Positions 1 through 64,000 of a stretch of 64,000 nucleotides of DNA are shown piece after piece; within the stretch, counting starts at the first letter, position 1, and every line of letters begins with the position of its first letter. The position numbers and the translations under genes are program-made. Origin of the DNA: Lampris incognitus (Eukaryota; Chordata; Actinopteri; Lampriformes; Lampridae); NCBI RefSeq assembly GCF_029633865.1, contig NC_079213.1, forward strand, positions 93,352,152-93,416,151, read 5' to 3'. The notes beneath the pieces are model-generated. The model saw only the letters and a program-made list of their open reading frames with translations, did no database searches and was not told the DNA's origin.

Positions 1-1246
1 GTTTGAAATGAGAGCTTTGAATAGGCACATGTTGTCTCACTCGTCATATGGCATGCATGCATTAATGTGTTATTTTATCAGGTGACAGAAGCAATCCTGC
101 CAGGTATTTGTTCAGGTATTTGAATCTGTTCAGGCAGAGGAGGGGAGGCAGGGTCGCGGGTGAGGCCTAGGCTTGTAACAACGTGATTATAAGAAAGATT
201 ATAAGATATTAGAATATGAAATTGCGGTCAGAAGTCTCTCGTGAATGCAAAAAGCCTCAGCTTCCAGGGGAGCCCCTGCGGACCGCTTACATGCCCCCAC
301 CAATGTTGGTTGAAGACACTCTTCGGTCTCCATGTAATGCTAATGACATTTTCTGGCCAGGTAGATCAAACATTGATGCAGTGGCAAACACATGCGTGTT
401 GGAAACAACTCCAGCCGGAAAAAGGTTTGAAACATGATGCCGATATGGCCTTACTTTTGTTGGACACACAATCGATATTACTGCAGAACAGTTATATGAT
501 ATATTTTGATGACATTTGTAATCCATTAGACTGTCTGAATTAGCTTTGGTTCAAGGATGCAACTTTTACATGGGTGGGAACCATTTTCTGCTGAGCTGTT
601 GGCACATGAGCAACAGTGGCTGCTTGTCAGGTCTGTTTGTCGCTTGTGTCCTCGTTTAACTATGATGGAACATTGTTCTACTGTAATATTGATTGTCCAA
701 CAGAATCGCCACATCATTGTCACATTTCAAATGAATGAGATAGACTTATTAATAAAGAAAAGTTGTGGATTTCAGCTTTCAACTCAAGTTTTGCTTGTGC
801 AACTTAACTTATTGCTACCGAAAACAATTTAGATTACACAAAGCAAATTCGTTGCAAAAAGTTTGGTAATTAATATTTTAGAGACCCCAAAAATTTCTCG
901 AATCACGTTTTCGGGGGAGCTCCTGTCTTTCCACAAGGAGACGATCTCCCCTGGGCTCCTCACACCCTAGCCATCACCCCTTATGCAGATCTTAGCCCTA
1001 ACCTGTAACCCTTTGAAATAATCCATCTCTTATCACAGTTTGGAAAGCTGGTATCCCAAGCATGAATTCCTCTGGCTCACAAACCAACACACGCGCAGAG
1101 GAGCACACACACACTAACACACATACTTACACCTTAGCTCGGATGCTTTGGCAATTTCTATATTCTCAGAAAGCAACAAAGTGCAATGTGCAAAAAGTGT
1201 ATTTTCACACAGAATTAAAACTACAACAAACTGTGTGTCTGTCCAG
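1..1246. other. Intronic or upstream sequence, no coding exon seen
   Basis: This stretch precedes the first recognisable atcay exon and is probably atcay intron. The short open frames here resemble no protein I know. The upstream caytaxin exons, which would encode the acidic N-terminal half and the kinesin-light-chain WED motif, are not visible and presumably lie before the window. Confidence 0.5.
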
Positions 1247-3307
1247 ACGACACGCCGGTAGCCTCAGCCAAAGCGGGGCCCAGCAATGGCTCAGGAGAGG
1301 TGGAGGAGGATGGGACGGGTGGTAATGGACGTCTCTGGAGGACAGTGATCATTGGTGAACAGGAGCACCGTATCGACATGCAGGTCATCCGACCCTACCT
1401 CCGGGTCATCACGCATGGAGGTAGGTGTCAGTCCACTCAGAAACAGATAAATCAAAAGAGACAGGAACCCTCCTAGGCGTAGTACATATTTATTGATTGT
1501 AAATGCTACGCAAAGAAAGAACCTACTTTAAATCTATAATGCAGGTGCATTATTAGGATTCTAATCGGACATTTCCCCGGTATTGTTATCATGATTTTAC
1601 CGTGCTATCGTCATTTTTAAAATCACTAGGATAAGTAGAGAGCTCAGAAGACCAACAACGGTGAAAAAGGAACATGCCTCTAGGTTATCAAGCAGTGTGT
1701 TACAAACAGATTAGCTTCACTTGACCTGAGACATGAGCTTTTTATCCATCTCTAACATCAACATGTCTCTCTCATGGCAGGATACTATGGCGAGGGCCTA
1801 AATGCCATCATCGTTTTCTCCGCTTGTTACCTGCCTGACAGCAGCTGCCCAGACTACCACTACATCATGGAGAACCTCTTCCTGTGAGTATGCTGAGAGC
1901 TGGCTCCTTACCTTCTGTCTGATGGACGGTGGGCTAGTCCCAGGTTTGGTCATAGATTATCCAACACTTGTCATCAACGGATAAATAACCAACAGGGTTT
2001 TTCAAGATAAGGTGACCTTTAATATGCTTTTTCCATCCTCTCAATTCTTTTGCAGCTGTCTTTTCGATGACTTTATGTATGCAGGTGCGCAGATATGGAA
2101 CTGCAAACTTTGAGGTCAAAATGACAAAGTCTTGACTTTCCATCTCCTGCAGGTATGTGGTGAGCAGCCTGGAGATGCTAGTGGCCGAGGACTATCTGAT
2201 CATCTACATGAACGGAGCCACACCTCGCAGTAAGATGCCTGGGATCAGCTGGCTCAAGAAGTGCTACCAGATGATTGACAGAAGGTGGGGGTGAACCCAT
2301 GTATATGGACCCAACTGTACAGCAGTGATTTGGGTCAAGTTCAATGGTCACACATGTTCTCCTCATGTCTGCGTGGGTTTCCTCCAGGTGCTCCGGTTTC
2401 CTCCCACAGTCCAAAGACATGTATAGGTCAGGTGAATTGACATTACTAAATTGTCCCTAGGTATGAATGTGTGTGTGTGTGTGGGGGCCCTGTGTGATGG
2501 GCTGGCGGCCTGTCTAGGGTGTCTCCCCGGCTGCTGTCCAATACAGATAAGGAGCAAAATAATCCAGTGAGTCAGGTAAATTCTTTATGAGACAGTACAA
2601 GCTTGTTTCATGCCATAAGCAGTAGCATGAAACAGGCTTGTACTGTCTCATAAAGAATTTACTTGACTCACTAGATTTTATATATATATATATATATACT
2701 ATATATATACGTATATCAAGACAAAACTAAAATACTTCAACAGTGTTTGTCTTAAAACACTTGAACAGACCACTAAATCTGTTTCCTTATAAGTGCAACA
2801 ATGAATTATAACATCCTAGCTACTTATACCTTCTGAATACCAGCCAGTGTGGTTAATGTGATGGTTGATACAGCCTGCATTAAATACGTGCATGACAGTA
2901 ATATTAATTGAGTTCCTGATAAATGAAAAGTGAGGGGAAATGGACTTTGTCAGCAGCTGTCAGTGGATAGGAGAGCGAAGATGAGTCACTGATTACATTT
3001 GCTGCTGTTTTCTCTATTAAAGGAAAGGCTCCGTTTGAACCATGGTATGTGGATCAAAAAAAAGCAATACCACATTTTTCAATGTCTTTCACTAAGGACA
3101 CTTAAACATGTGCTTATGACCATATATTAACATTATCACTTTAATGACTTGCACTTTTCTGGCACCACCCAAACCCTGTGTTGATTGAATGTCCTCTTTG
3201 TGCATGTCGTGATTGCAGGTTGAGGAAGAACCTGAAGTCCCTGATCATCGCCCATCCTACTTGGTTTATACGCACCGTACTGGCCATTTCCAGACCCTTT
3301 ATCAGGT

Positions 3308-3352
<45 letters not shown>

Positions 3353-5179
3353 CAGGGCCGGATTAACAAACCATAGAGCCCCAGGGCAAGCATGTTCAGC
3401 AGGTGCCCCCACCTCCCACAAGTCACGCCAGCCCACCTGCCCGCCATACCGCCAAGTGCAAACCTTACCTTAGAAAAACAAGTTTAATTCAGTGCACTTT
3501 CAATGTACCTCCTTTAAACTAAACATAAATAGTGTACTTTTATTTTACTTTTGTCGCACTTGGAAAAGGTTAACCTGAGAATAGAGTACTTAAATATTAC
3601 TTGTAATTTGTAACTTTTTGAATACTTTATACTTTTGCAAAAGGTAGTAACAATAGCAAAGGCTGATAGTTGTACTTTAAAATGACTTAATAAATAAATA
3701 TTTGTGTACTTTATGTACTTATAAGTAGATATTTAGTTCCCCCAAGCTTAGTAAACATTTTATTCTTAGGTATGCTTCAAAAATATACTTAAAGTATACA
3801 ATTTTAGTTAAGGGTTAGCATGGCTCAAATCTCAAAAACACTTCCTTTTCATCCTTTGGACATTCGGATACAAAAAGTGGTTATCGGGACTTAACCACAG
3901 GGAATAAACACTTTCGTTTAAAAGAAAACACCATTTCCATTGCAAAACATGTGACAGCACAAAATTAAATTTAAAAAAAGTTATCTAAATGCGAAAGAAA
4001 CACTTTTATAACCTGGATCCTGAGAGCAGCAAGGTAGTAAGAAATGAGATAACTGTGACCAGAGGACTCTAATAATTCAGGTTTATTACTTCTTTTCCAA
4101 GACAGGTATAGAGCATTTTGTCATACAGTTTTTCAGATGTATGTACCAGTAGAAACAGCATTCGTCTGACCTCAAATGCGTTGACACTGTTGGTTGTTAT
4201 TGGCCTGTTTGTCTCTGCAGTGTGAAGTTCATGAATAAGATCCAGTACGTCCACAGTTTGGATGAGCTTGCAGAGATTGTCCCCATGGAGCACGTACAGG
4301 TGCCTGAGTGTGTGGTGCAGTAAGTATCTACTACAGGTGCATCAGAACTACTTAGAACCGACTGATTCCAGCAATCTCTCAACTCTCCCGGAAACATTTA
4401 ATCCTCGGGAACTAGGAATTAACGTCAATTTGTGGTAGAAAAATTAGTCTTGCCGCAAGACAAACAAAATAGAGGATTGTCATGTGAGTTTTTCATTCAA
4501 ATATGATAGTGGATCAAATTTGAATAGCAGACATTTTGAAATAGTAATTTGATGACGTTGAATATTTCAAAGCATGATCTGCATTCTTTTTCTTTAACAA
4601 GCCATGCATAACAGGATACTGTTTCTTGGATGAGGATATATATAACGGTGTTATTCATTTTCAGATTTGATGAGGAGAGGATTAAAGCCCAGAAAGCGAG
4701 GTAATATACGTCAGTCATTTCGCATCTTCTTTCATAGCATTATCCCCTCATACATGCTACTCACACAAGGAAAAATTAACCATAGCACAATAACTCCATG
4801 TGTATACACTGCCATTATTAGACTGTGTTGGGCTCCTACACCAAATGGACATCTGCCCAGCTGTCTGCAATGAGTGCATTTTAATTCACCCCAAGGGCTA
4901 TACTTCTAACGTGTGTGTGTGTGCGTGTGTGTGTGTGTAGAATGGAACAGGAACAGAGACAGCAGGAGCAGCAGCAGCAGCAGTCAAATCCACGGGAGCC
5001 AAATAAGACAGAGAGGTACTAATTGCGCCGGCCTCCATGTCTTCTGGCACATGTGATATATTAAGTTATAACAAATAGAGACCTGAGGCAAATACATGAG
5101 TCAATATTTTTAAAGGCTCTCAACACAATCTTTTCTTCTTTCTAGGCCAAAGTCAATGTTTGCAGATCAAGGATTGTAA
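1247..5179 (+). CDS. atcay: Caytaxin (BNIP2 family, BCH/CRAL-TRIO domain), 3' part of gene
   Basis: Caytaxin is a neuronal cytosolic adaptor with a BCH (CRAL-TRIO-like) domain. The family binds kinesin light chain and glutaminase, and human ATCAY is mutated in Cayman ataxia. Eight exons are read: 1247-1420, 1781-1883, 2153-2284, 3219-3305, 4221-4319, 4665-4700, 4941-5015 and 5146-5179, with the stop at 5177-5179. All introns are GT/AG and all phases join. The first exon begins at the codon after the family's WED motif and includes [17 protein letters not shown]. Later blocks are [62 protein letters not shown] and [12 protein letters not shown]. These match caytaxin better than BNIP2, BNIPL or PRUNE2. 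The tail is Gln-rich and ends SMFADQGL, unlike the mammalian tail. The 5' exons are outside the window. Which teleost duplicate this is (a or b) cannot be told. Confidence 0.93.
2366..2540 (+). mobile_element. tRNA-derived SINE, 5'-truncated copy
   Basis: This matches the body of the full copies at 6812 and 37474: the block around TCCTCCCACAGTCCAAAGAC, a short GT run, then CTGGCGGCCTGT. It has lost the tRNA-like head and the TGGA tail. It lies in an atcay intron. Confidence 0.75.
2565..2673. repeat. Foldback repeat with 49-bp arms and 11-bp loop
   Basis: Left arm 2565-2613 and right arm 2625-2673 are inverted copies differing at only a few positions, with a loop at 2614-2624. An AT dinucleotide run follows. 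A third, single-arm copy lies at about 44735-44785, so the arm is part of an interspersed repeat family. Confidence 0.85.
3308..3348 (+). repeat. (CA)n starting at a 5' splice site of atcay
   Basis: About 20 CA units start within a few bases of the donor of the 87-nt atcay exon (donor GT at 3306). CA-rich RNA is a known binding site for hnRNP L, so it could affect splicing of this exon. That effect is inferred. Confidence 0.8.
4911..4940 (+). promoter_or_regulatory. UG-repeat 3' splice site in atcay
   Basis: The acceptor of the 75-nt exon 4941-5015 follows a GTGTGTGCGTGTG-type run that ends directly in TAG, with almost no pyrimidine tract. UG repeats before an acceptor are the arrangement known from CFTR exon 9, where TDP-43 and CELF proteins promote skipping. 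Regulation here is inferred. Confidence 0.6.
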
Positions 5180-5710
5180 AAAAAAAGGTAAGGTAACGTG
5201 TCCATATTGTTGTTGTACTTCCTATAACAGCCACAAGGTGGCTCCTGGGACGGCGTTTCATATTCTGTTCCGTTGCGGTGGAGCGTTAAAGTCACTGACT
5301 CAAATTCAACCGGTAACGTGTGTTCTAATATATGCTCAAATTTCAGTGAAACTTTCCAAGTTTGATATTTAATCTACCCTTTCTAGTTTAAAGACTATGA
5401 GTTTTAGTCCAATTGGGTTCAATATTTTACACTACCAATCAAAAGTCCCTTAATTTATTGACTAATCGCCTTGTTTTGTGCACCAGTTTGTTTAACTTTC
5501 AAAGTAACAAGGAATTATAAGTATGCTGCAGTGTAATAAATAGATGAATTGAAAGGTTAACATAAATATTTTGGGTTTTTTTTTTAAACTGGATGTATTT
5601 TAGTAAAGTAAAAGTACTACAACCTGTGCTTTATTACGGTATCCACCATTTAAAAACTGTGTTATATAATGCACACCTGTTTAACTCTCCAAGGATCAGA
5701 CTTTGATCAA

Positions 5711-5754
<44 letters not shown>

Positions 5755-6811
5755 CATGCATCTACATTAGTGCTGTACTGGCTACTGTTACCAAAAAGGG
5801 ATCCCAGTGTCTCTGAAAGGTTACAAATACTATACAAGCGATTTTTCAAATGTGGGAACAGCGGCCAAACGTTCGTTATGTTCGACGTCATTAGACTATT
5901 GTCAATATGCGAAACATCATTCCATTAATGATAATCCTTTTAAAACATTTAGTTACTCTCACGTTTGCCATGCATTATTCTGTACTAGAAGGTCATGCTC
6001 AGATCCTGACAGACAAGGAAGTTGTACGTCAGCAAAATATATCCAATCTGAAACAATTTTTTTTTCCGTCTTTCAATTTGTTCCTCTTTGATATTGTTAT
6101 TCGTGGCATTCTGGTTGACAACAAAATTATAAAACAAAGTAAAATAGTGTAATTATAGTGCAATAGGTTATTTTGGTCTTGTTTTGTACCGTCAACCATG
6201 ACGTGGTTGTGACCAAAGTCAAAATGTTCTTATGAGGCCATGAGACTCCACGTGCACCCGTTGTGATGACAGGTTAAATGGCAAAACACGCTAAAAAGCT
6301 ATCGGATTCCAGTTTTCCACCTCTTCTGGGTTATCTACATTATTCCTCAGACTTTTTGTGACCCGATCAAGACTGCATCAACAGCCTTGAATATTTTCCA
6401 ATACCAGAGTGCTTTGGTATTGTTATTGAATCCATGGGCTGGTATTGATACTGAAGTCAGATTTTTTTTACGTCATGACCACACTGACCTGTGCCTGCCC
6501 CATCAGTCAGGTTTAAGAGGTCATTGAGTGAAGCATGTTAATTGGCATTGTAACTGACAAATCTGATATATCTTTCTGACGGATCAGTTAGATTCACAGT
6601 CAAATGTGCATATTTTTGAAAACGTTGAACTCGGGGAGCATAGCGTTTGAGTTCAACAAGGGAGGCAGTTGGTTTTAACTCACTGTTTGTCATTAAAGCT
6701 CCAATCCTGAGGATTTACGTGCAAACAAATTTCCTTTTTCATACTTTCTATCACCACTGTAATTTGGGACAATAAATAGAATGCAGAAATATCCAAATTA
6801 TGAGCGCTTCT
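5180..6811. other. atcay 3' UTR and downstream flank; (GT)n at 5714-5752
   Basis: An AATAAA at 5535-5540 could end the atcay transcript. The rest is AT-rich with a GT microsatellite at 5714-5752. I see no further gene. Confidence 0.5.
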
Positions 6812-7192
6812 GTGGGTGGCACAGTGGTGTAGTGGTTAGTGCAGTCGCCTCACAACAAGAAGGTCCTGGGTTTGAATCCCAGAGTAGTCCAATCTTGGGG
6901 GTTGTCCCAGGTCATTCTCTGTGTGGAGTTTGCATGTTCTCCCGTGTCTGCGTGGGTTTCCTCCAGGCGTTCTGTTTTCCTCCCACAGGCCAAAGACATG
7001 TAGGTCAGGTGAATCGGCCTTACTAAATTGCCCCTAGGTGTGAATGTCTGTGTGTGTGTGTGTGGGCCCTGTGATGGACTGGCGGCCTGTCCATGGTGTC
7101 TCCCCGCCTGCCGCCCAATGACTGCTGGGATAGGCTCCAGCATCCCACGACCCCACTTGGGATAAGCGGCTTGGATAATGGATGGATGGATA
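6812..7192 (+). mobile_element. tRNA-derived SINE, nearly full copy
   Basis: The head reads like a tRNA: the A-box region is TGGTGTAGTGG near 6844 and the B-box region is GGTTTGAATCC. The shared body follows, with a GT run and the CTGGCGGCCTGTCC block, and then a GGATAATGGATGGATGGA tail. Pol III promoter boxes plus a short tandem tail define a SINE. Other copies lie at 2366, 27703, 30250, 37474, 44855 and 49160. Confidence 0.8.
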
Positions 7193-7194
7193 GA

Positions 7195-10100
7195 GTTCTT
7201 TTGTCGTTGCTCATCTTTATGGTTAGTGTCAGGTAGGACTTACCTGGGAAAAAGGAGACGTTACAAGGGGGTATATGTCTTTACCAAATACAGAAGAACA
7301 AGGCAGGTCACTGTTTGTTTAAAGAAGAGCAAAATTGTACTACAAAAACCATAGCTTTTTCCAGATTCAGCTATTGGTTTAGTTTGTTTGGTGGTCGGGA
7401 ATTTGCTGTCTGCTCTATGGTTTGGATCGCTTCAACTTTGCCGAAACTATTAGTACCACCATACATTTAATAGTTTTGTACTAATTAGGGGATACCACAT
7501 GACCTTACCTCTCTCTAATTATCTTCTCTTGAGGCTGAGAGCATTGTGAAATGTGTTAAAGGAACAAACATCATCAGGCCTGCATTGAAGCATTTAAATA
7601 GGAATCTTCTCAATTACTGTACAAACAGATAAAGAAAAATTCCCCAATCTCTTGGCTCTCCTTTAAATTTTTTCAAACGATTATAATTCACTGATAATGC
7701 TACCGAAGCTTACATTTTACCATCATGACCCCAATTCAGTGGCTTGCAGCATGCATGGAGAGCTACGCACAAGTCAGGCGACCGAAAAAGCCATTTGTTT
7801 ATCTGACCAATTTGCTCCATCTTCTTGGTGGATCAAATAGAAAATGTCAAGGACATGCACACTTCTTGGAATTCACAATTTGAATTTACTGGGAATGGTG
7901 TAACTACAAGCAATAAACTTGTTTCTTCATGCATTTCTCTTAAAATAAGTCATTAAAGAAATTAATTGAATAGTTTGTACTAATTTGGGGTGACACTTCT
8001 TTTCAAGAAAGCTATTTTACACCTAAGGGGATCATTTAATTATCTTAAGGCGAATTAACGCCACCATGCGTGAAAACATGGGAACCGAGACGGTTTAATC
8101 ATATTCCAAAGTATTTTCCAGAGGGCTATCATCCACTAACATTTTGATCTCTTGTTGCAGTGTATGAGAGGAGCAAAGGACCAATACATCTAAGTGTGCT
8201 TCCTAATTTTATCAATTAGGTTGTTCAAGGTTCAAGAGCTGTCATCCGTCGATCCAAATGAATGCTCCAACTCCAGCCCCCGTCAGCAGCCCTCATCTTA
8301 CCCGAGGGGGTTTTAAGTTTCCAACTGAGGGCACGCTAAAGGAAGGCGCTGCTGCGACTGTCACCCTCTACTAATTCACAAGAAAAACCTCCCTGTCAAG
8401 GACGATGTCGCAGATTCATGGACTCATCACACTTCTTCATGTAAGGTCCTGTGGATTGACTTACCTCAGAATATTACTTCATCTCGTGATAAGGCTCCAA
8501 GAGTTTCCTTGACTGCTGAATGAAACGCCACACAGAAAGCAAACGTGAGATATAAAGACAAGGTTTCGAATATAAACTGCTGTATGTTAAGATCCGTGCT
8601 TGGCATAATTAGAGATGTGCAATGTCTAATTAATGACATGAATGTTTAAGTTAGTAGAGAGAGATCTGCCACTGAGGGCCAGAAGCATCTTATGTGGATA
8701 TTGGATATCGGTCTTGATGTACCCCCTCACCTCCAGCAAAATATACCCATGATGCTTTACTGCATAAGTCCCACATGTAAATGATAAGAATGCGTTTGCC
8801 AAACATTGGATGCCTTCATCTTCATTTTTGCCTCAAAACTGCTGTATTGTCTGCTTTTCGAGGTCCCCCCCCTAGAGCTGTGCCAAGATCTTGAACTACT
8901 TTTGATTGTTGCTGTGTGCGTTTCTACTTACATCTGCTGATCCTGGGATCATTTGGTGTCGTCCTCGCAGATCACATCCGCTCTGTAGTATTTTGGTCTG
9001 AATGCTGTCCTCGCTCAGCCGTCCATACTGAACCTTGTATAATAATAACATGTCTCCATCTTCTTGTCGCTGGAATGAGGGAGCACAGTCTCTCGAACCT
9101 TGTGGCCTGGATAACATCTGGCATCAGTTTGAAAACCGTTGTGAATACATAATTTGACCGTGGACCGTAATTGGGGATGAGATTGCCACTAAGGAGAGAA
9201 CGTTCTCTTAATTATCAATTACGTTTTAGTTAGATAAGGTTAATGTAGCTTAGTGTTGTTCTTATCTCGTGATTTCAAAGGCTTTGTGCATTTTCATGAG
9301 GAAAAGTTCTCTGGTGTTTTTGAGCTACGCTTCATTTTTTTTGGGGTACAGACAGAAGATGTTAAGTTCTCAGAATCTTTCAGATCTCATGAATTATGGA
9401 TTGGGTAATTCCCGGGGATCAATTAATTTGACCCAAAATCTTCTTTATCTAATGAATACTTGTTCAGTGCATGGTAGCAGGAGGGCGGTAGGGTGGCTAG
9501 AGTTTTTATTTTTGTAAAGAATTACATAATCATATTGCCTGATTAATGTTTGTATTGTTTTGCACTATTGCATTTGGTTATCACAAGACCCTAAACAGGG
9601 TTAAGCGTAGAACCAGATCTGTTTACGTTTTGGAGATCATTTGCACTCTTTAAATGTCCCACACTGTCCTTAATTCTCAGTCAGTATGACTAATCTCATG
9701 CATCTTTAGGTAGCTGTTGGTAAGGCATTGCTATGCATATGCATCTGTGATATAACATACATGACTGCAGTCATGTTTTTTGAAGTGCCAATTCACTTTT
9801 AACTCTCCTCGTCTCATCTTGTCTTCATGTGTACAGCAGGGATGTTTATAAATGGTTGAGCATTTCCTCTCTCCATGAGTTTCCGTGTTTTTTCACCGTA
9901 GTGGGTCAAACCTAAGCTCTCATGCATCTACCCCAGCTGGGGGAACAGTGGCAGGACCGGACAGTACAGGGCCTTAGCCTTCAATAGGGAGCTGAGGAGA
10001 TCTTCATCCCAGGTGAAGAGAGTTCATCGGCCTGTTTCGAACCAAATGACAAACAGACAACAAAACAAAACATCACGAGGAACGGCCTTCCAATTCTCTG

Positions 10101-10754
10101 CTAATGTAGACAAAGGCTTCTCTACCAAATCATTCTCAACATTATATTAAGTCAAACCAACATTGTAAACAAGGTTCCAGGCATATGAGTGGTGTGGTAC
10201 ATCCTTAATCATCTTTTGACAGTATGTATTTTCATTTAGAATATTAAAGCACAAAATCTATATTGTTAATCCACTGCTAACAATGCAAACACCCGGTTTG
10301 CCATTTGTCCACCATTATATGTAGCTTCTTTTCAGGAAAGAAAAAAAAATGTTTCACTCATTTCAAATGAGAGAGATTATCTATTATATATATAGTTCAG
10401 ACGTTCTTATGCTTGTGGAGGTAGTTTCTGCCTTGTAAATATGACTTAATAAATTGTTCCAACCGGCAATCTTTCAATATCGGTGTTTTATTCATAAGGC
10501 ACTTCCTTGTTGTTCACATAATTTATAGTATTTCTGTTCAATGGCATAAGTCTGAGGTCACCGCTATTGAGATTTTAGTCTCCCAATGAATATTTTTACT
10601 TTACCATGGATCAAAGTAGGTCTATTAATACCGTCACTATGATGCCTCTACAACTATATTAAACCTTGGTCACATGAGCCCCCCTTCCACTCTCACCCGA
10701 TAACCCTGTCAGAAAACCCCTGACCATTACATCAGCTGTGACAGGGTCCTCAAG

Positions 10755-10786
<32 letters not shown>

Positions 10787-11173
10787 GCACACACATATGA
10801 GAGGCCATGTGGGCTTCTCATATATATACACTGACACAGACATACACACAATGTCTCCCAGTCTCACTTCTTAGCAAAAACAAATATTTAAGCCACACAG
10901 AAAAATAAAGGAAGAGAATGAGTAAGGGCCGGATAGCTGAATGGAGGGAGGGAAGGAGGAAGAGGGAGATAGCAATACCGGACAGCAAATGGGATGAAGT
11001 TTTGTACATCTTATTCACAAGTAACTGTAATGAACTTTACATAAAAGTAAAGATGATAGCAACGTGCAATAAATGCACATTCATAATAAATGCACAACCT
11101 GTCTGTGGAAGTCCCTTCTTCTTTCATGCGGTGTAATTTCCCTGCAAGAATAATCAAGGCCATGCTTTCTGTG
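7195..11173. other. Intergenic, no gene recognised
   Basis: About 4 kb between atcay and nmrk2. It contains a CA microsatellite at 10757-10783 and short open frames without family resemblance. One reverse frame at 8896-9117 and an exon-like block at about 9900-10010 were looked at and left out. Confidence 0.5.
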
Positions 11174-11604
11174 TGTAACGTGCACGGATAAGTAGACACG
11201 CTGGCCGCTGGCTGGCGGGTCTGACCCTTTAGTCTGGCGGTTAGCGATGTGTCCTGCGGTGCGGGCGATACGGGTTCGCTTCCCGGCCGCGGCAGTTCCT
11301 GTGGTTGCGTTGTCCCCCGAATTCGCTACATTGGTGTCAGAAGTGGGACGGGGCGACCGTAAGGCCATCGGAAGCGTATGCGCCCTGAGGCGTGAAAGAG
11401 CTGATATGCTTAAGCGCGGGCACGCGCTTCCCGAAGGAGGGGGGTAGTGTAACGTGCATGGATAAGTAGACACGCTGGCCGCTAGTTGGCGCGTCTGACC
11501 CTTTAGTCTGGCGGTTAGCGATGTCTCCTGCGGTGCGGGCGATACAGGTTCGCTTCCCGGCCGCGGCAGTTCCTGTGGTTACGTTGTCCCCCGAATTTGC
11601 TACA
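11174..11604 (+). mobile_element. Miniature LTR element (TRIM-like) with tRNA-like boxes in its LTRs
   Basis: Two direct repeats, 11174-11330 and 11448-11604 (157 bp each), begin TGTAACGTGC and end GCTACA. They differ by about 5%. The 117-bp interior opens with TTGGTGTCAGAAGTGGGA, which sits where a primer-binding site should be. It closes with the purine tract GAAGGAGGGGGG (11433-11444), just before the second repeat. The whole is flanked by TGTG on both sides, a 4-bp target duplication. It encodes nothing, so it would need another element's proteins to move. It is a fossil of moderate age. Confidence 0.85.
11230..11283 (+). promoter_or_regulatory. tRNA-like A and B boxes inside the miniature LTR
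   Basis: TAGTCTGGCGG at 11230-11240 fits the Pol III A-box pattern TRGYNNARYGG with one departure. GGTTCGCTTCC at 11273-11283 fits the B box GGTTCGANTCC with one departure. The two starts are 43 nt apart, as in tRNA genes. The second LTR repeats this at 11504-11514 and 11547-11557. Pol III activity is inferred. Confidence 0.6.
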
Positions 11605-12392
11605 TGTGCTAAAGTAAGTATACACTGGGAGAAGAGCTAACAGCTGTCCTGATTAAAGTGTGTCCCTTCAATTAATTCCCTTGAGTTAAATGTATGGCTT
11701 ACTAACCCCAACAACGCCCTTACACCTTTAATACCTTTTATCTAGCACAGCAAAGCCTAAAGAGAGCCCACGGAAAATTTAACCATGTGCTTGTTATTCA
11801 GCCGGAGCTATGCAGCCTCGTCGTAGGATGCAGTGTAGGGATGGCTGTATAGGTTAAAAGGCTCGATCCGTTTATTCTTATTTCTCTATATATTATTTCA
11901 TATCTATTTTATATGTATTATTATTGATCTTTATCCATGTATTGATTTGAATCAGTGTTTGCTCAGAAGGCGAGAGGGAAGTTTGTTGAATTTGATTTAC
12001 AATTGTGACTAACTGACTTGAGTCGGTTGACAATTCAAAGATATCTCTGCAGGATCTGTCTAACAGTGAGCTTGTATGCGTCTCATAGTCAAGAAGCACA
12101 TTTTAGTAAATGCAGAGCAGATCACAGTTTATGTTTAAGGACCACATGGACGTTATTTATCCTGAACTGCGGTAAAGTGGAACGGAGACGTTCCTTGGGA
12201 GGCAACGTGTTTTTGTTTTGTTTTTTTAAACGTCCATCCTTGCTGCATCGAGGACGTGATCAGTCATAAAAGTGGTCGGAATGAAGCTGAACTTAAATGT
12301 ACTCGGCAGCTTTACAATTCAAATAAAATAAGACGTCGCGTCACACGGCACGAGCCGACAGCGTTGACCACGAGGTGCACTACGTATACGCG

Positions 12393-12426
12393 TGACGTCA
12401 CTCGAGCCGGCGCTCGGAATATAAAC
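12393..12426 (+). promoter_or_regulatory. nmrk2 promoter: palindromic CRE and TATA-like box
   Basis: TGACGTCA at 12393-12400 is a full cAMP-response element, and TATAAAC follows at 12420-12426. They stand about 215 bp before the nmrk2 ATG in a CpG-rich block, at a fitting distance from a transcription start near 12450. Function is inferred from motif and position. Confidence 0.5.
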
Positions 12427-12640
12427 AGCGGCGGTCGCAGGTCCCCGACAGCGACGCACGCGTCTTAAGTCAAGGAAGTTTTACTTGTATAGCCCAATAT
12501 CACAAATTAGATTACTTTCCCTTTCGTCGCGTTTTTATTCTGGATTTTTTTAATTTACGCTTTTATCGACAAGAAGAGACAAGTTTTATTTTGCTCTTTC
12601 TCCGGCTGACGTTGAGAAGCGCTCGCAAGAAGAGGCTGCA

Positions 12641-15600
12641 ATGAAGTACATCATAGGAATCGGCGGGTAAGTAGAAACATACAGATTCCTCGTTGCTGGG
12701 CAGGTTTCGGGACACATTTACAAGCTTCTCTCTAGTCTAATGGTTTCCCCGCTGAGCATCTGTTGATATCGGAGGAAAATGACGGAAACGGGTCGATGAC
12801 GTCCCCGACGCCTTGGCTTACAATAAACACAAACAACACGCGCGGTAGATGACATTATGTCTTTTGTTGAAATTAAAGTTGTACAGACGTTTTCGTTATA
12901 AAGTGTGTCTCACTTTAATTAACGCTGACTTTGGCGAGGGGTCATGTATACAGTGAGTCTGGCTGACTCGTGCTAGCGGCGGGGGGGGGGTTGTGTTCGG
13001 GCGGGATATTTGAAATTTCAGCGCGGTACGTAGGAGCAAAATAGGAGGGAGATTTGTTTTTGAAACTGTACTAAGTACGATTCCCTCGAAATGACTTGGT
13101 CATGTCGTATTTCTTTGTTTAACCCGATAAAAACAAAAATGTCCTATTTGACCTTTTCTTTTTTAAATACAAGTCAGTCAATCTTGTTATTTAAGTTCTG
13201 AATCAAAACATGACAATGCAATAATGAGCCTTACAGCAGCTGGTACGCTGATAAAAAATGGTCTGCTTTTTGTCAATTTTAATCGTTTCTTCTTTTTTTT
13301 CTTCTTCCAGGGTTACTAATGGTGGTAAAACCACTTTAACAAACAAGCTGATCAAGGCATTGCCTAACTGTTGTGTTGTGCACCAAGATGACTTTTTCAA
13401 GGTAAGGTTTAGCAAGTTGGCAATATGGTTATTTGTTTTGCCTCCATTTGGTAGATAGGATATTTCATGCCCAGTGTTACTCCCAGGCTCCGTTTCTAAG
13501 TCTTGCCATGCATGTTTTTCCAGTTTGCAATAGGCTTGACCTCGGTGCACGTTCATTTCTTTACCAAGCCCTCAGCTCTTAACAGCACTTGTGTTTTCAA
13601 GTGGATATACTCTTTCCTCTTTTCTATCGTTTCTGCAACAACACGGCTTGAACGTCTCTAATAGTGCAGTAGTTGACAAGTGTTTTTCAAGGATGGTCTT
13701 TGGCTTACCACTCCTGTAAAATCAATTAACGGCATTAATTCCGCCAGGAATTATCAATATTCAATCAATATCCACCCCCGCTATTTGCTTCTTCTTATTT
13801 GAAAGCATAGTTAACTTCCTGTTTGTTTTGGTAATAGTGGCTGTACAGTTCCATAATCTGCATGCTGTCCTTCATACGTGCCCTTTCCTTGTAGCTGACT
13901 GCATGTATTTGGCTCGTCATTGTAGCATGTGAATGGGATCTGCAAGTGTTCAGATCGCTGTAAGGTTGCAGCAATGTTTTATTGGTGGCTGTTATTTCAG
14001 AAACCCGATCAGATAGAAGTTGGGGAGGACGGCTTTAGGCAGTGGGATGGTAAGACCTCGACTTCCCTGTAGGAGACTCCCATAATGCATTGCTCCCATT
14101 ATTTCTATACAGCTACTTTAGAATATAAGACCAAAATCCTCTTGGGATTGCATTAATTTTTTAATTATATTATCACCACAGAGTTTGTTATCATTTTTAA
14201 AGTCCCAGTAACTTCAAATACCATATGAAGTACAACCCCTTATAATCAGATTGTGTACCTACCTGCTAAGTTAATTCACCCTTACTTCTCTGTTGCTTTT
14301 CTTTCTTTATCCCTCTTTCTCCATCATCCTACCTTTTTCTATCAGTGATTACAGCTCTGGATATGGAGGCCATGACAAACACGATCAAGGGCTGGATTGA
14401 GAACCCGGTGAAGTTTGCTCGTTCCCATGGTGTTTCTCCCGTCACAAATGTGCGTGAAGCTGATGAGCAGATCCACATCCTGATCGTCGAGGGCTTCCTG
14501 CTCTACAATTACCCGTAAATTGGCTTCATTCCTTAATCATAGGACTAGATGAAGTTGGGTCAGATGAGTAAAACTGATTTGGGTTGATAAACATGGAGTA
14601 TAGATCCCCAGAACTGTTAATGGATGGTGTTAAAAAGGATGTATACCAGCTCATCAGCAAGATTTTGGGTGAATTTATGAGGATCTCAACTGGACAGAAT
14701 ATCTTAATGGAATCATTTGGCTTGACCAATCACTGACTGTTATAAAGGCTAGACTTCTAGATTTATTTTATTCAAGAGACATTTATTTCAGTTGGTCTAT
14801 ATTGAGGTCATTTCACAGTGGACTGCAATAAGTGATCTAGTTTAGTTTCTTGATCGAGAACTCAAGGCAAAACATATAACCCTTGCCGAATTAAAAACTG
14901 ATACCTTACACCTACCAACTACATCACTGCCCTCAAAGGGTGTTACTACTTTTCTGCTGTACATTGTGATATAAAATTGATGAACAAAAAAGAAACTGCC
15001 ATCAAGATGCTCCACTTTTCTTCAAAGGGATGGCATTTTGTCATGGGCTATTACCTTCTCTTTTTTTTTTTTTCTTCTTTTTTTTTTTTTTTACTTATTT
15101 GTGTACGTAGTCATGGGAAGAGGAACAGGCTGTCTCAATTGGAGCCACTTTCTGAGAAACACATGACAACAAACATGGAGGCGTGGCGTACATTAAGTGT
15201 CACGTGTTAGTCTTATGTACTTTCTATTAATACATGCACATAGATTTTCCCCTGTACAGCTGTAGCAGGCAGTGCTGGGCAGGTCCTGCTATGAGAGATA
15301 AGGGTTTCAGTTGAAAGAGGCTCTCAATGGCGTACTTGAACTGAGCTGCTGATTGACTTGTATACTATCTGCACAGTGGGGCTCAGTGCCACGCAAGCTG
15401 TACAGCAATACCGGCTTATGTAACTAACCTGACTATAGTTGGGGGAGCCAGCAGAGTTGATGTAGAACTGATGACCTTGTTCCTGACTTTTTTCCTTTGT
15501 ATTCTCCCTCTAGGCCTCTGATGGATGTATATAGCAATTGCTATTACATCTCCATTCCATATGAGGAGTGCAAGAGGAGGAGAAGGTGAGAAAGCCCATA

Positions 15601-16347
15601 TAAATGCATTCAAATGCTTTTTTTTATTTTTATTATTTCACAGTTCTTGTGTATGTATGTTTGTGTGTTGTTGTTTCTTTTCCACCAATTCCTGGCAATG
15701 GGATGTGCCCCAAGACCTTGATTGTTGGTTGTATTACTGATTTCCTCACAATAAGTGGTGGGCAAGGGCACAGTGCAGTAAGTTATGATCATTATACACA
15801 AATTTTCTAACTGGGCACCATTTTTGTGTGTAGTACAAGACAGTACACTGTCCCAGACCCTCCTGGCCTGTTTGATGGTCATGTGTGGCCCATGTACCTG
15901 AAGCACCGAAAACAAATGGAGGATAGCTGTCTGAATATCAGTAAGTTTCAAAATTGTATACCCATTTGTGTTTTTGGTAACCACATTCCTCTGAGTTCAG
16001 TTCCATGTTTTGCCACAAAGTCAATCAGTATCATTTTTTTTATTGTCTACCCTGCTTAGTTTTGATTTTATGCTGTCTGATACAGTGCTACTTGTTTTTT
16101 AACTGTTCTGTGAGGTGCCCTTGAGTTTGAGAAAGGCGCCCACAAATAAAATGTATTATTATAATTTATTGTGTGCCCCCCAAGTGATTCTGTTAATAAT
16201 TCTGTTTAGTTTGAAGTTGCAATTCCAAGAAACACATTTTGATCACTGATTTTTGTTGCAGAGTATCTGGACGGTTTGAAGTCTAAAGAGGAGATCTACA
16301 CCCAGGTGTATGAGGACATTCAAAACACGCTGTTCAATCGTTTATAG
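12641..16347 (+). CDS. nmrk2: Nicotinamide riboside kinase 2
   Basis: The enzyme phosphorylates nicotinamide riboside to NMN in NAD salvage; in mammals it is muscle-enriched and binds integrin. Exons are 12641-12666, 13311-13401, 14001-14049, 14346-14514, 15514-15585, 15834-15940 and 16262-16347, with every phase in register, giving 199 residues. The Walker A P-loop GVTNGGKT is at residues 9-16, and QDDFF carries Asp36, the equivalent of the NRK1 active-site Asp. [11 protein letters not shown] and the lid-like [20 protein letters not shown] and [13 protein letters not shown] follow. [10 protein letters not shown] and the start [14 protein letters not shown] favour NMRK2 over NMRK1. The human protein has about 30 more C-terminal residues. 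Here the TAG stop falls exactly at the last donor site, and a further exon is untranslated. Confidence 0.95.
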
Positions 16348-16408
16348 GTGAGAAAGCTGGATAAGCTGGTGCTACAAATACATTTGTTTGGGAATAACTA
16401 CAAGTTTT

Positions 16409-16638
16409 GGTTACACTTTATTTTAGGGGGTCAGAAATTCCCTAATAATTTCCTAGTAATAAGTTGGTAATTATCACGTAATTTCTTAGAAATAAGGTTG
16501 AAATTACCTTGTAATTTGGATTAGGGTTAGGGTTAGTTGTAAAATTACCTGTAAAAACTACCACCTTATTAATAGAAAATTACAAGGTAATTTCAACCTT
16601 ATATCTTAAGAAATTACCGCCTAAAATAAAGTGCTACC
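16409..16638. mobile_element. MITE-like element in the nmrk2 3' UTR intron
   Basis: The ends are inverted: ACTTTATTTTAGG near 16414 on the left, and its complement CCTAAAATAAAGT near 16620 on the right. The interior is itself a partial inverted repeat (AAATTACCTTGTAATTT-type blocks) and contains two GGGTTA units. About 230 bp, non-coding. Confidence 0.7.
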
Positions 16639-16899
16639 CAAGTTTTTATAATTTTGCAACCAAATCCATTTCATATATTTTGAATGATCTTCAGGGAATA
16701 GTGGTATGTCTTCTTTTTTTTGTTCTTGACACATTGTGTGGATACTATAATAGGTCCTATTGAATACTTAATCTGTAAAAAGTAAGGTTGAGTCGCAGTG
16801 TTTGTGCAAACCTGTTAATACAATTGGTAAGATGCACTGAAGTGATGAAGTGCCCGACATATACTGATGGTATTCTCTCCTCTCTGTTTTTTCTTACAG

Positions 16900-17012
16900 C
16901 AGGAAGAGTCCTCTCCCTCTGTGTACAATTGTAAATAACACCAAGGACTTTTTATGCCTTTTTGTATTTTTTTTTTTTTGTAAATAGATTAAAGCAACGT
17001 TAACTTATCATA
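16900..17012 (+). terminator. nmrk2 terminal untranslated exon and poly(A) signal
   Basis: A pyrimidine tract and TTACAG end at 16899. The exon starts CAGGAAGAGTCC, and ATTAAA lies at 16988-16993. The stop codon lies in the previous exon, so this exon is 3' UTR. The end at about 17012 is an estimate from the signal position. Confidence 0.6.
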
Positions 17013-17458
17013 ATTCTTTGTCGTCTTCACATGACCTAGCATATTTTGGTTTTCCTTTTTTATAAAGTAATTGTTATATAATTGTTAAGGCACTATCTAC
17101 AACTTGGACCAGTTACTTGCCAATCTTACTCGGTGACAAATAAATACATTAGCGACTGTTGATTTGAAACTTGAAAAGGCGTCCATCCTGTGTTTTGTCA
17201 TTAAGTGAAACACTGACAGTTGACATAATAACGGAGTACAAATGGGTATGGCTGCAAGAGTAAAACTAAGACCTCTTTTTAAGGTCATTAATCTTATGGA
17301 CAAACTCATGTGGAGTAACATCATACTTTTCTCACCACAGACTGGATCGTAATGGCAAAGTGCACCCCGTTTCCCCAAAGTCCCTAGGGTAGATGTATCA
17401 CTCAGCACATTAAGTTTCCCTTTGTCATTACTGGGTCAACCAAAAATAAACCAACATG
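17013..17458. other. Intergenic, nothing recognised
   Basis: AT-rich sequence after nmrk2. A 103-codon reverse frame (17097-17408) has no recognisable family features. Confidence 0.5.
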
Positions 17459-17463
17459 TAGGG

Positions 17464-17888
17464 TGTAATGACCTACTTTTCACTCACAGATGATAACACC
17501 GTTTCTGAATTAGCCGTGGAACTTCGGCATGTTTATTTCGCTCTATGCATAACGTGCACATAATCCGACTGACTCTCGTCTACCTTCCCGCTCCCCGTGG
17601 CTGCTCTGTTTTCTATCCCATAATTCCCTGTGTCCTTAAAGGTGTATTCCCCTAATACTGAACATCCCATCCTCGTTGCCATTGTAATGACCTACTTTTC
17701 ACTCTCAGATGATAACACCGTTTCTGAATTAGCCGTGGAATGTCGGCATGTTTATTTCGCTCCATGCATAACGTGCACATACTCCGACTGACTCTCGTCT
17801 ACCTTCCCGCTCCCCGTGGCTGCTCTGTTTTCTATCCCATAATTCCCTGTGTCCTTAAAGGTGTATTCCCGTAATATTGAACATCACA
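17464..17888 (+). mobile_element. Paired 206-bp LTRs with a 13-bp interior and 5-bp target duplication
   Basis: Repeats 17464-17669 and 17683-17888 are nearly identical. Both start TGTAATGACC and end GAACATC plus CCA or ACA. Only 13 bp separate them (17670-17682). TAGGG flanks both outer ends (17459-17463 and 17889-17893), so the pair entered as one unit or shrank after entry. A third copy lies inverted at 39514. Read as a fossil LTR element reduced to its ends; family unknown. Confidence 0.75.
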
Positions 17889-18411
17889 TAGGGGAACTGG
17901 TGAAACCTTGCTGCGTCCAATTTCATTTTACAAACTTTGCTACCGTGATATTAAAGTGGGAACTTTGACATTTTGGTCTAGAGCATTCAGACTTGTGTTG
18001 TCAGCATGCAAAGGACAAGGGATCTGTGATGATCTCAGAAGAAATTGCTCAGAAACAGTTCTATACCGATACGAAATCCATTACTCCACAGAGATCATTT
18101 ACATCATCTACCCAGTGGTGGGTGTCAACCCAACATCTGTATGTGCAATGCTTAAGAAAACTAAATCACTAAATACATTCGGGGATCTACCTGCTTCTCT
18201 CAACATAGTTAAAGCTATCATTACTCTGGGATTAGCAAAAGACAGGTCCGTATAAAACCCAAAGGACATTGCAGTGTTGTTTTGGTTTGCAAACTTGCAC
18301 CTGAATGAACCACAAGACTCCTGAAACATTCCTCTGGGCAGATGAGACCAAAGTGGAGTTGCTTGGTTGAAATGCACAATGCAATGTCTGACAAAAACTA
18401 CACGCCAGAAG

Positions 18412-18446
18412 GTTGAATCAGTTAATCTGGATACAACGTTTACTGA
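18412..18446 (+). repeat. Left part of an interspersed repeat split by a Tc1 element
   Basis: GTTGAATCAGTTAATCTGGA and the following bases match the start of the copy at 20686. The repeat continues after the Tc1 element at 20072-20200 (GACCTCTTCAGTCTCAACTG). The Tc1 element therefore jumped into an older repeat. Confidence 0.7.
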
Positions 18447-20071
18447 CACACTACCGTTCAAAAGTTTGGGATCACCCAAACAATTTTGTGTTTTCCATGA
18501 AAAGTCACACTTATTCACCACCATATGTTGTGAAATGAATAGAAAATAGAGTCAAGACATTGACAAGGTTAGAAATAATGATTTGTATTTGAAATAAGAT
18601 TTTTTTTACATCAAACTTTGCTTTCGTCAAAGAATCCTCCATCTGCAGCAATTACAGCATTGCAGACCTTTGGCATTCTAGCTGTTAATTTGTTGAGGTA
18701 ATCTGGAGAAATTGCACCCCACGCTTCCAGAAGCAGCTCCCACAAGTTGGATTGGTTGGATGGGCACTTCTTGCGTACCATACGGTCAAGCTGCTCCCAC
18801 AACAGCTCAATGGGGTTCAGATCTGGTGACTGCGCTGGCCACTCCATTACCGATAGAATACCAGCTGCCTGCTTCTGCTCTAAATAGTTCTTGCACAATT
18901 TGGAGGTGTGTTTAGGGTCATTGTCCTGTTGTAGGATGAAATTGGCTCCAATCAAGCGCTGTCCACTGGGTATAGCATGGCGTTGCAAAATGGAGTGATA
19001 GCCTTCCTTATTCAGAATCCCTTTTACCCTGTACAAATCTCCCACCTTACCAGCACCAAAGCAACCCCAGACCATCACATTACCTCCACCATGCTTAACA
19101 GATGGCGTCAGGCATTCTTCCAGCATCTTTTCATTTGTTCTGCGTCTCACAAACGTTCTTCTTTGTGATCCAAACACCTCAAACTTGGATTCATCCGTCC
19201 ACAACACTTTTTTCCAGTCTTCCTCTGTCCAATGTCTGTGTTCTTTTGCCCATCTTAATCTTTTTCTTTTATTGGTCAGTCTCAGATATGGCTTTTTCTT
19301 TGCCACTCTGCCCTGAAGCCCAGAATCCCGCAGCCGCCTCTTCACTGTAGATGTTGACACTGGTGTTTTGCGGGTACTATTTAATGAAGATGCCAGTTGG
19401 GGACCTGTGAGGCGTCTGTTTCTCAAACTAGAGACTCTAATGTACTTATCTTCTTGCTCAGTTGTGCAACGCGGCCTCCCACTTCTTTTTCTACTCTGGT
19501 TAGAGCCTGTTTGTGCTGTCCTCTGAAGGGAGTAGTACACACCGGTGTAGGAAATCTTCAATTTCTTAGCAATTTCTCACATGGAATAGCCTTCATTTCT
19601 AAGAACAAGAATAGACTGTCGAGTTTCAGATGAAAGTTCTCTTTTTCTGGCCATTTTGAGCGTTTAATTGACCCCACAAATGTGATGCTCCAGAAACTCA
19701 ATCTGCTCAAAGGAAGGTCAGTTTTGTAGCTTCTGTAACGCGCTAAACTGTTTTCGGATGTGTGAACATGATTGCACAAGGGTTTTCTAATCATCAATTA
19801 GCCTTCTGAGCCAATGAGCAAACACATTGTACCATTAGAACACTGGAGTGATAGTTGCTTGAAATGGGCCTCTATACACCTATGTAGATATTGCACCAAA
19901 AACCAGACATTTGCAGCTAGAATAGTCATTTACCACATTAGCAATGTATAGAGTGTATTTCTTTAAAGTTAAGACTAGTTTAAAGTTATCTTCATTGAAC
20001 AGTACAGTGCTTTTCCTTCAAAAATATGGACATTTCAATGTGATCCCACACTTTTGAACGGTACTTTTGTA
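18447..20071 (-). mobile_element. Tc1/mariner element, DD38E (Intruder-like), nearly intact
   Basis: The terminal inverted repeats read TACCGTTCAAAAGT, left at 18452 and its complement right at about 20048-20062. Both continue with GGGATCAC. The element is about 1.6 kb and encodes one transposase on the minus strand. It interrupts the repeat at 18412/20072. Confidence 0.88.
18611..19654 (-). pseudogene. Tc1-type transposase, one in-frame stop
   Basis: The frame starts at the ATG at 19652-19654 with MARKRELSSETRQS. A single TGA interrupts it just before EIAKKLKIS, probably from CGA by CpG decay. It is then open for 316 residues. A paired helix-turn-helix region is followed by a catalytic domain with LWTDESKF (first Asp), QQDNDPKH (second Asp) and SPDLNPIELLW (Glu). 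I count 38 residues between the second Asp and the Glu. Classic Tc1 has 34, so this fits the DD38E Intruder group. The tail is ADGGFFDESKV. Confidence 0.85.
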
Positions 20072-20925
20072 CGTTTCTTCACTCGTCTTAAGGGACCTCT
20101 TCAGTCTCAACTGACTGCAGGTATCCCCACCCTTATAAACAAAACAGTTGCATAACGACAGAAACCAACGATCAGTTTCATATGCAAATACGGGCATGAC
20201 CATGTGTACTATTCACAGATGATTAGGGAATAGTTGCAATCACAGCATTGTAACATAGCGACAGATGTACTTTTACCCCCCCCCCCCCCTCGGTTCAGGG
20301 ATGGTCGTTCCCTCAACATAGATGGCCTCTGACTCCTCGTTCATACCAGCGTTCCTCCCTACATGCCTCTTACTCCAGTGACCTCATGGCGAATGCCAAG
20401 CCCACTGGGGAGGAGTGAAGACCTGGAACTGCTACATCTCACGGTGAAGTCCAGCATGAGTACCAACACATAGAGGAAAAAGTGAAACCTGTTCTAAAGC
20501 GTTGCCAAAAGCAATCTACACAGATCCCAAGTCAGACCTTATTGTACTGTAGTGAGACCCTGAGAGCTGTGCAGAGATGGACGCCCTGAAACATCAACGA
20601 GATAAAGTAGTTTTGTAAGGAGTGAGGCAGAGTCACCCTGGTGCGATGTAAAACACTAATTATTCCTCGCTTGATCACAGAAAGTTGAATCAGTTCATCT
20701 GAACACAACGTTTATTAAGAGAAACGTTTCATTACTCATCTAAGTGACCTCTTCTGTCTCGACTGCAAATTGCCGTGAGCTTTAACTAGAGTTACAATGG
20801 CATGTGTTATGGCAATGTTTGCATATGAAACTGATAGTTGTTTTCAGTCGTTATGCTCCTGTATTGTTTACAAAGGTGAGGATACATGCAGTCAGTTTGA
20901 TTTGATTTTGAGATACTTTATTGAT
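20072..20925 (+). repeat. Interspersed repeat copies flanking the Gypsy element
   Basis: 20072-20200 completes the repeat split by the Tc1 element. A poly-C run lies at 20277-20290. At 20296-20480 a block reads like the decayed end of a retroelement frame (DGRSLNIDGL), possibly Penelope-like; this is a weak resemblance. At 20686-20760 lies another GAATCAGTTCATCTG copy. An inverted copy follows the Gypsy element at 27846-27955. Confidence 0.5.
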
Positions 20926-21274
20926 CCGGTTCTTGCGTAGCATATTAATTTTCCTTTTTATTCATAAACAAACACAACATCAGTCCTGGCGTCTGTGTAT
21001 TATCCGTGCGTCTGACGTCTCACTCTACTAGTGACAGGCATCAGTCACCGATACCTTACACCTACAGCGCCCCCTGTTGACCATGTGTTCCAACCATTTA
21101 AGACAGAACCAGAAATACTAGAAAATAATAGAAATCTCATGAACAACATTGAAGCAGTAATTTTAACATATTTTAAAGTCTTTCGCTTTTTTATAAGGAG
21201 TTTTAATTTTAAATGGGGGGCAAGATATTTTAATCTTTTTCATGCCAATGTCTATGAAAACACTCAGTGCCACA
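20926..21274 (-). repeat. 3' LTR of the Gypsy element
   Basis: Matches 27354-27702 almost throughout, with small indels. The outer end lacks about 29 bp that are present in the other LTR. It abuts TTTGATTTTGAGATACTTTA, a sequence common at the ends of fish repeats. Confidence 0.85.
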
Positions 21275-21320
21275 CTCTCCCCCACATTTTTTAATGTCTC
21301 CTGACATTATAACCAAAGTT

Positions 21321-22904
21321 CTACCAAGGTCGCCAAAAGTGTCTCTGCTCATGATACTGAGTCTCTGTCACTTCACAGTGTCTTGCAACCAACGATGGCT
21401 TCCCTAGTGTTTCATAGCTCAGTACGACAGGTGGCTGTCTCAGTCTGTATGGGTGTGCTCTTACTGTCTGAGGCGATTCTTCTCTTGCCTCACCACTCTC
21501 AGGACCCACATACACTGCTGGATCTAATTCATGTTGCTGAGCCAGCTGTGGCACGTCAGCAACCTCTTCGCTCTGTAGTGGCACATCCTCTTCGCTCTGT
21601 AGTGGCACATCCTCTTCGCTCTGTAGTGGCACATCCTCTTCTGAAGGTGGGGAACCCTGTTGAGGCCGGAAAGGGTCTGCCTCCGGATTCAGTGATGCTT
21701 GGTGGTGCTGCCTGTCTCTGCCAGACCTGAGATGCCACTGGTAGACGCCTCCGTCATCTTGCTCTGAGTCGCTGTCGGATGCTGGCCGCTGCTGCTGGAT
21801 GGGGCGTGATGTCCCCTTCCTCCTTGCAGGTCTCTGGACGTTTCTCTGCTGCTGCAGAGTCTGTGCTGCTGGCTGCTCAAGAGGTAGGTGGTCGCATGGC
21901 AGTAACAGATTTCCATGAACCACTCTGTCTTTCCCAATACCGTTCTCTGGACTGATCTGATAAACTGGGCTGTCATCACCTTTTCTTTCCTTCACTCTGT
22001 AGACTTGGCTTTCCCAATAAGATCGGATTTTTCCCGGTCCACCCCTTGGAGTACAGTTTGGGATGAGGACCCGGTCACCTGGCTGAAGGTCTCTCCCCTG
22101 CACCTTTTGGTCATAGTGGGCTTTCCCACAGGCCGCCTCTTTTTTTGCTGTCTTAGAAGCAATTTGATATGCTTGCATTGTCTTTTTCCAGTGGCTCACA
22201 TAGTCCTCATATGTTTCATGGGCCTCGTCTCTTTTGAGATTGAACAACAGGTCGATAGGCAGGCGGGGTGAGCGTCCAAAGATGAGGTGGTAGGGGGCGT
22301 AGCCTGTTGCCTCACTTTTTGTGCAGTTGTACGCGTGGATGACTTTAGCCAATGACTCTTTCCAGTCTTCCTTCTCTTTGTCCTCCAGGGTGCGTAACAT
22401 TGATAACAGGGTGCGGTTGAATCTTTCTACCTGGCCATTTCCCTGGGGGTGGTAGGGCGTCGTGTGCGAGCCCTGGATGCCTGAAAGATCCTTCAGCCTT
22501 GCCATGAGGTTGTTCTCAAACTCTCTGCCCATATCATGGTGCAGCTTGCTTGGGAAGCCAAATTTGAGTGCAAAATCATTAAACACCTTGTCAGCCACAG
22601 TTTTTGCAGATTTGTTCTTTGTAGCATAGGCTTGAGCAAACCTAGTGAAATGATCCATGACCACTAATATATACTCATAGCCATGCTTGAATTTCTCCAG
22701 ATGAAGAAAGTCTATTGAAACAAGCTCGAATGGATAAGTGGTCTGGATGGGTGTTAAAGGTGCTCGGGTCTGTTTACTGGGCTTCTTCTTTTTCAGACAC
22801 TCACAGACTTGAGTGACAAAGTGCTCTACGTCTTTGTGCATTTGTGGCCAGTAGAACCTTTCCCGAATGAGGTCAAGTGTTCTTTCTGTCCCCAGGTGGC
22901 CCAT
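21321..22904 (-). pseudogene. Gypsy integrase region with repetitive C-terminal tail
   Basis: Starts in the His/Cys region ([26 protein letters not shown]). The integrase core follows with VSIDFLHLEKF, HHDMGREFENN and PQGNGQVERFNRTLL, then the GRSPRLPIDLL block. The tail is acidic and proline-rich, with three tandem EEDVPLQS units encoded by a 24-bp repeat at about 21568-21640. Part of a fossil retroelement. Confidence 0.85.
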
Positions 22905-25324
22905 GTCTTGGTGCAGTTCTTTAAAAACAAGGGCTGGTAGACTTTGGGGATAACTAGCTGTTCTCCACGGCCTGTTGTGCGACGCAGCACACCGTCTTCA
23001 CCCACCTGGATCTTTAACCATTGTTTCAGTAGTATAGCCACAGCAGAGTGCTCTGCCTTTACCTCTGCTCTGCTCTGTCTCTTGTTTAGTGACTTATACC
23101 AGAGGATTCTGGATAAGTGTTCATCCTCTTCCTGAGCCGCGCGGATTTGTGCTGGGGTGAGCAGTTGGCCTGTCTCACAGTCCTTTACCAGGCTCAAGGC
23201 GCTGATGTGAACAATTCCCACACCCAGGCAAGGGGCTCTCCTTTGAACTTTGACACTCTCCATGGATGCACTGATTGCGTCGTGACTGACCTCTTTAATA
23301 CAGTGGCTCATGTATTCCTTGATGTCCAAAGGCATCCGAGACAGCCCGTCAGCATCTGAGTTGTTTCTTCCAGGACGATAGCGTATGTTGAAGTTATAAT
23401 CTGCCAGCTCCGCGACCCACCTGTGCCCTGTGGCATTGAGTTTTGCAGAAGTGAGCACATATGTTAATGGGTTGTTGTCTGTATAGACAACAAATGATGT
23501 GGCGTAGTACAAGTAGTCACGGAACCGTTCGCATACGGCCCACTTTAATGCCAAAAACTCCAATTTCCCAGAGTGGAGATGGTACCTCTTCTCTGCAGGA
23601 CTCAGGGTGCGTGAACCATAAGCTATCACTCTCATTTTACCTTGCTGAAGCTGATACAGCACCGCACCCAGACCAATTTGTGATGCGTCACAATGCAACA
23701 CAAATGGCTGGGTGAAATCTGGATATCCAAGGATGGGAGGCTCTGTGAGTGCATCAATCAGCTGGTTTGACACTTCCTGGTGGGCACTTGTCCACTGAAT
23801 GGGCGTGTGTGATGGTAAGTGTCCTTTCTTTTTCTTTGCTGTGTTCTTATGTCTTACTTTTGGTTGGTCGGGTGTGTGTTCCTCAGCGCCTGGGGCAGTT
23901 AGCGGACTGTACAATGGGTGGGCCACGCGGGAGAAGTTGGGGATAAAGGGTCGGTAATAGGAGAGAAAGCCAAGCCTCTGGCGTAGATCACCAACCGTAG
24001 CAGGGATTTTCTCCTTCAGAGCCATCACTGGTGCTATCTCCGCGGGGTCCATTGTATAACCCTCTGCTGTCACCAGCCTGCCAAGAAACTTCACACTGGA
24101 CTTGAACAGTTCCCACTTCTTTGGCGTTAGTTTAACCCCATGCTTTTTGTAGTGCTGGAGGACTAACTGAACATGCTCCAAATGTTCTTCAAAACTGCTG
24201 CTGTGTACTAAGTTGTCATCTAGGTAGGGGAGGCAAATGGTGTCTCTCAGGCCCGCTAAACAGTGCTCCATGCTCCTCTGAAATTCTGCAGGTGCTGAGC
24301 TCAGACCAAAGGGTATGCGTACCCACTCGTACAATCCCCAGGGCGTGATGAAGGCTGTCAATGGGCGGCTCTCTTCATCCAGGAAGCCCTGGTGGTACGC
24401 TTTACCCTGGTCTAAAACCGAGAACCATGAGCTTCCACCCAAGGCATCCAACATGTCCTGGATCCTTGGTATAGGATGTCTGTCAGGGGTGGGTTTGCAA
24501 TTGAGCTCTCTATAATCGCAACAGAGACATAGGGTGCTGTCCTTCCGGACACAAACCACCGGCGATGAATAAGGTGAGTGTGAGGGGATGATCCACCCCC
24601 TGTTCAGCAGGTCTTGCAGGTATTCTTTTACCTCATTGTGGAGGGGTTTTGGTACAGACATGTAGGTCTTTTGCCCTGGTTTGGTGTCATTGAGGGTAAT
24701 GTGCATCTTGAGAGATGGAATGCAGCCTATGTCGTCGCTATCAAATGCAAAAGCCTGACACTCTTCGCGCAGCATTTTCTTTGCAGCCTCCCGTTGAACC
24801 TTTGTGAGGTGTTCCAGATCTACAGGGGGGTCCCATGATGTTGGCTTCTCTTCCTGTCTGCTATCAGATTGTGGTGCAGGTCGTGCTGTGCTGGTTACCC
24901 CACTGACCTTGGCTTCCATGCCATCTGTTCTATAAGGTGGTGGGGCTGCTGTGTACACTGTCTTAACTGATTCTAAAAGTCCAATAACTTTATGATGGTC
25001 TAGGTAGATCGTGTGGTTGGAGGTGTTTGTCAATGGAATCGGTACATATGGGATTTTCTTTTCTGGGATCCTCACAAGCACTTCAGTACAAACCACGCCC
25101 TCTGGTGCAGGATGAAGGGCATCAGGTGAAAACAACATGTCTTCACCCTTACATTGTGCACCCACATGTGCTCTGATATAGACGGTGGTGACTATATTGG
25201 CTGGTAAGGGCACCCTTTTTCCACCTGTGCGGGCCACACCACTCTCTGGGTCCCCAGCACTATTCTGCAACAACTTCACAACCCTCTGCGCAGTTTTTAC
25301 CGTAATCTCGAAGGCTTTACCCAC
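22826..25324 (-). pseudogene. Gypsy reverse transcriptase and RNase H region
   Basis: The RT blocks are [43 protein letters not shown] and the catalytic YLDDNLVHS. RNase H follows ([27 protein letters not shown]), then [16 protein letters not shown]. The C-terminal end overlaps the integrase region. Part of a fossil retroelement. Confidence 0.88.
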
Positions 25325-25363
25325 TTGGTGTGCCAGCTGTTGTTTTCCACTTCTGGTTTTCCC

Positions 25364-25981
25364 TTAATTTCTGTTGATGATGGCTCTTATGACGTTGTAG
25401 CCTATAATAGGGTCACTTGCGACTGCAGGGTCACTTGACACCAGCATTGGCACTTGTAGGTGGCTTGTATTGCAGGGGTCATCCTCCAGCCGAAAGCTGA
25501 CCTCAATCCAACCAATATAGGAGATGGGGGTGTCATTGGCGGCAAGGAGTTCAAGTGTCTCTTCCCCCAGAATCTCTGAGATGGGCCGGATAACTGTATG
25601 GGGTAGGTGTTTCTGACGCCATGGTTCATTTATTATACAAGCCTGTGCCCCTGAGTCCCACAATACCTTAACTGGATGATTGTCCAAGAAACAGTTCACT
25701 TCACACCTTTCTCCTACAAGGTCAACTAGCCGTGACTGGCATTTAGAGGTTAGATATTGAACTGTTCTTACAGTTACAGGGGTGTCTGTTACATTTTCTG
25801 TGGCTGCTGTTGTGGGCAGAATAGTATGGCTGGTTGAGGCTGTCTTCTTTTGGGACGCTCCATCCTGGACTACCGCTGGTCCCGTTTCGGCAGTCCACTT
25901 CCGTTTCCCGACAAAGTTCCCTGCCTCCTGCACCCACGAGAGAAGTGTCCCTCTTGTCCACATTTGAAACAGTGTGGGCAA
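25364..25981 (-). pseudogene. Gypsy protease region
   Basis: Contains VLWDSGAQACIIN, the aspartic-protease DSG motif expected between gag and RT. A CCHC zinc-knuckle coding stretch (CFKCGQEGHFSRGC) lies at about 25.93-25.98 kb in a neighbouring frame. Part of a fossil retroelement. Confidence 0.7.
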
Positions 25982-26025
25982 TTTTCACCCACCTTCTCCT
26001 CTCTGCACTTTTTACAGCCTCTTTC

Positions 26026-27225
26026 TCACTGCCATGGTCCTGGAGGGCGGTGACTCGTCTCCATCACTGCAATGAACATCTGTTTCATTTCATTGCGAAG
26101 CTCCTCCATAATCTGCTGCGTGTTTATGCTGTCCTGTTTAGCCTCTTTTCCTTTGACTGTTTTGACTGCCGCTTCTGACTTGGATTCACTTATTTTAGAG
26201 GGGCTCTGAGTGGGTGTGAAATCGGCTTGGGTTTCGATTTGCAGCCCCTGCACTTTAGGATTTTTCGCAGTGGTGAATCTTTTCTGCTTCTCTTGTCTCT
26301 CATTTTCAAGCTTTGCAGCTTCATTCACCTTCTCAATGAGTTCTTCATCGGTTATTGTCACCTTACTAAGGTAGGGCAAAATCTGAAATTTCACTGAGTC
26401 ACTCAATAGCCCTGTTTCAATAGAGCGGAGGAACTTGCGCTGAATTGTGGCTTGGCTATACTGGTCGTCAGTTTCCTCATTTGCCACCTTCCATAAGAGT
26501 TTCTCCTTCAGCTCAATTGCTCGGAATACAAAGTTCAGGGCAGTCTCTCTCGGCTCCTGAGAGATGTTTATCAGCTGGTTGTAGAGTTCAGTGGAGCTGT
26601 CTACTTTGTAATGGCCCTTTAAGATTGTGAGAAGTGTTTGGAAGGTCAGTCCACGTTTGATTTCCAACATGTCCCTCAAAGGAAGTCCTGAACTGACAGC
26701 CCTGATGACTGCTTCTACAATCTCAGTCTCTGTGTGTCCTCTTTCTAATCCCATCTCAATCTGGCGGACTAAACTGAGGTAAGATAATTTTTCTTTTTGG
26801 CCACTTTCTCCAATCTGCCCCATAATCTTAAACTCCCTTCTCAGCGTTACCTCAGGCAAGGTGCGGTTTGGCTCTGGTCGGGTTGTGAACGGAGAGGCTA
26901 TGGGTCTTTGACGAAGGTCATGTGGCAAGATGGATGCAGGCTCCTCTGAGGACATCTCCTTGTGTGGTTGGAAACGATTTTGTCTGTCAATAAATGTTAG
27001 TAGGTCTGTGCAGTACTGATTTTCATCATCCTCATCATTTTCCTCAATCTCATCCAGCACGCTCTCTGCCATCTTGATGAGTACCCTTCGACTCTGGCTG
27101 CGGGGGTCTCCTCCTTTGTCCAGGCCTTCACACTTCATGTACCTGCAGACATCTATTAGAGACTCCTGCCCCAACTGCCATAGGACTGCACTCACTCGAT
27201 CACGCAGGATCTGGCTGTCACTCAT
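26026..27225 (-). pseudogene. Gypsy gag-like region
   Basis: A 399-codon frame begins MSDSQILRDRVSAVLWQL just inside the 5' LTR. Its composition is polar and Lys/Glu-rich, with a central helical block (YNQLINISQEPRETALNFVF) that resembles the retrotransposon gag family. It is first in the element, as gag should be. Confidence 0.75.
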
Positions 27226-27324
27226 TTTACTGAAGATTGAAGAAGGTTCGACTCTTTGTGAAGGAGGGGGGATTTGGAGTGAATTATTTCTCTTCTGCCT
27301 CCTCCTGGCTGGCTCGCCAAAATA

Positions 27325-27702
27325 TGTTACACTTTTAAGAATGACGCGATTGCCGGTTCTTGTGTAGCATATTAATTTTCGTTTTTATTCCTCTTGGAAC
27401 ATAAACAAACACAACATCAGTCCTGGCGTCTGTGTATTATTCGTGCGTCTGACGTCTCACTCTACCAGTGACAGGCATCAGTCACCGATACCTTACACCT
27501 ACAGCGCCCCCTGTTGACCATGTGCTCCAACCATTTAAGACAGAACCAGAAATACTAGAAAATAGAAATCACATGAACAACACTGAAGCAGTAATTTTAA
27601 CATATTTTAAAGTCTTTCACTTTTTTATAAGGAGTTTTAATTTTAAATGGGGGGCAAGATATTTTAATCTTTTTCATGTCAATGAAAACACTCAGTGCCA
27701 CA
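27325..27702 (-). repeat. 5' LTR of the Gypsy element
   Basis: 378 bp; TGTGGC and GTAACA are its ends on the minus strand. A SINE fragment abuts its outer end directly, so the element entered or truncated a SINE. Confidence 0.8.
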
Positions 27703-27841
27703 CAGACACGGGGAGAACACGCAAACTCCACACAGAGGACAACCTGGGATGACCTCCAAGGTTGGACAACCCCGGGGTTCGAACCCAGGACCTTCTTGCT
27801 GTGAGTTGACAGTGCTAACCACTGGGCCACCTTGCCGCCCA
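27703..27841 (-). mobile_element. SINE head fragment next to the 5' LTR
   Basis: Reversed SINE head: GGTTCGAACCCAGGACCTTC and GTGCTAACCACTGGGCCACC are complements of the B-box and A-box regions of the copy at 6812. The rest of the SINE is missing at the LTR junction. Confidence 0.75.
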
Positions 27842-27845
27842 CTGA

Positions 27846-27955
27846 AGAGGACTTTTAGAGTTTTGACTGAAGAGGTCACTTAGATGAGTGATGAAACACT
27901 TCTCTCTCAATAAATGTTGTGTTCAGATGAACTGATTCACCTTTCTGTGATTTTC
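27846..27955 (-). repeat. Inverted copy of the repeat at 20686
   Basis: GAAGAGGTCACTTAGATGAG and AATAAATGTTGTGTTCAGAT are complements of blocks at 20686-20760. The Gypsy element is thus bracketed by oppositely oriented copies of one repeat. Confidence 0.7.
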
Positions 27956-30090
27956 TTACCTGGATTATTCAGCATGCATAAAGACATTCCTTGCTTGCTT
28001 ATTTTGGGGTGAATAACAGTCTCTTAAGTGGTTTCTCACAAAAAGTTTGACTCTTCTAATATGACTTGTTGGGGACTAGACAGGGGTTATGTATATGTCC
28101 TAATGTGTAAAATTTTAGCACTGAAAAATTGTCAACTTGCTTTTCAACATCACCATATACAAGATGTATTTATAGTGTGAGAGTACCTCTCATTGGGACT
28201 AGTTTAAATTGGTGTTGATTGCAGCCTTAATATTCACAGTATACCTTCAAGTGTGGACCAAAGAAAAGCAGTGTGTTTTGTTGTGTACCTCATGTGGAGC
28301 TGCTGTTTGCTAAAGCTTGCACCATGGAGACAAACAGCCAAATCTTCTTGAATTCTCCAGCTTTTGGCCAGGACAGGAATCAGATCACATCAAAAAGTGA
28401 CCTCCACCAACCAGGCCCAGGCTCGGCACATACAGGATATTCTGCTGGCCGTGTCATCAAGGGGCCATCCATCTTCTACCTAGATTAAGAAATGGGGACA
28501 TTCGGGAATTGACTGTAGGTCATGTTTAACTGGACCGGTACAGTATGTGTAGTGTTAGGAGCACGAAATTGAGAGAGCCACAGTTGTCTGCGGGCTTCAC
28601 CTGTTGGCTTCACACCAGAGTTGCGGTGCAGGAAAATAATCCATATGAACTAATTCAGAGGCTTGAGTCAGTGTCGCAGGAGGCTATTTTGGGAAACAGG
28701 GGTAGTTGAGTGGGACACCTATATCTATCTCTGGGATGAGTCAAAATCACGGCAGTCAGATGTATCTCTCTGCCTCTGCCCCAAGTGGATGCCTGAGTGG
28801 GTCACAGACTAAACACGAGATTTAGGCTGTTAGCACTGGATTTGCAGCACACGAGGCTCCAGGCACGTGCCTATATCACACACGTTTCCACATTTATATA
28901 TAGGCCAAATAATTGCTCATGTCCCATAGGGAAATACCTCGTTCCTTCTACAAAGGAGTCAATGTGAACTTCATCTCATCATGGCACCGCTAACTAAAGA
29001 GGGGTCATGGCTGTGCGGGTTTTATTATTTTATCTAGCTATGGAAGGTCAAAACTTATACCCTGAATATCTCAATTCAATCTCCCCTTTTTACAACTGCC
29101 CTATCCTGCAAAAATCCCAAACTCAATGAACTGCCTTCCTTTTTACCTGTTCTTATAGTCATGCATTCTTATTTTTTTCGCTTTTCATGTAACATTTTGT
29201 TGTTGTTGTTGTTTTTCCAGTAAAACACCATGGGTTATAAATAAAATGCACAATTATCATTACTGCTATTGTGAGAATAAAGCCACAGGAAAAGCTGACA
29301 CAAAGAGGATGGAAAAAGTAATCGGGTTTGTTACTGTTGTCCAGGGTCTTATCGGCTCCTTTTATTTCACTGTGTGTGTGTGAACCTCAACACAAATGTA
29401 CACGCTCGTTCATGTGTGTGCGTGCGCGCGCACACACACAAATTCCTGTGGGTTAAGTGGTAAGGTAGGAGTTGGAGAATCTCACTTGAGGGAAACCTAA
29501 GACGGTTTTGCAGGCAGCTGGTTTTGTGTCAGCACCCCGTCAACTGGGTTGGGGAACAGGGAGAAAGTCAGACTTGCAACCTTACAAGCATGTTAAAGGC
29601 TGAGCATGCTGTGGCATATCTAACACTGTTTAATCTGAAGTGGGTTTGTGATTGAATGAATGGTACCATACATACATTATTCCTCTCTTTTCCATGTTGT
29701 CCTAGCCGTGGCTTTCCACGGCAGACGGTGGCAGAGTCTAGAGGTTAGACAAGCAGCCTTTCGGCGTAAAGGATTCATCTGAAATCCCTCAACATGCTGG
29801 GAAATCTGGGTGGCTGAGCAGGTAGTGGTCTTCCTAAAGATCTGCCATTTATGGACCTATTGAGCAAATCACCCCACCCCCCACTCCTCCTATAGAGTTG
29901 CTCGGTGACTTTAACAAAAGAAGGGCTTGGCTGTCTATGGCCTCTCATTGGTGGTCAACAGTAACTAGGTAGACAAAGGTTTTAAAAGGTTAAATAAAGC
30001 TCCAGTCGATATTAATAACATTCAAATAAGTCAATTAAACAAAGCGATCCTTGTTATAGAAGAGAGAAGAAAACAAAGCCACTTTATCAT
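27956..30090. other. Intergenic, no gene recognised
   Basis: No coding or RNA gene features seen. Short CA/CG runs lie at about 29418-29440. Confidence 0.5.
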
Positions 30091-30091
30091 G

Positions 30092-30405
30092 TGACTGTGC
30101 AGGTTACAATGAAATTTGTTCTCTGCATTTAACCCACCCTATTGTATAGGAGCAGTGGGCAGCTGCAGCGCCCGGGGACCAACTACAGTTCTTCTTTCCA
30201 CTGCCTTGCTCAGGGGCACAGGCAGGAATATTAATCCTAACATGCATGTCTTTTTGACGGCGGGAGGAAACTGGAGGAAACCCACGCAGACACGGGGAGA
30301 ACATGCAAACTCCACAGATAGGACCTGGGACAGCCTGGGGTTCGAACCCAGGACCTTCTTGTTGTGAGGCAACAGTGCTAACCACTGGGCCACCATGCTG
30401 GTATA
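30092..30405 (-). mobile_element. SINE fragment fused to another fish repeat
   Basis: 30250-30405 is the reversed SINE head (GGTTCGAACCCAGGACCTTC, GTGCTAACCACTGGGCCACC). 30092-30250 is a different repeat body (AATGAAATTTGTTCTCTGCA ... AGCAGTGGGCAGCTGCAGCG). Confidence 0.65.
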
Positions 30406-30788
30406 CTGGTATTTCCTAAATCCGTTATTAAAGTGAAACTTCTGTCTCTGTTCCAAGTGACTGCAGCTGTGGAGAGTTATTTCATCATGCCCGTGTCTTG
30501 TCTAATCAGCTGACAGTGGAATGAAAAGAGGACTATTGTGACAGTAAAGGCATCAGACACGCTTCTGAGTCGACTGGAGACCAGAAACTAGATCACAAAC
30601 TGGACGCTGGACTGGGCTCTCTGTGCTTAAACTGGATCTCCTCTTGTGTGGTAACAGATGCACAGAGGTGAGGTGGACAGGAGCAACATCTGCTCTGCAG
30701 CCCTCGTACAAAAGAGACCAAAACCATCTGGTGGCTGTTGGGAAGATTAGATGTTTCTTTATGTTTGTTCGATTTCATTAACCCTGGG

Positions 30789-30897
30789 GTGGTGGTGGTG
30801 GTGGTGATGATGATGATGGTGATGATGATGGGGAAACTTGTCCTTAGACACACTCCCATTGCCCTTATAATAATCGTCAGCTTTTTCAGATGCATAT

Positions 30898-30929
<32 letters not shown>

Positions 30930-30931
30930 TC

Positions 30932-31016
<85 letters not shown>
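30789..31016. repeat. Compound microsatellite (GTG/GAT, CA, CT, CA)
   Basis: Runs of GGT and GAT at 30789-30830, CA at 30903-30928, CT at 30932-30974 and CA at 30975-31014. Open frames here are artefacts of the repeats. Confidence 0.9.
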
Positions 31017-32577
31017 TGGGATAGTTTAAAAATACATACGTTACACTTAAAGGGCTTGGTTTTACCCTGTGGCTGCTTGCATGCACCCATACGAGCACAC
31101 ACATTCACGAGTCTATCTCGCTCTCGCTTTCTCTCACATACACAAGACACTGTTTGAAATGGTGGCTGCATTTCTCCGGGCTGCTTGACAGTAAATTTTA
31201 CACTGAAGGTTAACTCATGTCATTTTTTGGACGCAGAGGACTATTTTTTTCTCTGTGTGTTTCTTTTTTCAGATTCAGACAACTTTATGTATCCCAGAAG
31301 GGCAATTCAGGTCTTTGCAAACAGAATAAACATCGGTGACAGGATCGTGTCCTGGAACAGCCTGTGCTGGGTGGAATGTCTGTGATGCAGAGCCCTAATC
31401 CGCGTCACAGTCAGGTGAGCCGCAGAGGTGACGCTAAACACGTAGGCTATGTCCTATTTTACATTGTCATTGCCTGGCAGACACAATGTGGTGCACAACA
31501 CAAATCCTCTGTGTGTGTGTGTGTGTATGTGTGTTTGTACAAGCATGTACTATATATGTGTTAATCAGTGAGTGTGAATGATGTGAGGCATCGGGTTCAC
31601 CTGTGACATACCTTGTAAATATCCTTTTGGGCTCAAAGGCCTGTGACTGTTTGCATTCATCACCATGAGTCCATGACCTACATGCACACATGTAACAAAT
31701 GATAAATAGGTCATCATCATAAAAGCCTTCAGACATCACAAATAACACATTTTAAATTACTTTTCTCCAGAGAATAAATGCATGAGTTATTTTAACTGGT
31801 TGAAACCCGGTTTAATATTTGTTTTAGATTTGAATACACCCCCGTGTCCTCGCGGCTCTGACCTTGGATCATGTATTGAGGTTTTATTACTGACTGGAAA
31901 GTCTCTCACTTATCATTGGACCTTGTGTGCCCTGGTTGAATGGCCTGCCTGTTTCTTTTTTAGATTTATTCACTGTAACATTTTCACAAGTTCGCTCTCA
32001 TGCTGCTTTCGTTTTATTAAGTGTTCTTACATCACATTAACAACATAGTGTAACACAACTAGAGCAAATTACTATTTACCATGACAGGAACTGTTTAAGT
32101 TAACTCCCCCTGTGATTATGAATTACCCAAAGATTTTAAAATACGCTCCCGTATTTATTCATTTTTATCGTGTATTTGTGCATTGTTGTATGCTGTTTCT
32201 CTGCAGCTTTTATAATGACCATGATGCAACTCTCTTGAGCAGATCTCCCTCGGAACCTGACATGGATTCATTCATCATTGGATGATAAAGGCTGTAACAG
32301 CAAACAAGCAGATCTCGAATTCAAGCGTCTTCATTAGTGGTAGTCTAATTTTCCATAAGACACCTGTGTATGTGTGGCATTTGGCAGGTTTTCTGAGATG
32401 AGCATATCAGGGAGTGCAGCCAAGGTTGTAAATCACATGTTGACTGGAGGTGTGGCACTTGCGTAGCGTTACGTGAGACCACCTGCCAGTCTGCAGGCCC
32501 ACAAACCATCCAGTCACAGCCAGCCTGAGACGACTGGACCTGACCGGCCCAGGCCCTCGTGATTATTACACTGTCCT

Positions 32578-32620
<43 letters not shown>

Positions 32621-33124
32621 TCACACTCACTCATGTACATGTTCCTTCACACACACTCACACACATTGCTGAAAGGCTCTGAGTGCTTGCCAGGGTGTGT
32701 GAGTATATTTAGCAGAGGTTCTTGCAGTGTCAGGAGAGGAGGCGATATGGTAGGTTTTATAAGGGGTGACTTCATTCTTAATGTCTGCATTAATGCGTGT
32801 TTAATGCAGAATCCCACCCCCCCAAAGACCGGCACCTGAATAGTAACTACCAGCTGTCTGCAAGGCTGAGCAGCAGGACTGCTGCTGAAGCTAAACGGAG
32901 GCAAAGGCGAAGCCCTCACTTAATTGCTTCCCCACTACTAAGTGAATTACATCTCTCATCATGCTACATAATAATTGGAAATAGGGCTGGGCGATAATTC
33001 ACTAATTCATCGTCTTTTAGTGGCATCATATTGGGATGAAATTCGGGTATTGTCACATTGTGATACACAATTTCTTTGTTGAAATTGAGGAAAATGAAAT
33101 TACCTAGGAACATTTGCACAGGGA
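31017..33124. other. Intergenic, no gene recognised; (CT)n at 32579-32620
   Basis: A short fragment at 31270-31315 (ACTTTATGTATCCCAGAAGG) resembles the 3' tail of common fish repeats. GT runs occur at about 31509-31535. No coding features were found. Confidence 0.5.
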
Positions 33125-33560
33125 GCCCCCATAGGCAAAAGGTTACAGCGCATGCCACATTCGATTCCAGCCGGTGACCTTAGTTGCCTTCTCTCTCCCA
33201 TTTCCTTCTCCCCCCCCTTTTTTTTCTCCCCAATTGCACTTGGCCAATTACCTCACTCTTCCGACCCATTCCGGTCGCTGCTCCACCCCCTCTGCCATTC
33301 CAGGGAGGGCTGCAGACTACCACATGCCTCCTCCGATAAACGTGGAGTCGCCAGCCGCTTCTTTTCACCCGACAATGAGGAGTTTCGCCAGAGGGATGTA
33401 GCATGTGGGAGAATCACGCTCTTCCCCCCAGGTCCCCCCCCCCCGAACAGGTGCCCTGACAGACCAGAGGAGGCACTAGCGCAACGATCAGGACAGCGCT
33501 GTGTATAGAGAAAGTCTGGCCAACTGGCTACATGGGCGCCATATTGCCTACCAACTGGTA
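33125..33560 (+). mobile_element. Second SINE family, degenerate copy
   Basis: A B-box-like CATTCGATTCCAG near 33158 is followed by a body (CGTGGAGTCGCCAGCCGCTT, GAGGAGTTTCGCCAGAGGGA). I recognise the body as a common fish repeat, and part of its other end is seen inverted at 36735. Boundaries are approximate. Confidence 0.5.
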
Positions 33561-33585
33561 GGCAGCCCCATGCGCGCGCCATGTA

Positions 33586-35168
33586 TACTGCTCAAAAAAA
33601 TAAAGGGAACACCTAAAAACACAATATAGACCTCGATGAATGAAATATTTCAGCTGAAAATCTTTATTTATTAGACAGAGGAATGTGTTTAGAGCAAAAT
33701 AACCTAAGAATGATCAATGGAAATCAAAATCATTAGCCCATTAAGGTCTGGATTCAGAATCATACTCAAAATCAAAGTGGAAAATGAGAACATAGGCTGA
33801 TCCAACTTCTGTGGAAATTCTTCAAGACGATTCAAAATGAGGCTCAGTAGTGTGTGTGGCCTCCACGTGCCTGTATTTACTCCCTACAACGTCTGGGCAT
33901 GCTCCTGATGAGACGACGGATGGTCTCCTGAGGGATCTCCTCCCAGACCTGGATCAGGGCATCGGTCAACTCCTGGACAGTCTGTGGTGCGACATCGCAT
34001 TGGCGGATAGTACGAGACATGATGTCCCAGAGGTGCTCGATTGGATTCAGGTCTGGGGAACGTGCAGGCCAGTCCATAGCATCAATGCCCTCGACATACA
34101 GGAACTGCTGACACACTCTGGCCACATGAGGACGAGCATTGTCATGCATGAGCAGGAACCCAGGGCCCACTGCACCAGCATATGGTCTGACAAGGGGTCT
34201 GAGGATCTCATCCCGGTACCTAATGGCAGTCATGGTACCTCTGGCTAGCACGTAGAGGTCTGTGCGGCCCTCCAAGGATATGCCTCCCCAGACCATCACT
34301 GACCCACCGCCAAACCGGTCATGCTGGAGGATGTTGCAGGCAGCAGAACGTTCTCCACAGCGTCTCCAGACTCTCTCACGTCTCTCACATGTGTTCAGTG
34401 TGAACCTGCTCTCATCTGTGAAGAGCACAGGGCGCCAATGGCGAATCTGCCAACCAAGATGTTCTCTGGCAAAGGTCAATCGGGCTGCACGGTGTTGGGC
34501 TGTGAGCACAGGCCCCAATTGTGGACGTCGGGCCCTCATACCATCCTCATGCATTCTGTTTCTCACTGTTTGAGCAGAAACCTGCACATTAGTGGCCTGT
34601 TGAAGGTCGTTTTGTAGGGCTCCGGCAGTGCTCCTCCTGTTCCTCTTTGCACAAAGGACCAGAAAGGCGGTCCTGCTGCGGGGTTGTTGTCCTCCTGCGG
34701 CCCCCTCCACGTCTCCTGGTGTACTGGCCTGTCTCCTGGTACCTCCTCCATGCTCTGGACACTGTGCTGGGAGACACATCAAATCTTTTTGCCACAGCAC
34801 GCATTGATGTGCCATCCTGGATGAGCTGCACTACCTGAGCAACTTCTGTAGGTTGCAGATACCGCCTCATGCCACCTCTAGTGGCGAGGGCACTAGCAAA
34901 ATGAAAAACTAACCAAAGATCGGCCAGAAAAGATGAGGACAGGCAAATGGTCTGTGGCCACCACCTGCAAATCCATTCCTTTTATAGGGGTTGTCTTGCA
35001 AATTGTCTAATTTCCACCAGGTGGAAATTAGACAATTTACCAACAGGTGAAATTGATTCACAAATCAGTGTTGCTTCCTAACTAAACAGGTTGATATCTC
35101 AAAAGTGTGATTGACTTGGAGCTACATTGCATTGCTTATGTGTTCCCTTTATTTTTTTGAGCAGTGTA
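33586..35168 (-). mobile_element. Tc1/mariner element, DD34E, full length but broken gene
   Basis: The inverted termini are TACTGCTCAAAAAAATAAAG at 33586 and the complement of nearly the same sequence ending at 35168. TA lies at the outer ends. The element is 1.58 kb. A subterminal palindrome with 18-bp perfect arms lies at 35000-35038. Confidence 0.92.
33844..34870 (-). pseudogene. Tc1-type transposase, one frameshift and one late stop
   Basis: Starts at 34870 with [20 protein letters not shown], then the helix-turn-helix [16 protein letters not shown] and a GRRR hinge. The frame changes near 34650-34700 and continues open to 33877. Catalytic residues are FTDESRF, MHDNARPH and SPDLNPIEHLW, with 34 residues between the second Asp and the Glu (DD34E). 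A TAA cuts off the last ten residues, IQARGGHTHY, whose own stop is at 33844. Confidence 0.85.
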
Positions 35169-35205
35169 TATCCATCATTCAATACCAGTACGCACCAGAA
35201 ATTTT

Positions 35206-35771
35206 AGTGCCTCTCAAAAGTATTTATGCAGTGGTATGCAAGTCTTAAAAATGCTAATGACAGCCTCAGAAAAGCTCAAAACCCTTTCTGAATAGTGTCA
35301 AAAAGTTGTCTAAATTCTTTAATCTAATAAATTCCTGTTCCTGTAAGTCAGGGGTCACAGATCAAGTGTAGTAATAGAGATCAGGAGGATGAGTGAAGCA
35401 CGCCATATAATAGGGGTAAGCTATGAGCCTTATGTCATGTGACCAGCTTAATGAGATAACTGACCAAATGTCACCTCACTTTTGACTACTGTTAAATAAG
35501 AATTTAACATGACCAATTAATAAGATGTCTGTTACCTTATTAACTGGTCACATGGCAAAATGAGGCTCACAGCTTACCCTGTTTTGTTGGTGTAATGTAC
35601 CATGAATGGATCACTCCGTTAATTTATATTTCTAGACTTTGACCCCAATTTAGAGGAAACAAGAATTTATTAGATTAAAAATTTAGACAACATATTGAAG
35701 CTATTGAGAAAGGGGGTTGGCCTTTTGAGGCCACACCACTGTCTAAGTAATTTTGAGAGGCGGCACTTTAT
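35206..35771. mobile_element. Foldback element of about 566 bp
   Basis: The two halves are inverted copies of each other. The left end AGTGCCTCTCAAAAGTATTT pairs with the right end near 35752-35768. GTTGTCTAAATT at 35304 pairs with its complement near 35686. GTCATGTGACCAG at 35434 pairs with CTGGTCACATGGC near 35543. Nothing is encoded. It sits inside a degenerate repeat based on CATCATTCAGTACCA that is seen on both sides (35171, 35780, 35828). Confidence 0.75.
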
Positions 35772-36734
35772 GTATTTTACATCATTCAGTACCAATACTT
35801 AGGGTTCCAGAAATTAATTATTGATTTTCCATCATTTCAGTCCCAGTTTCAGAGAATCAGAAATGTTTTTATCATTGCGTACCAGTAGTCAGAGTAGGTG
35901 GTTTAACACCACATCAGGAGCAGAGGCTATGGTAATGATGTGTTTCACTTTTTCAGTCCATGATGAAGGTGATGAGATCAGGAAGAAACCCACCAGCAGT
36001 CATAACACAGTCGCAGGCACTGAGCAGGGGCTTCTGCTGCATACATGTCGATTTCAACCCAAAGAATGTACTCCAGAGACTTTAGTTTTTATCCACTACT
36101 ACTGGTGTGGTGGGTAAAGTGGTGATCAGTACCAGTATTACATATTTTGCAATGTTCAGGAGGCTACTAGTGAAACATAATGAGCAATAATATCAGAAAT
36201 ATTAGGCCTACTTGATTCGAGGTTTAGCCAGTGCAGCGTCAGTTCTGTATCGGGGCTCTTGTCTAGTTTATCTCAGCACTACCCACACACTGCCTCGGCT
36301 CAGGCTCAGGCCTGTCACTCAATCCATCCCATATGACAATCTGACACTGTTTACATTTGCCTGATTTCTGTCAGCGGTTACACATGGCTTGGATGTGCCA
36401 TACAACTGATTTCCACACATCAATACCTTACAGACTCTCGGATTGCTCTAGGGAAGTTAGTTTATCGAAAAATCGTAAACACTGAAATGAACTCACTGAG
36501 CACAAGTAGGAATAAGCTGAGGGGGACCAGCCCAGTCTGCAAATCTTCACAGTCCAAACTGCCCTCCTTTGTGCATCCTGTGGAAGTCAATGCATCATAC
36601 GGCCTTGTCCCGACCGAACGGAACAGCCCCAAGCCGCAAAACACACCATTTCTCCCTCAACTGCTACAGATTGGCGAGAAATGGGCCGAAAACCCAGGAA
36701 AAACCACTGAAACGTCGTGATGACAGAGACAGAC
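35772..36734. other. Degenerate repeats, then unique sequence; no gene
   Basis: Further diverged CATCATT-AGTACCAGT units run to about 35890. The remainder shows no coding features. Confidence 0.45.
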
Positions 36735-36992
36735 GTTGGTAGGCAACATGGCGCCCGCCAAGCACGTGACAGGCTGTCAGCCAATCACAGCGCATGTTGC
36801 AAAGATCAAAGGATGGCCAGACTCTCGCTATACAAGGCGCTGGGTCAGGATACACCCACATCCAGTTTCCCACCTGCAGACACGGCCAACTGTGTCTGTA
36901 GGGATGCCCGACCAAGCCGGAGGTAACACGGGGATTCGAACCGGCGAGCCCAGTGTTGGTAGCAGCTACCCGGACACCCCTCTCTCCAATTT
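36735..36992 (-). mobile_element. Second SINE family, reversed copy
   Basis: GGGGATTCGAACCGGCG near 36932 is the complement of a B box (GGTTCGAATCC). The flanking TGTCTGTAGGGATGCCCGAC and AAGCCGGAGGTAACACGG match the common fish repeat also seen at 33125. Confidence 0.6.
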
Positions 36993-37473
36993 CCTGTTGC
37001 CTCTTCACTGTCGCTATCTAAAGGCAAAAGAAAATGCAAAAAAAAAAAATCCACAAAATATGATTTACATTGCCGAACATGTCAATGTGATGGTCCTCAG
37101 GTTCTTAAACATGATATTTTTGCACTACATGAAGAAACATCCTGATATCAACATTGTGTAAAATTCCATCTAATTATTATGACAACAATATTTTACATAT
37201 CGCCCAGCAGTGGTCAGCGCTAACTGGAAATCAGAAAACAGATAGATGGAAACAAATGCAGACAGAAGAATCATAGAATGTTGAAGTCCTTGTTATATTC
37301 CTTTGTCAGATAATAATCATTATATTTATATAGCGCTTTTCTAGACACCCAAAGCGCTTATTAGTTAGTTGGTGCTACTTTAGTATATGGGTTAGTGACA
37401 CCTGAGAGGATAGATGCATATATTACCAATCCATTGCAATTATTTTAAATGTCATCATCATGATCATCATCAT

Positions 37474-37905
<432 letters not shown>

Positions 37906-39040
37906 GAATCATCATCATATCTTTTAATTGATAATGTGCATTTTGATGTAATTGGGGAGTTCATGTAATACAGACGCGGTGCTCTGAATGGACCATAGTA
38001 GGCTTTACATAACAACTACACATATCACTTGTGCAGTACTTTAAATGAACCGTCTCAAACTGGCCTGATTCCTATTTGTAGTAGAGTAGTGTAAGTTCCA
38101 CAAAACTCTGAGACTAGATGTCCTGTAACACATTCGACGGTGGAAAGTGTGTCATCCAATATCTGGAAGAAGCTAACAGCTTTTCTGAATGTGGCACACA
38201 TCGGATCAAGATTAGTTACACAGACTTACCTAACTGTCTGTGGAGAGAGTTTGTGGAAAGCATCACTCGTGGTTAGACTGGCTAATTATACATGTGTACT
38301 TGACATCCATGGAGACAGGAGACGCTATGTTACTGATTTAAAAACTGACTTACTTGTATTTAAGGTCATACTGCAACAGCTGAGACTTGAGATGCCCATG
38401 GCAGTTAAAACATGGACTGGGTCAGTGGAGTGCAGCCCCACAAGGTTGGTTTGAGTTGCAGTTCCTGGAATTATCTAGATGGTATTTAATTAAATGCACA
38501 GTTAACAGTGGACTACATTACTACAACACAGTAGCAGCAGCGACTGGCGATAGGTAATATAGCACCTACTGTGGCCCTCATCTGCAGGAGAACCCCTAAA
38601 GAAACATATGATGTGACATAGTGTGATGAGCTGCAGGATAGATAGCCTTTACAAATGTAAACGTAAACACATTTCTTCTGATAAACATAGCTAGGAGTCG
38701 ATTCGCACCTCTGCTGCACCCAATTAAGCCAGAAGTCTGGCATAAGGTCAAAGGTAATGCAGGTATTTTGTAGTTTTCTCTAAACTCACTCAGATGCACA
38801 GCGGTTTCCAGTGAGGCTTGAGTGAAAAAAGAAGCAGGAGCTCGACCCCTGCCATGTTTTATCTCCTATTAGTAAAAACTGGATACCGTCAGGCTTCTTT
38901 TTCTCAGCTTCACCTCCACCAGATAAATACCACTGACCACAAATCAGCAGACTGACATGGGCCCCGGTACTGCATTGGGTTAGGAATGACTGCCATCATG
39001 TGGCAGAGAGATTGGCCATGTGTCCAAATTATATTTACAT
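37906..39040. other. Intergenic, no gene recognised
   Basis: No coding, RNA or repeat structure I can support in this stretch. Confidence 0.45.
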
Positions 39041-39124
39041 TTACATTTACTTGGCAGACGCCTTAATCCTAAACAATTTGCAAATAAATCTGCAATTAAC
39101 ATATAGACATGAGTTTTACCACTT

Positions 39125-39800
39125 GGCATAGAGTGCTACAGAGCAACCATATATTATAGTGGTGCTATATGAGGTAGTAGTACTAAGGTACATTTGATAC
39201 ATAGTAACCATATATTATAGTGGTACTATATGAGGTAGTAGTACTAAGGTACATTTGATACATAGTAACCATATTTTATAGTGGTACGATATGAGGTATT
39301 AGTACTAAGGTACATTTGATACATAGTAACCATATATTGTAGTGGTACTATATGAGGTAGTAGTAGCAAGGTATATTTGATACATAGTAAACATATATTA
39401 TTATAGTGGTATAATATGAGGTAGTGGTAGTAAGGTACATTTGATGCATAGTAACCATATATTATAGTGGTACTATATGAGGTAGTAGTAAGGTACATTT
39501 GATACATAGCAACTTGATGTTCAGTATTAGGGGAATACACCTTTAAGGACACAGGGAATTATGGGATAGTAAAACAGAGCAGCCACGGGAGCGGGAAGGT
39601 AGACGAGGGTCAGTCGGATTATGTGCACGTTATGCATGGAGGGAAATAAACATGCCGAAGTTCCACGGCTAATTCAGAAACGGTGTTATCATCTGTGAGA
39701 GGGAAAAGTAGGTCATTACAGTAACCATATACTATAGTGGTATAATATGAGGTAGTAGTAGTAAGGTACATTTGATGCATAGTAATTACATTATAGCCAA
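39125..39800. repeat. Minisatellite with a unit of about 60 bp
   Basis: About eight copies of a unit containing AACCATATATTATAGTGGTA, CTATATGAGGTAGTAGTA and AAGGTACATTTGATACATAG. The array is interrupted at 39514-39720 by an LTR-like insertion and resumes after it. Confidence 0.85.
39514..39720 (-). mobile_element. Solo LTR-like insertion inside the minisatellite
   Basis: A reversed copy of the 206-bp repeat at 17464/17683. It is flanked by GCAAC and GTAAC (one difference), a 5-bp target duplication that rejoins to the minisatellite consensus. The clean junctions in a repeat of known sequence fix the element's ends. Confidence 0.8.
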
Positions 39801-40116
39801 GAGTGCACGTCATGTCGTGTCATGTCGTGTCATGTCAGGTGCATTTACTTGGAATTTGCCTCAGCTCACTAAGAGACGGAGAATAAGAGAATCAAAGCAC
39901 AAAGCAAATTTACCTGGTCACATACCAGCAAATAGGGGCAACAGTAGTAATAGGCGACGCCAGTAGCAGTGAGGATTCCTATCAGAGAACATTTAAGGGT
40001 TACAGGAGGCCTGGAAGAGGAACATTTTTGGGTCTGTCTTGAAGGAAGCATAAGTAAGTTTGTAATTCCGATATGGACGTTAACATATTGGAGTGTGTTC
40101 CACCATTCTGTGTGTG

Positions 40117-40385
40117 TGTATAGCAAATTCGGGGGGCAGCTGGGAATCCGCTACAGCCAAGGCGCGAACCCGGGTCGCCCGCTACATTAACCAGTCAACT
40201 AAAGGGGGGTCCGACGCGTTAGCTAAGGGCTAGCGAGTCTACTCATTCATGCTTGTTACACTACCCCCTTGTTCGGGAAGCGCGTCCCCGCGCTTCACCA
40301 TACCAACTCCCTCACGCCTCTAGGTGCATATGCTTCCGATGGCCTCACGGTCTCACCATCCCACTTTTGACACCAATGTAGCAAA
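40117..40385 (-). mobile_element. Second miniature LTR element, 5' LTR mostly lost
   Basis: Reverse-strand relative of the element at 11174. Its 3' LTR is 40117-40260 (144 bp, starting TGTAAC). The interior is 40261-40376 (116 bp). It opens with TTGGTGTCAAAAGTGGGA, keeps GGCCATCGGAAGC and ends in a purine tract, AACAAGGGGG. Only about the last nine bases of the other LTR remain. The LTR has GGTTCGCGCC and TAGTTGACTGG where the first element has its B and A boxes. Confidence 0.8.
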
Positions 40386-40890
40386 TATATATATATGATT
40401 GAAGATACATCCTAGGATGCACTGGGACACATCATCAGTGATGTTTCCCAAGGTCCACGGGTGTTTCGGGTCTTTCAACATCATACACCCTCTCTCAAGC
40501 GACCAGGGTTGCCAACTGTCCCATATTAGCCGGGATGTCCCTTATATTGGGCCAGATTTGTCTCATACGTGACTTCCCCTGTCCCATTTATTGACTGCTA
40601 CTCTATTCTAACCACTAGAGGGCACTCTCACAGTTGTGTCAAATCTGATACAGCAGTAGCCCCAGTGCTGATCACGACGGATGAGAACGATCACCTGTCA
40701 TCATCCAATCACAGCCCCCCCTCACGTGCATCAGTTGTACATGTAAATGCACCAATTCTTTGAAAAACAGAAAAAGTTCCGGCAATGTCTGGTGCTGTTC
40801 AGTCGGTTTGGTATGTGAAAATATGGATTAACCTGCAAATATGGATAAACCTGCAAAAACAAAAGACCGTGCAGCTACAATAAGCAATGA

Positions 40891-42600
40891 ATGGGAAGTA
40901 AAAAAAGACGTGGGGGTAAGCCCGTCAGCGGTGACTCAACCAAAGCCTTCTGTACTTTATGTCGCAGGGAATTCTCAGTTGGCCATGGAGGTGAGAATGA
41001 CCTGACTCAGCATGCTTCCACAGAAATGCACGAGAAGGCCCCACTAGCTAAAGGTGCAAGCGATATCGGTGCATTCTTCGTGGCATCTATTGTGGAAAAT
41101 GACAAAATTGCGGCAAGTGAAGCCTCGTACGTGTATCATACTCTTAAACATGGACTCAGCTACAGCAGCACCGACTGTCTTGTTAAGCTCAGCGGTGCGT
41201 TGTTTCATGACTCAAATGTTGTGAAGAAGACACACTTGGGAAGAACGAAAGCTGAGATGATCACAATGAATATTTTAGGACCAAAGACTGTGCGGGATAT
41301 TCTGGATGATCTGTCCCCGACTGATGGTGAGCCTGTGTTTTACTTGGTTGCCACCGATGCCTCAAACAAGGGAAAATAGAAAAATGTTTCCAGTGTGTGT
41401 GAGATATAGTTCTGTGTCTGATGGAGTGCAGTGCAAGTTACTTGACTTTTATGAAGACAGTGATGAAACTACAAATGGTATACATCAAGCTCTGATGAAC
41501 TGTCTGGAAAATGATGAACTGGATATTAGACACATCACAGCCTATGCAGCAGATAATGCCAATGTCAGCTTTGGAAAACACCACTCCGAGCAGTGCCAAC
41601 AGTCGCATTCTGAAAGCTAACTGCCCGCCCACATAGCTCATAACACCTGCAAGCACGCCTGTGATCAGCTGTCAGTGGATACTGAGTCGCTCATTTTAAA
41701 GATCTACAGCCACTTCTCAGCATCTGCTTCCAGCAGAGAGAAACTGCGTGCTTTTTTTTTTTGCCTTTGTTGACATTGAGTGGCATGAAATTCTGCGTCA
41801 TGTTTGCACGCGATGGCCGTCTCTTCACTCAGCTGTTGATCGTCTCCTGCAGAGCTAGCCAGCTCTCACCTCATACTTCAGGTCCCTTAAGGGGAGACCT
41901 GTCCTGTGGCACTGAAGAGGATTTCTGAGGACGAAGAAAAAAGCTGAGATTTATCTGTGCTTTTCCCACAGCATGGGGTGTGTTTTTGACACACTCGTTG
42001 GAAAGCTGGAGAAAACAACGCTCTGCATCACAGATGTTTACAAGGAGGTGGGAAAATTTGAAGTGAAGATGCTTCAGTGGAAACAAGACAGCTTTTTTGG
42101 ATACCAGACCAAGCAGCTGATGGACAAAAGTGTCAGCACAAAGAGCAAAGCAGCAAAAGGGCTTTCTGAAGTTCGATGACTCTGTCATTGCACACATTGA
42201 CAAGTGGTTTGATTTCTCATCAGAAAATGTAATGATGAAACTGAAACCGATCAGCCTACAAGAGGAGCTCGCTTTCACTGACCTGGAGCAGGTGGTGGCT
42301 GCCCTCAAAATGACACACAGTCAGTATGGACCAACTCTATGAGGGTTTTGTGCCAGCAGGAAGGAAATACAGAAAGCCAGACAGGATACCACAAAATCCA
42401 CCAATGAGAAGTGGGTGGCAGTTTTCCAAAACATAGGGGAAGCCAACTTGATCAACATGTTCAGGATTGTCTCATTTGTCCCTAGTGTGCCAGGCTCAAA
42501 TGCCTTTGTAGAGAGGATTTTCTTTCTGATGGCCATTAAATGGTCAGACTCACGAAACAGACTCACGAAACAGATGCAGCACAAAGCTGATCAAAAATGA
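40891..42600 (+). pseudogene. hAT transposase with BED-type zinc finger, several breaks
   Basis: The first frame (40891-41379) starts MGSKKRRGGKPVSG and has a BED-like finger, CTLCRREFS...LTQHASTEMHEK. It runs on to HLGRTKAEMITMNILGP and PVFYLVATDASNKG, the block before the first catalytic Asp of hAT enzymes. Other frames carry CKLLDFYEDSDET and AYAADNANVSFG (41306-41620), ACDQLSVDTESLILKIYS (about 41.66-41.71 kb) and a C-terminal region near 42.4-42.6 kb (VPSVPGSNAFVERIF, the dimerisation block). At least four frame changes or stops separate these. Confidence 0.75.
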
Positions 42601-42653
42601 ACTTCAAATATCTGTGAACTGTGATTTGTCATGTAGGGACTTTTCCTCTGGCT

Positions 42654-42746
42654 GCACAAAAGGACAAAAGACTGATTTTGTCCTTTTGTGCAGGATATTT
42701 TTTGCTGCTCTTGTCCCTGGGGGTCAAGAGCAGCAAAAAAAATATC
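42654..42746. repeat. Two hairpins in tandem
   Basis: Hairpin 1: arms 42654-42669 and 42676-42691 are perfect 16-bp complements around 6 bp. Hairpin 2: arms 42694-42717 and 42721-42746 pair with one mismatch and two extra A around TGG. They lie in the 3' part of the hAT element. Confidence 0.85.
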
Positions 42747-43733
42747 TACGCAGCAAAAAATATCTATGGAAAAAGGAGAGTTTTCCTCTTTTGCATTTAG
42801 ATGTTTTTTTGTGAGGGTCCAAGTTGTGATTTCCAACTTATATACAGTTTTAGTGAATCAGAATATGAAGCATTCATTCCCCAACACTTTGTGTACACAG
42901 AGGGTGCACTTTCTGTGAGTCTCCGTTGTTTGATTCTTATGCAAAACCACAGCATACAGAAGCTATTGTTACTTCTAATTTGTCACTTGTAGGACTAAAA
43001 AGAAGAGGATAACTTTTTCTAACATACAGTGCAAGAGTCACACGTGTTTTGGCTTAGACTAATAGTAAAGGTAATAGGTAATGGTTCCAATAAAGGACTG
43101 TGTTAAAGGTACCTGCTGTAAATTAACCAACCATTATTAAACCTACCATATGTTGCCAAGGCATGAGAGTTGTGTGTTGATCTTTAATTTGACTGTAAGA
43201 TATTAGCTATCATTATGACAAATGGCTTAAAACAATACACTGTATATTCACACAACACCATGGCCATGCCACGCCACCTTTTGTCCCTTACTTGGTAGTG
43301 AAAAAGCTGGCAACGCTACGAGGCAACCCAGCCAGGGTGGATCAGGCCCTCGCTTGTGTCCCAGCAGCATTGGCCCACAGATCACTCCTTCCGATTCAAA
43401 GCCATCTGAAGGCCCGCCCTGCAGTCTCCATGGAAGACTTTGTTACATGTACCGGCTGGTACCCGTGGAGACAGAATACAATCTCTGTTTTAAACAGATA
43501 AAAGTGGAGAGACAGGAGACGTTGGTGTTCGCATCAATCAGGCTGTTCTCTGTCTGAAGAACGGAAGCCTGGCTGGCCCAACTTTTACGAACTAGCACTC
43601 CCGTTTACTCAGAGCTCTCCCTTGTGGCGGACGTAGGAAGAATAGTTTCACAGTTATACAGTGAATCTGGTGCACACAAACCAAAACACATCACTAAGTT
43701 TAAACACAAAATGTGACCATACATTTGTGTGTG

Positions 43734-44642
43734 TCACAACTTGATGGCTTTCCTTTTAGCAGCCCCAGTGATGACAAGAAGAGTGTAGCGCTTGCACAGT
43801 GAGTGGCCAGCAAAGCCTTTACACCTCACTTCAACGGGCTCACAATGTGCCTTCCAGCCTCCCCTCCGGCACTGATCCACCAGCTCCTGGTACTTGGACC
43901 GCTTCCACTCATTTGCCTCCTCTATCCGGTCCTCCCAGGGAACCGTCAGCTCTACAAGGAGCAACCTGTTTTGAAGAAGCTGATGATAGCACTATGTCTG
44001 GCCTCAACAAAGTTGTCGTAATGTGGTCTGGGAACCTGAGCTGCCCCCCCACCCCCACCCCAGGTCGACTCGCAGCTCCCAGTCTGACGCAGAGGTGAGG
44101 AGACCAGATGCTGATCTGGGCTGTGACTGAGGCTGCTCACCAGCCCTGACAAAAGCAATGTTCCTCTATCTGCAGGCTTGCTTGTTGTTGGCCACAGCTT
44201 TGGAGATGGCCTCTGCAACTGTCTTCAGCACCTGGTCATGTCGCCAGTGGTAATGGCCCTCCCCCAAGGCTGATGGGCAGCTGCTGAGGATGTGCTCGAG
44301 TAAATCTTTTCCAGGGCACAGAGGACATGATGGAGAATCAGTCTTGCCCCAGAGATGGAGATTTGCTGGGCTAGGCAGAACATCACACACAGCTTGTTCC
44401 ATGAACTTGATCCGCTGCGGTTCTGCCTGCCAGATATCTGGCCGGGATATCTTCCTCTCCAGCGCACCACCCTCCCACCTTTTCCATGCTCCCTGCTGCC
44501 GTATGCCCACCATTCTGCCGGTCCTTTCCTCCTCGACACCTATCCGCACCTCCTCCAGGACTATATGGCGTTTGTCCATGCCATGGGTCTTATCATAGCA
44601 AGGTTGTGGGATGGCTCCCAGCCCTGCCCATCCAGTTACCAC
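43734..44642 (-). pseudogene. LINE 3' ORF fragment (post-RT zinc finger, endonuclease-like end)
   Basis: The reverse frame 44166-44642 has AVCDVLPSPANLHLWGKTDS and CPLCPGKDLLEHILSSC, a CX2C...H...C finger as found after the RT of some non-LTR elements. In another frame, 43734-43964 reads LLVELTVPWEDRIEEANEWK, KYQELVDQCRRGGWK and ends AAKRKAIKL, resembling a restriction-like endonuclease domain. The frames are disrupted between 43964 and 44166 and the RT itself is absent. The exact clade is not determined. Confidence 0.65.
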
Positions 44643-44734
44643 TGGGCACCAAAGCCCTGTGTCTCAGCTGAGACTCTGCTATCTCCAGAGTCCAGAGTCT
44701 CGGGTGATATATACATATATTTATATGATCCAAT

Positions 44735-44925
44735 GAGTCAAGTAAATTCTTTATGAGACAGTACAAGCCTGTTTCATGCCATACGCAATCACCAGCTGTC
44801 AATAAAGCTACCGTTGAGTGTTTATTTAAACAAAGTTATATATGTATATCCATCCACCCATCCACTATCCAAGCCACTTATCTGAATTCGGGTCACGGGA
44901 TGACTATCCCAGCAGTCATATATAT
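44735..44925. repeat. Repeat arm like 2565, then a SINE tail remnant
   Basis: 44735-44785 matches one arm of the foldback at 2565 (AGTAAATTCTTTATGAGACA). 44855-44925 is a reversed, decayed SINE tail (CATCCACCCATCCACTATCC ... ATCCCAGCAGTC). Confidence 0.65.
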
Positions 44926-46325
44926 AAATTATTTGTGTTCATTTTCTCCTTTATCTTTCTTGTCTTATGAAAACTCTAAGCCATATCACATGAGTTTCTG
45001 TTCTTAGTCTGTTAATGATAGTGTTTGTGTATACTTGCATGTATCATGAATGAGTGTTCTTGATGTGTGTGTGTGTGTGTGTGTGTGTTGTGACTTAGAC
45101 TAATTCATTGTACTGCTGTAACATGGGTGTTTATGAAGTGAATTGCTGTCAGGTGCTGTGCTGAACTGTGCGCGTGTCTTGCTATATCTGGAATTATTGA
45201 TAGATACATACAAATTGGGCATACCCCATTGCTGTGATTGTTTCCTGCAGTATGCTGCCTGGAGAATGCCACTTTCCAAGCCCCTTGAGGGTTTTTAGGC
45301 AATTCTCCTTCACATTCTGTTGCCACTTATATATTGTATGTTTTTTTCATATGTGTAACCAAAGAATCAATCGCTCAATCAATCAATCAATCAATAACAA
45401 CCAATCATCCGCAAACTTAAGAAAAAAAAGTAATAAATTTTAATTCACACCAAACTCGATCCGACTGATCGTCATGGCTTCAGCCGCAGATGGCCCAGTC
45501 CATGAGAGCCCACTCATAATAGCCATCATGGTCATAATACTCGCCATGGTCATAATAGCCTTCGTGGTCATAATGCTCGCCATGGTCATAATAGCCTTCA
45601 TGGTCATAATAGTTATCAATAATCATAATACTTATCATGGTCATAATAGTCATCATTGATCATAATGGTACATCATTGGGAAGCACTGCTAAATGTAATC
45701 TATAGCCTATATCTTAAAGATGCCTGATGATGCATATGCATATCGATCTTGTGCACAATAATTTTAATACTTTTGGTTGAAATACAGATGAAAATAAACT
45801 GTGGACCGATTTCAAAGAAACATGACGATCTCACGCTGGACGAAGAGCGTGCGTCCAGTTTGAGGTAAACTATATTCCACCCCTGCGCCACCTGCGACTA
45901 TCTACGTAGTCCATCTTCGTCGTGTCCTGTTATAGAATAAGTCGATATTACTGTGCAGTATGCCTCAGCGTAAATCCGCGGTTTGCAGAGGAATGACAAA
46001 ATCACTGGAATTGTGATCGGCCGGGTGTTGAATTTAACAAGTCTGCGGGTCGTGGCGTAAATGGAAAGGCTTCAATTGAGAATCAGACATTTGTTTAGGA
46101 GAGATTCGTTTTTTTTCCCTCTTGATACCGACTTCTGGCTTACTTATATTTGTTCACCTGGAAACAAGGCTATTTTAGACATACGCCAAATAAACGATGC
46201 CAAACGAGATGGTTAACATATCGACCAGCCCCCCGACTGCGCATGTGTACACAACGCGTTTTCATGAAAGTAAGCTCTCATGTGACAAACGCTTGAAATC
46301 GCGTTAACTCAAACATTTGACGACG
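44926..46325. other. Upstream flank of loxl5; no gene, minisatellite at 45520-45672
   Basis: The array at 45520-45672 repeats CATGGTCATAATAG-type units, and its hydrophobic open frame is a by-product. A GT run lies at 45066-45089 and CAAT repeats near 45369-45393. No promoter motif could be fixed before loxl5. Confidence 0.5.

Positions 46326-46378
<53 letters not shown>
46326..46378 (+). repeat. (GT)n about 140 bp before the loxl5 start codon
   Basis: About 26 GT units followed by an alternating CG/GC run (GACGCGCGCGCGCCTGCG). Long purine-pyrimidine alternation can adopt Z-DNA. It lies in the 5' UTR or proximal promoter. Confidence 0.8.
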
Positions 46379-46379
<1 letters not shown>

Positions 46380-46517
46380 ACGCGCGCGCGCCTGCGTGTG
46401 TGTTTTAAAGACCACCCCAAACATCACCCACATTTTCACAGGAGTGTCAAAATCAAACACGCAGTCAATGTCACAGCGCTGGGGTCATTTAAGACAGAGA
46501 AAGTGAGACTTGTAGCT

Positions 46518-49500
46518 ATGGACAACTTCGCTTTGGTAGCAGTTTGTCTACTTCATAGTTTGGTGCATTTGAGCCTCGGCCAGCACAGTTTACGTGCGCG
46601 TCCCGGTCCATGGAGACAGCGGGTCCAGTGGGAGAATAACGGACAGGTGTACAGTTTACTGAGCACGGGAACTCAGTACCACTCGCCCGTGCCGACGAGG
46701 CGGCAGACCCAACTCTACCTCAGCGCCACCAAAAAGCATCACGGCCGACGTCACCCGGCCGCCGGGACTGACTTGGCCGCGGAGGAGAGAGACGCGGGTC
46801 GGCCGGACGCGTCGGTTCTCGGTCCGGAAGCGGGTCAGTATTTGCTCGCCACGGAGCGGCTCGATTCCGGCGCGCGTCAGCGCCCCTCCAACGACGCCGC
46901 CTCCGTTCAGGAGTTCTCCGGCAGCGGCGTCCCGAGAGGAGGGCGAACAAGTCTCCCGATCGGGGACGATGTAAGCAGATCGGGCGCACCCCGACTGGTT
47001 TCGGTGTCGCCGGCGGGACCGCCAGAAAGCCGAAGCCGAGAATCCGAAGGCGGGCGGTCTCTCGCCGGAGGGGCCCCCGGCGCTGAAGATGGAGGCCCCG
47101 GGCGACCGCGCGTCATCCTCCAGCAGCAGCAGCGGCGGCAAACGGCGTTAGGCGCGCACACCCCCGCTGCCAGAGTCCACCCGGAGTCCAGCGACTTCCC
47201 CGCGCCGCTGTCCAGCAACGCCGTAGATGCACACTTGCCTTCTCCAAGTCGCACAACAGGGACCGCCACGGATTTAACGCGGGAGGATGTTAGAGATCCA
47301 AACGGTCACCATCACAGGAACTCGGTTTTCTATCAAATGTACCCGCCGGCGGGCGGGAGCAGGGCCCCTGTGCGCCATCCACCAGGAACCGGTTACGGCA
47401 CCAGGTTTTTCCACAATGGTAAGGATAGCTTTTTTGGGGGGGGGGGATTCCAAGGGACATTATGTAGTATATATTTGAATATTTGGAGAATGCTTCACTT
47501 CATTGTGAATATATAGGCACATTTGTTCTTGTTGTGTTTCACAGGTCTCCCAGACCTGGTTCCAGACCCTTACTATATCCAAGCTGCCTCTTACATCCAG
47601 AGAGTGCAGATGTATGCTCTACGCTGTGCTGCTGAGGAAAACTGTCTTTCCAGGTGGAGTGTATTTTATTTTATTTTATTTTATTTTATTGGTTATTAGA
47701 TATGGTGTTAAACAATCAGCCGCATGCAAACATCAGTTGACCTATCTCTGAGCCATAATTGAGGCATGAGATATATTTTTTTGCTCTTTATCTGCTGAAA
47801 GGTTAAGGTCCGACTGAGAACTGCAATTCTGGGTTGTTGTTTTTTTGCTTTGTGATTTTTTGTGCATCAAAGTCTACATGTGTGATTTGTGTATCTTTTT
47901 GAGAAAAGTTTGTCTTTTTAAAACTCAAGATTTCCTCGAAACAAATATGTAAATAGAGACATGTTCATGATGACAGAATAGGCTTCCTTCGTGGTTGCTG
48001 GCTGCATAGGGATGTGGCGGACGCACTTGGTTCAGTCTCATTTGGAAGTAACAGTTGAGCGACAGAGCAGCTCCCCACAAACCGGGGCAGCAGAGCCAGA
48101 TTCTGCCCTCAGGTCTGACATGCTGCACTGCAAAGAAAAATAAGCACCGTAATGAAAGGCTGTGCATTCCTGAAGCCAGTGCAAAAACCATCACAGCAAA
48201 ACCTCAAACCGCTCCGACCGACCGCTCCTAAATCACATTAATGTCAACAGACGAGTTTGACGTAGATTCAAATCTGCGGAAGCTCAGATCCAAGGTAGCT
48301 ATGGATCCTCTGGCATAACCGATAGTATACCTAGATAGATATTCCTGTTTGTGGCAAATGGTTAAATCCTGCCCTGTCATCCTTTGTAAGCCTCTTTACC
48401 AGTGAAAAACTTCACTGGTAAATGTTTCGATCAAGGTCTGTGCCTGCAGGTTTCAAAGAACCATCGCCGTGCTGGAAATCATCTTGTTCCCATCAGAGCA
48501 CTCATTGCCAGTCTTGATCGTTTTACTTTACTTGCCGTCTTTCTTCCAGGTCTGCGTACCACCCGAGTGTGAGTGACCTAGACTACAGGGTCCTGCTGCG
48601 GTTCCCACAGCGGGTGAAAAACCAGGGAACGGCAGACTTCCTCCCAGTGAAGCCCAGACACGAGTGGGAATGGCACAGCTGTCACCAGTGAGTTCACTGT
48701 CAGGCTGCCCTTGTGGCGTTGTTGCACATGCTTACCTGCATGCATGTGTATCGTCTCTGTGTGTGTCAGTGCTCGAAGTGGAAAAAAATAAGTGCCAGTA
48801 TTCCCCTTATTAACATATGTCAGCCAGTATCAGCAAATCATCATTACATTCTGAATTTGTACAGTGAACAAAGATACAAGGAGATATTGCTGATCACATT
48901 AATTCATTTAATCAAGGGGACAACCATTTCAACATAAAGGGAGCGTGTCTATGTTCCCTCAACCCTATTTCATTGAACTTACCTTAACCTAACATGAAAA
49001 TGGTAAATGGAGTACATTTATATAGCGTGTTTCAAGAATCAGGAACACTGTCATTTCACATGAAATGAAACGAAAATATCATTTCCCCCAGCCCATAGAA
49101 GAGCAACACAAAGACAAAAGCACATACATACACATCCAAACTAGCACATATATCCAAACTAACACATATCCATCCATCCATTATCCAAACCGCTTATCCT
49201 GCTCTCACGGTCGCAGGAATGCTGGAGCCTATCCCAGCAGTCATTGGGCGGCAGGCAGGGAGACAACCTGGACAAGCCGCCAGGCCATCACATATTAAAT
49301 TTTTTTTTAAAAATCACTGTCCAGGGGAACAAACGCCAGCCAGGATGACTGTCGGAACTGCCGGTCTGCATGGGCTAACAGTTAGCTTAGCCTGCCCCGC
49401 TTCCGCATTCTTTCAGACCACCCTCGGTGCTTCCTCCTCGGGCACAGCTCCAGGCAGGGGCCGTGGTCCTTGGGCCCACCAGATGCAGCAGACCAGGCTC

Positions 49501-52016
49501 CCCCAGGGCCCAGCCATCCAACGCCAGCTCTCCCAGCCAGACATCCTTGACACACCACCCCACACCCCACACGACGACACCAAAAACACCACAGTCAATG
49601 CCAGGCGAAGCTGCCGCCAGACCGCCCTCAGTGTTATCGGAACTGTCAGTCTGCATGGGCGAGCAGTTAGCTTAGCCTTCCTCGCTTCTGCATCCTATCA
49701 GACTGCCCTCGGTGTTACCTCCTCGGGCGCAGCTCCAGGCAGGGCTGGTCCCTGGGCCCACAGGACGTAGCAGACCAAGCTCTCCCAGCCGATCCAGCAC
49801 CAGCTCTCCCAGCCATCAAACGAGGACAAAACTTAGACGCAGACGTGGACAAAGACACTGCATTGGACGGTGTAGAGTTATGGTGTGGCCGGCCAAGGGC
49901 CCTATTTAACCCGTAGCTGGGGGCTGGTTCATATAGTGTATTTAGATATTGTAAGATAAAATCTGAACAGAAACATGGAAATTATACCAAGTTTCCCTTT
50001 AAATATCTTCAAATAGTTGAGATACTGCAAATACCTCTGATAAGCTGTTGTTTTAACGGTAGCCCCTTTCTTATCATTGTGGCCAACCTCACCTATCTAA
50101 TAGCTACTCCTCTGGTCCAACGGGTTGCGTTGGACTAGCATATCGTCCCGTTTGTTTTAACGGTTAAAACAAACGGGACGATATGCTAGTCCAACGCAAC
50201 CCGTGTGCATTACCTTGGTGGTGTCCTGATGGCTTCTATATTCCTTGTTTGGCTTCAGAAAGGGGCCTCTTTTTTCAAAACACGAGACTTTCAGATCTGT
50301 CTCCCTCTCCCCCAGACACTACCACAGTATGGAGGCCTTCAGTAACTATGACCTGCTGGACATCCACACTGGGAGGAAGGTCGCTGAGGGACACAAGGCC
50401 AGCTTCTGCTTGGAGGACACGTCTTGTGACCGGGGAATACGACGACGCTTTGCCTGCACTGCCCACACACAGGTTGGTATGCTCGTTCTTTTTCGTTCAT
50501 TTATTTCTTCAAAATTCATATGCTGTGAAATTGCCCTTAGAAAGCCAACACGCACAAGACATCTCAGGTGTTAAGCTAGTTTATTCATTTTACGTGTTTC
50601 ATGTGTGTTTCTCTCAGGGTCTCGGTCCAGGTTGTTATGATACGTACCACGCCAACATTGACTGCCAGTGGATCGACATCACAGATGTACCACCGGGAAA
50701 TTACATTCTCGAGGTGGAAGGCTTGAATTCGTCAGCGATAACACACACTTTCAGTTGTCATTCAGTTGTTACTGTACTTTAAGTTTATATGCGTTAAAGC
50801 GGGTGTAGACAAACTCCCCTCCCCCCTTAGCATTTCCAAGCGGTATTATAGTGCTATGATAAAGGCAGGGTAAAACATCTGGTCGCATTAATAAGTAGGC
50901 AGGTTGTGTTACTGACTGATCCAGTAGAAAGAATGCCAACTGAATGTCGGTTTGCAACCCTCTCAAGTCCCGGGTGTTGTATTGAACTTTGTTTCCCTGT
51001 TAAGATCTGTTTCCCCCTAGCCAGAGTTCGATACAACAACGGGATGCTTGATTACCTCAATCTAACCCTAAACTTAACCTAACTTCAACCTAACCCTAAA
51101 CTTAACCTAACACTTACCTTAACCAAATCGTAACTGACAGCTAACCTATTTCCAAGGGAACGCTTTTGGCTGGCTAGGGGGAAACGGATCTCGACGGGGA
51201 AACAGTCCCACGAACCCCGGAGCTCTCTCTATCGACTGAATGCCCGTCCGAGGTTCACTCTTGTTTTACTTCTGTTTCTATCACTTTCCCTCTTCGCCTT
51301 CTTTGCCTCCTCCGTCAATGGGGTTCTTTTTCTCTTGGCGGGTAAAGTTTCCACTGTCACTTTGGTTGCTCCACCGTTTCCGCTACTGGGGATAGCTACC
51401 GGGGAAAACAAAAGCTCTATTCTCTTCCTATTTTGGTTGCGCAATGGTTGATGCACTTCCTTTGTGCCATAAATCGAGCCTTCGTTTCCCTCGCGAGATC
51501 GTACCCGGTGGTAGACAGAATCGCATAGTGAAAGCGAGGCTATATGGACAAAAAATTTGTCTACTGTCGCTTTAAGGTAGACTGGAACAGAATGCAATCA
51601 TTGGTACTGAGGTCCTAACCAGTACTAAGCTCTCATTATTTACTATTTTCTATATCACCCCTTACCTTCATCTTTCTTTCTTTCTTCCATTTACTTCCTA
51701 TAGGTGACAGTGAACCCCTCTCAACTGGTTCAGGAGTCCGATTTCTCCAACAACGTGGTGCGGTGTGACATCAGGTACACAGGGGCCTACGTCCAGGCTA
51801 GAAACTGCAGGATTACCGGGTAAGTCAGACACCCTGTGCCTTCTACCCACACAAAGGCCCCACAACATCTGTGGCTGTATTACATAATTTTAAAACAGAT
51901 TCATAAAGGATGCATCATTGTCACTCAGTTGTTTGTTATGCTACATTCAAAAGCATTCTGGCATAGTGAACATGAAAAGCGTGACTGTTGTCTGTCCTTT
52001 GTTTCACAGGAGCTAA
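46518..52016 (+). CDS. loxl5: Lysyl oxidase, LOX/LOXL1/LOXL5 group (probable LOXL5)
   Basis: A secreted copper amine oxidase that oxidises lysine in collagen and elastin to start cross-linking. Exons are 46518-47418, 47545-47653, 48550-48687, 50316-50472, 50618-50713, 51704-51819 and 52010-52016; all phases join to 507 residues. The start gives a signal peptide ([21 protein letters not shown]). Then comes [20 protein letters not shown], as in LOX propeptides, and a long Arg/Pro/Gly-rich pro-region with no SRCR domains, which excludes LOXL2-4. The catalytic domain starts [13 protein letters not shown] at residue 301. Copper-site [11 protein letters not shown] has His379, 382, 384 and 386. The LTQ cofactor pair is Lys410 ([14 protein letters not shown]) and Tyr445 (CYDTY). 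The last exon supplies only the final Ser and the stop. LOXL5 rather than LOX or LOXL1 is inferred mainly from synteny. Confidence 0.88.
47664..47692 (+). repeat. (ATTTT)n in loxl5 intron 2
   Basis: Six pentamer units just after the exon 2 donor. The rest of this intron (to 48549) shows nothing further. Confidence 0.8.
49160..49290 (-). mobile_element. SINE 3' fragment, reversed, in loxl5 intron 3
   Basis: CATCCATCCATTATCCAAAC and CCTATCCCAGCAGTCATTGG are complements of the tail region of the full SINE copies. The head is missing. Confidence 0.75.
49342..49920. repeat. GC-rich direct duplication, unit near 290 bp, in loxl5 intron 3
   Basis: Blocks GTCTGCATGGGC, CAGTTAGCTTAGCCT, CCTCCTCGGGC and CAGCTCCAGGCAGGG occur at about 49360-49460 and again at about 49650-49745. 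The long open frames on both strands follow from the GC content and are not gene-like. Confidence 0.7.
50120..50204. repeat. Perfect palindrome, 42-bp arms with a 1-bp centre
   Basis: 50120-50161 is the exact reverse complement of 50163-50204, with a single G at 50162. The centre reads TTTTAAC-G-GTTAAAA. It lies in loxl5 intron 3, about 110 bp before exon 4. Confidence 0.95.
50990..51204. mobile_element. MITE-like element with 35-bp inverted ends and telomere-like interior
   Basis: Left end 50990-51024 and right end 51170-51204 are inverted copies with about five differences; both contain TTTCCCCCTAGCCAG or its complement. The interior (51060-51115) is a string of CTAACCCTAA/CTTAACCTAA units. 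It is in loxl5 intron 5. Confidence 0.7.
51229..51597 (-). pseudogene. Repeat-derived basic ORF of 122 codons in loxl5 intron 5
   Basis: The reverse frame ends in a basic, helical stretch ([20 protein letters not shown], then [17 protein letters not shown]) and stops. I recall such basic R/K-rich segments in many uncharacterised fish open frames linked to mobile DNA, but cannot name the family. No promoter or splice context supports a host gene. Confidence 0.35.
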
Positions 52017-52590
52017 CGTGACCAATGAGGAAAGTTATTTTGACCTGTCCAAGCTCACCAACATGCAAGAAATCAATATGTATTCTCACTGGTATCATTG
52101 TAAATACTCTGTCTTTCAGCACCTTTGCAGTACACTGTCTGCTATACCATTTAAATCAGTTTGATCATTTCTGGTAATAACTTAATGACACAGGTACACC
52201 CAGTCGGGTTTATTGCAGTTGTTATTAACATATTTTAAAGTACTACATCTTTTAAACGGTGCACGGCCACACTATTGGTTTTAAATGCGCAGCAGTCTGA
52301 GGCAAATCCCAAGAGGCCATTTTTAATTATTACAAAAAAGTCATTTATATTGTGTGACTGAGCAGGTGCTTTATTTAAATGTCCAATATTGACCGTCATA
52401 TGTTTAAATAGGTCCTGTATAAGTACTGATTCTAGCCTTATATGGCATGTATACTTTTGTGCATCACTTTGTGGACCATACATGTGCTGCTTCAGTCAGA
52501 CAGTGCAATTTATGTACGGTTTGTTCATTTGGAAACCAGGTATTTGAATGTCTAAAGGTTTGACTTAGTTTTATACTGTTGTAATTTATA

Positions 52591-52596
52591 AATAAA
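52591..52596 (+). terminator. loxl5 poly(A) signal
   Basis: The first AATAAA after the stop at 52016, giving a 3' UTR near 600 bp. Use of the site is inferred. Confidence 0.5.
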
Positions 52597-52619
52597 GGTT
52601 GCCAGGATGTTTCAACACC

Positions 52620-53565
52620 AAAATGCCACATGAAGGACTAAAGCCTCATTCTTTCTCTCCACAATCCAGTACTGTGATTGAACGTTTGAATGAAACCCAT
52701 GGACGGGATAATTTGAACAAATATTTTACACCGTGATGTCATTGCACATTAAATCGAGCTGAGCTGAGCTCTGGTGGAGTGCAGAGTGGTAAATTCCTAA
52801 AATGATTCAGAATAACATATCACGCCCCGGGAAAAAAGCCATGGAATAATCACATTTAGCATATGACGACTCGGAAATAGAGAAAATGAACCGCCGTCGC
52901 TGTTCTCGCGATGTTTTGCTAACAGCTAAAGGTCAGGACAGGAACAGCTCCCCTGGCATTGGCCCAACGTAAGCAAGTTAAGTGTCCAGGAATTTCTGAC
53001 TTGTAGTATTTTCTTAGCGTCACCGGATTAATTCGAGCCACTATCTCATATAGGTACCTGGAAATACATTCCTTAGCCTATGACAAACTGTATATGTTAC
53101 ACGTCATTCTTTGCTTTGTTTATTTGGAGTAATGTTACTACTCACTGTCCAAGACAGGCACAATGCCACGGACATTTTAGGGTTACCTTTTATTTTTGTA
53201 CGATTTAGAGAAGGTTCACCGCTATACTGACAAGTATCAGAGGTTTTTCTTTTTTGTTTTTGTTTTCTTCCCCACTGTGGTCCATGTGGGCTCAAATCCA
53301 ACTGCATGTAGCCTACCGAGTAAAATGAAATTCTTCTCTAAAAAGAAGTTTGATCATCTGACAAATTAACACAATACTTTACAAGTGAATGGGATTTTGG
53401 GCTCAGTAGCTTCTTTCAGTAAGTTTCACGCCAAGCCTCGGCAGGGAAATAACCCTCGAATGTTTATGAGAGCCACGGACAGACAGGTGGTGAGGTCACG
53501 GAGTACAGTCCACTTATGGCAAATCCTTTTAACATCTATTAGTTAGACGAGATCTCTGCAATTAC
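52620..53565. other. Intergenic, no gene recognised
   Basis: Nothing supportable; short frames only. Confidence 0.45.
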
Positions 53566-54045
53566 GTCATTACAGATCTCTGCAATGTCATTTCGCCCAG
53601 TCAAAACTCAAATTCAAGATATCCGCAACATCGTTTCGCCTAGTCAAAACTCCAGTTCAAGATATCTGTAATTACATTTTGACTATTAAGCTTCAAACTA
53701 CATTTCCCATTCATGTGTATGGGGTTTCTCATTACAAATATCTAAAATTCATTTTCAGATATTCCCAACTCACATTGCGGATATCTGTAAATGAATTATG
53801 ACTAGTTGTAATTCCAGTTTCAGATCTCTACAATTGAATTCTGACTAGTCATAATTCCCGTTCAAGATATCTCTATCCCCCTCATTTCAAGATATCTACA
53901 TAGTCCTAGTCAAAATGACGTTTGAGATATCCGCAACTTTCATTCTGCCTGGTCAAAACTGAATTACAGATATCTTAAAGTAGCGTTTTGACCAGGCAAA
54001 ATGATGTTGCAGATATCTTGAATTACATCATTGCAGATATCTTGT
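53566..54045. repeat. Degenerate self-complementary repeat (AGATATCTG / TTTGACTAGTC)
   Basis: About ten irregular units mix CAAGATATC or AGATATCTGCAAT with ATTTTGACTAG and GTCAAAACT. Both words occur in both orientations, so the array can fold on itself in many ways. Confidence 0.7.
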
Positions 54046-56165
54046 ATAGCTAATAAATGTTAAAGGGGCTTGCCATAGTCCACTTGCTGTGGCTCTCTAC
54101 AGCAGCGTTTTATAATCCGTGCAGAAACTATACGGCTCTGTCCTCGACACCTCCTGCAACACAAAACCGACAGCAGTCGATGTTGTGGCTCTGTCCAGTG
54201 AGCTGTGGGCAGCACTTCTCCTCATGGGAACTAACCTGGAGAGTTAAGAGGAGAATCTTTCTCCAATCACTTCTGTTGTGGGTTCTCACAATAAAATGTA
54301 AGTTGGTCTTGGTCACCTTTGCTTCACTTTTTGGTGTTAATGAGACCTCTTTTAAGTGTACTTATTTTTATTTGCTTCTAGTTAAGAGGACATTTGGAAA
54401 GCCTATTACCCTGAAGTGTGTTCCTTTACATTAGAAAAATGGTTGAATAGATTACACACAGACTTTTTTTTTTTGGACTGGGTCCACGTAGCTTGGGAAA
54501 CCAGTAAATTTCTCTCCTCTTCTTATCCAAACATGGCGTTTCTGTGAAAGACAATGCCATCTTTGGTGAGCGAGTGTGAGTCTGGGTGTGACGGAGCCTC
54601 CTCCGCTGGCGGACGTGTTTGCTCAGGGCAGGCCGCTGTGCTAAGCCTCCGGGGCTGCGGGTCGCCCCTGTCTGCCCCTGCTGGAAATGGCGAGGTGGAG
54701 AGAAATTCCACAATTCCGGAGACAGCCAAGAAAACCTCACCGGAGACTGCTGACATCAGCAGCACCACAGCTAAAGTGCCCTTATCATCGAATCCGTCTC
54801 TAATGCTGAGCCAGAAGGCTTGACTGTCTGAGACTGCTGGTCAACAGATTCCTCACAGTTACGACATCTGATCCTCAACGTTTTGCTGTTCCTCGTACAG
54901 ACCCAGAGTACGACCTGCGACTATCCATTAAATAGCCGAGAGTAAAACCCACGCTAATGCAGCTTAAAAAAAAGAATGACTGGAAAAATAGGTGGTCCGT
55001 ATTTATTTTGTTTCAATGGCACACGTGCTAGTGTAATAGGTAAAGAGAACAACCTGTTTGTGGGCACACGGTGGAAATAACGCAGAATTTTTTTCCCCCC
55101 TGAGTGTCTGACAACTTGAAAAAGGGAACAATGTTTACCTGAGCAGGACAGGCTCTCCTTGTCCTGTTACACATCATTAAAGTCTTTCCAGATTTCCCTG
55201 TTTGGGAAAGAAAAATGTGGCCCAGATGGTGTCTATACTGTTACCCTCAGAGCTGCCGTGCATGTACCAAAATAGTCAATAGGGGATCCGAGCGAATGAA
55301 TACTCATTTTTAACTGAGTGAAATCCAGTTTCTCTATTATTTTTGGGCCAGGAAGTGGGATTGGGCTGGGAGACTCCGGATGAGACAGTGAACGGGTGGG
55401 TGATGGTGGAGGTGGAGAAGGAAGGGTTATTCAGCCGAAACCATCCTGTTATTTTGGGTTTGAATGCGGTTGGTGTTGTTTTACAGTTTAACACACGAAC
55501 GTGAATCAGTGTTAAGAGGTCTCCTCTCTTGCCATACACGAAGACGGCACTTTATCGTTTCAGAGAAATGCAGAGACTGATGAACAGCGATCACTGACCT
55601 GTTCTCATCTTGAGAAACAGAACTTGTTATTCTACTTTTGGGACAGTAATGGATAAGTCACTTCTTAGTGAGAGAAATGTGGAACATATTTCATTTTATT
55701 ACTGACTGACACTCACCAACATAATACTTGTTCAAGATTCAAGATTCAAGATTTAATTTATTGTCATGCTGTTTCTCGCAGCCCACATCAGTGCAACAGA
55801 AAAGATTAAAATAAATATCCAAAAATTCCCTAAAAACAATACCACTAAATGCATAAAAACAACACAGTCCATTCAAGTGCAACACAGTCCATTAAAGTGC
55901 CCTTTCAGTTTGAATGTTGGTATTTCCAGAAGGCTTGATGAGTGGTTTTGAGAGTAATGAAAGGTTTGCACATTTTCAGCAGCAGCCCTAATGTCAAGGA
56001 CAACAGCAATAATAATGACAGCTTCATTTGAATTGCATTTTTTTCTGAAGCAAACCTGCCTCTTGATTATGTCAAACAAAATCCACCAACATAAGATAAC
56101 CCATGAGGAGGATTACATCAAAAACAAACATAACATGAGCGAGCATAATACAAACCCTGGGACGA
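54046..56165. other. Intergenic; GC-rich block at 54560-54820, no gene
   Basis: A 89-codon + frame covers the GC-rich block (54554-54823) but shows no family features and no exon signals I trust. The rest is AT-rich. Confidence 0.4.
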
Positions 56166-56169
56166 AGGG

Positions 56170-57290
56170 TTGGTGTGTGTTCGGATACAGGATAGATGTT
56201 GTTAGGATACAGGTTAGATAGTGTTAGGATACAGGATACAAAGTGTTGGGGTACAGGATAGATAATGTTGGGATACAGGATAGATGGTGTTGGGATACAG
56301 GATAGATAGTGTTGGGATACAGGATAGAAAGTGTTGGGATACAGGATTGGGATACAGGATAGATAGTGTTGGGATACAAGATAGTGTTGGGATACAAGAT
56401 AGATAGTGTTAGGATACAGGATAGATAGTGTTGGGATACAGAGTATATAGTGTTGGGATACAGGATAGATAGTGTTGGGATACCAGATAGAAAGTGCTGG
56501 GATACAGGATAGATAGTGTTGGGATACAGGATATTTCATTTAAAAATACATCCAAGGATGTAGGGTAGCACTCACCAATTTGAAAAAGGACAGGGACAGT
56601 GCCTCATTTTATTTTGGCCAGCAAAACATGCTAAAATTTTGGCCTACTGCGACAGGCCTTGAATGTTTGCTGGCCAAAATAAATTGGTGAAAATGAGGCA
56701 TTGTCCCTGTCCTTTTTCAAATTGGTGAGTGCTACCCTACATCCTTGGATGTGGTTTTTGAAGTATATGTTTTTTGGGTGTAGCGCCACAGTAAGAGTTT
56801 CTTTTTGAGAAGGTGCATTCAATTCCTCAATTACAACAGGATAGATAGTGTTGGGATACGAGATAGATAGTGTTGGGATACAGGATATATAGTGTTGGGA
56901 TACAGGATCGAAAGTGTTGGGATACGTGTTAGATAGTGTTGTGATACAAGATTGGAATTCAGGTTAGATAGATAGTGTTGGGATACAGGATTGGGATACA
57001 GGAGAGATAGTGTTGGGATACAGGATAGAAAATGTTGAGATACAGGATAGATAGTGTTGGGATACAGGATTGGGATACAGGAGAGATAGTGTTGGGATAC
57101 AGGATAGATAGTTTTGGGATACAGGATTGGTATACAGGTTAGATAGATAGTGTTGGGATACAGCATAGATAGTGTTGGGATACAGCATAGATAGTGTTTG
57201 ATACAGGATTGAGATACAAGTTAGATAGATAGTGGTGGGATACAGGATATGTAGTGTTGGGAAACAGGATTGGGATACAGGATAGATAAA
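56170..57290. repeat. Minisatellite with a unit of 21-23 bp
   Basis: About 35 variable copies of TTGGGATACAGGATAGATAG-T run to 56530 and resume from 56838 to 57290. Reverse open frames rich in YPVSQHYLS are the translated repeat. A foldback element interrupts the array. Confidence 0.9.
56548..56752. mobile_element. Foldback element inside the minisatellite
   Basis: Arms at 56548-56631 and about 56664-56752 are inverted copies (ACATCCAAGGATGTAGGG ... ACATCCTTGGATGT). The right arm has about 10 extra bases, and the loop is about 32 bp. About 85 bp of non-minisatellite sequence follow to 56837, so the inserted unit may be larger than the hairpin. Confidence 0.8.
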
Positions 57291-59469
<2,179 letters not shown>

Positions 59470-59783
59470 TTGTGGCGCCAAAGCGCCAGTTGATTGAGCG
59501 AGAGCGGCGCCGTGTGGCCAGAAGTAGCCTCGCAACGTCGACTATGTTTTATTCCGTACTTTGGATAATTTGTGGTAACAGGTCGTGAGCAGATGTTGAT
59601 TTCAAGCAAAATTCTTTGCAGTGTTTTTGCTTCAATCGCTTTTATGGTTAAACGAGTTGCCCGCAAGAAACAGAGAATCTGTGGGTCTCATCCTCTCGGC
59701 GAGTCCTTCTGTGTGTGACGTCATCAACAGGCGACAAGATATTTGGCAAACCCCGCTGTCAAACAAGTACAAGTTGAGGGAGG
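59470..59783 (+). promoter_or_regulatory. mydgf promoter region with CRE
   Basis: A CpG-rich block (GGCGCCAAAGCGCCAG, GAGCGGCGCCGTG) leads to a palindromic CRE, TGACGTCA, at 59716-59723, about 60 bp before the ATG. No TATA box is seen, as is usual for a broadly expressed secretory-pathway gene. Inferred. Confidence 0.5.
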
Positions 59784-60749
59784 ATGGACCGTGAAATTAA
59801 GTTTTGTGCCCTTAATTTGGCGGCATTGTTTGCATTCGCTTTAATTTCGACGTTCGATTCGGCCAGCGCTTCCGCAGACCGGACGAAAACGGTGGAATTC
59901 AATATGAAACCCGGAGGAGTGGTACACACGTTCGCTGAAAAGATCGTGAGTGATTTATCTACTATGCGGTGCCATTCAGCTTTTTCTTTTCTTTTTTTCT
60001 TAAGGGGAACTTACGAAGAATTCACATAGCCACTCGGTTCAACACAACTTGTGTAAAGGACCGTCAACTTTGCAAAACGGAACATAAACGGCATTGCAGC
60101 TTTTTTTCTTTTCTTTTTTTAATCAAGATGCTATCGATGTCCTAAGTCAGTAGTTTGCAGTAACTGAGTTGAATTTGTAAGGGTGTAATGCAATGTATAA
60201 GTCATTGAATTTGTTATGTATTTACAATTAATAATAAGGATAAACTACATTTGCCTGGTTAGCTTTGAAAGAACTATTGTCGCAGTATGATGAGGAAACT
60301 GCCTTTGAGAGGCTGACACGTCGGTGTGCCACAAGGAACTCTTTCATTGGTTGATAGTGCTGCAATGATCGTTGACGTTAAAGGCTACAGCAATTAGCTG
60401 TTATAGCGCAATACCTTTGAATGCTTATGTGTCGGTATTTCAATATATTTTGAACATGCACTAAAAAGCCGTGCTTATCCATGATTTATTGCATAGTCTA
60501 CAATACATTTTGTTTTCCATTTTATTTTCATTTTCACTCTGACCGAGATGGCCCCTTATAACTAGCAGCAAACGCACCCCCCCCCCCCAGTTCAAATAAC
60601 CTATCTCGAGCCCTTCAATCACTCTTTCCACACTTTTTATTACAGCGGGACTATGAGTGCTCATTCACTTATGCTTCACAAGGGGGAACCAATGAGGTGA
60701 GTATCAATTCTCTCACTTATGCTTCACAAGGGGGAACCAATGAGGTATC

Positions 60750-60821
<72 letters not shown>

Positions 60822-61027
60822 CTACCTTTTAAAAGCTGGGTGCGTTTATCAATTCAGAATGATTCTATTTCAACTTCTGTCTTTGATATGTTATAGTGTT
60901 ATCTACTTCTTCTACATGTTCCGTTGTCCTCTGCTCAACAGCAATGGCTTATGAGTGTAGGCCTGAGCGATGATGACGGACTCTTCTCATGCTCTGTGTG
61001 GAGGTAAACTGTGATGTGATGTGAATT

Positions 61028-61067
<40 letters not shown>

Positions 61068-63895
61068 CTTCAATGCCTTGTTCTAGCCCTTCAAGCTCAG
61101 CAACCCCTACAGCTGCCTGTCATACACAATCGGTGCCCTTTTATCATTAATTATTTGATTTTAATTTGATCTTATTGTGGCAATAACAAAAGAAACCCAC
61201 ACTGAGAAGCAATAGATTAATTTACAACAGGTGCAGTGACTTATGATTATAATGCCTGAAGACTCGACCCAGCAACTGAACGAGAAGATGGAAAATAATT
61301 TTTGTTGATTTTAATGAATAACCACTCTTCCTATCTACCCAGGCCCCAGGGGAAGTCATACCTGTTTTTCACTCAGTTTAAAGCTGAGCTGAAGGGAACC
61401 AAAATTGAATATGCCAACGCATACGTAAGTAACCTTGTATTAGCGCTTGTGTGGAACGTCACCTTTCTTGTTCATATAAATCTGTGCTCCTGTAAGGGTA
61501 ACAGATCTAAGTCCCTTACACAGCACATGTTCAGTGTACTAGCATGTTGGAGGCTGACCCTTATCATAACCTATCAAATGTAAATGTAATGACTGCAATT
61601 TTTCAGTTCCTCCTTTAAATTGTGGAAATGGAAGCCTTTGTCTTGCTGACTAGTTAATTGATGTGTTGCTTAGGGCTGCATGATATATTGCTGTTGTGAT
61701 ATGAGACCAGATATGGTCTGGGATTTTACTTATCATGATATTATATTTTGATATATATATTAATTTCCGGATCTTAAAAGATCAATTACAGTAGGGTGAT
61801 AGACTGTCAGCTGAGTGAAATAAACAAAGCATTGCCTTTACCTGCATGGTCATCATATACACATTATTAATGATTGTTTCTCAATAATTTGTCTTTTGTA
61901 AATATCCAAAATACCATCATCAATATTTAAGTATTCAGTTAAAAATATTAGGATATTTGATTTTGTCTATTTCCTACCCCTAGTGATGCTAGTACTCAGT
62001 AGTAGGAAATTCACAGAACCTAAGAGTAAAGATGGTAAGTTTTTCCTTGATACTGCTGCACTGGAAATGGCACACTACCTAATCATGTGGAAGCAGGTCA
62101 TCTTTCCAATCCAACACTGCACCAGTTTGATTTCACCTAATAGCACATCTTCAACCAGATGGGGGAGGATTGATTTGTGTAATTAGCTGGTGTAGTGTAG
62201 GGTTGGGAAGAAAATCTGCATACACATGGCCCTCTGTGGCACACAGCCAGTCTACACCTTTGCCTTTGTAAGATGGCATGATGGCATAACACAAGCAAAG
62301 CGGAGCATCAGTCCTAGACACTGAGTTAATTAATATGGAGAGAAGCCACCTGAAAAATGGAATAAGAGATGGATTTAAGCCAGTTTGGCATGATTATCCT
62401 CTAGAGGAATACCTCATCCAACATTACCTCTCAATATTCCCTGTGCCTCTCACCCTCGCCCCATCTATATAAACTTAGCACAAAAAGTAAGGAAATTTGT
62501 GTTTGGTAGATTATTTCTTCGTTGTAACAATGCTTCTTGGCAATAAATCTTATATAAGGCACCTGATTGTCAGCACCTGGGGTACCAGAAGCTCAAAACA
62601 AGAGTCAATAGCAACAGCAAAATAAGCTGTTCGGCATTGGCAGAGAAGATTTGGAAAAAATTTCATGGGCGCAACCCACATACTCAGCTCTGCTGCTCAT
62701 CCCACAAATGCATGTTCCTTATAAATGTGGCACCATTTAAAAGGGAAATAAATAGGCTTTCCAACGGTATAAGATTTATTGCCAAGAAGAATTGTTACAA
62801 CAAAGAAATAATCTACCAAACACAAATTTACTTACTTTCTGTGCTAAGTATATATACACATTTATCTCCCTGCAGAAGTTTGCCAGCTTTAAGCAAGCTT
62901 TGGACTGCGAAGTTTCTGAGAAAGTTGGCAGTATGAGAAAACAACACAGTTCTCAGTATTGTCAGAATAATGTACAGACTTTATTTAACCCTCCAGTGGA
63001 CCTTTGATTCCACTGCTCTTTCTCTCCTCTATTATGTCTCCATGGTGACCGGTCATGTTTTTCATTGAACCTTTCATTTTTACATCAGTTGCCCACTGAT
63101 GGCGGTCTGAGCTTATTCCCAGCTAGTGCTAGCTGTGATAACCTAATAGTGACAGAGACTGTTAAATTAACATATTGGACACGGTGGGTTTTGGACAACT
63201 TTTAATGTGTTCAGAAGTTGCACTCAGAATTTTCATTGGCATACTCATGCTTGTTGTGTGTATGGTATCTCATGAAAACCATAAAGTCCATTTTCTTATT
63301 CAACACATTCACTTCAGTGTACTCACTGGGAGTCTGTTACAACAGCGGTCGTCGATAAGGCGCAGCACACCTTGACGCACACCTCCTTCCTCGGCAAGGA
63401 CAGATCTGACGTTCCGCAATTAGTCAGAAGACAACCCCCCCCCCCCCCCCACTGTCCTTTCACTTCTCCTCATGCTCCAGCTCTGTTCCCCTGTGAGAGA
63501 AGACAAATACACAGAAAACCACTTCTATAAATGATCGCACAAAAGTAACCCTGCTCACAAAATTCACACACACACGCACGCACACACGCACGCACACACA
63601 TGCAAACACAAAATACACCTGCTGTCTGCACACAGCATCTCCCACAACCTTGTTTTCCCACTCCCTGCTTTCTTGGCCCTTCTGTTGCAGTGACATTGTC
63701 ATCATCGGTGCTGTCTCTCATCCTGTTTTTTTTTTTTCTTTCTTTGTTTCCTTCCTTCTTTTTTTTTTAACCCTCCCCTCTTCTCTCCTCTTCACCATCG
63801 ATCTTGCTGTATGTGGCTCCAGTCACAGACTGCGGTGGGAGGACAGAGTGATGTAGCTTTGAAGCCGGAAGAATTTGTCGTGGGAGACTCCACAG
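59784..63895 (+). CDS. mydgf: Myeloid-derived growth factor, 5' part of gene
   Basis: MYDGF is a small ER/secreted UPF0556 protein; in mammals it protects heart tissue after infarction and ends in an ER-retention-like tetrapeptide. Exons are 59784-59945, 60646-60696, 60942-61003, 61343-61424 and 63823-63895, all in phase. The last codon and exon lie past the window. The start gives a signal peptide (KFCALNLAALFAFALISTFD, residues 6-25). Family blocks follow: KPGGVVHTFAEKI, CSFTYASQGGTNEQWLMSVG, LFSCSVWRPQGKSYLFFTQF, KAELKGTKIEYANAYS and SDVALKPEEF. They match human MYDGF at nearly every conserved position. A copy of the end of exon 2, including a donor site, follows directly in intron 2. Confidence 0.95.
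60665..60757 (+). repeat. 48-bp tandem duplication of the mydgf exon 2 end and donor
   Basis: 60665-60712 recurs from 60713. The second copy repeats CACTTATGCTTCACAAGGG and AACCAATGAG. It has GTATCA where the first has the strong donor GTGAGT (three bases missing). Use of the second donor would add 16 in-frame codons (VSINSLTYASQGGTNE) without a stop. A CT microsatellite begins right after. Confidence 0.9.
60752..60817 (+). repeat. (CT)n in mydgf intron 2
   Basis: About 32 CT units directly after the duplicated exon end. A CA array of 16 units lies at 61031-61062 in intron 3, and a C-run of about 16 at 63437-63452 in intron 4. Confidence 0.9.
61425..63822. other. mydgf intron 4, nothing recognised
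   Basis: No exon, RNA gene or clear mobile element seen beyond the C-run and a CA/CG run at 63566-63600. Confidence 0.45.
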
Positions 63896-64000
63896 GTGAA
63901 AAATTTACTCCACTGTTTGCTGGCGTGCAGTCAACTCCATCTGTTGGTGCCATTCTCTCTATTTGTCACTCTCTCTCTCTCTTCCTCATTCTTTTTCTGC

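Follow-up and report, generated by a model that had tools for sequence, protein, structure and literature searches.

A Helenus-kind retrotransposon with tRNA-type promoter motifs in its LTRs and chimeric loci that point to a Gypsy helper in a fish genome

The name Helenus has been given to TRIMs whose LTR contains a tRNA-like stretch; according to the consulted portions of the description, they create 4-bp duplications in animals and are present in fish (Kojima 2024, PMC10886601). The zebrafish family LTR-11_DR has 5575 LTRs and 2618 interiors and forms tandem arrays, and the primers of vertebrate Helenus include Leu (PMC10886601, same portions). In these portions the help of Gypsy elements for animal Helenus is inferred from primer-site similarity only, and a polymerase III function is called untested (PMC10886601).

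Three other groups of TRIMs invite comparison, each taken here from part of its source. The Cassandra elements of plants are TRIMs that likewise form tandem arrays and have a polymerase III promoter sequence within the LTR, but this sequence is 5S rRNA with promoters and terminators, whereas the element described below has tRNA-type boxes and no TTTT inside (excerpts of PMC7215508). PbTRIM of ants, likened to it by description, is an animal TRIM with 4-bp duplications, among which ATAT is the commonest, and a tRNA-Leu primer site; the single mention of Pol III in the excerpts concerns Ty1/Ty3 targets and not a promoter (PMC3532108). The biv-TRIM elements of bivalves are animal TRIMs with tandem arrays in which, unlike here, no canonical primer-binding site was identifiable (excerpts of PMC6934838). 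TRIMs with small-RNA promoters combine SINE-like transcription with LTR-type copying, and thousands of LTRs with such boxes bear on the annotation of tRNA genes and polymerase III sites.

Here we describe an element of 431 nt at positions 11174-11604 (plus strand) of a window, by which we mean the whole stretch of 64,000 nucleotides of Lampris incognitus DNA that was analysed. We consider it likely, from its sequence and that of its relatives, that this is a TRIM of the Helenus kind, a non-autonomous LTR retrotransposon with a tRNA-type promoter in its LTR, which would be transcribed by polymerase III and mobilised by Gypsy elements.

The element is a tiny non-coding LTR retrotransposon with two LTRs around an interior. 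The 5' LTR (11174-11330, plus strand) and the 3' LTR (11448-11604, plus strand) are each 157 nt long, start with TGTAAC, end with GCTACA and are identical at 149 of 157 positions. The target-site duplication TGTG can be read from the window letters on the left (11170-11173) and on the right (11605-11608). The interior of 117 nt (11331-11447, plus strand) starts with TTGGTGTCAGAAGTGGGA and ends with GAAGGAGGGGGGTAG, and is too short for replication proteins. It contains a primer-binding site, TGGTGTCAGAAGTGGGA (11332-11348, plus strand), which is the complement of the 3' end (with CCA) of tRNA-Leu-looking genes of the same genome, a local hairpin with a 7-bp stem, AAGCGCG-GGCA-CGCGCTT (11412-11429, plus strand), and a polypurine tract, GAAGGAGGGGGG plus TAG (11433-11447, plus strand), which resembles the Gypsy tract AAGGAAGGGGGCAG. 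Two LTRs, a total length below 1000 bp and the lack of coding capacity are all features of a TRIM, and so are the primer-binding site (17 nt complementary to a tRNA 3' end plus CCA), the polypurine tract and the target-site duplication.

The box consensuses used here are TRGYNNARNNG for the A-box and GGTTCGANTCC for the B-box. The 5' LTR contains an A-box match, TAGTCTGGCGG (11230-11240, plus strand), with one mismatch, and a B-box match, GGTTCGCTTCC (11273-11283, plus strand), with one mismatch, a C in place of the canonical A. In the 3' LTR the A-box lies at 11504-11514 and the B-box at 11547-11557, and the starts of the two boxes are 43 nt apart in both LTRs. A sequence-only reading of the window had proposed 157-bp TG..CA repeats, a PBS-like start, a purine tract, a TGTG duplication and a 117-bp interior, all of which are borne out, as are the A- and B-boxes that it placed 43 nt apart in each LTR.

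Judged by its structural features, which were set beside the published description rather than its sequences, the window family is of the Helenus kind. The common features are a short LTR element with boxes in the LTR, a primer site, a purine tract, 4-bp duplications, tandem arrays and thousands of copies in a fish (PMC10886601, portions consulted). The two differ in that box A is TRGCY in most Helenus families and TAGTC in the main subfamily here, and in that the link to a helper is made by primer-site similarity there and by chimeric loci as well here (PMC10886601, same portions). The sequence-only reading had likened the element to Cassandra, as its animal counterpart with a promoter of tRNA type. 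The TRIM size and the boxes at tRNA spacing uphold the structural part of this claim; the novelty that it implied is lost to Helenus (PMC10886601).

The start of the LTR has no second occurrence within the window at up to three mismatches. A diverged Helenus relative nevertheless lies on the minus strand at about 40117-40385. A remnant of its 5' LTR and its interior occupy 40261-40385, with the interior running from 40376 and about 85% like 11321-11443; this LTR is nearly lost and only its last bases are kept. The 3' LTR (40117-40260, minus strand, right edge approximate) has a 12-nt gap in the tRNA-like part.

The family is large and partly young. The 1.48-Gb genome to which the window belongs has 1,886 places that match a 21-base interior pattern (A or G allowed at one position) and none that match the reversed control; an interior variant with GGTCA (the GTCA variant) is found at 533 places. 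A first genome search scored the best 40 of 3,933 candidates; the 43 matches from these 40 were, besides the window copy, 94-96% identical and nearly all full length, and they included tandem LTR-interior arrays. A sample of 40 elements was made up of 39 fetched loci and the window copy, with none dropped; copies with damaged ends (L009, L016 and others) were kept and scored as duplication misses. Since the 39 loci were taken from the best-scoring list, the sample represents the copies closest to the window copy, and within it exact 4-bp duplications flank 27 of the 40 elements and 5-bp duplications none. The 27 duplications are mostly RTAY (ATAT 13, ATAC 7, GTAT 4, GTAC 1, CTAT 1, TGTG 1). 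The LTR pairs of the sample differ at 256 of 6260 sites (4.1%), and three pairs are alike at 156 of 157 positions. One exact pattern run against each of the viral and prokaryote collections found no Helenus relatives there.

Of 43 internal regions, 34 have the hairpin with all 7 bp of the stem paired, 31 of them with the loop GGGA. Any function for this hairpin can only be conjectured, because folding of the interior as a whole is not clearly better than in shuffles (z -0.59; for the LTR likewise, z -1.48). Some Helenus subfamilies (L076, L048, L058, L059, L072, L077) have interiors of only about 38-50 nt, in which the primer site nearly abuts the purine tract, so that little else seems to be needed between the LTRs.

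The boxes are better matches than chance would readily supply. When the window LTR was shuffled 2000 times with dinucleotides preserved, allowing up to two mismatches in each box and a spacing of 38-51, the window's total of two box mismatches was reached by one shuffle and a total of one by none (0/2000); 63 of 83 genomic LTRs have one mismatch in all. Both boxes with up to two mismatches each are found in 81 of the 83, and the A-box is perfect (TAGTCGAGCGG or TAGTCTAGCGG) in 70. The loss of the boxes from most copies, which the earlier reading had named as telling against it, is not seen: 80 of 83 LTRs keep them at a spacing of 43 nt. Conservation of the boxes above background, proposed as a check, is not found within the family (A 0.952, B 0.975, mean of 11-nt windows 0.968, over the 83 LTRs). 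This is as expected if inserted copies drift freely, and within-family conservation fails as a proof of function, the boxes being no better kept than their surroundings.

Conservation was also compared between subfamilies in a set of 38 near-full LTRs from 24 sources, the window included, which was reduced to 10 representatives. In these representatives the A and B columns together average 0.914 and the remaining columns 0.835 (permutation p about 0.026); tested singly, A gives p 0.19 and B p 0.06. Among 147 sliding 11-nt windows, 49 equal or exceed the conservation of the A-box and 27 that of the B-box. Conservation between subfamilies forms islands at both ends of the LTR, at positions 51-63 around the start of the A-box and at the B-box. 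The spacing in the 38 diverse LTRs is 43 nt in 28, 31 nt in seven and another value in three, and the seventh base of the B-box is C in 36 and T in two, never the canonical A.

The tRNA likeness of the LTR consists of boxes and spacing, and does not extend to a match with the Rfam tRNA model, which found no LTR in the window or in 20 loci. ARAGORN was negative for the window LTRs; over 49 loci its single tRNA-like call fell within a palindromic part of L061. No 5S match was found in Rfam scans of the window, so the 5S sequence that marks Cassandra is absent there. The motif TTTT is missing inside the window element and present in five of the 38 diverse LTRs; its absence is weak evidence for polymerase III, because 688 of 2000 shuffles are also without it. 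The case for a polymerase III promoter is thus one of motif, spacing and moderate conservation, not of a tRNA fold or transcripts.

These results can also be read in terms of an ordinary TRIM transcribed by polymerase II, in which the A- and B-boxes are dead relics of a SINE or a tRNA piece captured in the LTR. The decay of the boxes along with the rest of the LTR within the family fits such relics, as do the lack of any LTR match to the tRNA model and the non-canonical base of the B-box. Relics sit less easily with a spacing that 80 of 83 LTRs retain, as do 28 of 38 diverse ones, with box columns that are somewhat more conserved between subfamilies, and with the conservation around the same boxes that is given across Helenus families in the consulted portions of Kojima 2024 (PMC10886601). 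We regard this alternative as unlikely, though one to be taken seriously.

The primer site of the window element matches the tRNA complement with CCA over 17 nt. The 28-base complement of the tRNA 3' end, as read from the locus L061, occurs at 27 places in the genome, L061 itself among them, and the three other places that were fetched all match the Rfam tRNA family. We take these three loci to be tRNA-Leu because of a long variable arm and, for L174 and L175, the anticodon region CTCAAGG with an insert; ARAGORN found no tRNA in the fetched candidate tRNA-Leu loci. In L061 the DNA after the LTR agrees with the tRNA complement beyond the primer site, over 35 bases in all and more loosely thereafter; the locus looks as though plus-strand copying had gone on into the primer tRNA itself. 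Beyond this stretch lies an inverted LTR. The place C2:134887352 is probably a second junction of the L061 type, because the CCA complement is present there too (with ATTGG before it).

A search for the primer site joined to LTR ends unlike those of Helenus gave 92 places. Ten of them end in CATGTCAC; all ten were fetched, and all carry the LTR of one Gypsy family, which is 379 bp long and reads TGTGGCGA..GTCACA. Six pairs of this LTR stand 5.0-6.2 kb apart, and one copy has RNase H and integrase domains. The interior is of the family's own Gypsy type in seven of the ten loci, of a third kind in L114 and a Helenus start in L108 and L117. Five distinct insertions have the flanks GTAT/GTAT, ATAT/ATAT and ATAT/ATAT, which are exact, and GTAT/ATAT and ATAT/TTAT, which are one letter off; the third exact duplication (ATAT/ATAT, C1) sits in an AT run, and a sixth locus, C21:44584, was counted with the first insertion, its flanks being identical.

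The purine tract of this family, AAGGAAGGGGGCAG, is similar to the AAGGAGGGGGGTAG of Helenus. The Gypsy partner for which the sequence-only reading had suggested a search thus has a candidate in one family whose primer site is that of Helenus, whose purine tract is similar and whose 4-bp duplications are likewise RTAY. The junctions described below point to this family as the probable helper of Helenus here. The two offer a concrete pair for the question of how such elements gain an autonomous helper.

Other Gypsy-like loci were considered. L063 and L106 carry the same primer site; their LTR stretches match none of 15 fetched candidate chimera loci, so no chimera supports either as a helper. 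The window's own Gypsy element (20951-27684, minus strand) was rejected because it has another LTR and no such primer site. Its gag and pol frames are long and open, its LTRs measure about 300 nt and are 95-97% alike, its flanks show no clear duplication, and the sequence at the position of the primer site is odd. L064 contains retrovirus-like integrase fragments.

A pattern that joins the end of the Gypsy LTR to the Helenus interior gave 17 places, L108, L117 and 15 others, all of which were fetched. True chimeras are found at 13 of them (L108, L117 and 11 of the 15 newly fetched), and L107 is a fourteenth; the four remaining places have a look-alike end on a Helenus LTR or fragment. All 14 joints lie at the border of LTR and primer site, 13 exactly and L107 with two extra bases. 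L139 has just 79 nt of the Gypsy LTR beside the joint, and L108 and L117 have only the first 65 or so and 45 or so bases of the Helenus interior after it. In longer stretches of the eleven newly fetched chimeras a Helenus LTR lies downstream. Junctions that recur in this way at one point allow co-packaging to be tested from sequence. The open-access literature searched yielded one Helenus paper and no account of Gypsy/Helenus chimeras, and the tie between Gypsy and Helenus by chimeric loci is new as far as that search goes.

Five of these eleven chimeras have readable flanks: ATAC/ATAC, ATAT/ATAT and ATAC/ATAC are exact, and ATAA/ATAC and ATAT/CTAT are one letter off. The other six stand outside this count, in L152 because the array continues, in L153, L156 and L157 because the left edge is lost or outside, and in L159 and L161 because of the Gypsy interior into which the Helenus LTR runs on (mixed arrays). 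Three exact duplications in five, where flanks paired at random would give 1.6, agree with insertion as one unit, short of proof.

The minority GTCA variant of the interior is found in 12 of 13 chimeras and in none of the four look-alikes; genome-wide it has 533 places and the commoner form 1,886. The chimeras therefore stem from one active subfamily or from one amplified lineage, and may not all be independent. Five candidates with the other interior type were viewed by flanks of 51 and 61 bases, with eight further candidate places lying outside this view. C18:37517440 fits: its pieces show the Gypsy purine tract and LTR, then the primer site with the beginning of the Helenus interior, and the end of a Helenus LTR with ATAC after it; they support one more chimera, in a mixed array. 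C1:48509499 has the start of a Gypsy LTR but a further primer site on the right, and in the candidates C1:116816509, C3 and C17 the left piece is not the start of a Gypsy LTR.

The mechanism that we propose begins with polymerase III, which would start an RNA from the A- and B-boxes of the 5' LTR that extends into the 3' LTR. This Helenus RNA would be packaged in particles of the Gypsy family with the same primer site, where a leucine-type tRNA would prime its copying by the Gypsy reverse transcriptase, and the Gypsy integrase would insert the Helenus copy. A joint would form if, inside one particle, a plus strand whose end is the Gypsy primer site paired with a minus strand of Helenus DNA. 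That polymerase III-made Helenus RNA was co-packaged with one Gypsy family, and that strand transfer at the primer site repeatedly made elements with a Gypsy LTR and a Helenus LTR at opposite ends, inserted by the Gypsy integrase with its usual RTAY duplication, is a proposal to which we give an even chance. From the shared GTCA variant, two-promoter hybrids may have become a lineage of their own.

Chimeras could instead have arisen by recombination between Gypsy and Helenus copies that were already inserted, in which case they would be no sign of co-packaging. Mixed arrays do exist (L159, L161 and the C18 locus), and the three exact duplications in five are not clearly above random pairing. 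Recombination between inserted copies would, however, have to find the only stretch common to both families, about 21 nt at the primer site, at all 14 joints, and three chimeras have exact duplications on both sides. We think it a doubtful account of the joints compared with strand transfer in a shared particle.

Finally, that Helenus consists of internal deletion derivatives of an ordinary autonomous element with the same LTR, which the sequence-only reading had named as telling against it, is very improbable: some TRIMs do arise in this way (PMC10886601, a figure legend), but the window Helenus and the Gypsy-LTR loci have only about 21 nt in common by BLAST, at the primer site, and no long coding element with Helenus LTRs appeared among the primer-site places viewed (30 of 370 and 40 of 92, from patterns aimed away from standard Helenus interiors and LTR ends).

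Several variants were seen among the fetched loci. Nineteen of the 92 primer-site places end in CCGGTTACATTGG (L092, L098, L099, L100 and 15 more); in those viewed, the 5' side has a different tRNA-like stretch as the second half of its LTR, and a Helenus interior and the usual 3' LTR come after it. Inverted head-to-head dimers of the Helenus LTR were noted in L077, L072, L070, L071, L057, L050, L094 and L092 (the last by eye), and seven of eight inverted LTR junctions are head-to-head. The dimers were tried as a map of the RNA start and abandoned, their edges being spread over LTR positions 32-111 and too scattered. They might come from self-priming of early cDNA.

The window also contains two frames that we take to be Tc1/mariner-like transposases (18611-19576 and 33877-34981, minus strand), frames that presumably represent exons resembling lysyl oxidase (46308-47516 and 50168-50782, plus strand) and what appear to be fish-type SINEs. 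A degenerate 22-bp tandem array lies in strong GC skew at 56106-57300, and a 61-bp array is found at 39134-39502.
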